A stretch of 64,000 nt of DNA, from positions 62,001 through 126,000 of the forward strand of contig NZ_JAGGKR010000001.1 of assembly GCF_017873855.1 (NCBI RefSeq), written 5' to 3'. Under the pieces are notes generated by a model. The model did not search any database, was not told where the DNA came from, and was given only the letters and a program-made list of their open reading frames with translations. This DNA comes from Methanolinea mesophila (GTDB lineage: Archaea; Halobacteriota; Methanomicrobia; Methanomicrobiales; Methanospirillaceae). Numbering within the stretch: the first letter of the stretch is position 1; the number at the start of each line of letters is the position of its first letter. Position numbers and translations under genes: made by a program. This document shows, one piece after another, positions 1-64,000 of this stretch.

Positions 1-409
1 TCCCCACCGCAGAGAGGATGATCATAGGTTCGTACGCGATGATCTGCACGAGTTCCCTCTCGGCCCCCACGAAGCTATAGGGGGAAAAGGACGAATATGC
101 CCCGAGCACCAGGAAAATATGGGCCAGAGTGAATGCGAAGATCACAAGAAGCATATCGCCGCCGGCAAAGAACAAAGAGCCGCTTACCAGAATGAATACG
201 AGGTAACCGAGAACGTAGAAATTCTGGGACGGGGTCACCACTACTTTTTCTTTCTGGAAAAGCTTCGCCAGGTCGTAAAATGGCTGCAATACAGGAGGCC
301 CCACTCTTCCCTGCATACGGGCGGTAATCTTCCTGTCTATCCCGTAGACAAGGCCCCCGATAAAGGGAGCAAGTACGAGGTAAAGGATGGCCGATGTGAG
401 AGAGATCAT
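1..409 (-). CDS. echB: Ech-type hydrogenase membrane subunit EchB (NuoH/HycD family), partial
   Basis: This is the N-terminal part of the ion-translocating membrane subunit that anchors the NiFe hydrogenase module in energy-converting hydrogenases. The gene runs off the left edge. The translation begins MISLTSAILYLVLAPFIGG and contains the family signature MQGRVGPPVLQPFYDLAKLF at about residues 28-47, the conserved Gly-Arg-x-Gly-Pro-Pro...Gln-Pro...Asp...Lys-Leu loop of NuoH/EchB proteins. Its ATG overlaps the stop of the preceding echA by four bases (ATGA), so the two are translationally coupled. The partner genes echC-F would lie outside the window, so Ech cannot be separated with certainty from other group 4 hydrogenases. 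Confidence 0.85.
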   Translation of the reverse strand, partial: MISLTSAILYLVLAPFIGGLVYGIDRKITARMQGRVGPPVLQPFYDLAKLFQKEKVVVTPSQNFYVLGYLVFILVSGSLFFAGGDMLLVIFAFTLAHIFLVLGAYSSFSPYSFVGAERELVQIIAYEPMIILSAVG

Positions 410-2325
410 AGTACCACTCCTACTGCGAGAATTCCTGCGAGAAGGACCAGGCCGAAACAAAGCGCCGTACCCGCCATCAGGAGCCGTCTTTCACCGAAGA
501 GATCGACGAAATAATAGTTTATCAGGGATGTCTGCCGCTGCACTCCCATCGAACCTGCAAATGCGAGCCCCGCGGTTGCAGGGCGTCCTCCCATGTAGGC
601 GGGAACCGTCTTCTGGTCCCTCCCGTACCAGAGCATGGAGAGCGGCATGATCATCAGCAGGAAGAGCATCATCACCATGATCGTGAGGTTATCCTGGGAA
701 AGCCCTGTGGAATGGCCGTATACCTGAAGCACGAACGGTTCGATAAGGCTCGCCGATATCACCGGGAACAGCAGAGTCACGAGCACGGTAAGCCCCGTGA
801 GCACCGTGAGTATCATAAGCATCTCCTTGTGGACCGAATCTTTCAGTTCACTGACCGTAGGATCGACCGATATGATCTTCCCCATCCATTTTGACCAGAA
901 AAATACGGTGATAGAACCACCGAATGCGAGGATCGCAACAAAGATAAGACCGAACTGCGCCTCGACAAACGCCTCGAGAGCAACGTACTTCGAGATCAGC
1001 ATCCCGAACGGTGCAAGGAACATCCCCGCGATCCCTATGAACATCATGACCGCGACTTTCGGAAGCCGCACGATCAGACCGCTCATATCTTCGATATCCT
1101 TGCTTCCGATTCTCTGTTCCACCGTTCCCACGCAGAGGAACAGGAGTGACTTGGCGATCGCGTGGAAGAGTATCAGGAGTATCGCCGCCCAGACCAGTTT
1201 ATAGGTCCCGACTCCCGCACAGGCCACAATCAGTCCCAGGTTGGCAATGGTGGAATACGCAAGCACTTTTTTGGCATTCCTCTGGGAGATGGCGATCGCA
1301 GATGCGAGGAGGAACGTGAACCCTCCTATAAGCGCGATGATCAGACCTTCGATCGAACCCGAGAGCACAGGAGAAAAACGCACGATGATATATACCCCTG
1401 CCTTGACCATGGTGCTCGAGTGGAGGAGGGCGGACACGGGAGTCGGCGCCACCATCGCTCCAACCAGCCAGGAAGAAAACGGCATCAGGGCTGCCTTGGT
1501 AATACCTGCAAACGAGAGAAGCACCGCAGGTACAAGGACAAATGCCTGGTTGGAGTCAAGAAGGGCACGGATTGACATGTATGTGCCGTCCGGACTTATG
1601 ACCGAGAGGTAAAGAATGGCGACCGCAAAGGCGATCCCCCCTGCCAGGTTCATGTTCAATGCAAGAAATGCATTTTTTATTGACTCCGCAGTCCCGGAAT
1701 ATCCTATCAGGAGGAACGAACAGAGCGTGGTGATCTCCCAGAAAAAGAAGACCCAGAGAAGGCTGTCTGAAAATACCAGCCCGAACATCGCTGAAAGAAA
1801 GAGGAAAACGACGAAGAAGAACATTTTCTGCCGATCTTTCACTGCGGGGTGTTGATCGTGGTAGGTTTTCATGTACCCCAGGGCATATACCCCGATGAGG
1901 GTTCCGATTATCCCGATGATCAGTGCCATGATCAGGGAGAACTGGTCTATGAACAGAGAGGGCGGTTCATGCATACCTCCCGCAAACACGGCCTCGTAAT
2001 AGACCAGCAGGGTTGCCTGCACTGCAACCAGGATTACGGCCAGCGTGTTCCTGTATTTGAACCCCATATAAATCAGAAATGCACTTATCAGCATTTCCGC
2101 AAGGAATATCAGGACACCGCTTTCAGCAAGCGGGACAGGGAAATACTGGGCGGCACCGGTCGATGAGGTCACGAGCAGGGACGCGGAAACCAGTATGATA
2201 ACGGCTGCGGCCACCCTCACAAGGCCGTCGCGCAAAGTTGCGCGCGGGAGAAGGAAAAGCAGCAAAGCAATTATCGCCGGAAAAAGAATTAAAAACTGAA
2301 GCGTAATCATGGATATATCCAGCAT
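406..2325 (-). CDS. echA: Ech-type hydrogenase antiporter-like subunit EchA (NuoL family)
   Basis: This 639-residue polytopic membrane protein belongs to the proton-conducting antiporter family (NuoL/MrpA/EchA) and should form the ion channel of an energy-converting hydrogenase coupled to ferredoxin. About 14-16 hydrophobic helices cover almost the whole chain. Family landmarks are FFFWEITTLCSFLLIGYSG, with the conserved Glu, and a central region with SSWLVGAMVAPTPVSALLHS. The length matches EchA of Methanosarcina (about 640). A longer reading from 2355 is possible, but the ATG at 2325 follows an AAGGCG ribosome site, and a TATA box at 2374-2381 places the transcript start near 2350, after which 2325 is the better start. 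It is coupled to echB by ATGA. Confidence 0.83.
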   Translation of the reverse strand: MLDISMITLQFLILFPAIIALLLFLLPRATLRDGLVRVAAAVIILVSASLLVTSSTGAAQYFPVPLAESGVLIFLAEMLISAFLIYMGFKYRNTLAVILVAVQATLLVYYEAVFAGGMHEPPSLFIDQFSLIMALIIGIIGTLIGVYALGYMKTYHDQHPAVKDRQKMFFFVVFLFLSAMFGLVFSDSLLWVFFFWEITTLCSFLLIGYSGTAESIKNAFLALNMNLAGGIAFAVAILYLSVISPDGTYMSIRALLDSNQAFVLVPAVLLSFAGITKAALMPFSSWLVGAMVAPTPVSALLHSSTMVKAGVYIIVRFSPVLSGSIEGLIIALIGGFTFLLASAIAISQRNAKKVLAYSTIANLGLIVACAGVGTYKLVWAAILLILFHAIAKSLLFLCVGTVEQRIGSKDIEDMSGLIVRLPKVAVMMFIGIAGMFLAPFGMLISKYVALEAFVEAQFGLIFVAILAFGGSITVFFWSKWMGKIISVDPTVSELKDSVHKEMLMILTVLTGLTVLVTLLFPVISASLIEPFVLQVYGHSTGLSQDNLTIMVMMLFLLMIMPLSMLWYGRDQKTVPAYMGGRPATAGLAFAGSMGVQRQTSLINYYFVDLFGERRLLMAGTALCFGLVLLAGILAVGVVL

Positions 2326-2372
2326 GTCGTTTCGCCTTTTATCATTATTAATCATTCTAATTTCTTTTTAGG

Positions 2373-2382
2373 TCATAAAACG
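2373..2382 (-). promoter_or_regulatory. TATA box of the ech operon
   Basis: On the minus strand the sequence reads CGTTTTATGA, an archaeal box A type element. It lies about 50 bases upstream of the chosen echA start. Only sequence resemblance supports it. Confidence 0.5.
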
Positions 2383-2495
2383 ACGTTTAATCCGGATATC
2401 TGGTGTAAAATTGTTTTTTCCGGATGCCCGGAGTTAAACTTATCATCACATCGGCACTATTCACGCGTACCCTGAGAGGGGAAGGGTGCAGGGAA

Positions 2496-2837
2496 ATGCC
2501 GGACGTTTCCAGGACGGAAATCGGGAGAAGGATGTTCGCGCTTCAGAAAGAGAAGCATGTGGAGCTGGCCATTGAAAAAATCCGGCCGAGTCTGGGCTCA
2601 GACTGGGCCCGGCTCACTCACAGGGATATCGAGATGCTCAAGTATATCCTTGGCGGGGCATGGGTTTCGATCGACCGTCAGACATGGGAGAAGATCGCAT
2701 TCTCCCGGATGACCTATCGCAATGTGATGGATCTCATCGCTATTGGGCAGGATTTCCATTCGAATGAGATGGATCAGAGAACCGCGGTGGAAAAAGCGAC
2801 CAAGATAATGCTGAAAACCTACGAGAATACATTATAA
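2496..2837 (+). CDS. Hypothetical protein, about 113 residues
   Basis: I do not recognise a family. From the internal ATG at 2496 the product begins MPDVSRTEIGRRMFALQKEK and is soluble, charged and mostly helical, with WARLTHRDIEMLKYILGG in the middle and Lys-rich ends. The open frame starts at 2424, but 2496 follows a purine-rich stretch (GGGTGCAGGGA) and gives a more natural N-terminus. It is transcribed divergently from echA, so it might share a control region with the hydrogenase; that is only positional. A run of seven T directly after the stop looks like an archaeal terminator. Confidence 0.6.
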   Translation: MPDVSRTEIGRRMFALQKEKHVELAIEKIRPSLGSDWARLTHRDIEMLKYILGGAWVSIDRQTWEKIAFSRMTYRNVMDLIAIGQDFHSNEMDQRTAVEKATKIMLKTYENTL

Positions 2838-2844
2838 TTTTTTT
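2838..2844 (+). terminator. Poly-T terminator after the 113-residue ORF
   Basis: Seven T residues follow the TAA stop immediately, which is the usual archaeal termination signal. No stem is needed and none is obvious. Confidence 0.45.
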
Positions 2845-2861
2845 CTACGCTTCATGGAAGT

Positions 2862-2960
2862 TGCAGTGCAATGCACTAATGTTGTGCATGCATTTAAATG
2901 AGTGAATGGTAGTAGTGTGATCTGTTCGATAGTCCCGGCAGTCCGGGTACTAATTCCGGT
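2862..2960. repeat. Short palindromes between the 113-residue ORF and atpD1
   Basis: The 277-base stretch 2838-3114 holds no convincing gene. It contains the near-perfect palindrome AGTGCAATGCACT (about 2865-2877), further TGCA steps just after it, and CCCGG-cagt-CCGGG near 2934-2947. These may be part of the 3' end of the ATP synthase transcript or binding sites. A 66-codon frame starting with GTG at 2902 has no protein-like features. Confidence 0.35.
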
Positions 2961-3114
2961 AGTGTTCACCATGAGGTCTTACCGCCATCTCCGTCATGTC
3001 CTGGTCACGATGAGATCAGGAAGGAACCACAGCGATTGTAGCGATCCGAGGATAATTCTCTCCGTGTGCGAAAGAATTGACAAAAAGAAGCCGGGCGGGT
3101 GAATACGTTCCTGT

Positions 3115-3792
3115 CTAGGGCGGGATCGCGCCGCTCCCGCCCCCGGACCCGGTCTTGACCATATTTTTCTTCCGGTTCAGCAATTTTTTGACTTTTTTCA
3201 ACCGGTAGAGATCTTCCCGTTCCCGTTCTTCGATGGTGATCTTAATATATTTCGCCTGTCGCCTGAGTTCAGGGATCAATACCTGCTCGAGCGCGTTTAC
3301 CCTGCGACGATTCATCTGGATCTCTTCTCCGAGCCGTCGGAGAGCCGTTTCGGTCTCTGCGAGCCCTATGATAAGATCAAGCTCTGCTTCGTACTTCTCC
3401 GCAGTTTCGTCGATCCGCCCGCTTACTCCGAGGATACTATAGCCGCGCTGCAGCGAACCGATCGAAACCCGTTTTTTTTCGATGATCGGGACCGGGACCC
3501 CCATGATATTCTTCCCTGATATGTCGAGTACGATAGAACGACGGGTGGCGAAAGAGGCCGATTTCAGGGTGACCGGATCATCGACGGCCTGTGCAGTGAG
3601 CAGGGAACGCTGGGCGCTCTCTGCGATAATCTCCAGTTCCTCCCGGGAGCGGGACACCGTGTTCATGATTTGGAAAAATTCCCGTATCAGTGCGTCCATT
3701 TTTTCGCGGAGGAGGTCCCTCCCCTGTTCTGCGAGTCGGATTTGGGCCCTTTTTTTGATGAGTTCCATCCGGGTGGGATTTACCTGCTCCAT
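3115..3792 (-). CDS. atpD: A-type ATP synthase subunit D, operon 1
   Basis: Subunit D is the long coiled-coil central stalk that turns inside the A3B3 head and connects to F and C. The 225-residue product has the typical N-terminal helix (NPTRMELIKKRAQIRLAEQG) and C-terminal helix (EREREDLYRLKKVKKLLNRK) that pair into the shaft, with a less regular middle. The tail is Gly-rich (TGSGGGSGAIPP). It is the last gene of operon 1, one base after atpB. Unlike operon 2, no small membrane protein gene follows it. Confidence 0.95.
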   Translation of the reverse strand: MEQVNPTRMELIKKRAQIRLAEQGRDLLREKMDALIREFFQIMNTVSRSREELEIIAESAQRSLLTAQAVDDPVTLKSASFATRRSIVLDISGKNIMGVPVPIIEKKRVSIGSLQRGYSILGVSGRIDETAEKYEAELDLIIGLAETETALRRLGEEIQMNRRRVNALEQVLIPELRRQAKYIKITIEEREREDLYRLKKVKKLLNRKKNMVKTGSGGGSGAIPP

Positions 3793-3793
3793 T

Positions 3794-5194
3794 CTATTCT
3801 CCCGCCTTTAAAAGCGGATGATACTTCCGGATATACTCTTTCTTTATCCGCTTCAGCTCGTCTTCCGGAAGGCTTGCCATGAGGTCCCACCCGATCCCGA
3901 GCGTCTCCTCTATCGACCGGTTCTGATCCCCCTGGGTGATGAATTTTTTCTCGAATTCATCTGCAAACGAAAGATACACCTTGTCCAGTTCGGTAAGTGC
4001 CTCCTCTCCCACTATCGCCACAAGTCTCCGCAGATCGCGCCCGTACGCATACGACGCGTAGAGCTGGTCCGCCACATTCCTGTGGTCTTCCCTCGTTTTT
4101 TCCGGCCCGATTCCGAGGTTCATGAGGCGTGAAAGGCAGGGAAGCACGTCGATTGGCGGGTCCGCCCCTCTCCGGTAGAGATCTCTTGAAAGCACGATCT
4201 GGCCTTCGGTGATGTACCCCGTAAGGTCGGGCACCGGGTGGGTGATGTCGTCGTCCGGCATGGTGAGGATGGGGATTTGCGTTATAGATCCGGATTTTCC
4301 TGTGATTCTTCCCGCCCGTTCATAAATCGAGGCAAGATCGGTATACATGTATCCCGGGTATCCCCTGCGCCCGGGGACCTCTTCCCGGGCGGTCGAAATT
4401 TCCCGCAATGCTTCACAATAATTTGTCATGTCCGTGAGAATGACGAGGACGTGAAGATTGTGGGTGTATGCCAGGAACTCGGCGGTGGACAGGGCACACC
4501 TCGGTGTCGCCACCCGTTCGATTGTAGGATCATCCGCGAGATTTAAGAAGAACACGACTCTTTCGAGGGCTCCTGTCCTTTCGAAGTCGTTCATGAAAAA
4601 CGAGGCTTCCTTATGGGTAATGCCCATGGCCACAAAAACCACGGCAAATGCCTCTTCCGCACCCGGGACACGTGCCTGACGGGCAATCTGGGCCGCGAGC
4701 TTGTTCGCCGGAAGACCGGATCCCGAGAAGATGGGGAGTTTCTGACCGCGCACGAGGGTATTCAGACCATCGATCGCCGACATCCCGGTCTGGATAAAAT
4801 CTGCGGGTTTATCGCGGGAATAGGGATTGATGGGTGTTCCCGATATATCCACGGAGTCCTCCGGGATGATCTCGGGACCTCCGTCCCGCGGTTTGCCTAC
4901 TCCGGTGAAAACCCGCCCCAGCATGTCCATCGATACATCGATGGCCGGCGCCTGACCGGTGAATCTCACCGAAGTGGTATCGCTGTCCACGCCGCTCGTC
5001 CCTTCGTAGACCTGCACCACCGCAAGGTCGTGCGAAATATCCAGGACCTGCCCGTTGCGTTCCTCTCCGCTTGGAAGCGTGATTCTTGCGGTTTCCCCGA
5101 ACGATACACCCATCGGGCGTTCCACGAATATGAGCGGGCCGGAGACGTAGCTGACCGTCCGGAACTCGCGGTCGAGAAGGGAAGGGACGCTCAT
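3794..5194 (-). CDS. atpB: A-type ATP synthase subunit B, operon 1
   Basis: Subunit B is the non-catalytic, regulatory nucleotide-binding partner of subunit A in the A3B3 hexamer. The 466-residue protein has the usual beta-barrel N-terminus, the ATPase core and helical C-terminus, and lacks a Walker A lysine loop as expected. In place of the loop it has [20 protein letters not shown]; the operon 2 copy reads [20 protein letters not shown]. The arginine-containing [18 protein letters not shown] stretch of the family is intact. Its start overlaps the end of atpA by four bases. Confidence 0.97.
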
Positions 5195-6930
5195 TCTTCC
5201 ACCTCCAGCGCCTCGATTTTATTCCGGATTTCATCCACGAACCCCTTGATCTGTTCCGCTGACTCGACTTCTTTCATCCGGGCAATTCCGGATTTTAGCG
5301 GGAGAGCCGAGACCTGGCGAAGGTTCACACCACGGCCCATGGCATCACTCACCGCCTCTTCGTATGCCAGGATGGCGGAAAGCATCCAGTACTGCTTTTC
5401 GAGGCGGCAGAAAGAATCGACATCACTATAGGCGCTCTGCTGGAGGAAATCTTCCCGGATCATGCGGGTCACTTCCAGTATTGCCTTCTCGCTCTCGGGC
5501 AGCGCGTCGGGGCCCACCAGCTGGACTATTTCCTGTAGTTCCACCTCCTTCTGTAGGAGGTACATCGTCCTGTCACGGAGCGCTTTCCAGTCGGAAGCAA
5601 CATTCTCCCTGTACCAGGGTTCGATGCTGTCGAGATACAGGGAGTAACTTTTAATCCAGTTCACCGAGGGGAAATGCCTGCGGTACGCCAGGTTGGTGTC
5701 GAGCGCCCAGAACGTGCCGGCAATCCTGAGAGTGTTCTGGGTAATCGGCTCGGAGAAGTCGCCGCCGGGAGGGGAGACCGCACCAACGATGGTGACCGAT
5801 CCTACCCGCTCTCCTTTCCCGAGGCATTCCACCCGCCCGGCTCTTTCATAGAATGCCGCAAGACGGGTGGCCAGATAGGCGGGGTACCCTTCCTCTCCCG
5901 GCATCTCTTCGAGTCTTCCAGAGACTTCCCTGAGCGCTTCTCCCCACCGGGAGGTCGAATCTGCCATGAGCGCCACGTCGTAGCCCATGTCCCGGTAATA
6001 TTCCGCCATGGTGATGCCGGTATATATCGATGCTTCCCTTGCTGCCACCGGCATGTTCGAGGTATTCGCGACAAGGACCGTCCGTTCCATCAGGGGAAGC
6101 CCGGTCCGGGGATCCACGAGCTCGGGGAACTCGGTCAGCACGTCGGTCATCTCGTTTCCCCGTTCACCACACCCGATATATACTACCACCTGCGAGTCAG
6201 CCCATTTCGCGAGAGTCTGCTCTGATACGGTTTTCCCGGTACCGAACCCGCCAGGGATCATCGCAGTCCCGCCCTTTGTGAGAGGGAACAGGAAGTCGAA
6301 TATTCTTTGGCCTGTAAGGAGGGGCGAAGTGGGATTCATCTTTCTTCTGTAGGGCCTTCCTTTCCTGACCGGCCAGAGTTGCATCATGGAAATGGTGGTA
6401 CCCCCCTCCAGGCTGCACACGGTGTCGGCGACAGTAAATTTCCCCTCGTGGATCTCGGCCACTTTTCCCGAAATCCCGGGAGGTACGAGTATCCTGTGGA
6501 CCACGTGGAACTCCTGGACCGTGCCGATGATATCTCCTCCCGATACTTCGTCACCGGTTTTTACGGAGGGAACGAACTGCCATTGGACGCTCCTGTCAAG
6601 ACCCGGGACCGAAATCCCTTTTGAAATGAAACTCCCGCTGGCTTTTGCAAGTACGGGTAACGGTCTTTGCACCCCGTCATAGATCGAGGAAATGAGCCCC
6701 GGCCCCAGTTCGACGGAGAGAGGTTGTCCTGTATTTTCCACGGGTTCGCCGATGGACAGACCCGTTGAGTCCTCGTATACCTGGACTACGGCCATATCCC
6801 GCTCAAGACGAATGATCTCTCCTGAAAGGGAGTATTTTCCCACTTTCACCACGTCATACATCTTCGAGCCCGTCATGCCTCCGGCAATCACTACAGGCCC
6901 TGATATCCTCGAAATTTTTCCCTGAATCAT
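5191..6930 (-). CDS. atpA: A-type ATP synthase catalytic subunit A, operon 1 (atypical P-loop)
   Basis: Subunit A carries the catalytic nucleotide sites of the A1 head and hydrolyses or makes ATP. The 579-residue protein has the N-terminal barrel, the A-type-specific inserted domain (about residues 110-190), the core with a P-loop at about 227-234, the [10 protein letters not shown] motif with its catalytic Glu, and a helical C-terminus. The P-loop reads GGFGTGKT where archaeal A subunits usually read GPFGSGKT, as the operon 2 copy does. The Lys and Thr are kept, so activity is expected. It is two bases after atpF and overlaps atpB. Confidence 0.97.
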
Positions 6931-6931
6931 T

Positions 6932-7252
6932 TCAGTGCCTCAATACCACGTTATACCCGATTGCCCTCCGCAGGAGGCGTTCGATATAGCCCGGTCCCGC
7001 TCCCCCCCGGAAATGCACGGGAATCGGCAGAATTATCGGCCTATACGTGCGTTCAATGCGTGCAATCAGTTTTTCATCGAGCAAATCGATAAACTCCTCG
7101 TTTACCGCGATTATCCCCGTATCGTCCCGCAGGAGCAGGGGCGGGATGATCTTCCGTGCCTCCTGGGGATCGGCAGCTTCCATGACTTCAACCCCGGTGA
7201 GCCGGAAGCCCGGGGCGGTATCCGGATCGGTGACTACAATGAATTTATACAT
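6932..7252 (-). CDS. atpF: A-type ATP synthase subunit F, operon 1
   Basis: Subunit F is a small Rossmann-like stalk protein that binds subunit D and the B subunits and can modulate activity. The 106-residue product begins [20 protein letters not shown], the normal N-terminus of the family. An upstream ATG at 7270 is in frame, but the start at 7252 is preceded by GGAGACACTCC and aligns with the operon 2 copy. It overlaps the end of atpC by eight bases and ends one base before atpA. Confidence 0.92.
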
Positions 7253-8294
7253 ACAGGAGTGTCTCCTCAACGTCTGCGTCCGATATCATGGCGGTTTTAA
7301 ACCTGCCGATAATCCGGATGTTCGTCACCTCGTTCTGTTTTTCAAACAGATACCCGATACAGAGCACACCTCCGAGAGGCTCGCTGTGATAGAGCGATGC
7401 CCCCTTGCGGACAAGATACCGGTCCATTTCTTTTTCGATAAGTGAGATTTCCGCGTTTGCAAGAGACTGAAGCGGCAGTGAGACCAGGAATTCATAGGAT
7501 GTTCCCTGGAGAACCGAGACAGCCTCCCCGATAGAGGGGGCGGCGACAAGTTTCCGGTACAGCTTGAGTGGCAGGTGGGTCCCGCCGGGAAGGAAATACT
7601 GGGCCGATTCCTCCGGGGAAATCCCTTCACGATTCATTTTTAACGCCGTCTTGATGTTGACGCTGTCAATCTCAGCCGCAAGGATCGATTGCATCAGCTT
7701 GTGATCCGCGGTCTTCCCTGTGAGGGTCTTTTTGGAGTTTTCATAGTGGAACAGATCCAGCGCATACTCCAGAGATGAGAGGCTGCCCGTTTCCGCGTAC
7801 TCCTTCATATGTGCGGTCAGCGGGCGGGTGTAGATCACATCCCATGTTGCGAGCAGATCCACGACACCCCGTACATCGCCCTGTTTTAACAGCTCATTGA
7901 GAAGGGCTGACGAGATCGTACCGGCTGGAATCAGGCATTCGGTGATCTCCTCCGGAGAGATATGGATGTGAATGCCCCTTATGATCGTTTTGAGATTGTG
8001 GATATCGTAGCGTGAAACGAAGATTCGCACGAAAATTTCGGCGTCACTGCCGGCGAGAAGGCCCTGGACTTTCCTGAATGTTGTTGCGAGATTTTTGCGC
8101 AGGGCATACTCTATTCCGCGGATTCCAGGATAAAGGACGGTACCTTCTTCGATTTCGGCCTTATAAGGAGTTTTTCCAAGCTCGGTCACCATCGCGGGGA
8201 TATCCGGCTGCACCAGAAGTGCTTCGTAGCCTTTCCGGTCCAGAAGACGGCTGTGCATTCCTCTAATCCTGGCGTTGGCGTATCCGTAATCCAT
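7245..8294 (-). CDS. atpC: A-type ATP synthase subunit C, operon 1
   Basis: Subunit C (the V-type d homologue) is the funnel-shaped socket joining the central stalk to the proteolipid ring. The 349-residue, mostly helical protein has the standard peripheral form: it starts directly with YGYANARIRGMHSRLLDRKG and has no membrane segment. Three internal V1-d-like helical units can be made out. It lies one base after atpE and overlaps atpF. The operon 2 copy has 48 extra residues before the equivalent of this start. Confidence 0.94.
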   Translation of the reverse strand: MDYGYANARIRGMHSRLLDRKGYEALLVQPDIPAMVTELGKTPYKAEIEEGTVLYPGIRGIEYALRKNLATTFRKVQGLLAGSDAEIFVRIFVSRYDIHNLKTIIRGIHIHISPEEITECLIPAGTISSALLNELLKQGDVRGVVDLLATWDVIYTRPLTAHMKEYAETGSLSSLEYALDLFHYENSKKTLTGKTADHKLMQSILAAEIDSVNIKTALKMNREGISPEESAQYFLPGGTHLPLKLYRKLVAAPSIGEAVSVLQGTSYEFLVSLPLQSLANAEISLIEKEMDRYLVRKGASLYHSEPLGGVLCIGYLFEKQNEVTNIRIIGRFKTAMISDADVEETLLYV

Positions 8295-8295
8295 A

Positions 8296-8880
8296 TCATT
8301 CTCCGAAGAGGATCCGGCAAACCTCCTTGTTATATACGTTCCGGGCCTTGTTCAGTCGTGATTCCAGGGTATTGTAAACCCTGATCCTTCCATCAGCAGA
8401 CGAGACTTCAACCCCCCCTGCGGTAACCAGGTCGGGGACCAGCTCTGCAGTGACAGATTTCCCTTTCAGGATGCCAATGGCGAGATCCTGGTCCCTTGGA
8501 TCGATATGAACCCTGATCTCCATTGCTTCGATCGCCGCAAGGGACTCTGTGAGGAGTTGTGCGAACTGCTCCCCGTAGGCGGGATCGGTTCTCGCTCTGG
8601 CGAGTCTTTCTCCGGCTTTCCGGAACGCCTCGTCCACGAGGCGCTCTTTTTCTGTCGTGGTAATAACATTCTCCTCGCCCCGGATCTGGTAAAGGGTCCG
8701 GTTCCTTTGATCTCTCGCCTCCGAATGTGCCTCATCCAGGAGGGATTGATGCACATAATCGGCTTTTTCAGATGATTCCCGGGTGATCTCCTCGACCCTG
8801 GCATTCGTTTCCGACCGGATCTCTGAGATCTTTTCCTCGGCACTCTCTTCCATGGACCGGACAAGGTCATTGTATGCCAT
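8296..8880 (-). CDS. atpE: A-type ATP synthase subunit E, operon 1
   Basis: Subunit E pairs with H to form the peripheral stalks that hold the A3B3 head against the membrane subunit I. The 194-residue protein has a long charged N-terminal helix (about residues 1-100, rich in Glu, Arg and Ala) and a compact C-terminal domain with VTAGGVEVSSADGRIRVYNT, the family's hallmark near the end. It ends one base before atpC. A 98-base spacer separates it from atpK with no clear signal beyond GAGAGGGGTGA ahead of the start. Confidence 0.93.
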   Translation of the reverse strand: MAYNDLVRSMEESAEEKISEIRSETNARVEEITRESSEKADYVHQSLLDEAHSEARDQRNRTLYQIRGEENVITTTEKERLVDEAFRKAGERLARARTDPAYGEQFAQLLTESLAAIEAMEIRVHIDPRDQDLAIGILKGKSVTAELVPDLVTAGGVEVSSADGRIRVYNTLESRLNKARNVYNKEVCRILFGE

Positions 8881-8978
8881 ACTCGATCGCGTCCGCTGTC
8901 ACCCCTCTCTTACTCGCAAAAACTATTCTATGGGCCAAAACTGGCGACATTTCACCACCCGGAACAAATCCGGTCAGG

Positions 8979-9197
8979 TTACTGCACCATTATGATGATC
9001 ATTGAAGCCACCACGAACCCGAGAATGACCAGGGTTTCGGGGATTGCTTCCAGGACAATAATGGTCCCTGACGTTTCCGGCCTCTCTGCAATTGTTCCTG
9101 CACCGGCCGAACCGATTCTCGACTGTGCCCAGGCAGTACCAATTGCTCCGCCAGCAAATGCGATAGCGGCCCCGATAGGGACTTCCCAACCGACCAT
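8979..9197 (-). CDS. atpK: A-type ATP synthase proteolipid subunit K, single hairpin, operon 1
   Basis: Subunit K monomers assemble into the rotor ring that carries H+ or Na+. The 72-residue product has two membrane helices joined by a polar AERPE loop at about residues 37-41. Helix 2 has the ion-binding carboxylate Glu54 in IPETLVILGF, and helix 1 has Gln25 at the position where Na+-binding c subunits have a ligand Gln. Whether it carries Na+, H+ or both cannot be told from this. The ribosome site GGAGAGGTG is strong, and the gene has its own TATA box, unlike atpK of operon 2. Confidence 0.95.
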   Translation of the reverse strand: MVGWEVPIGAAIAFAGGAIGTAWAQSRIGSAGAGTIAERPETSGTIIVLEAIPETLVILGFVVASMIIIMVQ

Positions 9198-9200
9198 TTA

Positions 9201-9209
9201 CACCTCTCC
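9201..9209 (-). promoter_or_regulatory. Strong ribosome binding site of atpK1
   Basis: The minus strand reads GGAGAGGTG four bases before the atpK start codon. It is among the best Shine-Dalgarno matches in this operon and fits a need for many copies of the proteolipid. Confidence 0.6.
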
Positions 9210-9232
9210 TATGCATAAGCATATTACTAATG

Positions 9233-9244
9233 TGATATAAAGAT
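9233..9244 (-). promoter_or_regulatory. Internal TATA box ahead of atpK1
   Basis: The minus strand reads ATCTTTATATCA, a good box A element, placing a transcript start near 9210 just before the atpK ribosome site. It sits in a 227-base, very AT-rich spacer between atpI and atpK, the only long gap inside either ATP synthase operon. It would let atpK-E-C-F-A-B-D be transcribed separately from H-I. Confidence 0.6.
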
Positions 9245-9401
9245 ATAGATGTTAGAAAATTGATTTTTTTCATAAAATCGAATTAAAAATATAACATTAA
9301 TTTCTCGTTCTTTTAATAAATAAATAATTCTGTATCCGGTAAAACATTTTGCGCGGTTTTTTTGAGTTTTGCTCTAATGAGTAAAATTAATTTTTAAATC
9401 C

Positions 9402-9436
9402 GGGGCAGAATAATTGTCTTTTTTTTATTCTGCCCC
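9402..9436 (-). terminator. Perfect 12-bp hairpin at the end of atpI1
   Basis: GGGGCAGAATAA at 9402-9413 is the exact inverse of TTATTCTGCCCC at 9425-9436, with an 11-base loop. The atpI stop codon lies inside the stem. On the minus-strand transcript the loop is A-rich; further AT-rich sequence follows. It could end part of the H-I transcripts or protect the 3' end of a processed one. Confidence 0.6.
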
Positions 9437-11347
9437 TTTATCTCTCCCGAAAGGCCGGTATGGTTCACCCCCTCCCTCGTAAAATTTCGAATAGAATTCC
9501 ACGATGTGAAGCCGGACCGAATGCAACGACGGGCTGAACATCGCGAGAATGACGTTGAGGGCATGAAGAAGCGTAGCGATAAGTATTCCAACCACTGCAA
9601 CGCCGAGTGCGCCCCCGAGCTCGTTCGCTACGAGGGCAAGAATAACGGATGCCATCCCTATGGCCATGATACGGGCATAGGAAAGGATGTTCCCCAGCGT
9701 GCTCATTACCTCTATCGCGCCCATCGTTCCACCCCCATAGATCAGGAGGGGGACGAATACCACCATGAGTGCCGCCGCAATAATTGTCCCGAATTCCGGG
9801 ATTATACCCATTAACGTAACCACCAGGATGAGAATGCCGGCAATTACGCCCATCATCCCGATCTTTTCAAGGAGGTGTTTCTTCTTTCTGCGGTATATCG
9901 CGTTGAGTGCGCCAAGCGAGAGGCCGATATAGATGTGGATAACGCCGATTACGATGGCCAGCACGAGAAGAGGTACTATCGCCTCCAGCCGGTTCCACGT
10001 GATCCCGAAAAGAGTAACAGGCTCTATCCAGCCCATTTCTTCGCCGAGGTTCCCGAAAAATTCCCCGTAGAGAAACCCGAAGAATATGGTGGGTATCGCA
10101 CTGATAAGAAGGATGTTTGCGAGCTGCTGGATCCATTCCATCATTTTGAACCTCCATTTCATCACCAGTGCGAATGCAATGATACAGAGCCCGTATCCGA
10201 TATCCCCCACGATCACTCCGAAAAAGAGAGGGAAAAAAATCGCCATGAGGGGGCTTGGATCGATCTCGACATACTTGGGCGGGCTGACCAGCTTCATGAA
10301 GAATTCGAATGGTTTGACCCACCGGGGATTATCATAGAACGTCGGGGCGTTCTCGAGTTCCTCTGCCGAGACATCCATTTCAGATACCACCACCCTGTTC
10401 CCGAAGGCATCCGAAAGGGCTGCTTTTGTCCTCTTTAAAAATTTTTTCGGGATCCATCCCCGGATTAGAATAGTGTTTTCCGACTGTCCGAAACGGTTCA
10501 GGGCACGTATCTCTTCGAGCCGGTCCTCGAGCAGCCTGGCCAGTGTCGATATTTCCAGGTATCTTCTGGAAGAGAGCGCGGCGAGGTCGCCGTCGATGGT
10601 CTTTATCTCAGTGTCGATCTCCTCCTTGTTTCGTGCTATCGCATTAAGGGCCTCGTCCAGGGGTATATTCGCATACTCGCGGGGAATTCTCACCTCGTTG
10701 ACATTCTGCGAGAACAGAAAGGAATGGACCTGTTCGGAGTATTTCTTGGAAAAAACGGTTATTGCCGCAATATTATTTTCGTCGAGTTCCGCGGTGATGA
10801 ATTCAAACTGGTTGTGGGTAATCGCCTTCAGCTGCGGACGAACGAGGTCGAGAATTTCGTGGAATTCCTTCTGGATAAGCAGGACCGTGACTTCAAACCC
10901 CTCTAAAAGAGGGACCTGGCTTTCAATGGGCTGGATTTTTCCCATTATTCTTGCATAGTTGTCGAGTGTGGTACGACGAAGCTCAAGATCCGACCTTCGG
11001 TTGGCAAGCTCTCTGGTATGACTCTCAAGGTTGGAGATCACCTGATATGCCCGCGCAATGAGGGCGCTCGTAGAGAGTTTCTGGAGCGATTCCTCACAAT
11101 CTCCCATTTTTACGGGTTCTTCGTCGGATACAGGCAGGATGTGGGCGATTCCATGGAGTTTCACCAGGAGGGCAGATATTTCTTCTTCTTTGGGAACTTC
11201 CATCCTGGTAAAAATCTCCTGTCCATTCTCCAGAATGCCCGAGATATCCTGAAGATGTATCGTACCCTCCCGGTACAGCACGTCGATTATCTCCTGGTAA
11301 TCCCTTCTCGGGCCCACTACCAGGACGCTCTTCATCTTCTGAAGCAT
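9425..11347 (-). CDS. atpI: A-type ATP synthase membrane subunit I (a subunit), operon 1
   Basis: Subunit I is the stator that provides the ion half-channels next to the K ring. The 640-residue protein has a soluble, coiled-coil N-terminal half (about 1-330) that binds the peripheral stalks and a C-terminal half with about seven or eight membrane helices starting near FEFFMKLVSPPKYVEIDPSP. LSYARIMAIGMASVILALVA near the end contains the conserved membrane Arg needed to release the ion from the rotor Glu. It begins one base after atpH. A spacer with a hairpin and new promoter follows it. Confidence 0.95.
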   Translation of the reverse strand: MLQKMKSVLVVGPRRDYQEIIDVLYREGTIHLQDISGILENGQEIFTRMEVPKEEEISALLVKLHGIAHILPVSDEEPVKMGDCEESLQKLSTSALIARAYQVISNLESHTRELANRRSDLELRRTTLDNYARIMGKIQPIESQVPLLEGFEVTVLLIQKEFHEILDLVRPQLKAITHNQFEFITAELDENNIAAITVFSKKYSEQVHSFLFSQNVNEVRIPREYANIPLDEALNAIARNKEEIDTEIKTIDGDLAALSSRRYLEISTLARLLEDRLEEIRALNRFGQSENTILIRGWIPKKFLKRTKAALSDAFGNRVVVSEMDVSAEELENAPTFYDNPRWVKPFEFFMKLVSPPKYVEIDPSPLMAIFFPLFFGVIVGDIGYGLCIIAFALVMKWRFKMMEWIQQLANILLISAIPTIFFGFLYGEFFGNLGEEMGWIEPVTLFGITWNRLEAIVPLLVLAIVIGVIHIYIGLSLGALNAIYRRKKKHLLEKIGMMGVIAGILILVVTLMGIIPEFGTIIAAALMVVFVPLLIYGGGTMGAIEVMSTLGNILSYARIMAIGMASVILALVANELGGALGVAVVGILIATLLHALNVILAMFSPSLHSVRLHIVEFYSKFYEGGGEPYRPFGRDKGAE

Positions 11348-11348
11348 A

Positions 11349-11672
11349 TCACGAAGAACCTGCAGTGGCGTTTACAATGAAATCCACGGCCCTGGGCATC
11401 ATTGCTTCCGCCTTTTCCTTTATCATTTCACGTTTGAGGCGACTATCAGAACGGATACCGGTAAGATCTCTTTCAAGAGACGCAGTTGCTTCCTGAATAA
11501 TCTTCGCGGATTCCTCTTTGGCCCGGTTTACTGCATTCTGGATACGTAATTCAGCCTCTTTTTTTGCGGTATCCAACGAGCTCTCCATTTCCCTGGCTAC
11601 AACATCGCACCTCGTCTTGAGCTCCTGCTCTTTTCGCTGCACGATCTCCAGTAAAGATCCTTCATCCTCCAT
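11349..11672 (-). CDS. atpH: A-type ATP synthase subunit H, operon 1
   Basis: Subunit H is the right-handed coiled-coil partner of E in the peripheral stalk. The 107-residue product is almost entirely a charged helix rich in Glu, Lys, Arg and Ala (for example RKEQELKTRCDVVAREMESS). It ends in a small hydrophobic tail. It follows the 61-codon ORF by nine bases and precedes atpI by one base. Confidence 0.88.
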   Translation of the reverse strand: MEDEGSLLEIVQRKEQELKTRCDVVAREMESSLDTAKKEAELRIQNAVNRAKEESAKIIQEATASLERDLTGIRSDSRLKREMIKEKAEAMMPRAVDFIVNATAGSS

Positions 11673-11681
11673 TTCAACACC

Positions 11682-11867
11682 TCACAATAGTCCATGCTGT
11701 TTTTTTAAAGAAGAAGTAAAACCGTTCCGTACCATGCCGCACCTCAACTCCTTTTTCGGAGGACCGGGGGCATTGCGGGCCTCCACTATGCGCTCTTCAC
11801 AGCGTTTTAAAGCAGCTTTTTTAAGCTTCTCTAAAATTTCCATGCTTATTTCATTCATCGCAGCCAC
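11682..11867 (-). CDS. Small unknown protein heading ATP synthase operon 1
   Basis: I do not recognise this 61-residue product. It begins (V/M)AAMNEISMEILEKLKKAALK with a basic amphipathic helix, followed by EERIVEARNAPGPPKKELRC and a basic tail. The start is GTG at 11867 or ATG at 11858; CGGAGAGA lies just before both. It is the first frame after the operon's TATA box at 11911-11920 and ends nine bases before atpH, so it is co-transcribed with the ATP synthase. No counterpart is seen ahead of atpH in operon 2. It could be a leader or assembly protein, or an unrelated short ORF. Confidence 0.5.
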   Translation of the reverse strand: MAAMNEISMEILEKLKKAALKRCEERIVEARNAPGPPKKELRCGMVRNGFTSSLKKQHGLL

Positions 11868-11910
11868 ATTCTCTCCGACTTCTGCGTCGTCGGATGGATG
11901 GTAGTCATAT

Positions 11911-11920
11911 TTAATATAAA
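11911..11920 (-). promoter_or_regulatory. TATA box of ATP synthase operon 1
   Basis: The minus strand reads TTTATATTAA within a longer AT-rich run. It would start transcripts near 11886, about 20 bases before the GTG of the small leading ORF. Confidence 0.6.
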
Positions 11921-12059
11921 TAAATTACCTATACGGAAGATCGTTCAGTATGGCGCTGCATTGCATTCTCAGGCAAATGATACCGCAGCTGCCCGGATAT
12001 TCTTCCTGCCCGGGAGGTCACACCTCACAACCCGGACCCGTATCAGGGGGGAGATATCC

Positions 12060-12965
12060 GTGAATTCGGGAATCTTTTCAAAGATCCTCTTCCCTACGGA
12101 TTTTTCAGAGCATGCGAAGAGGACGCTGGACTGTATTGCGGGGCTTCCCGGAATCAGCGAGGTTGTGCTGATCCATGTCGTCGAGGCCAAAAGAATCGTC
12201 CGCGCGGCGTGGGGGTCCGAGGCGATGACATCCTCCGCGAACCGTAACCTCTACGAGGAGTGTGAGTACCTGAAAAACCAGGGAATCACTGTCCAGTCTA
12301 TACTGAGAAAGATCCGAAGCGGGTCGGTCGGTGCTGCGATAGTCGGTGAGGCTCTGGAATTAAAACCAAGCATAATCCTCATCGGGGCGCGGGGGGAAAG
12401 TATCGCCACCGGGGTTTTGATGGGAAGCGTGTCGTCCCACGTCCTGCGCTATTCCCCCGTTCACGTCCTTATCATGAAATATCGTGTAGTCGAAGCTCTT
12501 TCCGGCCCGGCATTCGAGAAATACTGCCCCAGGGTCCTTTCGCGCGTTCTCTGCCCGACAGACTTCTCGCCACATTCTTCCGTGGCGCTGAACGATATCG
12601 CACGGATTCCCGGGATTGGAGAGATCCGGATACTCCATGTGGTCATTTCAGAAGAAGATTCCAGTGAACTGCAGGAGAAACTGAATGCCGCGGAACATGA
12701 ACTCTCGAAAATCGTGGCTTCCCTCGCCCGGTCGGGAATTTCCTGCAATAGCAGCGTGCGCGTGGGGGATCCTGCCTCTGAAATATCACGCATGGCGGAT
12801 GAGGAAGATGTCTCCCTTATCGGGCTTTCTTCGTACGGAAGGGGTTGGCGGGGAGGAGCTCTCTTAGGCGCCGTGGTGTCGGAGGTTGCGAAGAATGCCG
12901 CCCGCCCGGTTCTCGTGCTGAGAACCCGCCTGCCCGCGGAACCGGGAATCATGGAATCACGCTGA
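12060..12965 (+). CDS. Tandem universal stress protein (two UspA domains)
   Basis: This soluble protein of about 301 residues has two Usp domains in tandem. Domain 1 begins with SKILFPTDFSEHAKRTLDCI and ends with the ATP-binding signature GARGESIATGVLMGSVSS (Gly-x2-Gly-x9-Gly-Ser). Domain 2 begins with VLCPTDFSPHSSVAL and ends with GLSSYGRGWRGGALLGAVVS, where the signature is less regular. The open frame begins at 11898, but GTG at 12060 follows an excellent GGGGGGAG site and gives the normal Usp N-terminus. It sits between the two ATP synthase operons, divergent from the first and converging on the end of the second, overlapping its last gene by nine bases. A role in sensing ATP or stress is family knowledge; a link to the ATP synthases is only positional. 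Confidence 0.88.
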   Translation: MNSGIFSKILFPTDFSEHAKRTLDCIAGLPGISEVVLIHVVEAKRIVRAAWGSEAMTSSANRNLYEECEYLKNQGITVQSILRKIRSGSVGAAIVGEALELKPSIILIGARGESIATGVLMGSVSSHVLRYSPVHVLIMKYRVVEALSGPAFEKYCPRVLSRVLCPTDFSPHSSVALNDIARIPGIGEIRILHVVISEEDSSELQEKLNAAEHELSKIVASLARSGISCNSSVRVGDPASEISRMADEEDVSLIGLSSYGRGWRGGALLGAVVSEVAKNAARPVLVLRTRLPAEPGIMESR

Positions 12966-13133
12966 AGCGGAAATAAGGAGATAAAGAAAGAGCGCGAGGC
13001 CTATCAGGATCGAAGCATAAAATGCAATCTCGAAGAAAATGAATAATTTCTGGATGTATTTTCGGGCTCGCCTGCTTTTCATCAGTTCCTTAAGCCAATC
13101 GTCGCGGGGATAAAAATGAGGGTGATGTCTCAT
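12957..13133 (-). CDS. Small single-helix membrane protein ending ATP synthase operon 2 (AhaG-like position)
   Basis: This 58-codon gene encodes a His/Arg-rich N-terminal half ([20 protein letters not shown], then a basic stretch) and one membrane helix at about residues 30-55 (IFFEIAFYASILIGLALFLY). Its ATG overlaps the atpD2 stop as ATGA, as do most genes of this operon, so it is very probably translated. In Methanosarcina the aha operon ends with ahaG, a small gene of unsettled function after ahaD; position and size suggest the same role here, but I cannot confirm homology. Nothing comparable follows atpD in operon 1. It overlaps the convergent stress-protein gene. Confidence 0.7.
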   Translation of the reverse strand: MRHHPHFYPRDDWLKELMKSRRARKYIQKLFIFFEIAFYASILIGLALFLYLLISASA

Positions 13134-13780
13134 CCCTGCTCCCCTTTGAGAAGCTGTTTGGTACGTTTGCGTCGGAACTGGTCCTCGCGTTCTCTCTCTT
13201 CCAGGTGCATCTCGATATACCGGTGTGTCGCCTGGATCTGGGGGATATAGATCTTTTCCAGCGCATTTACCCTTCTCCGGGTTCGCTTCATCTCCCGGTT
13301 TATCCGCGTGATAGTTCCTTCGAGTTCTGCCAGGCGCAGCAATTCGCCAAGGAGGTTCTCGAATTTTTCAAGTGCCTCGTCGAGTACGGCGGAAGTCCCG
13401 AGGATGCTGTATCCGAGACCGGAGGATGTGCCGGGTCTTTTCTCCTGCAGAGGGATCCGGGGAACCGAAACTCCCATGACTTTGGCGGTATCCATGGGAA
13501 TGTCAGGAATACCGGGAATGGAATGGGCGATCATTTCCACGCTGGTGAGTCCCATGAACATCTCAGCCCGTCCAAGGGTCCGGAGTGCGTTTTCAAGGGA
13601 CTTGTTCACGAGTTCTTTCTGTCTCAGGTAGGGCTGGCGGTAGGAGAGGTACGCGATGGTCATCGCATCCAGTTTTTCTTCCAGCAGATCGTGACCTTTC
13701 TGTGCCAAAACCTCCTGCCGCTTTAGTTTCAGCAGTTCGATCCTGGTCGGCCGGATACCCGGGGCGAGGGAGGGGCTCAT
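13130..13780 (-). CDS. atpD: A-type ATP synthase subunit D, operon 2
   Basis: This 216-residue central-stalk coiled coil starts with [20 protein letters not shown] and ends with [20 protein letters not shown], the two paired helices of the shaft. It overlaps atpB2 at its start and the small membrane gene at its end, both by four bases. It is clearly a paralogue of the operon 1 subunit but differs at many positions, so the duplication is not recent. Confidence 0.95.
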
Positions 13781-15174
13781 ACTTTGCCGCTCCTGTAATG
13801 CGGGTGATAGGTGCGGATCGTCGCCGTATCGATGCGCCTGAGTTCGCTCTCGGGGAGCAGCGCCAGGAGATCCCAGGCCAGATCGAGAGTTGCCTCGAAC
13901 GTCCTGTTCTCTTCGGCATCCTGGCCGATAAATTCCTTTTCGAAGCGATCCGCGAACAACAGATAGTTACGGTCGATATCGGTGAGTGCCTCCTCCCCGA
14001 TCACTGCGACCAGCCCCTTCAGTTTTACGCCCTGTGCGTATGCGGAATAGAGCTGGTTGTTGACTTCGGCATGGTCCTTCCGGGTCCGCCCCTCGCCGAT
14101 CCCGCCCTGCATAAGCCGGGAAAGGCAGGGGAGCACGTTGACAGGCGGATAAATCCCCTTGCGGTGAAGGTCCCGGGAGAGCACGATCTGCCCCTCGGTG
14201 ATGTACCCGGTAAGATCGGGCACCGGGTGCGTGATATCGTCATCAGGCATCGTGAGTATCGGGATCTGGGTGATGGAACCATTTCTGTCCCGTATTCTTC
14301 CCGCCCTTTCGTAAATGGTCGCGAGATCGGTATACATGTACCCCGGGTATCCCCTGCGCCCCGGCACCTCCTCCCTCGCAGCGGCGATCTCTCTCAATGC
14401 CTCGCAATAATTGGTGAGATCCGACATGATCACCAGAACATGCATCCCCTTCTCGAAGGCGAGGAACTCCGCGGTGGTGAGTGCCAGCCGCGGGGTGATG
14501 ATTCGTTCGATCACCGGATCATCCGCAAGATTCAGGAACACGACCGCCCTTTCGAGCGCACCCGTAGTTCTGAAATCCTTCAGGAAATACGCCGCTTCTT
14601 CATGCGTAATTCCCATCGCCGCGAAGATGACCGCAAACTGTTCCTCCTGTCCCCGGACCCTGGCCTGCCGGGCGATCTGGGCCGCAAGGAGATTATGGGG
14701 AAGGCCGGCTCCCGAAAATATTGGGAGTTTTTGCCCTCTGACAAGCGTATTCATCCCGTCAATCGCGGACACCCCGGTCTGGATGGAATCGCGGGGATGT
14801 TCGCGGGCGTACGGGTTGATGGACGATCCATGGATATCGCGAATCTCTTCGGGTATCGGGAGCGAACCTCCGTCAAGCGGATTGCCGGTGCCGTCAAAGA
14901 CCCTGCCGAGCATCTCCCCGGTGACTCCGATATGCATCGTCTCGCCGGTGAACCTGACCCGGGTGGTATACGTATCGAGATCGCGGGTGGATCCAAAGAC
15001 CTGGACGATGGCCCTGGCAGTCCTTGTCTCAAGCACCTGGCCCTGGCGTTTTTCGCCCGACGGCAGGGTTATCACCGCCACTTCCCCGTAGGCAATTCCC
15101 TCGACTCCATCAACCACCATGATCGGGCCCTCCACACGTGAGACGGAGGTATACTCTCTCGCACTGTGTGTCAT
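13777..15174 (-). CDS. atpB: A-type ATP synthase subunit B, operon 2
   Basis: This 465-residue non-catalytic hexamer subunit has the A-type family features: [18 protein letters not shown] at the N-terminus, [20 protein letters not shown] in place of a P-loop, and [20 protein letters not shown] in the core. It is full length. Four-base overlaps join it to atpA2 and atpD2. Its GC-rich reverse strand produces a long open frame (13585-15141, plus strand) that I regard as a shadow. Confidence 0.97.
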
Positions 15175-16958
15175 TCGCTCTCCACCCCCACGGCAGAGAA
15201 CTCCGAGCGGAGTCCGGAATCGATCTGCCGGAATAGCTCCGCGGAATCTTCAGGGGATACCGTACCCATCCGTGCAAGCATGCCTTTCACCGGGAATTCC
15301 CGGATGGTCTCCGCGGTTACCCCGAGGGCCACCGCCCTGTCCGCAAGCGAGAAAAAACGGATATCGGCCAGGACCATCCGGACAAGTTTTTCGGGGCCGG
15401 TATAGGTGTCGTGGGGATGGAACGCGTACTGCATCAGCAGGCTTTCACGGATTATCTCGGCTTTCAGGAGCACCAGACGGTCGGTTTCAGGAAGGACTTC
15501 CGGCCCCACGAGCTTTATCAGTTCCTCCAGTTCGTTCTCCCGCTGCAGGATGACCATGAGTTCCTCCCTCATCTTTCTCCATTCCGGGTTCTCGTTCTCC
15601 TCCCACCAGGCGTCCACCGCGCCGGAATACAGTGAATACGAGTTCAGCCAGTTGATCGCAGGGAAATGTCGGCGGTAGGCGAGTTCCGAATCCAGGGCCC
15701 AGAATACTTTGACCATGCGGAGGGTGTTCTGGGTCACCGGTTCGGAAAAGTCCCCTCCCGGAGGGGATACTGCTCCGATGACCGAAACCGAACCCGTCGC
15801 GGGTTGTTTCCCAATCGTGATCACTTTTCCGGCCCTCTCGTAAAAATCTGCCAGCCTGGAGCCGAGATACGCCGGGTAACCCTCTTCTCCCGGCATTTCC
15901 TCCAGCCGGCCGGAGATCTCTCTCATGGCCTCCGCCCATCGCGAGGTTGAATCCGCCATCAACGCCACGTTATAGCCCATGTCACGGTAATACTCGGCAA
16001 TGGTTATCCCGGTATACACAGACGCTTCCCGGGCCGCGACGGGCATGTTGCTGGTATTCGCGATAAGGACCATGCGGTTGATGAGCGGTTCCCCTGTCCG
16101 GGGATCCGGGAGTCTGGGAAACTCCGTCAATACATCGGCCATCTCGTTTCCCCTCTCCCCACAGCCCACGAACACCACGATATCGGCACTGGCCCACTTT
16201 GCGAGCTGGTGCTGTACGACAGTTTTTCCGGATCCGAAGGGCCCCGGTATTGCCGCAGTCCCTCCTACCGCGATCGGAAAAAAAAGATCGATGACCCGCT
16301 GTCCTGTCAGCAGCGGATCGCCCGGTTCGAGTTTGGTAGTTATGGGACGGGGGACCCTTACAGGCCATAACTGCTCCATGGTGAGCGGGACCCGGCCCGT
16401 GGCCGTTTCCAGGATACCAATGTCGTCCTGAAGGGTATAGTCACCTTCATCCGCGATCCGGGTGAACCTGCCGGCGAGCCCCGGAGGGACCATGACTTTG
16501 TGGACGATTGGTCCCTCCTGGACATGCCCGAGCACATCGCCGCCTGTCACGGTGCGGGAGGATTCCCCCGAAGGCATGAACGTCCAGGAGGCGGTGCGGT
16601 CAAGCGGGGGGACCCTGCTTCCCTTCGGAATAAAATCTCCCGAAATCCCGAACATCTTTTCGAGCGGACGCTGGATGCCGTCAAAAATGCACCCGAGAAG
16701 GCCGGGACCGAGCGCCACCGAGAGGGAACTTCCCGTACCTGTAACGGGTTCCCCGGGAATCATTCCCGCAGTCTCCTCGTAGACCTGAATCGTTGCCGAT
16801 TCCCCTTCGAGGGCGATGATCTCCCCTATCAGTTCATCCTTTCCGACCCTGACGATCTCGTACATGCGGGCCCCGGTCATCCCCCCTGCCTGCACCACCG
16901 GACCGGTTACCCTGACCACCGTTCCGGGATTTCCTGGTTCCCTCATCATTCTTTTCAC
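15171..16958 (-). CDS. atpA: A-type ATP synthase catalytic subunit A, operon 2
   Basis: This 595-residue catalytic subunit has the canonical P-loop GPFGSGKT at about residues 239-246, [11 protein letters not shown] with the catalytic Glu, and the A-specific inserted domain between about 120 and 200. The sites look fully active, closer to the archaeal consensus than the operon 1 copy. It overlaps atpF2 and atpB2 by four bases each. The N-terminus [12 protein letters not shown] is slightly longer than that of the operon 1 copy; the Met-4 or Met-5 codons could also serve. Confidence 0.97.
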
Positions 16959-17254
16959 CTGACCTGATGCGGGAGTACATTTACACCGGGCGGAAGTTCT
17001 CCCGTATCTTCTTCCGTTCCGAGGACTACCATTACAGGATAGGCCCCCTTTTTCATCTGCAGCGCGGCTTGTATTCTGGAGACCGAAGATTTCAATGCAC
17101 TGTCGACCACGATCACCCCGACTTCGGGGTCATGAATCCACCGGCCGATCACCTCCTCGTCTTCAGCCCCGGGGACTGTCGCGAGCGTGTTCTCGATTCC
17201 CGCCAGCCGGAAACCCCGGACCATCCTCGGGTTTCCGATCACGGCAATTTTCAC
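16955..17254 (-). CDS. atpF: A-type ATP synthase subunit F, operon 2
   Basis: This 99-residue stalk subunit begins MKIAVIGNPRMVRGFRLAGI, matching the family's first beta strand and loop. VGVIVVDSALKSSVSRIQAA covers the middle of the Rossmann-like fold. It overlaps both neighbours by four bases. Confidence 0.92.
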   Translation of the reverse strand: MKIAVIGNPRMVRGFRLAGIENTLATVPGAEDEEVIGRWIHDPEVGVIVVDSALKSSVSRIQAALQMKKGAYPVMVVLGTEEDTGELPPGVNVLPHQVR

Positions 17255-18441
17255 GATACCGCCTCCTGCAGGACCAGGTTCGGCAACGCCTCTTCAAGCG
17301 TCCGCATTTCGAATCCTGTATGGAAGAATATACGAAGATTTCTCATCTCGTACTTCCTGGAAACCGCAAATTTGATGAGCGGGCCCCCGGTAAGGTGGTA
17401 CACCGACGAAAGCCCTGTTGCTTTGGCAAGCATGTACCGGTCCAGGGTAAGTTCACAGGCTCCGAGATCTATGCTGCTTCCTGGTACCTGTACGAGGGGT
17501 TCGAGGACATGGAAATATTCGGATCCCTCCAGCTGACGGAGGATATCCGCCGGACGTGCGCTTTCATAAATCTGCCTTAACCGCCACTCTTCGTAGTATG
17601 CGCCCCCCGGGACCAGCCAGAGGGACACCAATTCCAGGGGAAGATTTCGGGATTTTGCCCTTAAAAGGGTAAGAATGTTGGTCACATCCGCGTATACCCC
17701 GGTAAATGCAAGCACCGCCGGGAGGACTGCGGGATCCACCCTGCCTTTGCTTGCATTGAGATTTTTCATCACGTACAGCCTGACGGCGGATTCAAGCGGC
17801 CCGATGCTCGAGGTTTCCTCATATTCCGGGAACGCTGCCGCCAGAGGGGCGACGTACGGTGTGCCCTGCAGTCTTGAGATAAGATCCTTGATATCGGTGC
17901 TTTCACCGATGCTGTCGATAAGCGCCGGGGTGATACATCCGATCTCTGCGATATGGGCGGGAGCACCCGGACGGATGCCTGCCGAATAAACCGATCTTAA
18001 CGCGGCGATTATCTGTTCGCCCTCGAAAATGCCTATGTACGCTGAGAAAAACGGGCGGATCGCGTCCGGGAGCGAGGCCCCCATCTTCTGGATCTCCTGA
18101 TAATGCCATGTTTCGAGTATTTTTTCCACCCCCTCGAGCGTTGTATTTTCAGGAATTTGCGGCCCTGCGCCTGACTCCATAAGGACGGTGAGAAACTCGG
18201 AGAACGATCCCGACTCCGCGAGGGCTTCCGCCTGCGACCTCGTTACGAAGGGGTTTCCCACAGCCTTCACCCTCGCAACGGGATAGGCAAAGAGCGCAAT
18301 GTTCAACAAAACACGGAAATACCCAAAAAATGTACCGATAATCAGGATTACCAGGACAAGCAGGGCAAGACCCACGAGGATCATGGCGACCGGGTCGACA
18401 GCGATGGAGCTGATCAGGGTATCCAGATCCCCGGGTGTCAT
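17251..18441 (-). CDS. atpC: A-type ATP synthase subunit C with an extra N-terminal membrane anchor, operon 2
   Basis: This is the d-like socket subunit, but at 396 residues it has about 48 more N-terminal residues than the operon 1 copy. Residues 19-39 (AMILVGLALLVLVILIIGTF) form a strong membrane helix followed by another hydrophobic stretch, after which the family N-terminus appears (FAYPVARVKAVGNPFV, aligning with YGYANARIRGMHSRLL of operon 1). Subunit C is normally peripheral and sits on the cytoplasmic face of the K ring, so a covalent anchor is unexpected. The start overlaps atpE2 by four bases and no later Met would remove the helix without losing the coupling. The helix may lie inside or beside the ring. 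Confidence 0.92.
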   Translation of the reverse strand: MTPGDLDTLISSIAVDPVAMILVGLALLVLVILIIGTFFGYFRVLLNIALFAYPVARVKAVGNPFVTRSQAEALAESGSFSEFLTVLMESGAGPQIPENTTLEGVEKILETWHYQEIQKMGASLPDAIRPFFSAYIGIFEGEQIIAALRSVYSAGIRPGAPAHIAEIGCITPALIDSIGESTDIKDLISRLQGTPYVAPLAAAFPEYEETSSIGPLESAVRLYVMKNLNASKGRVDPAVLPAVLAFTGVYADVTNILTLLRAKSRNLPLELVSLWLVPGGAYYEEWRLRQIYESARPADILRQLEGSEYFHVLEPLVQVPGSSIDLGACELTLDRYMLAKATGLSSVYHLTGGPLIKFAVSRKYEMRNLRIFFHTGFEMRTLEEALPNLVLQEAVS

Positions 18442-19049
18442 GTCCGCCCTCCTCGTACGGGAAAGAGAATATCTGATGTCTCGATGATCAATGCCCGCTT
18501 TAATCGTTCCCTTCTTGCTTCGAAGGTGTTGTCGACTGTTATTTTCCGTTCGGGGGCTGCCAGGATCATTCCCCCGGTGGTGTCCAGCGAATTCCCGGTC
18601 ACCGTGAGTGAAATATGTTCTCCCGGGAATGATTCGGCGACGGACATAGCGAGTTGTCGATCTTCGGGATGGACGGAAATTTCAGCCTTTCCGGTTCCAA
18701 GTATATCCAGGGCCTCCTCCAGGAGATGCCTGAATATATCCCCGTATTCCGGCGAGTTCCGTACCGAGAGAAGGGATTCCTCCGCACGGGAAAAGCATCC
18801 GGCGACGAGGGAGTCACGGAACTCCCTCACCGTGTTCCTGGAATCCATCCGGGCCTGCGAAAGTGTCTGCTGGACGGAGATCTCGGTCTTTTTTGACTCC
18901 GACCGATGCAGGGAGGCGTATTCACGCTCCGCGTCCTTTGCAGCCCTCGCAATTATCCCTTTCGCCTCCTCCTCGGCCGTGGAAGTGATTATCCGTGCCT
19001 CTTCTTCTGCGTCTTTTCTAATTCTTTCCTCGATCGCTTCCAGGCTCAT
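18438..19049 (-). CDS. atpE: A-type ATP synthase subunit E, operon 2
   Basis: This 203-residue peripheral-stalk subunit has a long charged helix (residues 1-100, with AEEEARIITSTAEEEAKGII) and a C-terminal domain with LDTTGGMILAAPERKITVDN, the family hallmark. It overlaps atpC2 by four bases and is 15 bases after atpK2, one of the few small gaps in this operon. Confidence 0.93.
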   Translation of the reverse strand: MSLEAIEERIRKDAEEEARIITSTAEEEAKGIIARAAKDAEREYASLHRSESKKTEISVQQTLSQARMDSRNTVREFRDSLVAGCFSRAEESLLSVRNSPEYGDIFRHLLEEALDILGTGKAEISVHPEDRQLAMSVAESFPGEHISLTVTGNSLDTTGGMILAAPERKITVDNTFEARRERLKRALIIETSDILFPVRGGRT

Positions 19050-19064
19050 CGTTCCTCCGCTCGG

Positions 19065-20510
19065 TCACATGGTGAAAATCCCCAGGCCAAAGAGTATGAG
19101 AATCGCCACGAGCAGACCGAATATCGCGAACGTCTCCGACATAGCGGCGAACACCAGGCTCCTTCCCATTGCTTCGGATCTGCGGGCAGTGGCGGCAATT
19201 CCTGAGGCACAGGTGATTCCCTGACCTATTGCTGAAAATCCTCCGAGTCCTACGGCAATCCCCGCACCGATGGTGGCAATCCCGACGCCGAGCGTGGTGA
19301 TGAAATCATGGGTGATCATACCGGTGAACACCATTATCAGGATGGCGACGAGCAGTCCGTAAATCGCCTGTGTTTCACAGATCGCAGAGAAGACTACTCC
19401 CTTTCCAAACATTTCCGGTTTTTCTCCCGTTGCCGCGATTCCGGCGGATGCCGCAATCCCCTGCCCGATAGCCGACAGCCCCGCGAGGCCGACCGCGAGC
19501 CCGCCTGCGATCGCCGCAAATCCCACGGCAAGGGTAAGGGTCATGTCGCCGGAGATGAGGCCGGTGAAGGCCATCAAAAGGACCGCGACCAGAAGACCGT
19601 AAATCGCCTGGGTCTCGCAAATCGCTGCGAAAACAATCCCTTTTCCGAACATCTCCGGTTTTTCCGCGGTCGCGCCGATCCCTGCAGCGGCGGCGATCCC
19701 CTGCCCGATTGCAGAGAATCCCGCAAAACCCGTGGCAAGTCCGGCACCGATGCAGACCACTCCTGCCGCAAGGGTGGCGACGAGGTTTCCGGTAAACATC
19801 CCGGTGAACGACATGATCAGGATCGCTGCCAAAAGGCCGTAAATCGCCTGGGTCTCACAGATCGCGGCAAATACTACTCCTTTTCCGAACAGTTCCGGTT
19901 TTTCCGACGTGGCCGCGACACCCGCCGAAGCGGCAATCCCCTGCCCGATCGCCGATGTTCCCGAAAGACCGATGGACAACCCGCATCCTATCCCTGCAAG
20001 ACCCGCGGCCGTGGTCGCGATGTAGTTGCCGGAGAGCAGTCCGGAGAAGACGAGTATGAGAACGGCGACGAGCAACCCGTAAATCGCCTGAGTTTCGCAT
20101 ATAACCGAGAATACGACGCCTTTCCCGAAAGTCTCGGGGCGCTCGGCGGCCGTTGCGACGCCGGCTGATGACGCGATCCCCTGCCCGATCGATGAAAGTC
20201 CCGCCAATCCTACGGCAAGACCTGCTCCCACCGCGGAGAGCCCGATAGGAATGGGAATATCCCCCGCGGTACCTCCCAGGAAACCGCCCGAAAGCAGGAT
20301 GAGAACCGCAACGAGAAGCCCGTATATTGCCTGCGTCTGCGGAATTGCGGTAAAGATAAGCGCCATACCAAATTTTTCGGGTTTTTCCGCGGTCACTCCG
20401 GCCGACGCCGCTCCGGTGATACCTACCCCTATGCCTGCCCCTATCGCAGAGAATCCGACCGCAATTCCTGCCCCGATGGCAACAAGCGCGGTCCCTGGCC
20501 CGATTGGCAT
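19065..20510 (-). CDS. atpK: Six-hairpin fused proteolipid subunit K, operon 2
   Basis: This rotor-ring subunit is 481 residues long instead of about 70-80, and consists of six two-helix hairpins in one chain with a period of exactly 80 residues. The membrane Glu is at 139, 219, 299, 379 and 459 (ICETQAIYG in repeats 2-5, MSETFAIFG in repeat 6). Repeat 1 has IPQTQAIYG, with Gln58 in place of Glu, so it should not carry an ion. Helix 1 of repeats 2-6 has the Ser-x-Ile-Gly-Gln-Gly motif with Gln at 110, 190, 270, 350 and 430; repeat 1 lacks it. Repeats 2-5 thus contain Gln plus Glu-Thr-Gln, similar to the ligands that bind Na+ in the Enterococcus hirae K ring. Fused proteolipids are known in Methanothermobacter (two hairpins), Methanocaldococcus (three) and Methanopyrus (13). 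It starts at the atpI2 stop (TGATG). Confidence 0.96.
   Translation of the reverse strand: MPIGPGTALVAIGAGIAVGFSAIGAGIGVGITGAASAGVTAEKPEKFGMALIFTAIPQTQAIYGLLVAVLILLSGGFLGGTAGDIPIPIGLSAVGAGLAVGLAGLSSIGQGIASSAGVATAAERPETFGKGVVFSVICETQAIYGLLVAVLILVFSGLLSGNYIATTAAGLAGIGCGLSIGLSGTSAIGQGIAASAGVAATSEKPELFGKGVVFAAICETQAIYGLLAAILIMSFTGMFTGNLVATLAAGVVCIGAGLATGFAGFSAIGQGIAAAAGIGATAEKPEMFGKGIVFAAICETQAIYGLLVAVLLMAFTGLISGDMTLTLAVGFAAIAGGLAVGLAGLSAIGQGIAASAGIAATGEKPEMFGKGVVFSAICETQAIYGLLVAILIMVFTGMITHDFITTLGVGIATIGAGIAVGLGGFSAIGQGITCASGIAATARRSEAMGRSLVFAAMSETFAIFGLLVAILILFGLGIFTM
19065..20510 (-). repeat. 240-bp tandem coding repeat in atpK2, six copies
   Basis: On the plus strand the stretch GTAAATCGCCTG recurs at about 19357, 19597, 19837 and 20077, with a diverged copy near 20317 (GTATATTGCCTG) and one near 19117, always 240 bases apart. 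The period equals the 80-residue protein repeat, and copies 2-5 are the most alike, suggesting amplification of an internal unit or gene conversion. Confidence 0.9.
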
Positions 20511-22483
20511 CAGGCATCACCCCGGACCGAGTACATGCGTTCCATCCGGAACGGGGTGAATGCCTCCCCTCCGCCTATGAAGAACTTGCTGAAGAATTCG
20601 ATGTACTGGAGGCGGATTGAATGAATCATCCCTCCAAGGCTCTGGATAATCAGATTGAACAACTGTCCTCCGAGGAACACCAGGACCGCGAGTACCACGA
20701 GATAGGGGCTGACCTCCGCGACGAGCTCGGCGAGAATGTTTACCGTCATGGCGATCCCCCCGGTGGCCAGTGCCAGTGCGAGAATACGGACATACGAGAG
20801 CCAGTCCCCGAGGAATCCGGTGAGTGCAAAGAAACCCATCGGTCCCCGGGAATAGAAAATTATCGCCAGCCCGGCGACAATTCCGGCGACAGCCACATAC
20901 AACACGTTCGTCCCAGCCGTGATCCACCCGAAAAACACTGCCATGAGAATGGCGGCAGAGGGCTGGATGATAAACCAGACGCCCTGGTCCATCAGCGCCG
21001 GATTGTATTCCTTCTTCCTGATGTTCTGATAAAAACCGAGAGTAAGACCGAGGTTGATGTGAAGGATACCCAGCAGGAGCGCAATCTGGAACATAGCAAT
21101 AGGATCCTTTATCGGTTCGAGGAGCACGAGGGGCGGGGAAATGCCAAAGAAACGACTGGGTACATCCCCGAACCATCCCCCCTGAAGCGTGCCGAAAATT
21201 ACCGCCGATATCCCGCACCAGGTCAGGATGATGGAGAGATCATGGAATACGGAGCTCGAGCGACGGAATCTCCAGTATAGCAGGAATCCGGAGAGGGTCA
21301 GCAGAATGCCATACCCCGCATCGCCGAGCATAAGCCCGAAAAATATGACGAAGATGGGTGCCATGAACGGAGTGGGATCTATCTCGCCGTATTTCGGCCT
21401 GGCGAACATGGTGGTGAGAAATTCGAATGGCCGCAACCAGCGTGGGTTGTCATACATTACCGGGGCCTCCTGGGGACTCTCCACTTTTTCCGGGCGTGTT
21501 GAAAAGAAATGCCCGCATGTGGATCTGTCCATCGCGGCAGTGAATGAATTCACTTCGCGTGCCGGGATCCACCCGCTCAGGTAGGTTACATCCCGGCTGG
21601 ATCCGCTCTTTGGGATAAGATCCAGTTCCTCTTTCCGTATACGGAGTTCTTCCCTTATCGCGAGAAGTTTCCTCTCGTAGGTATCCCTGAACATTTCGAG
21701 ACTGTTGATTCGTTCCCTCTCGTGCTCGCGTAACTCCCTGATCCGGTCGCGTATCGTGGCAAGGGCCTTATCGGGCGTTCCCTCGCACTCCTCACAGTGT
21801 AGTACCGAGACACCCGAAAGACGGAACGAGGGATGGATGGATGGTCGCAGGTGTGCGGGGTACGCAATGAGAACCACTTCCCCGTCCTTTGCAGTTTTTT
21901 TATCAATGAAAATCTCTTCGGCACCTGCGGCCGTCACCTGCTGTAAAAACATCCCGGTTTCTTCTTTTTTTACCATTACTGCGCTGACGGAGAAGGTGGT
22001 AAAATCACCGAGCAGGGCGAGATCCAGCTGAAAAGGAAGGAGAAGATTGACATCGCTCTCCCTTCTTTCCAGGGACTGGACCTTTTCCCTGATGGTGATC
22101 AGGGCCGACTTGTCCCGGAGCGTACCCTCGGTTTCTGTAAGAAGTGTGTCGATCTGCCTGAAACAGTCCTCAATGGATTCGACCCTGACGGGAAACGGGT
22201 TCGCGTCGGGAGGAGTGAAGAACAGCCCGAGTGCTCTCACCATGGAGGCGGGGATTTCTTCGAACGTGTCGAGCACCTGGTTCAACCGCACCTGGTACTC
22301 CGCACACCTGTCGAGTAACTCCGGACGAATTCCCGGTTCAAGGGATCCCTGGAGCGGGGAAGTCGGATCCTTCAGCGGGATCACTTCCATCATCCCGGCC
22401 TCATACATGGCTTCCACCCCTTGCATCCTGAAGGCATTATGAACGCCCACATTCAGCATGCACATATCAGAAGGGTAAAACAT
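20510..22483 (-). CDS. atpI: A-type ATP synthase membrane subunit I (a subunit), operon 2
   Basis: This 657-residue stator has a soluble N-terminal half with coiled coils and a membrane half beginning near YDNPRWLRPFEFLTTMFARP. LSYVRILALALATGGIAMTV holds the conserved membrane Arg. The N-terminus MFYPSDMCMLNVGVHNAFRM fits the family, and the start lies 17 bases inside the end of atpH2. It must work next to the six-hairpin ring, so its interface should differ from the operon 1 copy. atpK2 begins on its stop codon with no spacer. Confidence 0.95.
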   Translation of the reverse strand: MFYPSDMCMLNVGVHNAFRMQGVEAMYEAGMMEVIPLKDPTSPLQGSLEPGIRPELLDRCAEYQVRLNQVLDTFEEIPASMVRALGLFFTPPDANPFPVRVESIEDCFRQIDTLLTETEGTLRDKSALITIREKVQSLERRESDVNLLLPFQLDLALLGDFTTFSVSAVMVKKEETGMFLQQVTAAGAEEIFIDKKTAKDGEVVLIAYPAHLRPSIHPSFRLSGVSVLHCEECEGTPDKALATIRDRIRELREHERERINSLEMFRDTYERKLLAIREELRIRKEELDLIPKSGSSRDVTYLSGWIPAREVNSFTAAMDRSTCGHFFSTRPEKVESPQEAPVMYDNPRWLRPFEFLTTMFARPKYGEIDPTPFMAPIFVIFFGLMLGDAGYGILLTLSGFLLYWRFRRSSSVFHDLSIILTWCGISAVIFGTLQGGWFGDVPSRFFGISPPLVLLEPIKDPIAMFQIALLLGILHINLGLTLGFYQNIRKKEYNPALMDQGVWFIIQPSAAILMAVFFGWITAGTNVLYVAVAGIVAGLAIIFYSRGPMGFFALTGFLGDWLSYVRILALALATGGIAMTVNILAELVAEVSPYLVVLAVLVFLGGQLFNLIIQSLGGMIHSIRLQYIEFFSKFFIGGGEAFTPFRMERMYSVRGDA

Positions 22484-22799
22484 CGGATTTACCAGTTATG
22501 CGGTTCACTATGTGCGTTACGGCTTCACCGAGTTTTGGCTCGCTATCTTTTTGAATTTCCGCGACGCGTTCTTCTCCTTCATTTCGGATCTTCGCGGCGG
22601 CAAGATCTGCAATCCTGTGGCTCTCGGCTCTGGCCTGCTGGACTTCGGCCCATCCTGCTTCTATCGATCTTCGCTTGATGGCTTCCGCTTCGGTCCTTGC
22701 ATCGTTCAACAACCGTTCTGCCTCCGTGCGTGCCTGGGACAGCGTCGTCAGTGCGTGGTTTTCTGCGAGCTTGATCCGGGCAATCTCATCATAGACCAT
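22467..22799 (-). CDS. atpH: A-type ATP synthase subunit H, operon 2
   Basis: This 110-residue peripheral-stalk protein is a long charged helix (LAENHALTTLSQARTEAERL and similar heptads). It is the first gene of operon 2; GGTGGATT precedes the ATG. Its 3' end overlaps atpI2 by 17 bases. Confidence 0.88.
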   Translation of the reverse strand: MVYDEIARIKLAENHALTTLSQARTEAERLLNDARTEAEAIKRRSIEAGWAEVQQARAESHRIADLAAAKIRNEGEERVAEIQKDSEPKLGEAVTHIVNRITGKSDVLPF

Positions 22800-22844
22800 A
22801 ATCCACCAGGCGAAGGCAGGATAGTTAGTGATACTATGTCCACA

Positions 22845-22852
22845 TCATAAAA
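22845..22852 (-). promoter_or_regulatory. TATA box of ATP synthase operon 2
   Basis: The minus strand reads TTTTATGA, starting transcripts near 22822, about 23 bases before the atpH2 start. The same TTTTATGA octamer is used ahead of echA at 2374-2381, which may or may not be meaningful. Confidence 0.5.
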
Positions 22853-23092
22853 CTTTGCCACCCCTTTTTTTCGGATATCCCGAATTTATCTCCTGTATTG
22901 TGATCCGGGTGTTCCAATACGGACCCGGCAGAGAAGGTCATTTCTTGTCCAAACCGGGGGTGGAAACCCCCTCGGAAGGATGGTCCCGCGACACCTTCCT
23001 CCGGACTGGCGGGAGCAGGGTGAAGACCATAAGGTATCCCCGGGAAAAAATACCGGGTGCGCGGGAGGAAGGGTTCTCGATACAAGAAAATA

Positions 23093-23635
23093 TCAGTAAA
23101 CCATGACCGGTATCTCTATCTGTCCAATAATTCTGGACACCGCAGCACTTATCCCGTTGACCGTGCTTCCGGTTCGTCCGTAATTCCTTGAAATGAGCAG
23201 TAATGAAAAAGTTCCCGAGAGCCGGACAGTGGTCTCTTCGCAGTCACCGAGCACAATCCGGGATTTCACCGGTATCTTCTCCTCCCGGAAAGGGATCCCT
23301 GCCCGTTCAAGAATGAAACGACCTGAAATCTCGGATTCTTCGAGCCAGCTTTTCGCTGACACCGGACCATATGAGTGTTCGAGTGACTGGAATATCTTCT
23401 GGTCGATTACGAACAGCAGAGTTACCGGGCATAAGGACAACTGGAGAAGCATGAGCAAAGGAAAAGGACATTTACCGCTCCTCGTATCGACAGGCAGCAA
23501 TGCTCTCAGGTGCTGCAGGTATCCCGGTTCCTCTTCGGGAACGAGGATTTCACGGTAATTCTCTGCGACGAATCTGATTTTTTTTCCAGCCGCCCTCTGG
23601 AATTTTCGTTCCAGGAGGGCATTGTAGTAGCCCAT
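23093..23635 (-). CDS. Divergent universal-stress-like protein
   Basis: This 180-residue soluble protein resembles a single Usp domain at low similarity. The C-terminal part (LLLISRNYGRTGSTVNGISA, then a helix and IEIPVMVY) recalls the Usp nucleotide loop and last strand, and CPVTLLFVIDQKIFQSLEHS recalls the strand-helix after the first loop. The N-terminal 60 residues (MGYYNALLERKFQRAAGKKI) do not match. It lies upstream of and in the same direction as ATP synthase operon 2, separated by about 290 bases with a TATA box, so it is probably a separate unit. An unrelated alpha/beta fold is possible. Confidence 0.6.
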   Translation of the reverse strand: MGYYNALLERKFQRAAGKKIRFVAENYREILVPEEEPGYLQHLRALLPVDTRSGKCPFPLLMLLQLSLCPVTLLFVIDQKIFQSLEHSYGPVSAKSWLEESEISGRFILERAGIPFREEKIPVKSRIVLGDCEETTVRLSGTFSLLLISRNYGRTGSTVNGISAAVSRIIGQIEIPVMVY

Positions 23636-25107
23636 ATCCGTTCGTCAAATGAGTAACTCCGGTTTCATATATTAAAAATTTCTCCCTTGTACCCAACCTC
23701 TTGCTCCCTAATCCGGAGGGATCAGGGGACTTTCAATGCCGTTGACCGCACCCGATGACTCCTGGGACTCCTGAAATGCGGGGAGTCGCATGCATGAACG
23801 AAACCGGGGAGTATAATGCTATGCGCGCCGTATCCGGATACCCTCGCCGAAGGAACCCCCAAAAAATCTCTTCTCCGCCCCCGGCTTTTTTTCAATGTCC
23901 GTACATTGCGCAATACGGGTAAATTATTGAAAATTCATCAAATTCCCCGTGTATCCCACTGGACCATCGCCTGTCCAAAAAAATGAATAAACCCCCTCCA
24001 TGAATGTTTCTTGCGGTTTCCGGTACCGCCGGAATCCTTCCTTTTGACGGACAGAGATGATAAAAAGAATAATTATAAATAATATAATGCCTATAGGGGA
24101 GCTGCCTCAGAGGGAGGAACACTGGGGATACATGCCGGCTGCAATGAGCGGCAGACCGAAACGGCAACAGGATCTGCTGCGGTATCCATTGCATCCCGGA
24201 GCCGAACAAATGTTCAGGAAATATCAATAACCTGCCGGATGGATCCGCACCCCGGGACGGAAAAGGGCGACGGGTGAACAAGACATCCGGTGTGGAACCG
24301 TCTTGATATTCAGCGGACATGATGCCGCAGGCCTGAAGAAGCTGTATTCCGAAACGGCGGATGGAATACAGGTGAAATGTGCTCAGGTCGGATGCGGGGC
24401 CGACCATGTGATTCGCACAATCCTCTCATGGGGCACCCCCTTATCCTTGATCCTTTCTTTGAGCGAACGCCGGAGAGGCATTCCTTACTGGTTCCCGATC
24501 GTGAAATTTCTATGTTCATCCCTGCTATCCCGGCCTACTCATGATCTTGAACGTACCTCGTCCGGACAGGACCTCCCTGGCAAAGGCTCTGCTATGTGCC
24601 GGATGTTTTGACGTCACGCTGTATACGGAGATACCCTCTGGCGGGAACCGGCCTTTCCGATGCATGACCTTTCGGAGGGGGGGGTCCGTGCGGAGGTCGG
24701 TGCCCCCGGGAACCTTCCGGTCCCGACGAAAGCTGGAGAACGTATGTCCGGAGCACCAGGGGAGCGGCACGTACCGTCTTTACCCTGTCTGTTCGGAAAA
24801 GAGTGGTGGCATCACAAGGAGGCAGCGGCCCCGGGAGGATTGCCCCCCGGGGCGTCTACCATTGGATTGGACGTTCAGTCGGTGACTTAGTTGGACACTA
24901 ATACACCTGCAATAGACATTGAGATCAATGTTTATTAAATTTTTTGAAACGTTGTGAGAAACAACGCATATTTCTGCCGTTTTTACTCCCATCACCAGCA
25001 CTCCTGAACTACTTCGGCAATCCAACGATTGGGAGAAGAGCGGCGTGTCCCGGACCGCGAGACTCATCCCCCCTGCCCGTTCCCCTCGTATCACTGGTCC
25101 ACCTTGG
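23636..25107. other. 1.47-kb stretch without a convincing protein gene
   Basis: Open frames here (for example 23892-24407 minus, 24303-24611 and 24541-24885 plus) lack family features, good starts or codon patterns like their neighbours. Two short stretches stand out: 24065-24460, with a TATA box and several hairpins (listed separately), and the AT-rich 24905-24970, with two perfect inverted repeats, ACATTGA-ga-TCAATGT at 24916-24931 and CGTTGT-gagaa-ACAACG at 24950-24966. The remainder shows nothing I can name; it may be decayed coding DNA. Confidence 0.5.
24070..24440 (+). ncRNA. Possible structured RNA with its own TATA box
   Basis: AATTATAAATAATATAA at 24071-24087 is a strong archaeal promoter element with no clear gene after it. 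Downstream are three local hairpins: CAAGAC/GTCTTG (24279-24284 with 24300-24305), CTGTATTCC/GGAATACAG (24342-24350 with 24363-24371) and GGTCGG/CCGACC (24386-24391 with 24400-24405). I looked for RNase P and SRP RNA signatures and did not find them. A coding reading is also possible: a 47-codon frame from 24087 ends at 24230 and the same frame continues later with LKKLYSETADGIQVKC, so a broken gene cannot be excluded. Confidence 0.3.
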
Positions 25108-25779
25108 TCACCGCCGCCCTGCCCCCGGATCCCCGGGAGAGGCCGGCTGACACATCTTCAGGAGACCGTCCCTGAATTCATCGATATACTCCTTCATGGA
25201 CAGGCTCCCGTCCGGGAAAGGACAGTCGATATCCCGCAGGCGTTCGATCGTCGGCCGCGTCGGGAGAAGAAGGTCCATTTCGACGCCGGATCTCTGGCAC
25301 GCTCCGGCCATCGCCTCCCGGAACACCCCGATACAATACGCGATCCTCCTCCTGTAAAGGTCGCGGGTGCGATCGAGGAAACACGCCAGGCGGTAGGATT
25401 CGATCCGCAGGAAATCCTCCCTGATCCTCGTGTCGGTGCATTTCCCGAGCATATAGTGATAACTCTCGTAGGGATACATCAGTTCCAGCTCCGCGGGGAC
25501 AACGCCACAGGTTCCGAAGATGATGATCTGGTAGTCCTCCGGCTCGAGAACCTCCCCGATAACCCTGCGGAAGAGCCGGTGGCTGGGGCTGGCACTATAG
25601 GGTTTCTTGACCGCACAAGGGAGAAAAATGGCAATGTCATTCTCCCGGAGCGGGTATTCCTGCAATATATAGCGGAATGCCTCTTCGAACTGGGGGAGGT
25701 AAAAAGGTTCCTCGGTGAGCGCCCGGTGCTTCACCGCACCTCTCGGCAGGTATTCCCCTGTTCGTTGTCCGTCTCCCAT
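25108..25779 (-). CDS. Stand-alone DUF5591 protein (archaeosine synthase ArcS-like domain)
   Basis: This soluble protein of 223 residues matches the DUF5591 domain found in the tRNA-modification enzyme ArcS and related transglycosylase-like proteins. FLPCAVKKPYSASPSHRLFR at about residues 52-71 is the domain's Pro-Cys-x3-Lys-Pro-Tyr-Ser...Ser-His-Arg motif, and FGTCGVVPAELELMYPYESY follows at about 87-106. Full ArcS proteins also contain TGT-like and PUA domains; these are missing here, so it may be a partner subunit or a relative with another role. It is transcribed divergently from the TPR gene. The last residues (PASPGDPGAGRR) look unstructured. Confidence 0.75.
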   Translation of the reverse strand: MGDGQRTGEYLPRGAVKHRALTEEPFYLPQFEEAFRYILQEYPLRENDIAIFLPCAVKKPYSASPSHRLFRRVIGEVLEPEDYQIIIFGTCGVVPAELELMYPYESYHYMLGKCTDTRIREDFLRIESYRLACFLDRTRDLYRRRIAYCIGVFREAMAGACQRSGVEMDLLLPTRPTIERLRDIDCPFPDGSLSMKEYIDEFRDGLLKMCQPASPGDPGAGRR

Positions 25780-25967
25780 CGCAAATATCGTCCTTCAGAC
25801 CGCGGGTAAAATGTTCCCGGCAAAGTGGGTAACAGGGATCCCTCCCGTATCCCCGGGACCCGTTCCCGCTGCCTGAACAATATGCGACCCGGGTGTGGTT
25901 AAGACATTCCATCGTTTCACACGCGTCTCGCGGCCCGGCCCTGAAACGAACCCCTGCCCGGCGCGCA

Positions 25968-27659
25968 ATGCGAAAATTTATCGTCAGATGCGCAGTAGTA
26001 TTCAATTCAACAAGAGTCGGCAGAACGGGGGGTTCGATCATTCCTTTCCGAAAAGAATCCGGGAAAAAGGAGAGCGAGGTCTGGTATCACCGGGGGATTT
26101 CGCTCCAGCAGCAATCTCGTGCCAGAGAGGCGATCGACTGTTTCGACCGGGCGCTGGAGTTGAACCCGGGGCATCTCTTCGCCCTGGTGCAGAAGGGGGC
26201 ACTGCTCGAGAAAGAGTCCAGTTTCAAGGAAGCGCTGGACTGTTTCGACCGGGCGCTCGCGATTCATTCGCGGTACGCCTTTGCCTGGTACCACAAAGGG
26301 CTGTGCCTCTCCTCCCTTGGTCTCTACCCCCAGGCGGCCCAGAGCTATTCCCGGGCAATAGAACTTGATCCAGACCTCGCGAAGGCCTGGTCCGGGAGGG
26401 GCATCTGTAACTTCGCACTCGGCAGGTTCAGGGACGCGCTCACCGATTTCGACAGGGCGTGCAGACTTGACACCACCTATAGCGAAGCCTGGGTGGGCAG
26501 GGGCCTCACTTACGCGGCCCTTAAGCTCTATGATAAAGCCCTTCCCTGTTTCGAACAGGCTATCGAGATCGATCCTCTCGACGAGGTCTCGTGGTACAAC
26601 CGCGGAAGGAGCTACTCGTTCCTCGGGGATCTCCGTGGTGCCCTTGAGTGCTACACCCGCTGTACCGTGCTCGCCCCCGCGGATACCGACGGGTGGTATC
26701 AGCGGGGACGTATACTCGCCCTGCTCGGGGATCACAGTGAGGCGCTGACCTGCTTCGAACGGGTCCTGGAAGCCGATCCCGGGAGCATGCAGGCGGCAGT
26801 CGCGAAAGGACTTTCGCTGCAGGCCTTGCACCGGCTGGATGAGGCGCGCGCCGAATTCGACCGCATGATTGCAAAAGACCCGGGGGATATCACCGCACTG
26901 ATGGCGAAAGCGTCGGTCTGCCGGGAGGAAGGAGACATCACCTGCGCCACGGCCTGCTATGAGTCCGTCCTCAAGAATGACCCTTCGAACCTCCCGGCCT
27001 GCATGAACCTCGGAATCCTCTGTCATACCACGGGGGAGACCGGGAAGGCACTGGAGTATTTCGACCGGGCGATTGCCATCAAGCCCGATTACCCCGTAGC
27101 ATGGTATGACAAAGGGAGGATCCTTGCCGCAGCGGGAAGGCACCAGGAGGCACTCAGGTGTTACGACCATATTCTTGTCGAGAGTCCCGACGACGCGGAT
27201 GCGTGGTACAACCGGGGTTTCTCTCTGAACGAGCTGGTTCGGCATGAAGAAGCAATCCGCTGCTATGACCGGGCGATCGAGATATCCCAGGGCGATCCGG
27301 ACTGCTGGTACAATAAGGGAGTGAGTCTGATGCAGCTCGGCCGGTACCGGGAATCCATCCAGTGTTTCGACCGGGTTATCGAACTCGACCCATCAGACCC
27401 GGCGAGCTGGTATTTCAGGGGAGTGTGCCTCGACGACCTTGGACGCCACCGGGAAGCCCTGATAAGCTACGAGAAAGCCCTGGAGATGGACCCTTCGGAC
27501 AGCACCAAGTGGTACAGCAAAGGTGCGGTGCTTGAAAAACTGGGGTGCTATGCCGACGCGATGCAGTGTTTCGAGAAGGCGATCTCGGAGAACCCGGAGA
27601 ATGACAAGGCCAGGATGGCACTCGAACTGCTGATGCGTCACGAAGGGGCGAAAGGTTAG
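25968..27659 (+). CDS. Large TPR protein (about 15 tetratricopeptide repeats)
   Basis: This protein of about 563 residues is made almost entirely of 34-residue TPRs of the form WYxxGxxLxxLGRxxEAxxCFDRALELDP. About fifteen full repeats can be counted from WYHRGISLQQQSRAREAIDC onward. The repeats form a scaffold for protein-protein contacts; the partner is unknown. There is no signal peptide or catalytic domain. The start is uncertain: the open frame begins at 25893, ATG at 25968 precedes a TATA-like AAAATTTATC, and a GGGGGG site near 26022 precedes only non-standard start codons. A smaller relative lies at 43027. Confidence 0.85.
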   Translation: MRKFIVRCAVVFNSTRVGRTGGSIIPFRKESGKKESEVWYHRGISLQQQSRAREAIDCFDRALELNPGHLFALVQKGALLEKESSFKEALDCFDRALAIHSRYAFAWYHKGLCLSSLGLYPQAAQSYSRAIELDPDLAKAWSGRGICNFALGRFRDALTDFDRACRLDTTYSEAWVGRGLTYAALKLYDKALPCFEQAIEIDPLDEVSWYNRGRSYSFLGDLRGALECYTRCTVLAPADTDGWYQRGRILALLGDHSEALTCFERVLEADPGSMQAAVAKGLSLQALHRLDEARAEFDRMIAKDPGDITALMAKASVCREEGDITCATACYESVLKNDPSNLPACMNLGILCHTTGETGKALEYFDRAIAIKPDYPVAWYDKGRILAAAGRHQEALRCYDHILVESPDDADAWYNRGFSLNELVRHEEAIRCYDRAIEISQGDPDCWYNKGVSLMQLGRYRESIQCFDRVIELDPSDPASWYFRGVCLDDLGRHREALISYEKALEMDPSDSTKWYSKGAVLEKLGCYADAMQCFEKAISENPENDKARMALELLMRHEGAKG

Positions 27660-27660
27660 G

Positions 27661-28026
27661 TCAGGGTCCCCACTTGAACCCCTGGAGGCTCAGATCGTTG
27701 AGCCACTTGTCGAGAAAGACGCACAACTCGTTTTTTACTTTCAGGTTTACCTTTCCCGGCTCGGGATATACGACTTTTCTCTCGTGCTGGTCCTGATATA
27801 CCAAGGGCTCGGCCCTTTTCTGGTCGGGGTACACCCTGATCTCGATGTCCGGATCTGCGACCATCTGGCCGTCGACGACCGGGTTCTGCGAGAGGGCATA
27901 GAGGTTCTCATCGAGGCGGTCGACACAAAGCGGGAGATAGGGGGGATTTTCTATCACTACGGACTGCCTGACCCTGAGGATCCCCATCGCCTCCATCTTC
28001 TTGAAAATTGACTGGTATACGTCCAC
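27661..28026 (-). CDS. DUF1249 family protein
   Basis: This soluble protein of 121 residues resembles the DUF1249 family (YqiB of enterobacteria), whose function is unknown. The family-like segment is DPDIEIRVYPDQKRAEPLVY followed by a Tyr-Pro-x-Pro-Gly-Lys turn and a helix with KNELCVFLDKWLNDL. It converges on the TPR gene, one base from its stop. I rely on a remembered motif pattern, so the family call is moderate. Confidence 0.65.
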   Translation of the reverse strand: MDVYQSIFKKMEAMGILRVRQSVVIENPPYLPLCVDRLDENLYALSQNPVVDGQMVADPDIEIRVYPDQKRAEPLVYQDQHERKVVYPEPGKVNLKVKNELCVFLDKWLNDLSLQGFKWGP

Positions 28027-28171
28027 TTTACTTCACCAGGTCACTGTAAAAGACAGTATGGAAAAAATCTCCTATAAATCTATCCCGGATAATCCCTCAC
28101 CACGGCCCGGGAATGCCGGGACCTCCTGAAGCCTGGGGGTCCAGGAGATTCGGAAGCGTGCGGCGTCCAAT

Positions 28172-28675
28172 TCAATCCTTCCGCATCGCCGGATATACGA
28201 GCCCTGCAATGAGGGCATTTAGCACGGCAGTGGCGAGAATGACGGGGACTATCAGGTCGAGGAGTGGAGTCGCGGCAAAGGTCCCAAGTATCCGGTCCCC
28301 CGCGAGAGAGAGGGTTATCCCGGTTGACGAAAACCCGCTTGCCAGGGTGGCAAGGAATACGGCGAGTGCGGGTGCGAGGCGGGTCCGTCCCTCCATGGCG
28401 ATGAACGCGACGATGCAGACCCCCGCCGCGAGCGGCTCGCTTATCAGGAACACGGGGTTGAACGCGGAACTGCCCACCAGGGCATCCAGTACCCCTCCGG
28501 CAAACCCGATCCCGATTGCCGAAGGGAAGGAGGGGCGGGTGAGCATGATGGCGAGACCGTAGAACGCCACCATTACGTCGGGAGTCACCGGGGCCCCCGA
28601 GAGAACGAATACGAACCGGACAACGGTGCCCATGGCAAGAAATGCCGAGATTAAGAAAAGGTCGCGGCGTTCCAT
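28172..28675 (-). CDS. Membrane protein resembling an ECF transporter S component
   Basis: This integral membrane protein of 167 residues has five or six helices, Gly- and Ala-rich, with MVAFYGLAIMLTRPSFPSAI and an FAGGVLDALVGSSAFNPVFL segment. Size, spacing of helices and the Arg-Pro-Ser loop are like the substrate-binding S components of energy-coupling-factor transporters in methanogens. No ECF ATPase or T component is nearby, so a shared module elsewhere would be needed. The substrate cannot be told. Confidence 0.55.
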   Translation of the reverse strand: MERRDLFLISAFLAMGTVVRFVFVLSGAPVTPDVMVAFYGLAIMLTRPSFPSAIGIGFAGGVLDALVGSSAFNPVFLISEPLAAGVCIVAFIAMEGRTRLAPALAVFLATLASGFSSTGITLSLAGDRILGTFAATPLLDLIVPVILATAVLNALIAGLVYPAMRKD

Positions 28676-28700
28676 GATCCACAGATGCCGTTCTCCCTTT

Positions 28701-29255
28701 TTATTTCTTGCGAATAATCAGGGGGAACCCTTCCTGTTTTGTCAGGAGTATCCCTCCGAATACCTCCATAGCGGAGCGGAACCGGATTGCGAGTTTCTAC
28801 CCTGGCTCGATACCGATAAGCGGGAAGACACGCGAAGCCAGCCCGATTGCGAGAGCGGTCGGAAGAATGCCCGAATCGGGGAAACCTGTCACCAGACCGA
28901 CACCGGGCGCGTAGATACTGGCGGCGCTCGAGAGCAGGACAAGCACTGTCCGGCGGGCATAGCAATCCCTGCCGGGCTTATCCATCTCAAACAATGGCTC
29001 GAAGATCATCATGACTCCGATCGCGACGAGGATGGCGAACGCCACCCAGTGGTCGAACCCGGCGATGAACGCCACGAGATAAAAACCCGGACCCCTCCGA
29101 CGACCGCCATGAGGAAATGGAAACCCCGTAAGAATGATGCGATGACCAGTCCGGTCCTTCAGCTTCGCCGAACCTGCGGCCAGGGCGACAGCGCAACAGT
29201 CCATGGACAGGCCGATTGCAACCCGCAGTATGAGGGAGAACAATTGGTGCTCCAC
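28701..29255 (-). pseudogene. Broken mntP-like manganese exporter gene
   Basis: The pieces together match MntP, a six-helix Mn2+ exporter of about 185 residues. The frame opens with GTG at 29255 (VEHQLFSLILRVAIGLSMDC), then shifts: a segment reading IASFLRGFHFLMAVVGG lies in another frame around 29080-29150, after which the first frame resumes with LVAFIAGFDHWVAFAILVAI. The second Asp motif is altered (SAASIYAPGVGL instead of a Ser-Ile-Asp-Ala type). A TAG stop at 28797-28799 cuts off a last helix that is still readable as IRFRSAMEVFGGILL to the TAA at 28701. Two compensating frameshifts plus a stop suggest real decay, though sequencing error in part cannot be excluded. Confidence 0.7.
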
Positions 29256-29364
29256 TATAGGTCTGCCCGGCGTACCAGGTGCTGCAGGAGTCCTCTCCCG
29301 AGGCCATCCCGGAAAATATATCACTTGGTGGGCGCGAGATCTCACGTACAGGGGGATAATCTGT

Positions 29365-31260
29365 TTGGCAACGTACGATGAGGTGTATCGCCTGTCCATC
29401 GATGATCCGGACCGTTTCTGGGCCGGTGCCGGGGATGCCGTGGAATGGATCCGCCGGTGGGACAGGGTTCTCGATCCCTCGGTCCCGCAATTTTACCGCT
29501 GGTTCTCCGGTGGTGTGCTCAATACCTGCGACAATGTGCTCGACCGGCATGTCAGGGAAGGGAGGGAACGACAGCCCGCCCTCATCTATGACAGCCCCGT
29601 GACCGGAACCGTACGACGCTACACCTATGGAGCCCTTACCCGGGAAGTCTCCCGGTGTGCCGGGGGGCTTGCCGCACTCGGGGTAGGAAAGGGAGACCGG
29701 GTGGTGATCTATATGCCCATGGTCCCCGAGGCGATCGTCGCCATGCTCGCCTGCGCCAGGCTGGGGGCCATCCATTCGGTGGTCTTCGGAGGGTTTGCCG
29801 CCCGGGAACTGGCATCCAGGCTCGCCGATGCCTCCCCCGCGGTCATTATATCCGCTTCGTGCGGGATCGAGGTGAACAGGATAATCCCCTATAAGCCGCT
29901 GCTCGATCAGGCCGTCGAACTTGCGAAGATCTCCCCGAAGGCCTGCGTAATCCTTCAGAGGCCCCAACACGAGGCGCCACTCCGGGAGGGCAGGGACATT
30001 GACTGGGATACCTTTATCGATGCGGATCCCGCCGGTTGTGTCCCGTGCAGGGCGACCGATCCGCTCTATATCCTCTATACTTCAGGGACAACGGGGGTGC
30101 CGAAAGGAGTCGTCCGGGACCATGGCGGCCACCTCGCAGCCCTGCTCTGGAGCATGAAAAATATCTACGGCATGGAACCGGGCGAAACCTTCTGGGCGGC
30201 GTCCGATATCGGCTGGGTTGTGGGCCATTCCTACATTGTCTATGCCCCGCTCGCGTACGGGTGCACCTCGGTGCTCTACGAGGGAAAATCGGTGGGGACC
30301 CCGGACCCGGGAGCATTCTGGAGGGTGGTCTCGGACCACGGGGTCGACACCCTGTTCACCGCCCCTACTGCGATACGCGCCATCAAGAGAGAAGACCCGG
30401 ATGGCAGGTACCGGGAGCGTTACGACCTGTCCCGGCTGAAGATGCTCTTCCTCGCCGGTGAGCGCTGCGACCCCGATACCCTGGCGTGGGCCGGGAAACT
30501 CCTCGGGATCCCTGTCATCGATCACTGGTGGCAGACCGAATCGGGATGGCCCATGGCCGCAAACCCTGCCGGGCTGGAACTGCTCCCGGTGAAGCCAGGT
30601 TCATGCACGAAGGCTGTTCCGGGCTATGATATCCGTGTGCTGGACGAATCGGGGAAGGGACTTCCCGCCGGGTCGACCGGGAACGTCGTGGTGAAGCTCC
30701 CCCTGCCTCCCGGGTGCCTCACGACCCTCTGGAAGAATGACGAGGGGTTCGTGGGAACTTACCTGTCCCGGTATCCCGGGTACTACGTCACCGGAGATGC
30801 CGGGTTCATCGATCCCGACGGGTACCTCTGGATCATGGGACGAACGGACGATATCATCAACACCGCGGGGCACCGGCTCTCCACCGGGTCGATGGAAGGG
30901 GTGATCTCGTCTCACCCGGACGTAGCGGAATGTGCGGTGACCGGGGTTCACGACCCGGTGAAGGGGGAGGTGCCTCTCGGGTTCGTAGTGCTCAAATCGG
31001 GAGTGGACAGGGACAGCCGGCAGATCGAAAAGGAACTGATCGCCATGGTCAGAGAGAAGATCGGCCCGATCGCATCGTTCAAACGTGCAGTCGTCGTCTC
31101 CCGTCTCCCGAAGACACGGTCGGGTAAGATCCTCCGGAGGACTCTGAAGAGTATTGCCGACGGGGAGGAATACCGGATCCCCTCCACCATCGAGGACCCG
31201 GCGGTCCTTGGAGAGATCGCCCGTGTGCTGAAGCGTGAAGGGTACCCCGGGGGAGGATGA
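29365..31260 (+). CDS. prpE: AMP-forming acyl-CoA synthetase, propionyl-CoA synthetase (PrpE) type
   Basis: This enzyme activates a short acid (propionate or acetate are the usual substrates) to the acyl-AMP and then the acyl-CoA. The roughly 631-residue protein has the AMP-binding motif YTSGTTGVPKGVVRDHGGH near residues 236-254, with the Arg-Asp-x-Gly-Gly-His extension typical of PrpE, FLAGERCDPDTLAWAGKLLG, DHWWQTESGWP, and the C-terminal catalytic Lys in KTRSGKILRRT. The open frame begins at 29203, but TTG at 29365 follows GGGGGAT and yields the family's N-terminus (ATYDEVYRLSIDDPDRFW). The upstream part overlaps the broken mntP gene. Acetate versus propionate preference is not decidable here. 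Confidence 0.9.
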   Translation: MATYDEVYRLSIDDPDRFWAGAGDAVEWIRRWDRVLDPSVPQFYRWFSGGVLNTCDNVLDRHVREGRERQPALIYDSPVTGTVRRYTYGALTREVSRCAGGLAALGVGKGDRVVIYMPMVPEAIVAMLACARLGAIHSVVFGGFAARELASRLADASPAVIISASCGIEVNRIIPYKPLLDQAVELAKISPKACVILQRPQHEAPLREGRDIDWDTFIDADPAGCVPCRATDPLYILYTSGTTGVPKGVVRDHGGHLAALLWSMKNIYGMEPGETFWAASDIGWVVGHSYIVYAPLAYGCTSVLYEGKSVGTPDPGAFWRVVSDHGVDTLFTAPTAIRAIKREDPDGRYRERYDLSRLKMLFLAGERCDPDTLAWAGKLLGIPVIDHWWQTESGWPMAANPAGLELLPVKPGSCTKAVPGYDIRVLDESGKGLPAGSTGNVVVKLPLPPGCLTTLWKNDEGFVGTYLSRYPGYYVTGDAGFIDPDGYLWIMGRTDDIINTAGHRLSTGSMEGVISSHPDVAECAVTGVHDPVKGEVPLGFVVLKSGVDRDSRQIEKELIAMVREKIGPIASFKRAVVVSRLPKTRSGKILRRTLKSIADGEEYRIPSTIEDPAVLGEIARVLKREGYPGGG

Positions 31261-31436
31261 CCGCGGGGCCGTCTCCGGTTCCCGCTCTTTCATGTGAAAA
31301 ATGCCTCCCGCATTTTCATTCCCTGTGCCTGGTTCACGCGAAGGGATCAATTAATTTTCTTTGATGCGCTTCCGCCAGGCGGTGACTGGCGTGCATGCAT
31401 CGCAGCCGGTGCAATCCGGCGCAAGAACCTTTCCTT

Positions 31437-31940
31437 TCACGGATTGAGCACCAGGAGCGAGTAATTCAGGAAGGCTGCAATGGTCACCCACACGATGTAG
31501 GGGATGAGGAGAACCGCCGCGATTCTCCGAATCCTCCAGAACCACACGATTGTAGCGAGGATCGCGATCCAGAGCGCGACGATCCCTGCGAGTCCGAGGG
31601 GAGGAGACTGCAGGCCGAAGAACACGAACGACCAGGCCACGTTCAGGCCGAGCTGAATGGCGAAGAGAATGATCCCCGTCTTTGCGAGGGGGTTGTTCTC
31701 CTTCCATGCACCCCAGACCATCGCGAGGGAGATTCCCATAAGAATGTAGAGAGTGGTCCATACCGGGCCGAATACCCAGTCCGGGGGGGTGAACCATGGT
31801 TTTTCCAGGGAGGCGTACCAGGAACCGGTACCGGTAACTGTAACGGCCGATCCTGTCACCCCTGCCATGATACAAAGGATGATCGACACCGCGTAGCGGA
31901 CGACCATCCCCGTCCGGGTCTCTCCTCCGAACGATCCCAT
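31437..31940 (-). CDS. tspO: TspO/MBR family membrane protein
   Basis: This 167-residue protein has five membrane helices and the family motifs WYASLEKPWFTPPDWVFGPV and, later, NVAWSFVFFGLQSP. TspO proteins bind tetrapyrroles or sterols and have a signalling or photodegradation role in various organisms; what it binds here is unknown. A TATA box (CTTATAAG, 31964-31971) lies about 25 bases before the ATG, so the transcript is probably leaderless. Confidence 0.92.
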   Translation of the reverse strand: MGSFGGETRTGMVVRYAVSIILCIMAGVTGSAVTVTGTGSWYASLEKPWFTPPDWVFGPVWTTLYILMGISLAMVWGAWKENNPLAKTGIILFAIQLGLNVAWSFVFFGLQSPPLGLAGIVALWIAILATIVWFWRIRRIAAVLLIPYIVWVTIAAFLNYSLLVLNP

Positions 31941-31963
31941 GCTCGTCCGTTATGCAGCGGGTT

Positions 31964-31971
31964 CTTATAAG
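31964..31971 (-). promoter_or_regulatory. TATA box of tspO
   Basis: CTTATAAG is a palindromic TATA element at the standard distance for a leaderless mRNA starting at the tspO ATG (31940). Confidence 0.55.
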
Positions 31972-32012
31972 TCTTCACCTCCCGGGCCCGGGATAGTTAT
32001 ATTGTCAGGCCG

Positions 32013-32054
32013 ACGCCATTTCCATAAATGTTATTGGGCGGATACGCCATTTCC
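32013..32054. repeat. Direct repeat ACGCCATTTCC in the tspO-hyuA intergenic region
   Basis: ACGCCATTTCC occurs at 32013-32023 and again at 32044-32054, 31 bases apart (about three helical turns), in the 306-base gap between tspO and the HyuA-like gene. The gap has no gene I can support. The repeats flank a weak TATA-like TCCATAAATG and could be operators. Confidence 0.35.
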
Positions 32055-32246
32055 GTCCCTGCTTTCAGGTCGACAGTCAGACAGGGCTATTCCCGGAAAG
32101 GGAGAGTTCCGCCCGGGAGTCCTGAATAGTTCGGCGGAAAGGGACCCCGGTGCAGGGTGCAGGCTCCGTGGCCGGATCGATCCGGAAAGGCAGCAAGAGG
32201 CCTGTGGTCGGGATCGAGGAGCAATCGTGAGTCCGGAGAACCGTGT

Positions 32247-33692
32247 ATGCTGACCGGGGTGGATATCGGGGGGACGAATACCGATGTAGTTACCATCGAC
32301 GGGACCGTCAGGTCACAAAAGGTCCCGAATCACCTGGGACTTGACGCTCTGAAAGGAGCGATGAAAAAGGGTGGACGCCTTGCCGTCAGCACCTCGCAGC
32401 CGCTGAACCTCATCCTCGCCGGGACACCCCCGAAGGTTGCCACCATCGCGGTCCCCGGGCCGGGTCTCACTTTCCCCCGGGGCGTCTCCGGGGCGGTGAA
32501 TCACCGCGGGGAAGTGGTGGAACCGCTGGACAGTGAAGAGGTACGTGAGGCAATCCGGTCCGAGCAGGGGGACGTGCTTGCCGTGGCAGCGAAATTTTCC
32601 GTGCGGAATCCCGCGCTGGAACTTGAGATCCTCGATATCGCCCTTCAGACGTATCCGGACGAGAGAATTGCGCTCTCCTGCCCCCTTGGAATGCTCAACT
32701 TTCCTGCCAGAGTGGCGACGACGAAGCTGAACGCACAGATTAAAGAGACCGTTTCTGCGATTGCGTCCCTGGTCGGCGGGGTGCATCCCGGGTTCTTGTT
32801 CTTCAAGGGTGACGGGGGTCTGGCGACGCCCGCAACGGTCCGGGAGAACCCGGCACTCCTTTACCAGTCCAGCAATGCGGCCGTCGCCCTCGGAGCGTAC
32901 TACCTTACCGGGGTAAAGGACTGCGTGGTCGTCGACATCGGGGGGACCACGACGGACCTCGTGGTGGTCAGGGATGGAAAACCGGTGATGAAACCCCTCG
33001 TGTTCGGGGGAGTCACCACGCTCGCACAGGTTGCAGAAGGCCTTTCCATTCCGTACGGCGGGGATTCGCAGGTGCGCGGAGGAGTTCCGGGAAAAAGAGC
33101 GGGCAATGCCCGTGCATTCGGGGGGGAGCATCCCACGCTTACCGATGCCCTCAATGTCATGGGTGCCGGGATAGGAAATTCGGCCAGATCCGCCGTATGC
33201 ACGCAAAAAGATGCGGAAACCGCCCTGGATTGGTACGCCCGGGCGGTAATCCCGGCAGTCAGGGAATTCGGATGCCGCACGCTCGTCGGCACCGGGTACC
33301 TCGCACCCTGGCTTCTCCCCCGTATCGCCGGGGAAACAGGCTGCCGGGCGATTATCCCGGAGCATGGTGCCTGCGCCAATGCGGTCGGCGTCGCGGTATC
33401 CCGGTTCAGTCTTACCCTGTCCTTCAGGCTCGACACCGGGAAGAAGACTCTGACCGTGAACGGGGAGCCTTCAGCCTTCCCCGGGATCAGGGACGATGAC
33501 CGTATGGTCGCGTTCTGCCGACAGGAGGCGAGGGATCGGGCGCTTAAGGAGGGCGCGGACCCCCGCGATGTGCGCGTGGTGGACGTGCTCGGTTTCGCCT
33601 CCTACAATGTAGTGCGGGGGAGCTACCGGACAGAATATATCGCGGACTGTGTGGTGCAGGTCGAACCCGGCATCACCGCGGAGGCCCGATGA
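32247..33692 (+). CDS. Hydantoinase/oxoprolinase (HyuA N-terminal) family protein
   Basis: This soluble ASKHA-fold protein of 481 residues is related to the ATP-dependent HyuA subunit of hydantoinases and oxoprolinases. The N-terminus MLTGVDIGGTNTDVVTIDG is the first phosphate loop and VVVDIGGTTTDLVVVRDGKP in the middle is the second. No HyuB partner is present, so the reaction is unknown. The open frame begins at 32157 but ATG at 32247, with GGAG a few bases before, starts exactly at the first strand. It overlaps the deacetylase gene by four bases (ATGA), so the two are co-expressed. Confidence 0.83.
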   Translation: MLTGVDIGGTNTDVVTIDGTVRSQKVPNHLGLDALKGAMKKGGRLAVSTSQPLNLILAGTPPKVATIAVPGPGLTFPRGVSGAVNHRGEVVEPLDSEEVREAIRSEQGDVLAVAAKFSVRNPALELEILDIALQTYPDERIALSCPLGMLNFPARVATTKLNAQIKETVSAIASLVGGVHPGFLFFKGDGGLATPATVRENPALLYQSSNAAVALGAYYLTGVKDCVVVDIGGTTTDLVVVRDGKPVMKPLVFGGVTTLAQVAEGLSIPYGGDSQVRGGVPGKRAGNARAFGGEHPTLTDALNVMGAGIGNSARSAVCTQKDAETALDWYARAVIPAVREFGCRTLVGTGYLAPWLLPRIAGETGCRAIIPEHGACANAVGVAVSRFSLTLSFRLDTGKKTLTVNGEPSAFPGIRDDDRMVAFCRQEARDRALKEGADPRDVRVVDVLGFASYNVVRGSYRTEYIADCVVQVEPGITAEAR

Positions 33693-34768
33693 CCACCGGT
33701 ATCGTATACGACCGGGCATACCTGCTCCACGAACAGAGCCCCACTCACCCCGAGCGGAGGGAGCGCCTGGCCTACACCCTCGACCAGCTCGAAGAGGAGG
33801 GGATATGGGACTTCCCGGGGATCGTCCGCCTGGTCCCGTATCCCGCCCCCGAAGAGGCCGTCCTTGCGGTCCATATTCCCGAGTACGTCGGATTCCTGAA
33901 AGAGGCAAGCAGGGGAGGGGGTTTCATCGACTTTGACACCAGTGTCCCGGCCGGGCTCTGGGACGCTGCGCTCCTCGCCGCCGGAGGGGCGATGCGAGCC
34001 GCAGACGCGGTGATCGACAAAGAAGCCGGAAATGCATTTGCCCTGGTCCGTCCGCCCGGGCACCACGCCCGCATGGGCACTGGCGCAGGGTTCTGCTACC
34101 TGAACAACATGGCCGTAATGGTCCGCCATCTCCAGCGGAGAGGAGTTCCGAAGGTGCTGATCCTCGACTGGGACGCGCATCACGGCGATGGGACCCAGCA
34201 AATATTCTATGCCGATCCCACGGTCCTGTTCTGCTCCATTCATCAGTCTCCGTTCTACCCGGGATCGGGAATGATCGACGAGACCGGGGCAGGGGCCGGC
34301 GTGGGGTACACGGTTAACATGCCGGTCCCGGCCGGGACCGGAGACGATTCCTACGCCTGCCTGTTCAGGGAGATCATTGCTCCCCTGGCAAGGGAGTTCT
34401 CCCCGGACTTCATCGCGGTCTCGGCAGGGCAGGACAACCACTTCACCGACCCTCTCACCGGTCTCGCGCTCACTGCACGGGGATACGCGGACCTGATGGC
34501 CTCTACCACGGACCTCGCCTCGGAACTCTGCGAAGGCAGGCTTGTCGCGGTACTCGAAGGCGGCTATAGTGTCGAGGGCGGCCTTCCATACACGAACCTG
34601 GGGATAATCGCGGCGATGGCGGGTCTCGATCTCTCGGGTATAAGGGAACCGTCATCGCTCCGTGGGCTGCTCGCAAGGGCGGAAGATCCCTCGGCACGGT
34701 ACAGGGTCGAAGAGATGGCCGGGGCCCTTAGAGCCCGGCTTGCACCGTTCTGGCAGGCCTTCCGGTGA
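33689..34768 (+). CDS. Histone-deacetylase-superfamily zinc amidohydrolase
   Basis: This protein of 359 residues has the arginase-deacetylase fold, with ALVRPPGHHARMGTGAGFCY (the two catalytic His and the Gly-rich loop), LDWDAHHGDGTQQIFYAD (zinc Asp and His) and a later Asp-containing VSAGQDNHFTDPL. The usual second zinc Asp region reads AGQDNH instead of AGFDAH, a family variant. Such archaeal and bacterial proteins act on acetylated small molecules (acetoin-utilisation AcuC-like or acetylpolyamine amidohydrolases) or on proteins. Coupling to the HyuA-like gene and the polyamine fusion just downstream make acetylpolyamines a reasonable guess. Confidence 0.87.
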   Translation: MTTGIVYDRAYLLHEQSPTHPERRERLAYTLDQLEEEGIWDFPGIVRLVPYPAPEEAVLAVHIPEYVGFLKEASRGGGFIDFDTSVPAGLWDAALLAAGGAMRAADAVIDKEAGNAFALVRPPGHHARMGTGAGFCYLNNMAVMVRHLQRRGVPKVLILDWDAHHGDGTQQIFYADPTVLFCSIHQSPFYPGSGMIDETGAGAGVGYTVNMPVPAGTGDDSYACLFREIIAPLAREFSPDFIAVSAGQDNHFTDPLTGLALTARGYADLMASTTDLASELCEGRLVAVLEGGYSVEGGLPYTNLGIIAAMAGLDLSGIREPSSLRGLLARAEDPSARYRVEEMAGALRARLAPFWQAFR

Positions 34769-34843
34769 AGCGTCATCCCGGTCTCTCCACCAATCGCGTC
34801 CGGGCGATGCATATGCCTGATGTCAGCGATCTTCGGTCACGAA

Positions 34844-34854
34844 CTTATATGTAA
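34844..34854 (+). promoter_or_regulatory. TATA box of the aguBA fusion gene
   Basis: CTTATATGTAA lies about 30 bases before the ATG at 34883, giving a leader of about ten bases. It supports 34883 as the start over the in-frame upstream codon at 34820. Confidence 0.55.
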
Positions 34855-34882
34855 ACGGGTCCGCCATAAGGATAAGAGAAGA

Positions 34883-36811
34883 ATGGAGAAGCGCACCGTC
34901 AGGATCGGGCTTATTCAGACTGCCGTCTCGGAGGACACGGCCTGGAACCTGAATCGAACCCGGGACATGGTGATCAGGGCCGCGAAAGGAGGGGCATCCC
35001 TGATCTGCCTGCAGGAACTGTTCAGGACCCCGTATTTTCCCCGGTTCGAACATACGGATGCCTCGGCATATGCAGAGTCAATTCCCGGGGAGACTACAGG
35101 CCTCTTCGCCGGGCTGGCACGCGACCTGGGGGTGCACGTGGTTGTACCGATCTATGAGCGGAGCGGTTCGGGAAGTTACCATAATACCGCCGTTATGATC
35201 GATGATCATGGCGAACTCCTCCCCCCTTACCGGAAGGTCCACGTCCCGTTCGACCCCTGTTTTTACGAGAAGAATTATTTCCGGGCGGGGCACGAATACC
35301 GGGTCTATCCTACTCCGATCGGGAAGATTGGCGTCCTGATATGCTATGATCAGTGGTTCCCCGAAGCCGCCCGGATGCTCGCCCTCATGGGTGCGGAGCT
35401 GATACTCTATCCTACCGCCATCGGCCGGATACGCGGGATGGAAGACCCGGAAGAGGGAGACTGGCGGACCGCCTGGGAGACGGTGCAGCGGGGGCACGCC
35501 ATCGCCAACGGGGTGCATGTCGCGGCGGTGAACCGGACCGGGACCGAGGGGGAAATTGACTTTTTCGGGGGTTCGTTCGTCTGCGACGCGTTCGGGAACG
35601 TGATCGCCCGGGCTCCGGAAGACCGGGAAGAGGTGCTGCTCTGTGATATCGACCTCTCCATGAACACCAGGGTGCGTGAAGGCTGGGGATTTTTACGGAA
35701 CCGCAGGCCCGAGACCTACAGACTGCTCGGCATTTCCCTCGGAGACCAGGTGGTATCCTGCCCGGCCTGCGAAATTCTCCCCCATGAATCGACCGGAGCC
35801 ATGAGGATGCCCGCTGAATGGGAAAAACACGACGCGGTGTGGCTTGCCTGGCCCTACGACCAGACCACCTTCCCCCATCTCACCGAGGTTGAGACAACCT
35901 ACGGTGAGATCATCGGTGCACTTCAGGATCACGAACGGATCAACCTTCTGGTCCTCAATCCCGGGATGGAGGAACTGGCGAGGAAGGTCGTTGCATCCTG
36001 TGGAGGGGACCCGGACAGGGTTACCTACCACCGCACGAGATATGCCGATGTCTGGTTCAGGGATTACGGCCCCCTTTTCGTGATGAATACGACTTCCCGG
36101 ACGCTGGAAATGGTGCACTGGACCTTCAACGCATGGGGTGAGAAATATCCCGACCTCATGGAAGACACCAACGTGCCGGAATACCTCGAAAAAGTGCTCG
36201 GGATCCCCCGATACTCCCCTGGAATCGTGCTGGAAGGAGGATCGGTCGACCTGAACGGGGCCGGCACGCTCCTTACCACCGAGCAGTGCCTCCTGAACCG
36301 GAACCGGAATCCGGAGCTTTCCCGGTCCGAGATCGAGGAATACCTGCTCCGGTATCTTGGAGCACGCCATGTAATATGGCTGAAGCGGGGCATCGCCGGT
36401 GACGATACCGACGGGCACGTCGACGATATTGCCCGTTTCGTGGACGAACGAACGGTGGTCTGCGCTCTCGAGGAGAACCCCGGAGATCCCAACTTCGAAC
36501 CGCTCATGGAAAATTATCGTATACTGAAGGAATCCACTGACCAGGATGGTAACCCCCTCCAGGTGATACCATTGCCAATGCCCGGTGCGGTGACGGAAGA
36601 GGGGATGCGCTATCCCGCGAGCTACCTCAATTTCTATATCGGGAACTCGGTCGTCCTCGTCCCGGTCTTCGGCGACCCGCACGACGGACTTGCCCTGATG
36701 GTACTCGAGGAACTCTTCCCGGGGAGAAAAGTGTTGGGGATACCCTCCCGCCGTCTTGTCGAGGGGTTGGGCGCGATTCATTGCATCACCCAGCAGCAAC
36801 CCGCCTTGTAG
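34883..36811 (+). CDS. Fused N-carbamoylputrescine amidase and agmatine deiminase (AguB-AguA)
   Basis: One chain of about 642 residues joins the two enzymes that turn agmatine into putrescine. The N-terminal nitrilase-fold domain (about 1-285) has the catalytic Glu (CLQELF, near 43), Lys (YRKVHVPF, near 118) and Cys (VLICYDQWFPEAARML, near 153) of N-carbamoylputrescine amidase. The C-terminal domain (about 300-642) is an agmatine deiminase (PAD family) with RYADVWFRDYGPLFVMN, GDDTDGHVDDIARF and the catalytic Cys in GAIHCITQQQPA. Both active sites look intact. The order is reversed relative to the pathway, since AguA acts first. The start at 34883 fits the TATA box and the nitrilase N-terminus. 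Confidence 0.93.
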   Translation: MEKRTVRIGLIQTAVSEDTAWNLNRTRDMVIRAAKGGASLICLQELFRTPYFPRFEHTDASAYAESIPGETTGLFAGLARDLGVHVVVPIYERSGSGSYHNTAVMIDDHGELLPPYRKVHVPFDPCFYEKNYFRAGHEYRVYPTPIGKIGVLICYDQWFPEAARMLALMGAELILYPTAIGRIRGMEDPEEGDWRTAWETVQRGHAIANGVHVAAVNRTGTEGEIDFFGGSFVCDAFGNVIARAPEDREEVLLCDIDLSMNTRVREGWGFLRNRRPETYRLLGISLGDQVVSCPACEILPHESTGAMRMPAEWEKHDAVWLAWPYDQTTFPHLTEVETTYGEIIGALQDHERINLLVLNPGMEELARKVVASCGGDPDRVTYHRTRYADVWFRDYGPLFVMNTTSRTLEMVHWTFNAWGEKYPDLMEDTNVPEYLEKVLGIPRYSPGIVLEGGSVDLNGAGTLLTTEQCLLNRNRNPELSRSEIEEYLLRYLGARHVIWLKRGIAGDDTDGHVDDIARFVDERTVVCALEENPGDPNFEPLMENYRILKESTDQDGNPLQVIPLPMPGAVTEEGMRYPASYLNFYIGNSVVLVPVFGDPHDGLALMVLEELFPGRKVLGIPSRRLVEGLGAIHCITQQQPAL

Positions 36812-37055
36812 ACTAGGAATCGCCCCGGTTATTCTCTATTAACCCCGGTTCTCTTTCAGGGCGACCTTCCCCTCCAGGAGACCCGAATGAATATGTTCGT
36901 AACACCAGATCGGGAATGTAGTGGACCCGGGCAGGATATCGTCGAGAGCGTCACCGTGGGCATGCCGTAGGGATCCCGTTCATCCGAAGATTTCAGACCG
37001 GAACGGGTGCCGTCCGGCCGGCACGGGGGTCGGGAAAGAACAGGGAAAACGGAAT
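36812..37055. other. Intergenic stretch after aguBA
   Basis: 244 bases with no gene I can support. A plus-strand frame continuing over the next gene (36921-37376) is antisense to the NTF2-like gene and has no protein features. Confidence 0.4.
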
Positions 37056-37442
37056 TCAAAAGGGAGAGAGATGGAACATCGCAAAGAGCCAGGCATGGCC
37101 CGTCCCTCTCATGACCGCGGAGAACCGGGCGGTCTGCTCCGAGGTTCCTTCGTCACCGCCATACCGCGAACGGCAGGTCGCGGTGACCCACACGATCGTC
37201 CCTTCCGCACCAATCACGATGTCTTCAAAGGATATTCTCACATCGTCGTAACGATCGAGGATCCCGCGAAGGTGGGAGGAGAAGTGCTCCCGGCCATCCA
37301 CTCTCTCTCCTTCGCGGAAGAATCCGAAAAATTCCGGATGGACGAGCGAACTCGCCTCCTCGACCTCTTTCCTTGAGCAGTGCAGGGCAAAACGGTCTAT
37401 CACGTCAAGCACCTGGAGCCTCGTCTGCTGACTGACCATCAT
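37056..37442 (-). CDS. SnoaL/NTF2-like small protein
   Basis: This protein of 128 residues matches the NTF2-like cone fold of the SnoaL/DUF4440 group: an N-terminal helix (LQVLDVIDRFALHCSRKEVE), EASSLVHPEFFGFFREGERV, a central helix and three beta strands ending in GHAWLFAMFHLSPF. Members bind or convert small ligands; no catalytic residues can be named. A second member of the fold, broken, lies at 58430. Confidence 0.75.
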   Translation of the reverse strand: MMVSQQTRLQVLDVIDRFALHCSRKEVEEASSLVHPEFFGFFREGERVDGREHFSSHLRGILDRYDDVRISFEDIVIGAEGTIVWVTATCRSRYGGDEGTSEQTARFSAVMRGTGHAWLFAMFHLSPF

Positions 37443-38151
37443 CCGTTATGAAGTGGTTCCCCCGGTCATTTACGTTTTCTCCTGGTGGGGTCTCCTCCAG
37501 TGAGTATGCCGTACCCTACGAAGGATGTGAACCCCCCCGCGGAGCAATGGGTTTCCGGAATGGACATAATATCGTCTGATTTCGAGCTGATCCCACCTCA
37601 ATCCGGCGAAATAATCAGGGAGACCGGACGCGAGGGACAGACTCGTATGATCCTGCATCATCGTGATCGTGAATTCGTTCCGGTCGATTCCGGAGTGGCG
37701 GTGATACCTTCCCATTCGCACGCCTGACGCGTCATCGCGCAACCTGAACGCGGGATGAACACTGCGACAGTCGATATGCCACGAGGGGAAACCGGACGAA
37801 ATTCAGGAATGAATTACGTGGAGCCCACCCGACCACAAAAAGTCAATAAAATGTTGTGTGAAGATATGGGGGTTTGACCGGGATGATGTTCCTGGTCACA
37901 TCTTCACTGCTGTTGTTGGGGGGGTAGTACCTGATTCTGATATTGGGCCGGATCGAGAGATCTCGGCACTAGATGCTATAAAATCAATAAATATTAACAT
38001 TTCGAATTTAATTCCCCGGTGAAAGTGGCAAGTTATTTGACAATGCATCGACCAACAAGCAGTACTGAACCGCTCCTTCTTCACCGGGGAGAGGGGGCGG
38101 CAGGAAGAGGAACGGGCCGTCCGCGTGACCGTGACGGATCCGGAGGGCATC
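37443..38151. other. 709-base stretch with only weak ORFs
   Basis: Overlapping frames on both strands at 37470-37742 have no recognisable features. A 54-codon frame at 37858-38022 (GTG start; KIWGFDRDDVPGHIFTAVVG, then IGPDREISALDAIKS) is more protein-like and AT-richer than its surroundings; it may be the end of a lost or acquired gene. An 11-base inverted repeat follows at 38013-38090. Confidence 0.4.
38013..38090. repeat. 11-bp inverted repeat upstream of the coiled-coil gene and dinB
   Basis: TCCCCGGTGAA at 38013-38023 is perfectly complementary to TTCACCGGGGA at 38080-38090 with a 56-base spacer. As DNA it could be a pair of operator half-sites; as RNA it would close a large hairpin ahead of the coiled-coil gene. 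The right arm lies 62 bases before that start. Confidence 0.45.
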
Positions 38152-38355
38152 ATGGATCCTGAAGAGATGAACGAGTATATAGAAAAACTTGAGAAAAGGA
38201 TCGAGACCATCTCGAATCAGAACGCCAGCCTGTCCCTAACACTGAACAAACTGATGATGGAGAACCTGAAATTGAAGGCCGACCTGAAAAATCTCGAGGA
38301 GAAACTGATGCTTCTCGAGCGCCCCCAGGCGGAGAAAAATTTTAGAATTGAATAG
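38152..38355 (+). CDS. Short coiled-coil protein
   Basis: This 67-residue product is a nearly continuous acidic and basic heptad helix (MDPEEMNEYIEKLEKRIETI, then NKLMMENLKLKADLKNLEEK). It resembles the N-terminal coiled coil of proteasome-activating nucleotidases but has no ATPase domain. The ATG at 38152 has a perfect GGAGG five bases before it; the upstream in-frame GTG at 38125 does not. It is 80 bases before dinB on the same strand and may be co-transcribed with it. Function unknown. Confidence 0.7.
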   Translation: MDPEEMNEYIEKLEKRIETISNQNASLSLTLNKLMMENLKLKADLKNLEEKLMLLERPQAEKNFRIE

Positions 38356-38435
38356 CTGGAATTTCGTCCTCCCGGCCTCTTCCCGGTCACCCGGAAGTCC
38401 CAGAACTCCAGGATGGTCATGGTCCTGTGATACAG

Positions 38436-39518
38436 ATGCCGAATACAGTGTTCCGGATAATCCTCCACCTCGACATGGACAGTTTCTACGCCTCGGTCGA
38501 GATCCGTGAGCACCCCGACCTTGCGGGAAAACCTGTGGTTGTGGGAGCGGATCCCCTGGGTGGCCACGGAAGGGGTGTGGTAAGTACGGCATCCTACGAG
38601 GCAAGGAAGTTTGGTATCCACTCGGCGATGCCCATCTCGAAAGCGTACCGCCTCTGCCCCGACGCAATCTTCATCACCCCCCATTTTTCCCTCTATGAAA
38701 GGACATCCGCCCGGATTATGGAGATACTCTCCCGGTACAGCGATAAGCTCGAGCAGGTGAGCATCGATGAGGCCTATCTCGATCTCACACCGGCGGGGAC
38801 ATTCGAGACCGCGAAGGAGATCGCGACCCGGATAAAGCGCGCGATACGGGAAGAGGAACGGCTCACCTGCTCGATCGGGATCGGTCACTCGAAAGTAGTA
38901 GCCAAGATTGCATCCGATTACAAAAAACCTGACGGACTTACCGTAGTCCGGCCGGAAGAAACGGAGGGATTCCTGTTTCCGCTCCCGGTGGAGAAGATCC
39001 CGGGTGTAGGGAAAAAGACCGCCCGCGAGCTGCACGAGATGGGGATCGTGCTCATCGGCGACCTTGCCCATGCTGACATCCAGAGGCTCCAGTCGCGGTT
39101 CGGGAGATGGGCGCTCGCGATGCAGCGGCTCGCGTTCGGGGAAGACGAACGAGAGGTCGAACAGCGTGATTCTGCCAGGTCTATCAGTCGTGAAACCACG
39201 TTTACGGAGGATACCGGTGATATCGACCTTATCCTGGGCGTTCTCGACGACCTGATGAAGGATGTGCACCATACCATGCGGGACGAAGGCTACATGGCAC
39301 GCACCGTGACGGTGAAGGTGCGGTACGAGGATTTCCAGACCCGGCAGAGGGCACGGTCACTGGTTCATCCCGCAACAGATCTCCGGCAACTGAACGAGAT
39401 TGCCCGTACCGCGCTCCTGGAATCGCTGGGGAGTAAGAAGGTCAGGCTTATCGGGGTAAAACTTTCAGGGCTCCGTACCAGGGAGAAAAATCAAAAAACC
39501 ATCGGCGATTTCGGCTGA
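38436..39518 (+). CDS. dinB: DNA polymerase IV (Y-family translesion polymerase)
   Basis: This protein of about 360 residues copies past damaged bases. It has the palm motifs ILHLDMDSFYASVEIRE, with the first catalytic Asp, and EQVSIDEAYLDLT, with the Asp-Glu pair. A helix-hairpin-helix (PLPVEKIPGVGKKTARELHE) and the little-finger domain with FQTRQRARSLVHP follow. The tail (REKNQKTIGDFG) lacks an obvious PCNA-interacting QxxLxxFF box but has a loose GDFG end. An in-frame GTG at 38427 is an alternative start. Confidence 0.95.
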   Translation: MPNTVFRIILHLDMDSFYASVEIREHPDLAGKPVVVGADPLGGHGRGVVSTASYEARKFGIHSAMPISKAYRLCPDAIFITPHFSLYERTSARIMEILSRYSDKLEQVSIDEAYLDLTPAGTFETAKEIATRIKRAIREEERLTCSIGIGHSKVVAKIASDYKKPDGLTVVRPEETEGFLFPLPVEKIPGVGKKTARELHEMGIVLIGDLAHADIQRLQSRFGRWALAMQRLAFGEDEREVEQRDSARSISRETTFTEDTGDIDLILGVLDDLMKDVHHTMRDEGYMARTVTVKVRYEDFQTRQRARSLVHPATDLRQLNEIARTALLESLGSKKVRLIGVKLSGLRTREKNQKTIGDFG

Positions 39519-39657
39519 CCCCCGGCGCAATCGCTGTCCCCCGGCACGTCATCCGGATACTATTTTATAATTGAATTATATCAGGTAAGCTATATCCGCG
39601 CTGCAGGCAGCATCCTTCCAAATCCTTTGCAGCCGGCAGAAATTTTTGAGGAATACG

Positions 39658-40689
39658 ATGGAAAAGGACCAGCTCCGGACCCGGCAATCGCGGGAGATAT
39701 CTCCCGGCGACCACATCTGCGTGCTTCTCCGCGACGATGAAGAGAGCCGCACCCTGCTTCCACGACTATTCGGGGATATCTTCCGCAAGGGATGGAAGGT
39801 AATGTACCTTGCCCGTTCCAGCACCCCGGAGAGGATCGGCCGCCTCTGGCAGGACGGCACCGGCAACGGCATGTCCTCATCCAGGGCCCTCGAGATCCTG
39901 TGCTCGTCCGAACCGGCATTTCATCAGGCCTTTTCGGACAGCGCCCATGCCCGGGATTTCATGAAAACGGTGATTTCAAAAGCGGGCGAAGAAAAATTTC
40001 CGGGCCTTTGCCTGATTCGGGAAGTCCCGCCTATCCCGCATCGACCCCGTTCGAGCCAGCGGGTCACCGGGGATATGGCAGGGATTGAAACACTCCTGGA
40101 TGAACAACAGATCACGCTTGTCTGCCTCTATGAAATGGGCCTTTTCCCCTCCGAAGTCCTCCAGGACGTGCTGCGCACCCACCCAAAGGCGATCATCGAG
40201 GGGGAACTTCACGACAATATCTTTTACATACCTTCATCGGATGCCCGTCGCTATTCTCTCTCTTCCCTCGAGCTCGGCCACTGGATCGGGACATTGATGA
40301 ACCTCACGCATATCCGGGCGGAACTCGAGGAGAGCGAAGAGCGTTTCCACGACCTGCTCGAGAATGCGAGCGACCTGATCCAGAGCGTGTCCCCCGAGGG
40401 AAAATTCCTCTTCACCAACCGTGCCTGGAGAGAACGGCTGGGATACGACGAATCCGAGATTGCAGGCCTGACGCTGTTCGACATCCTCGACCCGACCTGT
40501 GTGGATAAATGCCGGATCCTTTTTTCCGAAGTGATGGAGGGGCATGAACTGGGTCATGTCGATGCTGTGTTCCGGACCCGTAACGGAGAGAAGGTATTCG
40601 TGGAGGGAAACGTCAACGCCAGGATTCACCAGGGAAAACCAGTCTATACCCGCGGTATATTCAGGGAGGTCCGCGAGCCCCCGACCTGA
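39658..40689 (+). CDS. MEDS domain plus PAS sensor protein
   Basis: This 343-residue cytoplasmic sensor joins a MEDS domain (methanogen/methylotroph DcmR sensory domain, about residues 10-195; SPGDHICVLLRDDEESRTLL at the start) to one PAS domain (about 225-340; DLLENASDLIQSVSPEGKFL, then WRERLGYDESEIAGLTLFDI). No histidine kinase, receiver or DNA-binding domain follows, so it must pass its signal through partners. The ATG at 39658 follows GAGG with good spacing; an upstream in-frame start at 39646 is less likely. MEDS is thought to sense C1-related or hydrocarbon signals; the ligand here is unknown. Confidence 0.85.
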   Translation: MEKDQLRTRQSREISPGDHICVLLRDDEESRTLLPRLFGDIFRKGWKVMYLARSSTPERIGRLWQDGTGNGMSSSRALEILCSSEPAFHQAFSDSAHARDFMKTVISKAGEEKFPGLCLIREVPPIPHRPRSSQRVTGDMAGIETLLDEQQITLVCLYEMGLFPSEVLQDVLRTHPKAIIEGELHDNIFYIPSSDARRYSLSSLELGHWIGTLMNLTHIRAELEESEERFHDLLENASDLIQSVSPEGKFLFTNRAWRERLGYDESEIAGLTLFDILDPTCVDKCRILFSEVMEGHELGHVDAVFRTRNGEKVFVEGNVNARIHQGKPVYTRGIFREVREPPT

Positions 40690-41060
40690 ATCTGAGCGGA
40701 GGACGACGGCCCCTGGTTATGGAGCGGGCGATCGTCAGCGTCTCCGGATATGATCCTCATGGTCGACGGGGAAGGACGTGTCTTATTATGCGAACAGGGA
40801 CGGTGGGGACACTCCGGCCCCTGAGGGAAAGCCGGCAGAATAACCGCACCAATCGATACCTCGAACCGGGAGAGCGCCGCTCCGCCCTGGGATGGTTCAG
40901 GAGATACACGGCTTCAGGGAACACACCTCCCCGCGCCGTATCACACCACGTTACGGATCGGGCCGGGTCATGGAAACGGAAGCGTTCGGGATTACTGACA
41001 CTCCGGGACCTTCCACCTGATCCATATGAAACCCGCCGGCGGATCCCAGGTGGACTGTTG
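40690..41060 (+). pseudogene. Possible decayed PAS-domain fragment
   Basis: Between the two sensor genes lies a 419-base gap. One frame near 40745-40800 reads PDMILMVDGEGRVLLCEQG, a typical PAS start, then hits a stop; another frame (40719-41081) is open but not protein-like. This looks like a leftover of a third PAS gene or domain. The evidence is one short segment. Confidence 0.35.
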
Positions 41061-41071
41061 AGAAAACAAAC

Positions 41072-41080
41072 ATTTATATG
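41072..41080 (+). promoter_or_regulatory. TATA box of the PAS-PAS gene
   Basis: ATTTATATG lies about 30 bases before the ATG at 41109, giving a nearly leaderless transcript. Confidence 0.6.
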
Positions 41081-41108
41081 AATTTGGTAGGAACATTCCT
41101 TCCATTAC

Positions 41109-42149
41109 ATGGAACCCTCCCTGACGCTTGTACCGGAATCGGGATCGGACGGGCTGGGTCTGCTCCTTGCGGATCTCCTCGAAGACGGGATCGTACTGGA
41201 ACAGAACGGGACGGTGATCTACATAAACAGGTGCATGGAGGATCTCTTCGGGTGCACCTCGTCCCGTGTTTCCGGGATGCCGTATACTGATTTTATCCGG
41301 ACATGCATCGCACCCTGCCTCGACGGGGGTGAAAAGGCAAGCATTTCTCTTTTTTCAACGCATGTACGCTCCACTCCGGGAGAACACGTGGAACTTCGCG
41401 GGACCTCCCGTGAAGGTACGCCGTTCTGGCTGGAGTACTCATCGCGAAGGATCAAGCAGGGATGCAACGGTCTCTACAGACTGGAGACCTACCGGAGAAT
41501 AACCCGGTGGAAAAAGGCACAGGAGAGGCTTTCCAGGAGCGAAGAAAAGTACCGGTTGTTGTTCCAGCAGGCGAACGATGCGATCCTCGTCTTCGAGATA
41601 GGGCCCCTGATGCTCCCGGGACGGTTCCTCGAGGTGAACGATGCCGCGTGCCGGAGACTGGGGTATACCAGGGAGGAACTCTCGGCCCATTCACCCATGG
41701 ACATCGTCCCCCCGGAAAGGGTTGGCACGATCGGTCTTTTAATGAAACGCCTGTTTATCAAAGGGCAGATAATGTTCGATATGGAGCATGTGGCCAGGGA
41801 CGGGACGAGGATTCCCGTGGAGGTCAATGCCCACGCAATCATGATAGGCGACCGGAAAGTGGTGATCTCCATCTCCCGTGATGTCTCCGAGAGGAGGGCT
41901 CTCGAGGATCTCCGGCTGAAGGCCTCGGAGCAGCTTGAAGAGAACATCCTCCAGTTCGCCACCCTGGGAGACAGGATACGAAACAACCTGGGAGTCATCG
42001 TAGGAATCGCCGGGTTGCTCGAGTCTGAGGAGGGAAGGCGCATCCTCGAACAGGCGGAACGGATCGACCGGACCGTCGATCAGCTCGATCGGGGGTCCCT
42101 GGAGTCGGACCTGGTAAGGCAATACCTGAAGAAATATCACCGTAACTGA
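41109..42149 (+). CDS. Two-PAS sensor with a kinase-like stub
   Basis: This 346-residue protein has two PAS domains (about 18-130, starting LADLLEDGIVLEQNGTVIYI; and about 140-265, starting YRLLFQQANDAILVFEIGPL) and a C-terminal helical region of about 80 residues (LEENILQFATLGDRIRNNLG). That last region recalls the dimerisation helix of histidine kinases, but it lacks the phospho-accepting His and the ATPase domain does not follow. Similar stubs are common in methanogen PAS proteins. It therefore cannot autophosphorylate and may act as a partner or competitor of real kinases. Confidence 0.82.
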   Translation: MEPSLTLVPESGSDGLGLLLADLLEDGIVLEQNGTVIYINRCMEDLFGCTSSRVSGMPYTDFIRTCIAPCLDGGEKASISLFSTHVRSTPGEHVELRGTSREGTPFWLEYSSRRIKQGCNGLYRLETYRRITRWKKAQERLSRSEEKYRLLFQQANDAILVFEIGPLMLPGRFLEVNDAACRRLGYTREELSAHSPMDIVPPERVGTIGLLMKRLFIKGQIMFDMEHVARDGTRIPVEVNAHAIMIGDRKVVISISRDVSERRALEDLRLKASEQLEENILQFATLGDRIRNNLGVIVGIAGLLESEEGRRILEQAERIDRTVDQLDRGSLESDLVRQYLKKYHRN

Positions 42150-42372
42150 GTTTTTGAGCCATACCGAAGCGTTTATGACCCCCCCTTGAGAAGAACATCT
42201 TCCGGGGTCTGTAGAGAACGGGGCCAATCCGGGATTTTCGATGGAGGGTGCCGGCAACATAAAAAGATTACCCTGGATTCGCGGTCCTCGGACTCAGGTA
42301 TGCATAGGACCGCCAGGCCCGCCGGACGAGTGTCCCCTGTGGGATATTCCCGAAAAAAAAGGTATTTTTATG

Positions 42373-42699
42373 TTATCCATGGTATGCAATCGAAAATCCG
42401 AAATTGCTGATGGTGCCGCTGGCGGTTACCTGCTGGTGATACTGGATTGTCGAAGCAGGTGACGACCCGGTCCCCTGCAGATCGTGGAAATTACCGAATG
42501 CAGAGATCGACCCGGTGGTCGGCTGTCCCTGTAATGTCATCGTCGGAAATGTGCTGGTCCCCGATCCAACGGAATCGAGCTGGTTCTGGAAAAGATTGCT
42601 GATACCCGAATATGCAGAGACACCCTGGATCATAAACACCAGGGATATCACGATAAGGATTGGGATTATACGTCGGATTATTCCTGCTATTGATCTCAC
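42373..42699 (-). CDS. Small secreted protein of unknown family
   Basis: The product has a basic start and one hydrophobic helix (RRIIPILIVISLVFMIQGVS, then AYSG), a likely signal peptide, followed by about 75 residues rich in Ser, Thr, Gly and Gln (for example TMTLQGQPTTGSISAFGNFH). I do not recognise a family. The start is unclear: the GTG at 42699 is itself part of an AAGGAGGTGA ribosome site, no ATG follows at normal spacing (only ATA), and the open frame extends back to an ATG at 42807 in front of the signal peptide. A TATA-like element lies at about 42819-42833 on the minus strand. Confidence 0.55.
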   Translation of the reverse strand: MRSIAGIIRRIIPILIVISLVFMIQGVSAYSGISNLFQNQLDSVGSGTSTFPTMTLQGQPTTGSISAFGNFHDLQGTGSSPASTIQYHQQVTASGTISNFGFSIAYHG

Positions 42700-43026
42700 C
42701 TCCTTGGCGTATCCTCTGTCTAATCTCGGCAAAGATTCCCCGTTAACCGGAGAAGTCTCTCCCGGGCGGTCATAAAATCCGGTGGATCCATGCCGCCACC
42801 AGAACACTCCCCCCCGCGTTATTTATATTAATACCATAGCGCCGGTTATCCGCATCGTCCGGTACACAGGACTTGCCTCGCACCGTTTTTGCAATCCTCC
42901 GATCAATGGGGATGGATTTCTCATATCCCGGAAAACTGACCTTTGCCGTGGGGGGGCCGGGAGGCACCGCTGAAGATTCTCTGCTTCACACGACAAGTAT
43001 ATTGAGCCCTGGAGAGATTTTACCTC
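42700..43026. other. Intergenic control region between the secreted protein and a TPR gene
   Basis: TTATTTATATTAATA near 42819-42833 is AT-rich on both strands and may drive the secreted-protein gene leftward. AAGTATATTG at 42995-43004 is a TATA element for the TPR gene starting at 43027. No gene of its own is seen. Confidence 0.45.
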
Positions 43027-43647
43027 ATGGGAAACGGGCAGGAGATGCTCATGGAAAAGGCCCGCCGCCTGATGGATATGGGCAGGCATGAGGACGCCCT
43101 CCTCCTCTACGACAGGATCCTGGAGGCCGACCCCTCGAATCTCAAAGCCTGGGAATTCAAGGGAGATATCTATTACGAGCTCGGGAGACACGAGGAAGCG
43201 ATACGGTGCTACGACCGCATCCTGTCGCTCGATCCCCGGAACCTTATCGCGATCTACAAGAAAGGGTACACCTTCCGGAAGATCAGGAGGTTTGCGGAGG
43301 CGATCGCCACATTCGACCAGGCCCTCGCGATAGATCCCGACTACTCTTACGCACTGAACGACAAGGGATATGCCCTGAACGAACTCGCCCGGTACGACGA
43401 GGCCATTGCCTGCTTTGACCGTTCACTCTCAGAAAACCCGCGAAACATCAGGGTCCTCACCGCACGGGGGATCGCGCTCCGCGATTCGGGCCGACCCGAG
43501 GAGGCCCTCCGGTGCTTCGACCGCGCCCTGGAGTTTAATGCGATCAATGCGTTCGTGTACTACCAGAAATCAGTCGCACTCCATATGCTGGGGCGGGAAG
43601 CCGAGGCCGAAGCCTGCATTAAGATGATAAATTTCCCCTGGAAATAA
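43027..43647 (+). CDS. TPR protein (five to six repeats)
   Basis: This 206-residue protein is a chain of 34-residue tetratricopeptide repeats, for example AWEFKGDIYYELGRHEEAIR and YALNDKGYALNELARYDEAI. It resembles the repeats of the large TPR protein at 25968. It has no signal peptide or other domain and should be a cytoplasmic adaptor. A ribosome site GGAGAG precedes the ATG by about 10 bases. Confidence 0.88.
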   Translation: MGNGQEMLMEKARRLMDMGRHEDALLLYDRILEADPSNLKAWEFKGDIYYELGRHEEAIRCYDRILSLDPRNLIAIYKKGYTFRKIRRFAEAIATFDQALAIDPDYSYALNDKGYALNELARYDEAIACFDRSLSENPRNIRVLTARGIALRDSGRPEEALRCFDRALEFNAINAFVYYQKSVALHMLGREAEAEACIKMINFPWK

Positions 43648-43778
43648 CCGCGAACGTACCCATTTCCGCGGTAGTGCAACAATGGGCCGCAATAACGGCA
43701 CGAAACGCTGAACTGCCGTCCCGGATCCCCGGGGATTACCTCCCCGATCCATTCCTCTGATCCCGGGCATATCGTCCA

Positions 43779-45242
43779 TCATTCGGGACGTCCTGGTGGG
43801 GGCGGCGTCACGCTCCCGCCTCCGGGGATGCTCCGGTTCATGTTTCCCCGCACGAGGGAGGCAAAAATCCCGAACACACAAAGGAGGAAGAAGATCATGA
43901 AACTCAGGTGTATGCTGTCGATGAATTCGGGGATCTTCTCCTGGGTAATCTGGACACTCCCGATGATCGCCGCAAATACCATCATTGCAACTCCCATGGA
44001 GAGCATCTGACCGACCAGGCGCATAGTCCCCACCATCCCGGACGCGATCCCATAATACCGGGGATGGACCGAGCTCATGATCGCATTGGTATTCGGAGAG
44101 GAGAAGAGACCGAATCCCATTCCAAGGAAAAGAAGACTCCCCACGATGAATACCAGCATGGTATCCACCGAGAGGAATGTCAGGGATAGCAGGCCTACCG
44201 CAGTGAGCGTCATCCCCGCGGTGGCGATATACCTCGGCTCGATCCTGTCGGAGAGCCGGCCTGCGAGCGGGGCGAATATCGCCTGGGTAAGCGGCTGGGC
44301 CACAAGGATCAGGCCCGCATACTCTGCCGAAAAGCCCTTCCCGAACTGGAGGTAGAGGCTCATCAGAAAGGTCACCGCGAACGTGGCGGAATAGTTGACC
44401 AGCGCGGCGAGGTTCGAGAAGGTAAACACCCTGTTCCCTGAGAAGAGCCGTATTTCAAGGACCGGGTAAGGTGCTTTCAGCTCGTAATATACAAAGTATG
44501 CGATCCCTGCTCCGGCGAGGACGAGGAATCCCAGGGCCGCGGGTACCGGTCCGAGCGAGAGTCCATAGGTAAGGGAAGAAAGTGAAAGTCCGTAAATCAC
44601 CGCGCCAATGAGATCGAACCTCCCGCCGGAGGGGTCTTTCCATTCCCCGGCGAGGTAGCGCAGGGTCATGGCGATCACGATGATTCCCAGGGGAATGTTG
44701 ACCCAGAAGATGCTTCGCCACCCAAGAATGTCCGTCATATAACCGCCCAGGGTGGGCCCGAGTGAAAGCCCGAGATAGACGCACATTATGGTGATCCCAA
44801 TGGCTTTGCCGCGTTCTTCCCTGGGGTAGACCGACGTAAGCATCGCCAGGCTTGTCCCGAAGATCATCGCGCTCCCGATCCCCTGGACGAACCGGAGGGC
44901 GATGATCATCGCGGGATCGAGGGAGAGGGAGATTACAAAGGAGGCGGTCGCGAATAGTCCTATTCCGGCGAGAAAGATCTTCTTCCTCCCGTAGAGGTCC
45001 CCGAGCTTGCCGAACGGGACCAGAAAGACCGCGCTCGCAAGGAGGTACGCGGTGGAGATCCACCCGAGCGTGATAGCGTCGAGCATGAACTCCTTTCCGA
45101 TAGTGGGGAGCGCAATGTTCACCGCCGAGGTGTCGAACGGGGTCAGGAAGGAGCCCAGGGCCGCAATAAACAGGACCACCCTTTTCTTATCCCTCAAATG
45201 TGAAATTGCATCTCCGACGGCTGAAGAGGTCCCCACATTCAT
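43779..45242 (-). CDS. MFS drug exporter, DHA2 (14-helix) family
   Basis: This 487-residue membrane protein has about 14 helices. Family features are GSFLTPFDTSAVNIALPTIG in helix 1, the motif A loop GKLGDLYGRKKIF between helices 2 and 3, and LGWISTAYLLASAVFLVPFG. It probably exports drugs or small metabolites in exchange for protons. The C-terminus (RSIPGGGSVTPPPPGRPE) is a flexible tail. A second MFS gene of the same type runs off the right edge of the window. Confidence 0.9.
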   Translation of the reverse strand: MNVGTSSAVGDAISHLRDKKRVVLFIAALGSFLTPFDTSAVNIALPTIGKEFMLDAITLGWISTAYLLASAVFLVPFGKLGDLYGRKKIFLAGIGLFATASFVISLSLDPAMIIALRFVQGIGSAMIFGTSLAMLTSVYPREERGKAIGITIMCVYLGLSLGPTLGGYMTDILGWRSIFWVNIPLGIIVIAMTLRYLAGEWKDPSGGRFDLIGAVIYGLSLSSLTYGLSLGPVPAALGFLVLAGAGIAYFVYYELKAPYPVLEIRLFSGNRVFTFSNLAALVNYSATFAVTFLMSLYLQFGKGFSAEYAGLILVAQPLTQAIFAPLAGRLSDRIEPRYIATAGMTLTAVGLLSLTFLSVDTMLVFIVGSLLFLGMGFGLFSSPNTNAIMSSVHPRYYGIASGMVGTMRLVGQMLSMGVAMMVFAAIIGSVQITQEKIPEFIDSIHLSFMIFFLLCVFGIFASLVRGNMNRSIPGGGSVTPPPPGRPE

Positions 45243-45381
45243 TCCTCCCGGTAGTTTCGCGGTAGTGATCCCGGTAGACCCGGATTTCTCTTAAGCCCTC
45301 GGTTTTCAAGCTCGCACCCGCGTGAATTCCCCGGAAGAGAAATCATAACGATATGTCATGCCCCATGTTTCACCTGGTATC

Positions 45382-46077
45382 ATGAAGTACGAGATAAAAT
45401 ACCGTCCGTCCTACTCCCTCCTCGTGGTCCAGCTCAGCCCCGGGGAGCACATCGTCGCAGAAGCAGGCGCACTCACCTACATGCAGCCTGCTATCGAGGT
45501 GAAGACCCGGAAACGGGAGAAAGGGTTCTGGGGGAGTCTCGGGGTAAGTCTTGTAGGAGGTCAGAGTTTCTTTGTCAACGACTACACGGCGACCGCCGGG
45601 GTAGGGGAGGCCGCGTTCTCCGCCGCACCCCTGGGCGATATCGAGACTATGGATGTGGCCCCCGGCAAGGGGTTCATTATTCAGAAATCGGCGTATATCG
45701 CGTCGGAAGAGGGCGTCGATCTGGACATCCAGTGGCAGGGCTTCTCCAAAGGCCTCTTCGGGCAGGGGTTGTTCATGATCAAGGTGACCGGCTCGGGGAA
45801 ACTGTTCATCAACACCTTCGGGGCGATCGACAAGCACACGCTGGCACCCGGTGAGGAGATGATTGTGGACAACTTCCACCTTGTCGCCTTCAGCGACAGC
45901 TGTCAGTACCAGGTGACAAAATTCGGAGGATTGAAGGAGACCCTGCTTTCCGGCGAAGGCCTGGTCACCAGGATCTCCGGGCCAGGTGATGTCTACATCC
46001 AGACAAAGAACGTGCGCGAGATGGCCGACTGGCTCTGGACGCTCATCGAGCCCCGGGTCCAGGCAAAGGCACGCTGA
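45382..46077 (+). CDS. AIM24/TIGR00266 family protein
   Basis: This soluble beta-rich protein of about 231 residues has the family's KYEIKYRPSYSLLVVQLSPG start, the EAGALTYMQPAIEVKTRKRE loop and the Gly-rich repeats GSGKLFINTFGAIDKH and SGPGDVYIQTKNVREMADWL. Relatives include mitochondrial AIM24; the function in archaea is unknown, with membrane-associated scaffolding suggested for some. The start could also be the ATG at 45358, but 45382 matches the family N-terminus. A T-run follows the gene. Confidence 0.87.
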   Translation: MKYEIKYRPSYSLLVVQLSPGEHIVAEAGALTYMQPAIEVKTRKREKGFWGSLGVSLVGGQSFFVNDYTATAGVGEAAFSAAPLGDIETMDVAPGKGFIIQKSAYIASEEGVDLDIQWQGFSKGLFGQGLFMIKVTGSGKLFINTFGAIDKHTLAPGEEMIVDNFHLVAFSDSCQYQVTKFGGLKETLLSGEGLVTRISGPGDVYIQTKNVREMADWLWTLIEPRVQAKAR

Positions 46078-46102
46078 GAGCGTTCGACCGACTCTCCCAC
46101 GC

Positions 46103-46109
46103 TTTTTTT
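46103..46109 (+). terminator. Poly-T terminator after the AIM24-like gene
   Basis: Seven T residues 26 bases after the stop, in the 171-base gap before the convergent trkH gene. Confidence 0.45.
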
Positions 46110-46248
46110 CTCTTGTCTCCTGCCTTCATTCTCCGGAGTATTCCCTGATACAGCATTCCCATTTCTCTCCGCGATTCCCCTCCGGCATTCCGGGCGCGGG
46201 GGACCGTATCCCGGTTCCACTCCCGTCTCCGGAACGATCCCGGGTGAA

Positions 46249-47715
46249 TCAGGTCGGAGCCTCGAACCCACGGACAGCCCCCATCACCAGTATCAGCACG
46301 GGGATGATTTCAAGCCTCCCGATCCACATCAGGCCGATAAACAGTATCTTGACCGGATCGGGGCTCGTCGGGGTGATGAACCCGGCTCCGAGGCCGTTAT
46401 TCCCGATTGCAGAGACGATATCGAAGACCACGAACTGCGAGGGCAGGGAAGTGGTGACCATATGCAGGGCGAGGATCACCGCGACGAACACCACGAGGAG
46501 ATAGAGGATCACGATAAGCAGGTTCTTGGAGAGTTCCAGTTCCGATATCTTCCGGGGGATGTTCTTCCCCTCGTGCTTGAATGGAACGATCACGTTTCCC
46601 CGCACGAAGAACCGGCGGAACCACCAGACCAGGCCCTCATATCCCAGGATAACCCGGTTTACCTTCAACCCCCCGGCAGTGCTTCCCGAAGCTCCTCCGA
46701 TGAGCATGAGCAGGATAATGATGATCAGGGCGACCGCAGGCCAGGCCAGGACGCTGGAGTTCTGGAAGCCTGTACTGGTCGCTGCAGATACCGACATGAA
46801 CACTCCCTGACGCAGTGTGCTTCGGAGCGGCTCTTCGGCGAGATAAAAGAGGTTCAGGGATACTATCACCGCCCCGATCGCCGAGAGAATCAGGATCGCC
46901 CTGACCGTTCGCTCCTTCAGGATATGCACCACTCTCCTCCTGTAGAGGAGGAAGTAGATCTTGAAGGGGAACGATCCTGCGAGCATTGCGGGGATGAGAA
47001 GAAATTCGAGCAGAGTGTTGTCGTAATACATCATTCCCGCATCGTGGGGGGTGAACCCCCCGGTCGCAACGGCGGCCATCGTCAGGTTCACGGCATCGAA
47101 GACCGGGATCCCGGAGAGCAGCACGAGCAGTGTGAACGCAACCGTAAGGATGAGATAGATCACCCACATCCGCCTCCCGGTGGATACCACGCTCGGCATC
47201 AGTGCCTCGGACCGTCCTTCGGACCGGTAAAGCCTGAACTGGGCCAGGCCCGAGCGGCTCTGCATGGCGATCCCGAATGAGATGACCCCGATCCCGCCGA
47301 CCCACTGCATGAACGAGCGCCAGAATATCAGGGTTTTGGGGGCGGTGTCGATCGAGGTCATCATGGTGATCCCGGTATCGGTCCAGCCGGACATTGCCTC
47401 GAAGAATCCGTCGACATACGCCATATCCAGGCCGATCACGAACGGGACTGCCCCGATCAGGGCCACCGCCATCCAGGTGAGTGCGACGGCGACAAGGGCG
47501 ACGCTGAGTTGTGGGACATACTCCTTACGGGGAACCCGGGTAATGACCAATCCCAGGATCATGAATATAAGCGGGACCATTCCCATGGGGATTATCATGT
47601 CCCATTCCCGGTAGATTATCAGCACCACGAACGGGACGAGCGTTATAACCCCGAGGTATTCGAAAATAACCCCCATATCGTGGGCGATAATTGCCAGGTG
47701 CTCGAAGCGCCGCAT
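46249..47715 (-). CDS. trkH: TrkH family potassium uptake protein, copy 1
   Basis: This 488-residue protein is the ion-conducting subunit of a Trk/Ktr K+ uptake system, with about ten membrane helices and four re-entrant selectivity loops (for example MSGWTDTGITMMTSID, ATGGFTPHDAGMMYYDN, SAATSTGFQNSS and SAIGNNGLGAGF). The soluble gating partner TrkA is not in this window. The start is set at ATG 47715 because the neighbouring copy begins with the same residues (MRRIEHLAMIAHDMG); ATG 47727 is an alternative. A TATA box (47763-47770, minus strand) lies upstream. Confidence 0.93.
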   Translation of the reverse strand: MRRFEHLAIIAHDMGVIFEYLGVITLVPFVVLIIYREWDMIIPMGMVPLIFMILGLVITRVPRKEYVPQLSVALVAVALTWMAVALIGAVPFVIGLDMAYVDGFFEAMSGWTDTGITMMTSIDTAPKTLIFWRSFMQWVGGIGVISFGIAMQSRSGLAQFRLYRSEGRSEALMPSVVSTGRRMWVIYLILTVAFTLLVLLSGIPVFDAVNLTMAAVATGGFTPHDAGMMYYDNTLLEFLLIPAMLAGSFPFKIYFLLYRRRVVHILKERTVRAILILSAIGAVIVSLNLFYLAEEPLRSTLRQGVFMSVSAATSTGFQNSSVLAWPAVALIIIILLMLIGGASGSTAGGLKVNRVILGYEGLVWWFRRFFVRGNVIVPFKHEGKNIPRKISELELSKNLLIVILYLLVVFVAVILALHMVTTSLPSQFVVFDIVSAIGNNGLGAGFITPTSPDPVKILFIGLMWIGRLEIIPVLILVMGAVRGFEAPT

Positions 47716-47762
47716 ATGCGTATCCATACATGCGAACCGGGGGCTCAAAATAGTTATTAAAC

Positions 47763-47770
47763 GTTTATAA
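47763..47770 (-). promoter_or_regulatory. TATA box of trkH copy 1
   Basis: The minus strand reads TTATAAAC, placing the transcript start near 47740. The second trkH gene upstream therefore need not drive this one. Confidence 0.5.
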
Positions 47771-47850
47771 TGGCCCTGTTCCAGGCGAACCGCACGGAAT
47801 GGACCCGACCGACATAATATCCGGTACGGTGGAATTGATCTCCCGTGTGG

Positions 47851-49323
47851 CTAGCCCCGGGTCGCCGCCTCGAATCCCCGTATCGCCCCCATGACCAGGA
47901 TCAATACGGGGATGATCTCCAGCCTCCCGATCCACATCAGGAAGATAAAAACCCATTTGACCGTCCAGGGAGAGAACGGGGTGAGATACCCCACCCCCAG
48001 TCCCACGTTGCTTGCCGCGGAGACCAGTTCGAAGATCACCTGGTAGGGGGCGAATAACGTGTTCCCCACATGGAGGAGCAGGACGGTGGCGACAAAGATG
48101 AGGAGCACGTAGAGGATGATGATCAGGAGGTTCTTGGAGAGCTCAAGCTCGGAGATATTCCCGGGGATATTCCTTCCTTCGTGCTTGAACGGCACTATCA
48201 CGTTCCCCCGCACGAAAAACCGTTTGAACCACCATACGAGCCCTTCGTAGCTCAGAATGACCCGATTAACCTTGATCCCTCCTGCCGTGCTCCCTGCTGC
48301 GCCCCCGATCATCATTAAAAGCATGATCAGGATGAGCGGCAAAGCAATCCATTGAAGGGTCGAGTTCTGGAGTCCGCAGCAGGTGAACCCAGATATCGTG
48401 CAGAAAAATCCCTGTCTGAACGCCAATGAGAGTGTGTAGTTGTTAAAAACGAAGAGGTTCAGGCTCACCGCAAATGAGACAAGAATAGAGAGGATAAAGA
48501 TGAACCTGACGGTAGGGTCTTTGAAAAATTTTTTGAAATTCCCGCGATAGATGAAAAAATACACCTTGAAGGGGATCGCACCTGCAAGCATTATGGGAAT
48601 AAGCAGGACTTCGAGGGTCGCATTGTGATAATACGATACCCCCGCATCGTGGAGCGAGAAACCCCCGGTTGAGAGGGTCACCATCACCAGGTTAAGCGCG
48701 TCCCAGGGAGAAACCTGCCCCCAAATCCCGATAATCACCGTAAAAATTGCAGTAAGCGCCAGATAAATGCCCCAGACTCTCCGCCCTGTCGACACCACGC
48801 TCGGCATCAGCGCCTCGGATCTCCCCTCGGAACGGTAGAGCTGGAACTGGGTGAGCCCTGACCGGGAGAGCATCGCGATCCCGAAAGAAATGACCCCGAT
48901 TCCCCCAATCCACTGCATGAAAGACCTCCAGAAGAGAATTGTCTTCGGGGTCGTGTCGAGCGAAGCCATGACGGTGAAGCCCGTCCCGGTCCATCCCGAC
49001 ATGGCCTCGAACACACTGTCCGTAAAGGTCATGTGCATCCCGAGGATGAACGGCAGCGCTCCCACGAATGCGATGGCCAGCCAGACAAGGGCCACCGCGA
49101 CCAGGGCGACGCTTAAACGTGTCGCTGAATGGCTCCGTGGGATGCGGGAGATGAGATATCCGAGCAGGAGGAACGTGAACGGTGCACTGGCCATGGGAAT
49201 CACAAGGTTCCATTCCTGGTAGAAAATGAGAACCACGAACGGGACCAGGGTGACGATTCCCAGGAACTCGAATATTATGCCCATGTCGTGGGCGATCATG
49301 GCCAGGTGTTCGATACGCCGCAT
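47851..49323 (-). CDS. trkH: TrkH family potassium uptake protein, copy 2
   Basis: This 490-residue protein is a close paralogue of the neighbouring TrkH. It shares WTGTGFTVMASLDTTPKTIL, the LSTGGFSLHDAGVSYYHNAT loop, GGAAGSTAGGIKVNRVILSY and the C-terminal FLMWIGRLEIIPVLILVMGA. The Gly residues of all four selectivity loops are present. The two genes run in the same direction with a 135-base gap. They differ throughout, so the duplication is old, and the pair may form a heteromer or differ in affinity. Confidence 0.93.
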   Translation of the reverse strand: MRRIEHLAMIAHDMGIIFEFLGIVTLVPFVVLIFYQEWNLVIPMASAPFTFLLLGYLISRIPRSHSATRLSVALVAVALVWLAIAFVGALPFILGMHMTFTDSVFEAMSGWTGTGFTVMASLDTTPKTILFWRSFMQWIGGIGVISFGIAMLSRSGLTQFQLYRSEGRSEALMPSVVSTGRRVWGIYLALTAIFTVIIGIWGQVSPWDALNLVMVTLSTGGFSLHDAGVSYYHNATLEVLLIPIMLAGAIPFKVYFFIYRGNFKKFFKDPTVRFIFILSILVSFAVSLNLFVFNNYTLSLAFRQGFFCTISGFTCCGLQNSTLQWIALPLILIMLLMMIGGAAGSTAGGIKVNRVILSYEGLVWWFKRFFVRGNVIVPFKHEGRNIPGNISELELSKNLLIIILYVLLIFVATVLLLHVGNTLFAPYQVIFELVSAASNVGLGVGYLTPFSPWTVKWVFIFLMWIGRLEIIPVLILVMGAIRGFEAATRG

Positions 49324-49548
49324 TGATCAGGGAGAGGTGCATGTTTGGACATCAAAAGCCTTCTGGGGAAAGGACGCTGCCGGGAGCATATTTCCCGGAC
49401 TCTTCCCGGCGCGGGCTGACATCCGCGCCTCCCCGCACCATCCGCGGGTCAGGTTCGGATATCGCAGGAAATGGTGATCCTGGTCTTGGGAATACGGTGA
49501 ACGGGCGAGGTTTATTTGAACTCCGGGAGACCAGTATATCGAACCGGT

Positions 49549-50292
49549 ATGGAACATAATGTTCAGTCCCAATGGTCAGATCCCGCCTTTTCCCGCCATT
49601 ACAGGGACATTTCCGGGTACCAGCTCCCCCTGAGGAGCCGGGTGCTCATGCTGATCAGGTCGTTTTACCTCAACCACCGCGTCTCAACGCAGGGAAACCG
49701 TGTAATGGACCTTGGTTCGGGGGACGGGGTCGTCGGAGAGACGCTCCTCGCATCAGGAGGGATAGACCGGCTGCTCCTGGTGGACGCCTCGGCCGACATG
49801 CTCGTCGCGGCACGGGAGCGGTTCGGTGAAGATCCCCGGGTCGACGTTCTTCATGCACGTTTCGAGGAGATGATCGAAACACCTCCGGAATATGCCCCTT
49901 TCTCCCTGATCGTATCCTCGCTCGCGGTCCACCATATCCCGCTGGAGATGAAACGGAGACTTTTCTCGCTGATATTTTCCCTGCTTTCACCCGGGGGGTA
50001 TTTCCTGGTCTACGACACCATCCTTCCGCCCACCCCGGAGCTCGAAGAGTTTTACATGGAGTTATGGAAAGAGTGGATACGCGAACAGAAAGCCCTGCAT
50101 AATATCGATCTTGACCTGGAGTCGATGCTCTCCACCCATCACCTGGACCCCGGGCATCATGAGAACCTGAATACCCTGGATGACTACATGGACGCGATGC
50201 GGTCCGCAGGGTTCACCGGGGGAGACTGTATCTTCAAGTACGGGGTATTTGCACTGATTTGCGGGATGAGACCGGAACACGTCCGTCAGTAA
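49549..50292 (+). CDS. Class I SAM-dependent methyltransferase
   Basis: This soluble protein of about 247 residues has the SAM-binding motif I VMDLGSGDGVVGETLLASGG, an acidic end of strand 2 (LLVDASADMLVAARERFGED) and post-motif LIVSSLAVHHIPLEMKRRLF. The substrate is unknown. The open frame begins at 49516, but ATG at 49549 fits the TATA-like TTTATTTGA at 49511-49519 and the family start. Confidence 0.87.
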   Translation: MEHNVQSQWSDPAFSRHYRDISGYQLPLRSRVLMLIRSFYLNHRVSTQGNRVMDLGSGDGVVGETLLASGGIDRLLLVDASADMLVAARERFGEDPRVDVLHARFEEMIETPPEYAPFSLIVSSLAVHHIPLEMKRRLFSLIFSLLSPGGYFLVYDTILPPTPELEEFYMELWKEWIREQKALHNIDLDLESMLSTHHLDPGHHENLNTLDDYMDAMRSAGFTGGDCIFKYGVFALICGMRPEHVRQ

Positions 50293-50349
50293 GTTCGTGG
50301 CTGATGGCGAGGGCGGTGGCACCATGGATTGTTGTGAGAGTCCGGTCCG

Positions 50350-51159
50350 CTACATCCCGGTGATCTCGCGGACAAGCACCAGAATGCTGGTCAGCAGGAG
50401 CACCACTCCCACCAGTTTTTTCAGCTGGTCCGAATGGATCGCGGGGGCGATCCGCGCCCCGATCTGGGCCCCGATGATGGCGCCCACCGAATACACGGCA
50501 GTATACTCAAGCGAGACGTTTCCAAGCCGGATATGCACCAGTGACGCGGAGATCGCCGTGAAGAGGATCACGAACGTGGATGTCGCCACAGCAAAATGAA
50601 CCGGCATTCCCATCATCACCAGTGCCGGGACATTGATCACTCCCCCGCCCACCCCGGTCAGGCCGCTCATCATTCCCGCAACCGAACCCCATACAAGCAC
50701 ATGCGCATAATAGAGCCTGTTGGTCACCCTGTTCGAAAAACGGTCGACACAGACCTCGTCGGAGCAGGGACCGAACGTGAGCGGGAAGATCTGGGGAAGG
50801 CCCGGGAAGATCATCTTCAGGCCGACCAGGAACAACACGACAATGAATACGACGGTGATGACAAACACCGGGAGCACTGCGGTCAGGCTCGCGCCGATGA
50901 AGGAGAAGATCACGCTCGGAATGATCAGGTACATCGCACTCCGATAGAAGATTCGCCGCTGCCGGGCGTACGTGATTGACGAGGAGAGCATGGTAAAGAC
51001 GATGATGGTCAGGCTCGTCCCGATCGCGGTGGGAGTATCCAGCCCGAAGAGGAGGATCAGTGTGGGAACATAGAGGAATCCCCCTCCGAGCCCCACCAGG
51101 GCGGCGATTATCCCGATGACAAGGGAGATTGCCACCCCCAGGATCAGCTCCGCAATCAT
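50350..51159 (-). CDS. TauE/SafE (TSUP) family exporter
   Basis: This 269-residue membrane protein has eight or so helices in two related halves, each with a Gly-rich motif (ALVGLGGGFLYVPTLILLFG and GLTGVGGGVINVPALVMMGM). Members export sulfite, sulfonates or other organosulfur anions. A cytoplasmic or external loop with PCSDEVCVDRFS has two Cys, unusual but not unknown. It is convergent with the methyltransferase gene. Confidence 0.9.
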   Translation of the reverse strand: MIAELILGVAISLVIGIIAALVGLGGGFLYVPTLILLFGLDTPTAIGTSLTIIVFTMLSSSITYARQRRIFYRSAMYLIIPSVIFSFIGASLTAVLPVFVITVVFIVVLFLVGLKMIFPGLPQIFPLTFGPCSDEVCVDRFSNRVTNRLYYAHVLVWGSVAGMMSGLTGVGGGVINVPALVMMGMPVHFAVATSTFVILFTAISASLVHIRLGNVSLEYTAVYSVGAIIGAQIGARIAPAIHSDQLKKLVGVVLLLTSILVLVREITGM

Positions 51160-51555
51160 CGGTTATCCCGCGCTCCCGCGCTCTCCTTCCATGGTCTGTA
51201 GTAGATTTTGTTCTTGTTTAACTATTGTCAAACAAGATCCGGTATCGTCCCCAAAAAAGTATGTTCCCGATTTCACCCGGCGCATATCCGAGGATCAGGC
51301 TTCATTGTGGATATGTACAATTTTTTTCGGATCATCGAAAGGGCGTGCCCGCGGCCCACACGAGAAAAGCCCTTCGGGACAGTGGAACCATCTCATCTGA
51401 CATGAAGGACCTCCGGTCGGGAGTCAAAAATTGAATTCTTCATGAAAAGTTGACGGGAGCAGGCTCCCGGTTCACCATGGAGTTTGCTCTCACGACAGGG
51501 AGCCGGGAGATACCTGACAAAGAAATAAAAAGAATAGACCTGAATTCGCGAAAAT
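51160..51555. other. 396-base gap with inverted repeats between moaE and the TSUP gene
   Basis: No gene is supported here. CTTGTTT-n10-AAACAAG lies near 51213-51236. GGGAGC/GCTCCC form a tight hairpin (51455-51460 with 51463-51468), and GGCTCCC at 51462-51468 can alternatively pair with GGGAGCC at 51498-51504. On the minus strand these follow moaE and could be a terminator or a leader of the TSUP gene. Confidence 0.4.
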
Positions 51556-51954
51556 TCAGTGTTCACCAGGCACCCAGCGGCTCCCCGAGGGAGTGTGCTC
51601 CTGTTTCCATATGGGCACCGACTCCTTGATCCGGTCGATGATGTACTCGCACGCCTCGAATGCGGCTCTCCGGTGCGACGCCCCCACCACGATCCCGACG
51701 ATCTGGTCTCCGACTTTGAGCCGCCCGACCCGGTGCACGATATCGACCGAAAGAATATCGAACCGTGCGAATGCCTCGTCACTGATGGCGGCTAGCTCCT
51801 GCTCCGCAACCTCCAGGTACACCTCGAGGTCCATACTCTCAATTCCGTCGTCCCTGACCGTCCCCAGGAACGAAACGAAACCCCCTGTCTTTCCGGTCTT
51901 CGCCTCCCGGATCATCCGGCACAGGTCGAAGTCTTCCCTGCTGATCCTGATCAT
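51556..51954 (-). CDS. moaE: Molybdopterin synthase catalytic subunit MoaE
   Basis: This 132-residue enzyme inserts sulfur from MoaD thiocarboxylate into precursor Z to form molybdopterin. GGFVSFLGTVRDDGIESMDL at the N-terminus, VHRVGRLKVGDQIVGIVVGA and the C-terminal catalytic Lys region VPIWKQEHTPSGSRWVPGEH are all present. The ATG at 51954 has GGTGGAG eight bases before it, favoured over an in-frame codon at 51987. It follows moaD by 19 bases. Methanogens need this cofactor (with W or Mo) for formylmethanofuran and formate dehydrogenases. Confidence 0.94.
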   Translation of the reverse strand: MIRISREDFDLCRMIREAKTGKTGGFVSFLGTVRDDGIESMDLEVYLEVAEQELAAISDEAFARFDILSVDIVHRVGRLKVGDQIVGIVVGASHRRAAFEACEYIIDRIKESVPIWKQEHTPSGSRWVPGEH

Positions 51955-51973
51955 AGTCTTCGCTCCACCTGGT

Positions 51974-52252
51974 TCATCCCCCTGCAACGGGAGGAAAGAT
52001 CGCGAGCTCGTCCCCTTCGTGAAGACCTTCCGCCTCCCGCTCCCGGTTCGGGAGCCTTCGGCGGTTGACCATCACGATCACGTGGTTTTTTATGTGGCCC
52101 TGCTCATCGAAGAGCGCTTCCCGGGCCGTGGGATCTCCCGAGACCAGGCAGGCAACCCCGTCACGGACCGTTGAGCCGTCGGGGAGCTCGATCTCGAGCT
52201 TCGTCCCCATGAGCTCCCGGAACCGTGCAAATGTCTTAACCCTGATTTTCAT
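51974..52252 (-). CDS. moaD: Molybdopterin synthase sulfur carrier MoaD
   Basis: This ubiquitin-like protein of 92 residues ends in PPVAGG, the double-Gly tail that is adenylated and thiocarboxylated. The N-terminus MKIRVKTFARFRELMGTKLE is typical. A longer frame to 52318 overlaps moeB and is less likely; ATG 52252 follows GGGGAA. It lies between moeB, which activates it, and moaE, which uses it. Confidence 0.93.
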   Translation of the reverse strand: MKIRVKTFARFRELMGTKLEIELPDGSTVRDGVACLVSGDPTAREALFDEQGHIKNHVIVMVNRRRLPNREREAEGLHEGDELAIFPPVAGG

Positions 52253-52265
52253 GCTATTCCCCGGT

Positions 52266-53051
52266 TCAATCCCGTTCTTCGCGCCCCCCGCAGGTCTCGC
52301 AGTCGGGATCGCGTTCAAGCGGCAACAATTCGCATTCGCAGTGTATCCCGTCCCATACGAGCATCTTCCCGGAGAGAAGGGCTCCTTTTCCGGTGATGAC
52401 CTTGATCGCCTCGAGAGCCTGGATCGAGCCTATAATTCCGGCCACGGCTCCCAGCACGGGATGACACTCTTCCGGGGGCGGGTGGGGTATCGCACACCGG
52501 AGGCAGGGGCCGGAACGGGGCAGGACTGTCGTCGCCTGACCCGCAAAACCGCTCACCGCCCCATGGACCAGCGGGACCGCCTTCCGGCGTGCCTCCCGGT
52601 TCAGGATGTAGCGTGCCTCGAAATTGTCGAGTGCATCGATAACCACGTCCGCACGCCCGATAAGGGCGGCCGCGTTGGATCCGGTAATCCGTTCCGCATC
52701 GGTGGTGATCAGGATCTCCGGATTCAGCTCCGTCAACTGCTCTTTTGCCGACGAGACTTTCTGCATCCCGATACCTGCGGAACGGTGAAGGATCTGCCGG
52801 TTGAGGTTGCTCGCTTCGACCCGGTCCCCATCGATCAGGTGGAGTGTCCCGATTCCTGCGGCGGCGAGATAGAAAGCCGCCGGCGATCCGAGCCCCCCGA
52901 CACCGCAGATGCAAACTTCCGCTCTCGCAAGACGGTCCTGCCCCTCCTCTCCGATAAGCGGGAGTTGTCGCAGATATCGCAGGGGATAGTTCAGGCCTGG
53001 CATGGAAGGTCCGACGTCTCTGGATGATGCGGGGGATGTTTTCCCGTTCAC
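52266..53051 (-). CDS. moeB: MoeB/ThiF-type adenylyltransferase
   Basis: This protein of up to 261 residues adenylates the C-terminal Gly of MoaD-like carriers. CICGVGGLGSPAAFYLAAAG is the nucleotide-binding loop, GDRVEASNLNRQILH contains the conserved Arg, and two zinc pairs CLRC and CETC are present. The reported start is GTG at 53051; ATG at 53003 (MPGLNYPLRYLRQLPLIGEE) is a plausible shorter start without a clear ribosome site. It is 13 bases before moaD. It could also serve other sulfur carriers such as SAMPs. Confidence 0.92.
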   Translation of the reverse strand: MNGKTSPASSRDVGPSMPGLNYPLRYLRQLPLIGEEGQDRLARAEVCICGVGGLGSPAAFYLAAAGIGTLHLIDGDRVEASNLNRQILHRSAGIGMQKVSSAKEQLTELNPEILITTDAERITGSNAAALIGRADVVIDALDNFEARYILNREARRKAVPLVHGAVSGFAGQATTVLPRSGPCLRCAIPHPPPEECHPVLGAVAGIIGSIQALEAIKVITGKGALLSGKMLVWDGIHCECELLPLERDPDCETCGGREERD

Positions 53052-53241
53052 ACCTTTCTCATCATAATTGTCACCGCCGGATCATAACAGTATTCTGATG
53101 CGGGCAGCATTCTGCCACACTATTGACCCGGTATAGTGCACCCGATCCTTACCGGCCACCGGCTATCCGGGCTATTACCCTATCCCTGGTCCGTCTCCCG
53201 TGTATCGCCATCTATTTGTCGTACGGTGACTACATTCAGGC

Positions 53242-53985
53242 ATGAAGTGCCATTTCCTCGGAACCAACGGGTGGTACGACACTCCTGCCGGGAACACCAC
53301 CTGCATCCTGATCGAGACCCCCGACCTTACCGTGGTCCTCGACGCCGGATCGGGTCTCTGGAAACTGGACCGCGTAGCCCGGATGGACCTGCCGGTGCAC
53401 CTGTTTCTCTCTCATTTTCATCTTGACCATCTCTTCGGAATGCATACCCTGAACAAATTCCCTCTTGGCCACGTTCTCAGTATCTACGGTCAGCCCGGGA
53501 CACGGGAGGTCCTCTCCACGCTGGTCGGTCCTCCGTTCACCGTCGGGCTGCACGACCTTCCTTTTCCGGTGCACATCATCGAGCGGGAAGAAGGAGACTA
53601 TCAGGACCCGTTTCGCGTATCCTGCCGATATCTCCGGCACTCGACCCCCTGCATGGGCTACCGGATTACCCTCGGAAAGAAGACCATTGCGTACTGCCCC
53701 GATACCGGGTATTGCGAAAATGCGGTCGAACTGGCGAAGAGTGCCGACCTGCTCATTGCAGAGTGCGCGCTCAGGCCGGGCGAAGAGAGCCCGGAATGGC
53801 CGCACCTCAACCCGGAGACCGCGATAAGGATTGCACGCGAGGCGGGGTCGAAACGGTTGGCGCTCGTTCATTTCGATGCCCGGGCCTACCCTTCCCCCGG
53901 GGACAGGGACCGGATCGGGTACCTGTACGCGAGGGAGTGTCCCTCACTCGTCATCACTCACGACGATCTTACGCTTGACCTCTAG
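53242..53985 (+). CDS. Metallo-beta-lactamase-fold hydrolase (RNase Z-like)
   Basis: This 247-residue protein has the zinc motif LSHFHLDHLFGMHTLN (His-x-His-x-Asp-His), CPDTGYCENAVELAKSADLL with a metal Asp, and a late VHFDARAY His. It starts MKCHFLGTNGWYDTPAGNTT like RNase Z and PqqB/phosphodiesterase relatives. It lacks the long exosite arm of true tRNase Z, so a small-molecule phosphodiesterase or hydrolase is as likely. It stands alone between the moeB cluster and a fasciclin gene. Confidence 0.85.
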   Translation: MKCHFLGTNGWYDTPAGNTTCILIETPDLTVVLDAGSGLWKLDRVARMDLPVHLFLSHFHLDHLFGMHTLNKFPLGHVLSIYGQPGTREVLSTLVGPPFTVGLHDLPFPVHIIEREEGDYQDPFRVSCRYLRHSTPCMGYRITLGKKTIAYCPDTGYCENAVELAKSADLLIAECALRPGEESPEWPHLNPETAIRIAREAGSKRLALVHFDARAYPSPGDRDRIGYLYARECPSLVITHDDLTLDL

Positions 53986-54126
53986 GCGAGCACTCTGCCA
54001 GGTCATCATGCGAAAAATTGCGTCTTGCGGGCTCACCCGGCATTGCGTTTCAGCTTCCAGATAGCCAGGCTACGGGTCCCGCGAAGATCTGAGGGACAAT
54101 GGGCGTTTTTCCCGAAAAAAACCTCA

Positions 54127-54135
54127 TTTTTTTTT
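54127..54135 (+). terminator. Poly-T run downstream of the beta-lactamase-fold gene
   Basis: Nine T residues about 140 bases after the stop, in an otherwise empty 269-base gap. Distance makes it an uncertain terminator. Confidence 0.3.
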
Positions 54136-54254
54136 ACGGGTTTTGTGCTGGAATCCCGGATGGGAAGAGGTATGACCCCCTCGCGTCGGGCATGAAGGAT
54201 ATCTTTTTGTAATCCGGGGCCCAGTAGGGAATACTAATTTTTGGAGGTATATGG

Positions 54255-54698
54255 ATGGGAAGGCCCGACCTTTGGCACAGGAACGTTATTGAACTGGCAG
54301 TGGCGGACGGGCGGTTCTCGGCATTTCTCCGGGCGATCCAGTCTGCAGGGCTCTTTGAACTTCTCACCGGTCCCGGGCCGTTCATCCTGTTCGCTCCTGT
54401 GGACACCGCGTTTGTCTCGATCTCCCAGGGCTTTTTCCAGAGACTTCGTCTCGCACCGGAAGCCCTTTCCCGACTGGTCTCCTGTCACGTGGTCAGAGGG
54501 GCGATGGAGATATCGAGGCTGACCGATCCCTGTCACCTCCGTTCACTTGCCGGCAAGAGCCTCACCGTCATTCCGGGAAGGATCCTCAGGGTGGAAAACG
54601 CCCGGATCCTGGCCGACGACCTGGTTTCCCGGAACGGCAGCCTGGTCCCCATCAACAGGCTCCTGCTGCCGAAAGACCTGCAGGAACACGGAACGTGA
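54255..54698 (+). CDS. Fasciclin (FAS1) domain protein
   Basis: This 147-residue protein is a single FAS1 domain: DGRFSAFLRAIQSAGLFELL, GPFILFAPVDTAF (the domain's best conserved box) and SCHVVRGAMEISRLTDPCHL. It has no signal peptide, so it is probably cytoplasmic, which is less common for FAS1, an adhesion-like fold. GGAGGTATATGG precedes the ATG. Confidence 0.88.
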   Translation: MGRPDLWHRNVIELAVADGRFSAFLRAIQSAGLFELLTGPGPFILFAPVDTAFVSISQGFFQRLRLAPEALSRLVSCHVVRGAMEISRLTDPCHLRSLAGKSLTVIPGRILRVENARILADDLVSRNGSLVPINRLLLPKDLQEHGT

Positions 54699-54865
54699 TC
54701 GAACACGGGAATGGTTTCCTCCCTACCGGCCAGGTTGACATCACATCTTTTTTTACACGACGTTCCAGGAGGATCCGTCTTGTCCGCCATGGCAGTACCC
54801 CGCACAAATCTCTGATATTTTAAAAAAAAATAGGGACATTGTCCCTGGAAGGGAAAATCCAATAC

Positions 54866-55771
54866 TTAGCGTACCGATCGGATCAACCCGTCGAACATCG
54901 TGTTCAGCCTGTCGACGGCGGTCCCGAACTGGTCGAGCCCCGTCCTGTTCACCGAACCTTCCCGTTCATATGATTCAGCCAGGGCATTTCCTGTTGATTC
55001 GAATGCAGCGATTCCGCCCCGGAGTTCATCCAGGGAGACCTGGTCCGCCCCGCTTGCGGTAATAAGGTCCGGCCCGGGTACGGCCAGGGCATCGTCGATC
55101 TCTCCGGGGGATATAATGAAGTCCTGTTTCTTTCCGGAGTCGCCGGTAAGAAGGTACCCGTACAGGTCGCCCGATCCGGCGAGCATCGCATTCTTTGCGT
55201 CGGTAAGCCGGACTGCCGCACGATCACCGGCGCTTCCGGAATCTGCGGCGACTCTCGAGGAATAATCCCGGTAAAACCAGTCCATCTCGTTGGAGAGGTC
55301 GTCAAACTGGTCTTCCATGTTCTTGAGAGACTCCCGGTCCACGGTACCCCCCGAGCGGGAAATGTCGAGTATGTCGTTCACCGACATCTGGTATGCGTCC
55401 TTCATCATCAGGATGGCCTGGAGCCCGGCATACTCCTGGGAATGGTCCGGCCGGGTAAGGTCCGCCTCGCCTGCGAAGGTCGCGGCTCCGGTATCGAAAT
55501 GATCCATACTCGCGATGAAACCCTCCGTCTCTTCACTGTTCCCGGTCAGCAGGGAGGCGAGGGCCTCCTCATGCGCCTCGAGGATATCTGCCTTCATCCC
55601 CGCGAGCGTGAGCGCGGCCGCGGTATTCCCGGGGGGAGGCGGGACGGTGGCCGGGGGAGTCGGAATGGGAGTAGCTTGTCCCGTCATGTCCGGTCCCTGA
55701 GGAGCCGTACACCCTGAGACAAGCATCACGGCGAGAAGAAATATTGAGAGTGGAATTGCTGTCCTTTTCAT
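54866..55771 (-). CDS. Lipoprotein of unknown function
   Basis: This 301-residue protein has a signal peptide with lipobox (LLAVMLVSGC, Cys at about 21), a Pro/Thr-rich linker (TPIPTPPATVPPPPGNTAAA) and a helical domain rich in Asp, Ser and Ala. The helical part may be two related halves (EGFIASMDHFDTGAATFAGE and KQDFIISPGEIDDALAVPGP look similar). It is anchored outside the membrane. The two-unit pattern recalls four-helix ligand-binding domains of sensors, but I cannot name a family. Confidence 0.8.
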   Translation of the reverse strand: MKRTAIPLSIFLLAVMLVSGCTAPQGPDMTGQATPIPTPPATVPPPPGNTAAALTLAGMKADILEAHEEALASLLTGNSEETEGFIASMDHFDTGAATFAGEADLTRPDHSQEYAGLQAILMMKDAYQMSVNDILDISRSGGTVDRESLKNMEDQFDDLSNEMDWFYRDYSSRVAADSGSAGDRAAVRLTDAKNAMLAGSGDLYGYLLTGDSGKKQDFIISPGEIDDALAVPGPDLITASGADQVSLDELRGGIAAFESTGNALAESYEREGSVNRTGLDQFGTAVDRLNTMFDGLIRSVR

Positions 55772-55915
55772 GGTCCTTATTCAGGATAGGGCCGGATAAC
55801 GAATAAAACTATCAGATTTCCATGATACGAAGTTCTCAACCTTCGCCCGGATTTCACGGGCCCCCCGGGCGTCCGGACTCGGGTATATGACCTATGACCT
55901 CCACATTTCTGTGCA

Positions 55916-56380
55916 ATGGATTTCGAGGTTGAACCCTACCGGTCCCGTCATTTTTCGCAGGTTTGCGGGCTGGAACTCAGGGGGGAGGAGTGCGGGTACG
56001 CTGCGGCGGTGTTTGTCCGGCAGATGGAGGAACTGACCCCCTCTGCTTTTTTTATCGCCACGGCCGCTGACGAGGTTATTGGGTTTGCCGTAGGGGCCAT
56101 GTCGGGTACCGGGAACCATGACTCCTGGGTCCTTCGCCTCCGGGTCCTTCCTCCGTACCAGAGGAAAGGTATCGGGACCGCCCTCATGCACAGGCTTCTC
56201 CGGGCCCTTGCATCGGAGGGCGCCGGGAGGGTTTTCCTCTCGGTATCTCCCCTGAACACATCCGCACTGGCGCTTTATATAAAATTAGGGTTCCTGGTGA
56301 CCGGAGAAAGAGCCGGGTATTTCGGACCGGGTGAAGACCGGTTGATTCTCGTCAGGGACCTTTCCGGTCCATTGTCGTAG
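55916..56380 (+). CDS. GNAT family N-acetyltransferase (RimI-like)
   Basis: This 154-residue protein has the acetyl-CoA loop LRVLPPYQRKGIGTALMHRL (Arg-Lys-Gly-Ile-Gly) and the C-terminal SPLNTSALALYIKLGFLVTG typical of RimI-type enzymes that acetylate protein N-termini. Small-molecule targets are also possible. It stands alone between a lipoprotein gene and a PEGA gene on the other strand. Confidence 0.88.
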   Translation: MDFEVEPYRSRHFSQVCGLELRGEECGYAAAVFVRQMEELTPSAFFIATAADEVIGFAVGAMSGTGNHDSWVLRLRVLPPYQRKGIGTALMHRLLRALASEGAGRVFLSVSPLNTSALALYIKLGFLVTGERAGYFGPGEDRLILVRDLSGPLS

Positions 56381-56397
56381 GAAAAGAGGGGAAGATC

Positions 56398-57699
56398 TCA
56401 GCGCCTTCTCATAACCAGGAGTGCAGTGACCAGGAGCGCCCCGATTATCAGTTCATTCCACAGGCCGGCAGGAGTCGGGGGAGAGACCTGGACCAGGCCG
56501 GCGTGCACAGAGACGACCTGTCCCGGAGTGACGGTAAGGTTTGACGTATAGTCATTATACCCGGCAAGCTGCACGACGAGCGAATGGGTTCCTGCCGGGA
56601 TGTTATCGAGGGTAAGGGGGGTTATCCCCCGGAGCGCATCATCGAGGAACACGTTTGCCCCGCTCGGGTCGGAATTGACCTGTACAGACCCGCTCTGGCC
56701 CAGGGATGTACCCGGCACGAGGATGGCGTTTACCCTCGAGGTCTGTCCGGCGGCAACCGAGATCGAGTCATTGTAGTCCTGGTAATTCACTATGGTCAGC
56801 TCGAGCAGGTGGTCGCCCGGCGCGATCCCCGTAAGCTCGAGAGGGGTGCCTGCATGCGTCATCCCCTGGTAGGCCCCGTCGAGGAAGACCGCAGCGCCCA
56901 CCGGGGTGGAACTCACCTCGATATCGCCGGTCGGCGCCCTGGATGCAGGAGCCAGGGTTGCATCGACGATTGTCACCGCATTCTGCGTGACCAGGACCGT
57001 GGACGTCCAGTCCTCGTACCCTGCCAGGCGTATCCGCACGATGTGGTTCCCGGCCTGCATGCTCCCCACCGTGATGTCGGAATGGCCCTTAAAAAAGCCG
57101 TCCACGTATACGTCCGCTCCCGAAGGTGAACTCTTCACCTGGATGCTCCCGATCTGGGTGAGCGCGTTTAACATGGCATTGACCGTAACCGACCCGCCTT
57201 CGGGGATATTCACCTGCGTGGAAAACGGCTGGTACCCCGAGAGGAAGGCCTGGACAACGTGGGGGCCGGAAGTCATCCCCTGGTACGTCCACGGCGCCTG
57301 CTGGCCGTTCCCCCCGTCAACGGTGATAAGCGCCCCTCCCGGGGACGAGGTCACCACGAGCGTCCCGAACGGGGTAACGGGTTCCAGCCGGGCCACCACC
57401 GCGACAGTCTGGCCGACCGGGGGGTTATCCGTCAATGTTTTCGAATAAGGGAGATATCCGCGGGAGGTAACCCCGAGGGTATGAGGCGGGGAGGAGGAGA
57501 TCGGCACCGCGATCGTCAGGGGCGTTTCTCCCTGGAACACCGAGTCGAAGGTAACTTCCGCCCCCGAAGGTATCGACTCCACCTGGAAATACCCGATCAT
57601 GTCCGTGTTCTCCGGGATTGCTCCACCTGCCAGCGCGATAAGCCCCATGAGAGAGACCGCAATGAAAAGCCTGAATATTCCGGCCATAGCACTCTTCAC
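56398..57699 (-). CDS. Surface protein with five PEGA domains
   Basis: This 433-residue protein has an N-terminal signal peptide (RLFIAVSLMGLIALAGGAIP), about five PEGA domains of around 70 residues each (VESIPSGAEVTFDSVFQGET, VKSSPSGADVYVDGFFKGHS, VNSDPSGANVFLDDALRGIT are good examples) and a C-terminal membrane helix with a basic end (LIIGALLVTALLVMRRR). It is therefore exported and anchored at both topology ends. PEGA proteins are common on methanogen surfaces, with roles in envelope structure. The start may be Met-5. Confidence 0.9.
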   Translation of the reverse strand: MKSAMAGIFRLFIAVSLMGLIALAGGAIPENTDMIGYFQVESIPSGAEVTFDSVFQGETPLTIAVPISSSPPHTLGVTSRGYLPYSKTLTDNPPVGQTVAVVARLEPVTPFGTLVVTSSPGGALITVDGGNGQQAPWTYQGMTSGPHVVQAFLSGYQPFSTQVNIPEGGSVTVNAMLNALTQIGSIQVKSSPSGADVYVDGFFKGHSDITVGSMQAGNHIVRIRLAGYEDWTSTVLVTQNAVTIVDATLAPASRAPTGDIEVSSTPVGAAVFLDGAYQGMTHAGTPLELTGIAPGDHLLELTIVNYQDYNDSISVAAGQTSRVNAILVPGTSLGQSGSVQVNSDPSGANVFLDDALRGITPLTLDNIPAGTHSLVVQLAGYNDYTSNLTVTPGQVVSVHAGLVQVSPPTPAGLWNELIIGALLVTALLVMRRR

Positions 57700-57833
57700 C
57701 TGCTCCTAGGGTGAGAGAGGCGCGATAAATTATTTAATTTTATCATCGGTCCCGGACGCGCAGGCTGCGGCATACGATTTTTCAACAGGCTCATATATTA
57801 TGCGGTCAGATATGAGACTGAAGGCCCGGGATA

Positions 57834-58262
57834 ATGCTCGAATATCTCAACAAATATGAAAAACTGGTATATTATACCCTGAGCATACTCCTGGCGTTCG
57901 TGATCTTCTTTGCCGTACTCGAGTTGATCTGGCTCATCATATCGGGGCTCTTCAACGAAACCGGCCTTCGGCTTGATAATTATGAAATACTCAATCTCTT
58001 CGGCTTTTTCCTCCTCATCCTGATCGGGATCGAACTGCTCGATACCATCAAAGCCTATATCACAAAACACGAGATCCACGTGGAAGTCATCGTGCTGCTC
58101 GCGATAATCGCGGTGGCCCGGAAAATAATACTGCTCGATCCGCTCACCACCGGGGAATCCCAGGCGGTGAGCGATATCGCATTGATCGGGCTCGGGGTCA
58201 TCGTGATCGCCCTCGCAGGGGCATACTACCTCATAAGAAAATCAGGAATCAGTCAGATTTGA
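57834..58262 (+). CDS. PsiE-like membrane protein
   Basis: This 142-residue protein has four membrane helices and the PsiE family pattern: LLILIGIELLDTIKAYITKH in the middle, followed by EIHVEVIVLLAIIAVARKII. PsiE is induced by phosphate starvation in E. coli; the biochemical function is unknown. No phosphate genes are nearby. Confidence 0.83.
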   Translation: MLEYLNKYEKLVYYTLSILLAFVIFFAVLELIWLIISGLFNETGLRLDNYEILNLFGFFLLILIGIELLDTIKAYITKHEIHVEVIVLLAIIAVARKIILLDPLTTGESQAVSDIALIGLGVIVIALAGAYYLIRKSGISQI

Positions 58263-58429
58263 TCCCGTGACCCGCCCTCGGGTGGTCCCGCATTCTTTCC
58301 GGACCCGGGATATCCCGGTCTGTTGCCAGGGTGATCTTACCCCGCCACCCAGTCTTCCTCAACGACCTGAAGATGAAAAAAGATCCGCTCAACAGGTCTT
58401 CCTGCACAATCACGGGGTGTTGCAGGGAA

Positions 58430-58884
58430 ATGGATATGAAGGCGACAGGCAACAACAGGCAGCGATTCGTAATGCTTTTCGACCGGATCCTCAACCGGGC
58501 CAAAGGAGAACTCCTCGACGGACTGATTTCCGGGGAGTATGTCGACCATAACCCCGTGCCGGATCAGGCACGGGCGCCGAAGGGATTAAAAGCAGGTTGA
58601 AGGACCTGCGTGCTGCATTTCCGGACCTGCAGTTCTTCCCTGAGGGCCTCGTCGCGGAAGGAGACCTTGTCGCAGTACGCTATCACTGGACGGGAACCCG
58701 GACAGGGAGGTTCCTCGGTCTTGCTCCAACAGGAACACAGGTGCTGGTCAAATGAATGGACTTCTATCGGTTCTACGGGGGCAAGCGGGTGGAACACTGG
58801 GACTCCGCCGACCAGCTCGGGCTGATACGGCAGCTCGGAGTTTCCCGAACTCCGCTGATCCACCTGCGGGCGATAACCCGTTAA
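58430..58884 (+). pseudogene. Broken SnoaL-like ester cyclase gene
   Basis: The first frame opens at ATG 58430 (MDMKATGNNRQRFVMLFDRI, then GEYVDHNPVPDQA) and stops at 58598-58600. The family sequence continues in another frame with GIKSRLKDLRAAFPDLQFFP and RYHWTGTRTGRFLGLAPTGT to an in-frame TGA at 58753-58755, beyond which FYRFYGGKRVEHWDSADQLG, the usual end, is readable to the TAA at 58882-58884. One frameshift (near 58565-58580) and one stop therefore break a gene of about 150 codons. Sequence error could explain one of the two. Confidence 0.72.
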
Positions 58885-58981
58885 GGTTGAACGACAATAC
58901 TTCAGGAGTGAGCGTAAACCCGCCGGGGGAGGTGCAACCGAGACTTCTCCCTGCCGGACGGGCTCATATGCGCGAGCGATC

Positions 58982-59641
58982 ATGAATCTACCTCATGCAG
59001 TGGTGCCGGATGAAGAACACGGGGTACAAATCGACCCCCGGTCGCGACCGGAGTTCGCGCGAATCAGCGCCATCTGCGACAGGATATCTGGCTCGAAAAC
59101 CCGCGGGGAACTCGGGATGGCCCTCGCCCGGGAGGTGGGACACTATTCCATGTATGACCTCCAGGTGATATGCGGCAGGCTCCAGCACGAGATCTCGCGT
59201 CTGCCTTCACCTTATCGCGAGGCTATACGCCCGTACTTCCTGGAACAACTCTTCGGCATGCACCACAGGCTGCTCCTCATGGACCGGGAAGGATCGTTTC
59301 TCCCGATGACCTCCCTGGTCCCGGACCCCGATCTCTTCCTCTCCTTCTGCAGTATGGTCCCCGAAGGGTGTTTCCGCTGGGAGGACGGCAGAGAGTATGT
59401 AGCCCACTTATATTCGCCCTATCACCGGCTCTTTTACTACCTTGTCAGCGCGTTCGCCATGTTCGTCCTGGAACTCCCGGGCCACCCCGCAGGCACCCCT
59501 TTCCCGGGCGGCTTCCGGGTCGAGTTACGGGACAACCGCTACGTGTGCCCGATCCGCGACAGAGAGGAGGATGTACCCTACTCCATCTGCAATTTCTGCC
59601 CTGCGGTCCAGGACGAGAAGAACAGACCGGAATCGGAGTGA
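58982..59641 (+). CDS. DUF2115 (UPF0305) family protein
   Basis: This 219-residue soluble protein fits the archaeal DUF2115 family, which is found mostly in methanogens and has no known function. The C-terminal region NRYVCPIRDREEDVPYSICN followed by FCPAVQDEKNR has four Cys-containing or polar metal-like positions. The middle is helical with LLLMDREGSFLPMTSLVPDP. It stands downstream of the broken SnoaL gene on the same strand. Confidence 0.75.
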   Translation: MNLPHAVVPDEEHGVQIDPRSRPEFARISAICDRISGSKTRGELGMALAREVGHYSMYDLQVICGRLQHEISRLPSPYREAIRPYFLEQLFGMHHRLLLMDREGSFLPMTSLVPDPDLFLSFCSMVPEGCFRWEDGREYVAHLYSPYHRLFYYLVSAFAMFVLELPGHPAGTPFPGGFRVELRDNRYVCPIRDREEDVPYSICNFCPAVQDEKNRPESE

Positions 59642-59845
59642 GCTCCAACCCTCAATCCCGGAATACACGGCTTTTAAAAACAATCCCCGGCATCCCCGAG
59701 GAGGAACGGTGCGGGGTTCTGCGGGGGTTCCGCGGGGCCTCCGGAGAGAAGGAAATTTTCGAACGTTCCCCCGATCCGCACCGGTTTCTCCTCGAAAGGA
59801 GCAACAGATTAATAGTTCCGCACAATCGAGCTACATTGGATACCC

Positions 59846-60238
59846 ATGCTGAATGTTGAGGGAATAAGTACCGAGGCTAAGATCGGAAAGATCCTGATTC
59901 TCGTGGCCATCGTTATCGGCCTGCTGGTAATCATCGCGCTTGCGATCGTTGCGGCTTTCATCTACACCGCAGGAAGCGTCTCAGGGTTCGGGGCGAACCT
60001 CACCATCCCGCTGCTGATAATAATCCCGCTGCTCGCGCTGAAGGTCGTAGGGCTTATCATCGGGTTTTTCGCCCTCGGCTCCACCGAGAAGAAGGACTTC
60101 AACCGTGCCGGCATACTGGCCATAATTTCATCGGTCCTGCCCCCGCTGGACCTGATCATGCTCATTGGCGGGATATTCTGCCTGGTGAGCAGGGAAGCAA
60201 ACCAGGAGAGGGCGCCCGCGGAACTCGTTCCTTCCTGA
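59846..60238 (+). CDS. Small membrane protein, four helices
   Basis: This 130-residue protein has three or four hydrophobic helices (LVAIVIGLLVIIALAIVAAF, IPLLIIIPLLALKVVGLIIG, then a helix around LPPLDLIMLIGGIFCL). A loop with STEKKDFNRA separates pairs of helices. It resembles the DUF4064-type membrane proteins only in general form. Function unknown. Confidence 0.7.
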   Translation: MLNVEGISTEAKIGKILILVAIVIGLLVIIALAIVAAFIYTAGSVSGFGANLTIPLLIIIPLLALKVVGLIIGFFALGSTEKKDFNRAGILAIISSVLPPLDLIMLIGGIFCLVSREANQERAPAELVPS

Positions 60239-60304
60239 AACGGAGATCATTCTTTTTTTCTCACTCACCTTCGTTCTCTCTCCCAAGCGCTCAGATGACA
60301 AGGA

Positions 60305-60892
60305 ATGCTGATGGAAAAAGAAAATAAACGGACCACGTCGCACACGACGGGGTTGGAGACGACCGGGCCGGAAGACTCACCAGATACTCCGCGCTACAGG
60401 GAAGTTCAGCGTTTCCGGCAACCGGTCCTCTGGGTACTTCTGCTGGGAATTTCCGCAGTCTCCCTCTGCACTGCGGCGGGCATTGCCGTAGAACATATCG
60501 CGCCTGGTCAGGCCGGAATATCCGATCCCTTCTTTACCGCGGCAGGTATCCTGTTCGGGGCGGGGCTCCCCCTCTTTTTTTGGTTCCTTGCCCTGGAGGT
60601 CGAGGTTATCGATAAGTGTGTCCGATACCGGTTCTTTCCCGTTCATGCATCCTACCGTAGTGTTGCGTTCGATGCGATCGCAGGATACCGCGTGGGGTCC
60701 TGCCGTCTTGCCCGGGAATACAGCGGCTTCGGGATCCGGTACCGGTGGAAAGGGTACGCCTGCACCGTTCGCGGTGACAGGGGGATCATCTTTACTCTCA
60801 AGGACGGGTCCACCGTGATTATAGGATCGGCAAGTCCTGAGGATTTTGCGCGGGCGATTGCCCGGACTTCGGGAATCTTACCGGCCGGATGA
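60305..60892 (+). CDS. Membrane protein with PH-like tail (DUF6141-like)
   Basis: This 195-residue protein has a hydrophilic N-terminus, two membrane helices (VLWVLLLGISAVSLCTAAGI and around FFTAAGILFGAGLPLFFWFL) and a soluble C-terminal half of beta character (CVRYRFFPVHASYRSVAFDA, DRGIIFTLKDGSTVIIGSAS) like bacterial PH domains. The YREVQRFRQPVLWVL start is what suggests DUF6141. Function unknown. Confidence 0.65.
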   Translation: MLMEKENKRTTSHTTGLETTGPEDSPDTPRYREVQRFRQPVLWVLLLGISAVSLCTAAGIAVEHIAPGQAGISDPFFTAAGILFGAGLPLFFWFLALEVEVIDKCVRYRFFPVHASYRSVAFDAIAGYRVGSCRLAREYSGFGIRYRWKGYACTVRGDRGIIFTLKDGSTVIIGSASPEDFARAIARTSGILPAG

Positions 60893-61102
60893 CAATTTTG
60901 GGTGGGAACCCTGTAAAGCCGGATGCACAATCCGGGTCTTTCGCAGAAGATAATCTTTCGTATATTCCTCTGGCGACACTCTTTCTTAAGCAGGCGTTGT
61001 GAAATCCGATCAGGCGGCTCCCCCAGGGTTACCGATCCCTGTCGACGGTTCCCCTCGCAGGATCGGTAGACTACGCGGAGCCCGCTACAGCCCGTCATCC
61101 AC

Positions 61103-61411
61103 TCATGGAAGCTCTTCCTGAGGGCACCGGTGCCCGTAAAGCAGGTTTTCCAGTGGTTCAACCCATAATTCCCGGTCTCCGACCAGGCACCGCTCGTGGA
61201 CATCCATTGCCCATACCGGATATGGGACGCATGCCACATCGAGTTCGGGAATCGGGACTGAAGGCAGCCGCGAAAGGTCGATGAACTTCTCGCCGGGAAA
61301 ATGCTCTTCCACCAGACGGTCGAGTCCGTTGATCATCTCCAGTAAAACGTACACATCCTCCCGGTCCCAGTTCATGATCGCTTCCGCGAGCCGGACCGCC
61401 TCGTCTTTCAT
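61103..61411 (-). CDS. Hypothetical soluble protein
   Basis: I do not recognise a family. From ATG at 61411 the 102-residue product begins MKDEAVRLAEAIMNWDREDV and continues with a helix (LLEMINGLDRLVEEHFPGEK) and a mixed C-terminus rich in Pro and Cys. The open frame extends to 61477, but the added residues (CIGRATADQVYHPRC) look less natural. It precedes the mscS gene's 3' end by 93 bases on the same strand and may belong to that operon. Confidence 0.6.
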   Translation of the reverse strand: MKDEAVRLAEAIMNWDREDVYVLLEMINGLDRLVEEHFPGEKFIDLSRLPSVPIPELDVACVPYPVWAMDVHERCLVGDRELWVEPLENLLYGHRCPQEELP

Positions 61412-61504
61412 TGGATATTCCAGCAATCTGCACCGCGGGTGATAAACCTGATCCGCGGTCGCCCTCCCGATACACAACGGGGAGCAGGACAGTCCTCTCC
61501 GGAC

Positions 61505-62419
61505 TTATTTCCGGCCCGGATCCGTTCCAGACCCCTCGTCCCGGCCTTCTACCCGGATGGAAAATGGCTCCCGTGCAAAATGAATGACCTGCTGGGCATA
61601 CGGAAGCTCGATCCCCGAGTCCTCCAGGACCTTTTTCATTCCCGGGAGAATCCCCGTCCGGAGCGAGATATCGTCCCTGGTATTGGCCCACTCGGAGGGG
61701 AACCATACCCGTGCCTTGATGATTACGGAATTCGAATCGATATCGCTCACGAAGATGTCAGGCGGAGGGTTCTTCAGGGCGAATGGAAATTGTTCCAGGT
61801 GAGCCCTTAACAGGCGGATCGCGCGGTCGGTATCGTCCTCGTATCGGATCCCGAGGGTATACTCGTACCTCCTGGCCGCGTTCGCATAGTAATTGGAGAC
61901 CTGAGTACCGTATACCTGGTCGTTCGGGACCCGGATGAATACCCCTGACGTTGTCCTGACCAGGGTGGAGAAGAGCTTGATGCCTTCGACAGTACCGCTC
62001 ACTCCCCCGATCTCGACAAAATCCCCTGCGGAGATCACCCGCTCCTGGTGGAGTGCGACCCCGGAGACGAAGTTCGAGATCACCTTCTGGCTTGATACGG
62101 CGATAACCACCAGGATCCCGACGATCCCAATGAGCATGAATGTAAAGCTCACATCGAGGAAACTCGGCACGGCAATCCCGATCGCGATGACGAAGATGAG
62201 AACCTGCACTATCCTTATGAAAAATTTCAGCTGGTCCTTCTTCATCCGGTGCCCGAACTTTTTCCGGAGATAGATCGCCACGATCTTCGCCACGATGAAC
62301 GCGACGATAAGGCTGACAATAAACAGGGCGACCCGCGTATAGGTGATGTTCCCGAGGACGTGCTCCTCCCGGAGCTCGAAGATCTGGTTGACGGTAAAAT
62401 TGAACGCTTCGGGGATCAT
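61505..62419 (-). CDS. MscS family mechanosensitive channel
   Basis: This 304-residue protein has about three or four membrane helices, the pore-lining helix around IAVSSQKVISNFVSGVALHQ and the beta domain SAGDFVEIGGVSGTVEGIKL followed by VPNDQVYGTQVSNYY. It should open under membrane tension to release small solutes during osmotic downshock. It overlaps the upstream DUF432 gene by four bases (ATGA), a pairing seen in other archaea. Confidence 0.92.
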   Translation of the reverse strand: MIPEAFNFTVNQIFELREEHVLGNITYTRVALFIVSLIVAFIVAKIVAIYLRKKFGHRMKKDQLKFFIRIVQVLIFVIAIGIAVPSFLDVSFTFMLIGIVGILVVIAVSSQKVISNFVSGVALHQERVISAGDFVEIGGVSGTVEGIKLFSTLVRTTSGVFIRVPNDQVYGTQVSNYYANAARRYEYTLGIRYEDDTDRAIRLLRAHLEQFPFALKNPPPDIFVSDIDSNSVIIKARVWFPSEWANTRDDISLRTGILPGMKKVLEDSGIELPYAQQVIHFAREPFSIRVEGRDEGSGTDPGRK

Positions 62420-63129
62420 GCGACACCATGCTCCATGAGAAACCCTTTATGCTGCACGACGGGTATCTTCTGCGCTGAGTACAGGGGGAGGGATTCGGTA
62501 AGACCGGGGAACGGAGCGCGGGGTGGGAACCTGGTCTGGGCAACGACGTGGGAATAGATCTCCATTACCGCGGCCATCGCCGCTATTTCACCGTAAAAGA
62601 TCCTCATCTCGCTCCGTTCGAAGATCGTCCTCGAGACCTCGATATAATCTGCCGAACGATTCTTCAGGGTTAATTCAAGCACTCCCTCGCGATGCCTGTC
62701 GGGTGCAGGCGGCGAGCCGCCGACCCTGCTGTAATACCATCGGGTGATAATCCCGGCGTTCGGAGTCCCGTACAGGGAAAATTTCACGGGTGCGAACGAG
62801 AAAAGGTCCAGGATATCGTAATCTCCCTCGGCCCCCAGAAACACCCCAATCTCCACCGGGAAGGTGAGATAGACCTTCCGTTCGGTCCCCGGACGCAATA
62901 CTATCGCAGGAAAGGCGATCTCAAGGTGCTTGCAGAGCGGCACGGGGAGGTTGATCGGCTCGACGGGATTGATGAGCAGTGATTTCTCGTCGTTTCCCAG
63001 GATCTTCTCCACCCGGCTCTCTCCTATCATCCTCCGGTAGGTCGTTGTTCCCTCGTGCGGTCCCGCCGAGATCGTGATGAGATCGTTCCGGTATTCATAA
63101 GGCAGTGGGTGGACCCCGTACACACCCAA
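62416..63129 (-). CDS. DUF432 family protein
   Basis: This 237-residue soluble protein matches the archaeal DUF432 family (LCKHLEIAFPAIVLRPGTER, YLTFPVEIGVFLGAEGDYDI, then FAPVKFSLYGTPNAGIITRW). The family is recurrently coupled to MscS channels, here through an ATGA overlap, and is presumed to modulate or sense for them. It has no signal peptide. Its biochemical function is unknown. Confidence 0.8.
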   Translation of the reverse strand: MGVYGVHPLPYEYRNDLITISAGPHEGTTTYRRMIGESRVEKILGNDEKSLLINPVEPINLPVPLCKHLEIAFPAIVLRPGTERKVYLTFPVEIGVFLGAEGDYDILDLFSFAPVKFSLYGTPNAGIITRWYYSRVGGSPPAPDRHREGVLELTLKNRSADYIEVSRTIFERSEMRIFYGEIAAMAAVMEIYSHVVAQTRFPPRAPFPGLTESLPLYSAQKIPVVQHKGFLMEHGVA

Positions 63130-63182
63130 AGGTGACCGGTGGATAAAATAAAGGTGCTGATACCCTGTCGACCGCGATCCGG

Positions 63183-64000
63183 CTATTCACGGCGCGGTCC
63201 CGGCATACCTTCCCCGGGTCCGGCGTTCCGCATCGCCGAGAACAGGGTTCCGATGAAACAGAAGGCGGCCCCGATCACCATGATAACGCTTATGGATCCC
63301 GCGAGGAGGGTCGGGTCCGCTTTTGTGACCGGGCCGGTATACCCGGCGAGGAGGAGCTGGTATGCGAGCAGGATGCTGGAGAGAGATACTCCCAGGGTCA
63401 TCCCCAGGTTCCTGATGGTCGCAGAGAGGCTCGATGCGATCCCGAGCTGTTCCTTGGGGAGCGCCCGCATTATCTCGGTATTGTTGGGGCTCTGGAAGAG
63501 CGCACTTCCGATCGATAACGGTACGAAGGTGAGCACGATGGTCCCGAGGTCCATCGTGAGCGCCCCGTAACCCAGGAGGAGCATCGATATCCCGCAGAGG
63601 AAGATTCCCGCAGCCGCGGTGAACCTGTACTGATAGCGGTCATAGAGCCATCCGCTCACCGGAGAGGCGATGATCATGATGATCGGTGCGATCAGGAACA
63701 CGAGCCCCACCTGCGAAGGCTGCAGGCCCATGACCCCTTCGAAATAGAACGGTCCGACGAGGTTCACCATAAAAAACGCGATGAAGAGCAGTATCATCGC
63801 GATGCTCGGCAGGGTGAACAACCTGTTCCTGAATATGGAGAGGTCGAGGAGGGGATCCTTCTGCCGTCTCTCGTTCGCAAAGAACACCCCGAACGAGACG
63901 AGGAAAAGGATCAGGTACCCGATGGCTGCCGGGGTAATGCCCGTCCCTCCTGCAAGCTCTCCCATGAAGAGGATAATGGCGACCATGAACAGGATCATGG
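63183..64000 (-). CDS. MFS transporter, C-terminal part (partial)
   Basis: The visible 271 or more residues cover the last eight or so helices of a DHA2-type exporter, from near FFANERRQKDPLLDLSIFRN (a characteristic cytoplasmic loop) to the C-terminus. PNNTEIMRALPKEQLGIASS is the conserved loop of the second half. The frame is open to the right edge, so the N-terminal half lies outside. It resembles the MFS gene at 43779 in domain pattern. Confidence 0.88.
   Translation of the reverse strand, partial: MILFMVAIILFMGELAGGTGITPAAIGYLILFLVSFGVFFANERRQKDPLLDLSIFRNRLFTLPSIAMILLFIAFFMVNLVGPFYFEGVMGLQPSQVGLVFLIAPIIMIIASPVSGWLYDRYQYRFTAAAGIFLCGISMLLLGYGALTMDLGTIVLTFVPLSIGSALFQSPNNTEIMRALPKEQLGIASSLSATIRNLGMTLGVSLSSILLAYQLLLAGYTGPVTKADPTLLAGSISVIMVIGAAFCFIGTLFSAMRNAGPGEGMPGPRRE

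Follow-up and report, generated by a model that had tools for sequence, protein, structure and literature searches.

A candidate transcription-unit boundary between atpI1 and atpK1 in an A-type ATPase operon of Methanolinea mesophila

How a single operon yields some ten copies of the rotor subunit per stator unit of an ATPase is an old question. In the Escherichia coli atp operon, the excess of c subunit is obtained through the translation of atpE. In the methanogen Methanococcus maripaludis, internal transcription starts in 53% of operons and internal stops in 38% shape subunit ratios (PMC10450193). Three further papers indicate that the archaeal termination signal consists of U4-tracts and does not strictly need a hairpin (PMC8716108), that one Haloferax hairpin terminates 59% of transcripts (PMC7237163), and that the TATA box of a methanogen lies 19-22 nt from the transcription start (PMC5378194). 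Our literature search found no account of the atpI1-atpK1 spacer described here, which is a weak negative, as the search covered open-licence papers only.

Operon layout and the hairpin at the atpI1 stop

The window, i.e. the whole stretch of DNA that was analyzed, comprises 64 kb of the genome of Methanolinea mesophila, a member of the order Methanomicrobiales whose named relatives are Methanolinea and Methanoregulaceae MAGs. Coordinates and Pfam matches place two A-type ATPase operons on its minus strand, H1-I1-K1-E1-C1-F1-A1-B1-D1 (operon 1, 11672-3115) and H2-I2-K2-E2-C2-F2-A2-B2-D2 (operon 2, 22799-13130). The first gene of operon 1, atpH1 (11349-11672), was assigned by position and size; it has no Pfam match, and atpH2 has a single one below the cut-off. 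A TATA-like CTTTAAAA lies upstream of atpH1 and outside the gene at 11710-11703. The gene is followed by atpI1 (9425-11347; V_ATPase_I, PF01496), a 227-bp spacer of 75% A+T (9198-9424), atpK1 (8979-9197, ATG at 9197; PF00137), which encodes a one-hairpin rotor subunit of 72 aa, a 98-bp spacer (8881-8978), and the closely packed genes atpE1, C1, F1, A1, B1 and D1 (3115-8880; Pfam and coordinates). Operon 1 is tightly packed except for the 227 bp before and the 98 bp after K1. In operon 2, atpK2 (19065-20510) encodes 481 aa with six fused hairpins, recognized as six ATP-synt_C stretches, and its ATG overlaps the atpI2 stop as TGATG, confirming the gapless arrangement with a pre-fused K given in a preliminary description of the window. 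The window also holds, downstream of operon 1 on the same strand, a gene for a proton-antiporter-like protein (406-2355; Proton_antipo_M, NuoL type), and a double universal-stress-protein gene (11898-12965), which separates operons 1 and 2 and is encoded on the opposite strand.

At the junction stands a perfect 12-bp hairpin with an 11-nt loop over the atpI1 stop (9402-9436, minus strand), which was reported in the preliminary description and is borne out by sequence and folding. Its arms, GGGGCAGAATAA and TTATTCTGCCCC, occupy 9436-9425 and 9413-9402, and the stop codon TAA (9427-9425) forms the final three bases of the 5' arm. No other perfect stem of 10 bp or longer whose loop measures 3-14 nt exists in the 64 kb, for which first-order Markov resampling predicts 0.15 stems of at least 12 bp per window, and the 10-bp core of the hairpin with the same spacing occurs once in the whole genome. 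The fold z of the hairpin is -6.7 (56 nt), and the atpI1 stop has the lowest z (-3.2) among the 46 ORF stops tested in the window. However, only two of 56 other loci have z < -3 around the I1 stop (L061, -4.3; L051, -3.0), which rules out the hairpin as a conserved terminator; among the loci read, it is a feature of M. mesophila alone. The preliminary description had called this hairpin terminator-like; a role as the terminator is not supported, given its absence from relatives and the U-tract basis of archaeal termination (PMC8716108). By bacterial standards it is also no intrinsic terminator, since no U-run follows the stem on the coding strand, where CCCC is followed by GGATTTAAAAATT. It should be noted that sigma-70 and bacterial terminator scans are unsuited to archaea, and that they missed this hairpin, whose loop exceeds 8 nt. 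A known RNA family in the spacer was likewise rejected, because cmscan gave no match in six loci, and the two hits in the window stretch were both far under their gathering scores. The hairpin may help termination, may shield the H1-I1 message at its 3' end, or may be a product of chance. The terminating Haloferax hairpin (PMC7237163) makes a helping role possible.

U-tracts and a promoter-like block before atpK1

Between the hairpin and atpK1, five U-tracts (T4, T4, T5, T4 and T4, starting at 9386, 9344, 9289, 9277 and 9259) constitute a candidate archaeal-type terminator (9256-9386, minus strand), for which at least one tract of four or more U after the upstream gene is expected. Downstream of the I stop and ahead of the TATA position, a T-run of at least 4 is present in 23 of 24 loci of the promoter side vs 7 of 33 others, and control A-runs (12 of 24 vs 19 of 33) exhibit no such difference. 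T-runs as such are not rare in A+T-rich DNA; mononucleotide shuffles equal the longest run of the window in 37% of cases.

The U-tracts are followed by a TATA-like box, TTTATATC (9241-9234, minus strand), 44 bp before the atpK1 ATG, and by a Shine-Dalgarno sequence, AGGAGAGGTG (9210-9201, minus strand), both of which had been reported in the preliminary description. The TATA-start distance given in PMC5378194 would place the atpK1 transcription start near 9215-9210, within a predicted start region of 9210-9216 on the minus strand. Scored against the consensus YTTAWATA, the box matches at 7/8 positions, which by itself is not significant, since 8% of shuffles are as good; its credibility derives from the relatives. 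A TATA-like 8-mer (at least 7/8) is present 44-48 bp before the K ATG in 11 of 11 near loci, i.e. nine of clade A, including the window, and two of genus g16, and this is the fixed distance before the gene that characterizes an internal archaeal TATA promoter. Shuffles of the individual spacers reach the same match in 3-12%. Over clade A and g16, the majority-base fraction is 0.90 where the TATA block begins (first 10 bp) and 0.74-0.78 over the 20 bp that follow, compared with 0.45-0.54 in the region 60-20 bp before the block; spacer sequence outside the block is poorly conserved, and the fixed position spans loci whose I1 is only 53-67% identical to that of the window. At positions -52 to -39, the A+T content averages 0.81 in 40 promoter-side loci vs 0.56 in 33 other-side loci, although the loci share ancestry, such that counts are not independent and the A+T test values are overstated. 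The match is weaker, or no better than shuffles, in g13, g10/g6 and f2, and the 33 other-side loci have kept a spacer but lack a TATA block of this kind; hence a spacer is not always equivalent to a promoter. The TATA analyses omit L163 and L174 (start misplaced or upstream sequence too short), those of conservation and shuffles also L171 and L173 (start uncertain), and for L043 and L044 a K start 36 bp further upstream was used. As for the new promoter that had been proposed before atpK1, a promoter-like element kept in relatives and preceded by U-tracts supports it, whereas the TATA box of the window, taken alone, does not reach significance. That internal starts are ordinary in a methanogen (PMC10450193) counts for such an internal promoter.

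The junction in relatives and in the other ATPase operons

Searching 199 genomes of the order Methanomicrobiales for I1 (E <= 1e-90) yielded matches in 81, and 79 I1 ends were read. K1 lies directly downstream of I1 in 57 of these 79, and a spacer is always present (81-483 bp, median 153). In 20 of the other 22 loci K1 is located elsewhere in the genome, while the contig of L076 ends too early and K1 was not found in G196. These 20 genomes carry K1 elsewhere or on the other strand, mostly behind a conserved promoter-like block of its own: in G018 it is 6.8 kb away on the opposite strand, and in G006, which belongs to another genus (g7), it is divergent from I1. Some of the split-operon genomes are fragmented; G106, G098, G148 and G079 are single contigs. 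The split K genes of g5 share a block, ATACnTTAATATA...TAGGTTnTATCA...GGAGG, before K, and the sequence further upstream is unrelated. The break in operon 1 between I and K, which separates K1 from I1, is seen at L088, L100 and L156-L175, in genus g5 and once in g7.

In a tree of K and E, the groups without a TATA box (f3, f6, g12, contiguous g5 and g9b/g15b) form one clade with a support of 0.996. The tree omits L171, where no E was found, as well as L047, L075, L083, L111, L114, L163 and L174. L159 has a long branch, which probably reflects the choice of a wrong ORF as E, and the midpoint root adjoins it; the branching order on the other side was therefore not used. In a sister clade, 11 loci of genera g9 and g15 were aligned and L219 and L220 were also read (the others being L066, L067, L068, L069, L078, L080, L086, L089, L093, L094 and L096). 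The TATA-like block is absent from the I1-K1 spacers of all of them. In its place stand, by reading, an SD-like stretch ending in the start-stop pair ATGTAA (13 of 13) and, after it, a conserved hairpin, GCCGCC...GGCGGC, directly before the K1 ribosome site. The stem is 94% paired across the 11 aligned loci, and two loci have replaced both bases of one pair; the covariation support from this one compensatory pair is modest, and 3 of 500 shuffles were as good on score. The loop is not constant in length, and in L094 and L219 the difference is no multiple of three, which argues against a conserved peptide. When at most two mismatches were allowed, all occurrences of the pattern in the 15 genomes searched lay before K1; the K1 sites of L067 and L069 are reached at three mismatches, a level at which there are three other hits elsewhere. 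There was no Rfam match in the two sister-clade loci scanned (L066 and L067). Another diverged ATPase, with a two-hairpin K of ~150 aa, lies near operon 1 at L278, L279, L280 and L281, in genomes of the sister clade and of g12 and contiguous g5, and two one-hairpin K matches stand in tandem within 660 bp at L269 (G234).

The contrast drawn in the preliminary description would make it a rule that a short K needs a gap and a promoter and a fused K does not. Elsewhere in the same genome, however, there is a third, complete A-type ATPase operon (L155:274-8238). Its K3, a one-hairpin subunit of 82 aa, begins 3 bp behind the I3 stop, and a GGAGGA merges into this stop. Across 36 operon-3 loci, including that of this genome, the I-K gap is 1-5 bp in 31, 17-25 bp in three, and 82 and 179 bp in two, both of genus g2. 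Most one-hairpin K genes outside the order are also close behind I, with an operon-1-like exception in L256 (228 bp gap); this phylum sample comprised 42 loci, of which several with an upstream ORF not recognizably I were not used. The fused K2, with three or six hairpins, overlaps I2 in 18 of 18 operon-2 loci (in L017, the contig end cuts the K gene). Hence, half of the proposed contrast between short and fused K extends to other genomes, i.e. the fused K without a spacer, but the other half fails, because a one-hairpin K mostly has no spacer either in operon 3 or elsewhere in the phylum. The same loci led us to reject the idea that the spacer is caused by the number of hairpins in K. From the one-hairpin K of operon 3, which lacks a spacer, it follows that the spacer belongs to operon 1 and not to short K as such: it follows operon lineage rather than hairpin number. 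As a separate observation, hairpin 1 of the fused K2 has Q in place of the ion-binding E (PQT vs ET) in 12 of 17 fused K genes (window 19065-20510 plus 16 relatives), in both three- and six-hairpin forms, and in the remaining 5 the pattern applied found no match in hairpin 1; such a substitution would alter the number of ion sites per ring.

Readings of the junction and comparison with known systems

Judging from sequence, the atpI1|atpK1 junction is probably a transcription-unit boundary within operon 1, composed of a U-tract terminator and an internal promoter that gives K-headed transcripts. Polymerase arriving from atpH1-I1 would be partly stopped in the U-tract region (9386-9256), possibly with the aid of the hairpin in this species, and the TATA promoter at 9241-9234 would start new transcripts near 9215-9210 that carry atpK1 first and continue into atpE1-D1. 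Read-through together with the internal start would provide more RNA for the downstream genes, K first, than for H and I. The sequence elements, their constant position in relatives and the K genes located apart from I are observations, whereas promoter activity and partial termination are what we infer, as is their benefit, a larger supply of the one-hairpin K. A K supply as the purpose is plausible but unproved, because the proposed promoter would also feed E1-D1; for K to exceed E-D, something more would be required, for example the strong ribosome site or the spacer between K and E. The latter, considered as a structured terminator, shows only a mild folding excess (mean z -1.15 in clade A and g16 loci vs -0.34 in control windows inside E).

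It is also conceivable that the operon is a single transcript whose spacer is cleaved, with hairpins protecting the ends to leave a separate, stable K message. The strong hairpin exactly at the atpI1 stop, the conserved sister-clade hairpin immediately ahead of the K ribosome site, and the presence of spacers on both sides of K all suit such selective mRNA stabilization. Nevertheless, we regard it as rather unlikely, since it is the TATA position, and not the window hairpin, that is common to relatives, since K1 apart from I1 needs a promoter there, and since the K-E spacers are only mildly structured. Even less probable is the preliminary interpretation as a whole, with termination by the hairpin, restart by the promoter, and rotor stoichiometry as the purpose, with the fused K of operon 2 as a deliberate counterpart. 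The invariable overlap of K2 with I2 and the spacer found in all 57 operon-1 loci where K adjoins I are what it would predict, yet the near-gapless one-hairpin K of operon 3, in this genome as in others, and a hairpin specific to one species among the loci read are not. Finally, the rearrangement of the K boundary in g5 and g7 and the poor conservation outside the block might suggest that the spacer is a neutral leftover of rearrangement, with A+T-rich filler that is promoter-like by chance. We consider this very improbable, given that the TATA position is fixed and conservation peaks there across loci with such divergent I1 sequences, and that the bias to T-runs is strand-specific.

Beyond the transcription-unit boundary itself, we tentatively entertain a broader and doubtful possibility, namely that rotor-subunit supply is set at the I1|K1 spacer, as a conserved control point whose mechanism has changed in evolution: U-tracts plus a TATA promoter in the lineage of the window, a detached K in g5 and g7, and an RNA element in the sister clade. 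If true, one cell would set the stoichiometry of three ATPases through a promoter (operon 1), a fusion (operon 2) and a translation signal (operon 3). The interest lies in the three arrangements before K within one genome and the change of mechanism between lineages, rather than in the hairpin; by RNA-seq and proteomics, it could be compared directly in one cell how a promoter, a ribosome site and a fusion each affect subunit ratio.

The E. coli atp operon is similar in that an excess of c subunit comes from one operon, and its translation route resembles operon 3 here, not operon 1. The junction shares with bacterial intrinsic terminators a stable hairpin near a stop codon, but differs from them in the sequence that follows the stem on the coding strand and in having the 5' arm within the atpI1 coding sequence, so that ribosomes terminating there would open it. 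Like the archaeal U-tract/aCPSF1 terminators (PMC8716108), it has runs of four or more U, two of which (9289 and 9277) lie within 16 nt; unlike them, its tracts are spread over 130 nt with a hairpin ahead, and it is a candidate identified by sequence analysis. The ten-gene ATP synthase operon of M. maripaludis is reported to have no internal termination site (PMC10450193), whereas the I1-K1 spacer has the appearance of one. In its overall design, the spacer corresponds to the internal operon start and termination sites (ioTSS and ioTTS) of M. maripaludis (PMC10450193), as an in-operon spacer whose U-tracts and putative start site would generate unequal transcripts for the subunits of one complex.

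Follow-up and report, generated by a model that had tools for sequence, protein, structure and literature searches.

Fused K subunits of two, three and 13 hairpins, among them the proteolipid triplication of the M. jannaschii type, are already published (PMC2359735), and an earlier note on the DNA studied here was right to list these forms as known. In M. kandleri, each of the 13 hairpins of AtpK has the full set of Na+ ligands, and the chain was proposed to form a monomeric ring (Lolkema and Boekema 2003; PMC2359735). Silent hairpins are already known as well, in E. hirae and A. woodii. In NtpK of E. hirae (2bl2), the K subunit of a V-type Na+-ATPase that works as an ATP-driven pump, every chain contributes two hairpins but a single site, and the ring contains 10 chains (20 hairpins). 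The Acetobacterium woodii c1/c2 ring (4bem) is an F-type rotor of one two-hairpin and nine one-hairpin chains, for which an ion/ATP ratio of 3.3 is cited in PMC5662883. For Methanospirillum hungatei, PMC4704411 describes three A-type clusters, with Aha2 and Aha3 adjacent. In chemiosmotic energy conservation, the ion-to-ATP ratio is the central constant, and for methanogens it is difficult to determine the stoichiometry of the rotor.

Here, we analyzed AtpK2, a rotor subunit with six hairpins and five carboxylates that is encoded in a 64,000-nucleotide stretch of the Methanolinea mesophila genome (the window; coordinates refer to it unless stated otherwise). The M. jannaschii-type proteolipid, which reportedly has two carboxylates in its three hairpins (Ruppert et al. 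1999), resembles AtpK2 in having fused hairpins in one chain, n-1 carboxylates and one blank hairpin; with six hairpins and five carboxylates, AtpK2 falls outside this type. The M. kandleri AtpK is likewise a long single-chain rotor subunit of a methanogen A-type ATP synthase, but the six hairpins, blank hairpin 1, five sites and chain junctions of AtpK2 set it apart from a monomeric rotor. The best match in both sequence and structure is E. hirae NtpK, which also has a blank first hairpin with P-x-T-Q followed by a Gln/Glu hairpin with equal ligand positions, but differs in hairpins per chain and in function. As in our reading of AtpK2, a silent hairpin reduces the number of Na+ sites in the A. 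woodii ring. A related genome (G023, likely M. hungatei JF-1) resembles the present one in encoding a fused K with a blank first hairpin close to a one-hairpin K, but its fused K has three hairpins instead of six. In the searchable literature, which does not include most subscription journals, we found no report of a six-, four- or twelve-hairpin AtpK, of a limitation to divisors of 12 or of a dead site at every junction.

AtpK2 is the rotor subunit of a second A-type ATP synthase

The atpK2 gene is a single open frame of 481 aa with an ATG start on the minus strand (20510..19065); the earlier note had given the right coordinates without a strand, and the plus-strand reading of 19065..20510 is interrupted by stops. 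The atpI2 stop and the atpK2 start overlap in TGATG, with a GGTGA-like site just 5' of the start. PF00137 matches AtpK2 in six stretches (330 bits and E 1e-100 overall, above the curated cut-off), and the cut-offs of NF004913, NF011483, NF006219 and TIGR01100 are exceeded as well. An AlphaFold2 model based on an alignment of 25 chains contains six helical hairpins (mean pLDDT 91.6, pTM 0.90), as does the count by hairpin HMM, which confirms the fused six-hairpin proteolipid proposed from the sequence. Among solved structures, the E. hirae K subunit 2bl2 fits best (1.2 Å over 150 columns), in a match that spans two hairpins and cannot tell 30 from 18 degrees per hairpin.

Self-comparison of the chain by autocorrelation gave peaks at lags 80, 160 and 240 only (52%, 49% and 42% identity). 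The 80-residue period noted before is therefore real but not strictly exact, since the outer-helix motif occurs at residues 55, 136, 216, 296, 376 and 456, with spacings of 81, 80, 80, 80 and 80. At the DNA level, the repeat units are just 48-74% identical and their longest exact shared word is 20 nt, so reads should place uniquely, and chance, repeat collapse and repeat expansion all fail as the origin of the array. An assembly artefact, which the earlier note had named as grounds for doubt, was rejected for this reason and because equal counts are found in the single-contig genomes G037, G044, G250, G925 and G928 and six hairpins occur in about 46 distinct chains. Compared with orthologues, atpK2 shows a dN of 0.08-0.14 with saturated dS.

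AtpK2 is encoded in a complete HIKECFABD operon (13130..22799, minus strand). It begins with atpH2 for the stator stalk (22467..22799), which matches V-ATPase_G_2 and archaeal subunit H weakly, and atpI2 for the a subunit (20510..22483; PF01496), which has the conserved Arg in SYVRILALALA and SIRLQYIEFFSKF. Downstream of atpK2 follow atpE2 (18438..19049; PF01991), atpC2 (17251..18441; PF01992), atpF2 (16955..17254; PF01990), the catalytic subunit gene atpA2 (15171..16958; PF00006, PF16886, P-loop GPFGSGKTV), atpB2 (13777..15174; PF00006, PF22919) and the rotor axle gene atpD2 (13130..13780; PF01813), all on the minus strand. TIGR01043 and TIGR01041 were the best matches of atpA2 and atpB2, respectively, but under their cut-offs. 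With PF00137, the surrounding I/E/C/F/A/B/D genes and at least one outer-helix carboxylate, AtpK2 has the features of an A/V-type rotor subunit c/K, and atpK2 is the rotor subunit gene of a second, complete A-type ATP synthase.

A one-hairpin paralogue is present, as noted before, but in a separate neighbouring operon (3115..11347, minus strand): atpK1 (8979..9197, minus strand) encodes 72 aa with a Q/ETL site. A third A-type operon of the genome, near 560-568 kb of contig C1 (G000:C1:560000-568500), has another one-hairpin K. In relatives of the same family (e.g. G007, G012, G020, G023, G024, G036), a fused K and a one-hairpin K lie about 10-11.5 kb apart on the same strand.

Predicted ion sites along the chain

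Along the minus strand, the six hairpins of AtpK2 differ in their ligands. Hairpin 1 (aa 7-78; 20277..20492) is blank: it reads Q58 T59 Q60, has no carboxylate and no TM1 Gln, and Q58 (codon 20337..20339) stands at the position of the ion-binding carboxylate. Glu occupies this position in the other five hairpins, namely hairpin 2 (aa 89-159; 20034..20246; site Q110/E139), hairpin 3 (aa 169-239; 19794..20006; Q190/E219), hairpin 4 (aa 249-319; 19554..19766; Q270/E299), hairpin 5 (aa 329-399; 19314..19526; Q350/E379) and hairpin 6 (aa 409-479; 19074..19286; Q430/E459), the last of which ends E-T-F and has no Gln for a following site. These positions are strongly conserved: Q58, T59, Q60, Q110, E139, T140, Q141, Q190, E219, T220, E299, T300, Q301, Q350, E379, T380, Q381, Q430, E459, T460 and F461 are the same in all 25 six-hairpin chains compared, and Q221 and Q270 are conserved in at least 90% of them.

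In E. hirae NtpK, Na+ is reportedly bound by Leu61, Thr64, Gln65, Gln110 and Glu139 (Murata et al. 2005). The phmmer alignment with this protein (2bl2) places Q110 and E139 of AtpK2 on Q110 and E139, and T59 Q60 on its T-Q. Five complete sites are predicted on this basis (T59/Q60-Q110-E139, T140/Q141-Q190-E219, T220/Q221-Q270-E299, T300/Q301-Q350-E379 and T380/Q381-Q430-E459), so that the Enterococcus-type set, to which hairpin i-1 contributes Thr-Gln of its outer helix and hairpin i contributes Gln of its inner and Glu of its outer helix, is found at five of the six interfaces. What remains is the junction between chains, which offers T460/F461, no inner Gln and Q58 in place of Glu. As the step from hairpin 6 to hairpin 1 of the next chain thus lacks the Gln/Gln/Glu ligands, chain junctions would be silent. 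Judged from its sequence, AtpK2 would have five Na+ sites of the Enterococcus type per chain, plus a dead one precisely where two chains meet. The presence of this dead site in hairpin 1 had escaped the earlier note and alters the ion stoichiometry.

The same arrangement, with V/QTQ in the first, Q/ETQ in the middle and Q/ETF or ETY in the last hairpin, is found in nearly all chains of three, four and six hairpins and also in chains of twelve. In some DHVE2-type six-hairpin chains, the middle interfaces are altered (Q/ETP, L/ETQ).

The Q/ETQ ligands suggest Na+ as the coupling ion, with the caveat that similar motifs occur in H+-coupled enzymes. Instead of a Na+-driven synthase, the enzyme might be H+-coupled or pump ions at the expense of ATP, an alternative that overlaps with the different ring sizes considered below and that we regard as doubtful. 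Two further A-type ATP synthases in the genome would leave operon 2 free for another role, and V-type pumps such as that of E. hirae K have the blank-hairpin design too. Against this, the full Na+ ligand set is conserved at five interfaces, and 10 sites in 12 hairpins would fall in the synthase range, whereas dedicated pumps have only half the density of sites. Site density and genomic context are our grounds for taking the enzyme to act probably in the direction of synthesis.

The complementary changes in the first and last hairpins also bear on whether the chain stays intact. AtpK2 could be a polyprotein that is cut into single hairpins after synthesis and then assembles into an ordinary ring. 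We found nothing in favour of this reading and consider it highly improbable, because the conserved changes make sense at chain ends only, the distance between hairpins is constant in length in Methanomicrobiales and AlphaFold2 gives a confident continuous fold.

Hairpin numbers in related chains

AtpK chains were surveyed by genome searches and a scan of named genomes from several archaeal phyla, with Methanobacteria, Methanococci and Methanopyrus outside the sample; as the searches shared genomes, together they cover fewer genomes than their sum. Hairpins per chain were counted by profile HMM, as regex motif counting undercounts divergent hairpins; many chains came from MAGs, some of them fragmented. 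We obtained distinct complete chains with two (n=25), three (n=15), four (n=23), six (n=46) and twelve hairpins (n=3), and every intact number seen divides 12. No intact chain with 5, 7, 8, 9, 10 or 11 hairpins was present among the surveyed chains. Two apparent five-hairpin chains were rejected as frameshifted assemblies: L135 continues in another frame to a sixth hairpin, followed by the contig end, and L164 is split over several frames.

The six-hairpin form, which had looked unusual to the earlier note, is not a one-off: it is found in many genomes of Methanomicrobiales, several of them single-contig, being common in this order, and in Thermoplasmatota several independent lines reached it. 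A tree built from individual hairpins places first hairpins in one group and last hairpins in a second, and the middle hairpins cluster within lineages, which indicates that the middle of the chain was expanded repeatedly. The concatenated A+B+I tree requires at least 15 changes in hairpin number, with six reached at least five times and twelve reached twice; changes from four to six recur, with no extant fives.

Twelve-hairpin single-chain AtpK was observed in MAGs of halophilic Thermoplasmata (L040, L042 and L047) and was reached by two routes. L040 and L042 are head-to-tail fusions of two six-hairpin genes that kept the internal dead junction at hairpin 7, and L047 results from internal expansion of the middle and has just one dead hairpin, hairpin 1. 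Each of the three chains is possibly a whole ring in one polypeptide. An AlphaFold2 model of a twelve-hairpin chain, built from a three-sequence alignment, reached a pLDDT of 34.

To assess the divisor pattern, we considered the changes that end at three or more hairpins, leaving out the carboxylate-free chain L174. All 12 of them land on divisors of 12, which gives P ~0.005 under a null in which targets fall geometrically with about the observed mean. Depending on the assumed bias, P ranges from 0.085, if gains strongly favour small numbers, to 1e-5.

Ring size and ions per ATP

How many hairpins close the ring determines the ion-to-ATP ratio of AtpK2. On balance, we lean towards a Na+-type rotor in which two chains supply 12 hairpins and 10 sites, for a ratio of 3.33 ions per ATP; among the ring sizes considered, such a two-chain ring, already suggested in the earlier note, is the one best backed by the survey of hairpin numbers. 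In this model, a chain starts with a blank hairpin at the N-terminus, continues with four inserted full hairpins and ends with the C-terminal hairpin, and every internal interface would form one NtpK-type Na+ site from the outer-helix Thr and Gln of hairpin i-1 and the inner-helix Gln and outer-helix Glu of hairpin i. Two chains would close a ring of 24 helices with two silent positions 180 degrees apart, so that the rotor would skip one site at each chain junction and 10/3 ions would pass per ATP. The gene, its six hairpins, the ligand pattern with its conservation and the hairpin numbers are direct observations, and we infer closure at 12, Na+ as the ion, the ratio of 3.33 and action as a synthase.

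The 11 solved entries of A/V rings with single-hairpin subunits comprise 132 chains, 12 in each. The main reason for our limited certainty about 12 is that the hairpins of AtpK2 are closer to those of E. hirae K, with its 20-hairpin ring, than to Thermus K; a single AtpK2 hairpin scores 62 bits against the former and 39 bits against the latter. A ring of 20 is nonetheless disfavoured, as 3, 6 and 12 do not divide 20 while the absent 5 does.

The main alternative is a ring of 24 hairpins, in which four six-hairpin chains with 20 sites would translocate about 6.7 ions per ATP, trading ATP yield for work at very low ion-motive force. The numbers 3, 4, 6 and 12 also divide 24, and such a ring would come nearer to the size of the V-type ring with its 20 hairpins, to which both the hairpin similarity and the best structural match (2bl2) point. 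We consider it unlikely, since it would permit an eight-hairpin chain, of which none was found among 87 distinct intact chains with at least three hairpins, and since single chains of 12 (surveyed) and 13 hairpins (M. kandleri) suit a ring near 12.

Ring size could also depend on lineage (e.g. 18, 20, 21), with the divisor pattern arising from a preference for small numbers and from doublings. The weaker P value under a steep small-number bias and the 20 hairpins of E. hirae are in line with this explanation. We rate it as quite unlikely: the number five, a divisor of 20 that falls between the common states four and six, is never found intact even though changes from four to six recur, and twelve was reached twice by different routes, i.e. 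fusion of sixes and internal expansion.

Returning to the ring of 12, its extension to a branch of the A-type ATP synthases is a proposition that we regard as evenly balanced. Here, ring size would be fixed at 12 and every junction silent, and chains of three, four, six and twelve hairpins, filling equal rings with four, three, two and one chains, would move 8, 9, 10 and 11 ions in one turn (2.67, 3.0, 3.33 and 3.67 per ATP), other lengths being absent as unable to close the ring. The 6+6 fusion chains would have 10 sites rather than 11. Fusion length would thereby set the ion-to-ATP ratio at unchanged ring size. The Methanopyrus AtpK with its 13 hairpins speaks against a universal 12.

With a ring fixed at 12 hairpins, the gene sequence would suffice to read the stoichiometry in this AtpK family. 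If true, this natural silent-site series would show how ratios from 2.67 to 4 evolve at constant ring size, amounting to a series of gears without change of ring diameter. This would have a bearing on H2-limited, syntrophic methanogens with several ATP synthases, which live near the thermodynamic limit. Moreover, structural and single-molecule studies would find unusually simple objects in rings of two chains or one.

Further observations on AtpK chains and neighbouring genes

Some chains in the survey showed additional peculiarities. L108/L174 (G069:C1, ~81.5-82.6 kb) is a three-hairpin AtpK without any carboxylate and with QTQ in each hairpin, and a one-hairpin AtpK with a full Q/ETQ site follows about 21 nt after it. 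The pair resembles a four-hairpin unit that was divided into a blank chain and one active hairpin; if so, its ion ratio would be very low. Many Thermoplasmata chains (L039, L042, L045, L047, L054, L058, L062, L072, L116, L118) have a signal-peptide-like start and an extra N-terminal domain of about 80-150 residues, in some cases with a PKD-like WDFGDG motif; going by these features, the domains would sit on the ring, outside the cell. An archaeal 12-hairpin AtpK was also found on L041 (PWFW01000126.1); the bin of this contig is labelled Halanaerobiaceae bacterium, so that it is probably mis-binned.

The three A-type operons of the M. mesophila genome have three types of K site, namely Q/ETL in operon 1, six-hairpin Q/ETQ in operon 2 and E/ETI in operon 3. 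The P-loop of the catalytic subunit A of operon 1 (5191-6930, minus strand) reads GGFGTGKTV, compared with GPFGSGKTV in operon 2. Between both ATP synthase operons of the window, a gene for a two-domain universal stress protein is located on the opposite strand (11898-12965, plus strand). A probable operon for a membrane [NiFe]-hydrogenase of the Ech/Mbh type is located just downstream of these two operons (406-2355 and L204:11222-16356); its subunits were assigned by Pfam as antiporter-like, NADHdh, 30 kDa, 49 kDa and ferredoxin.
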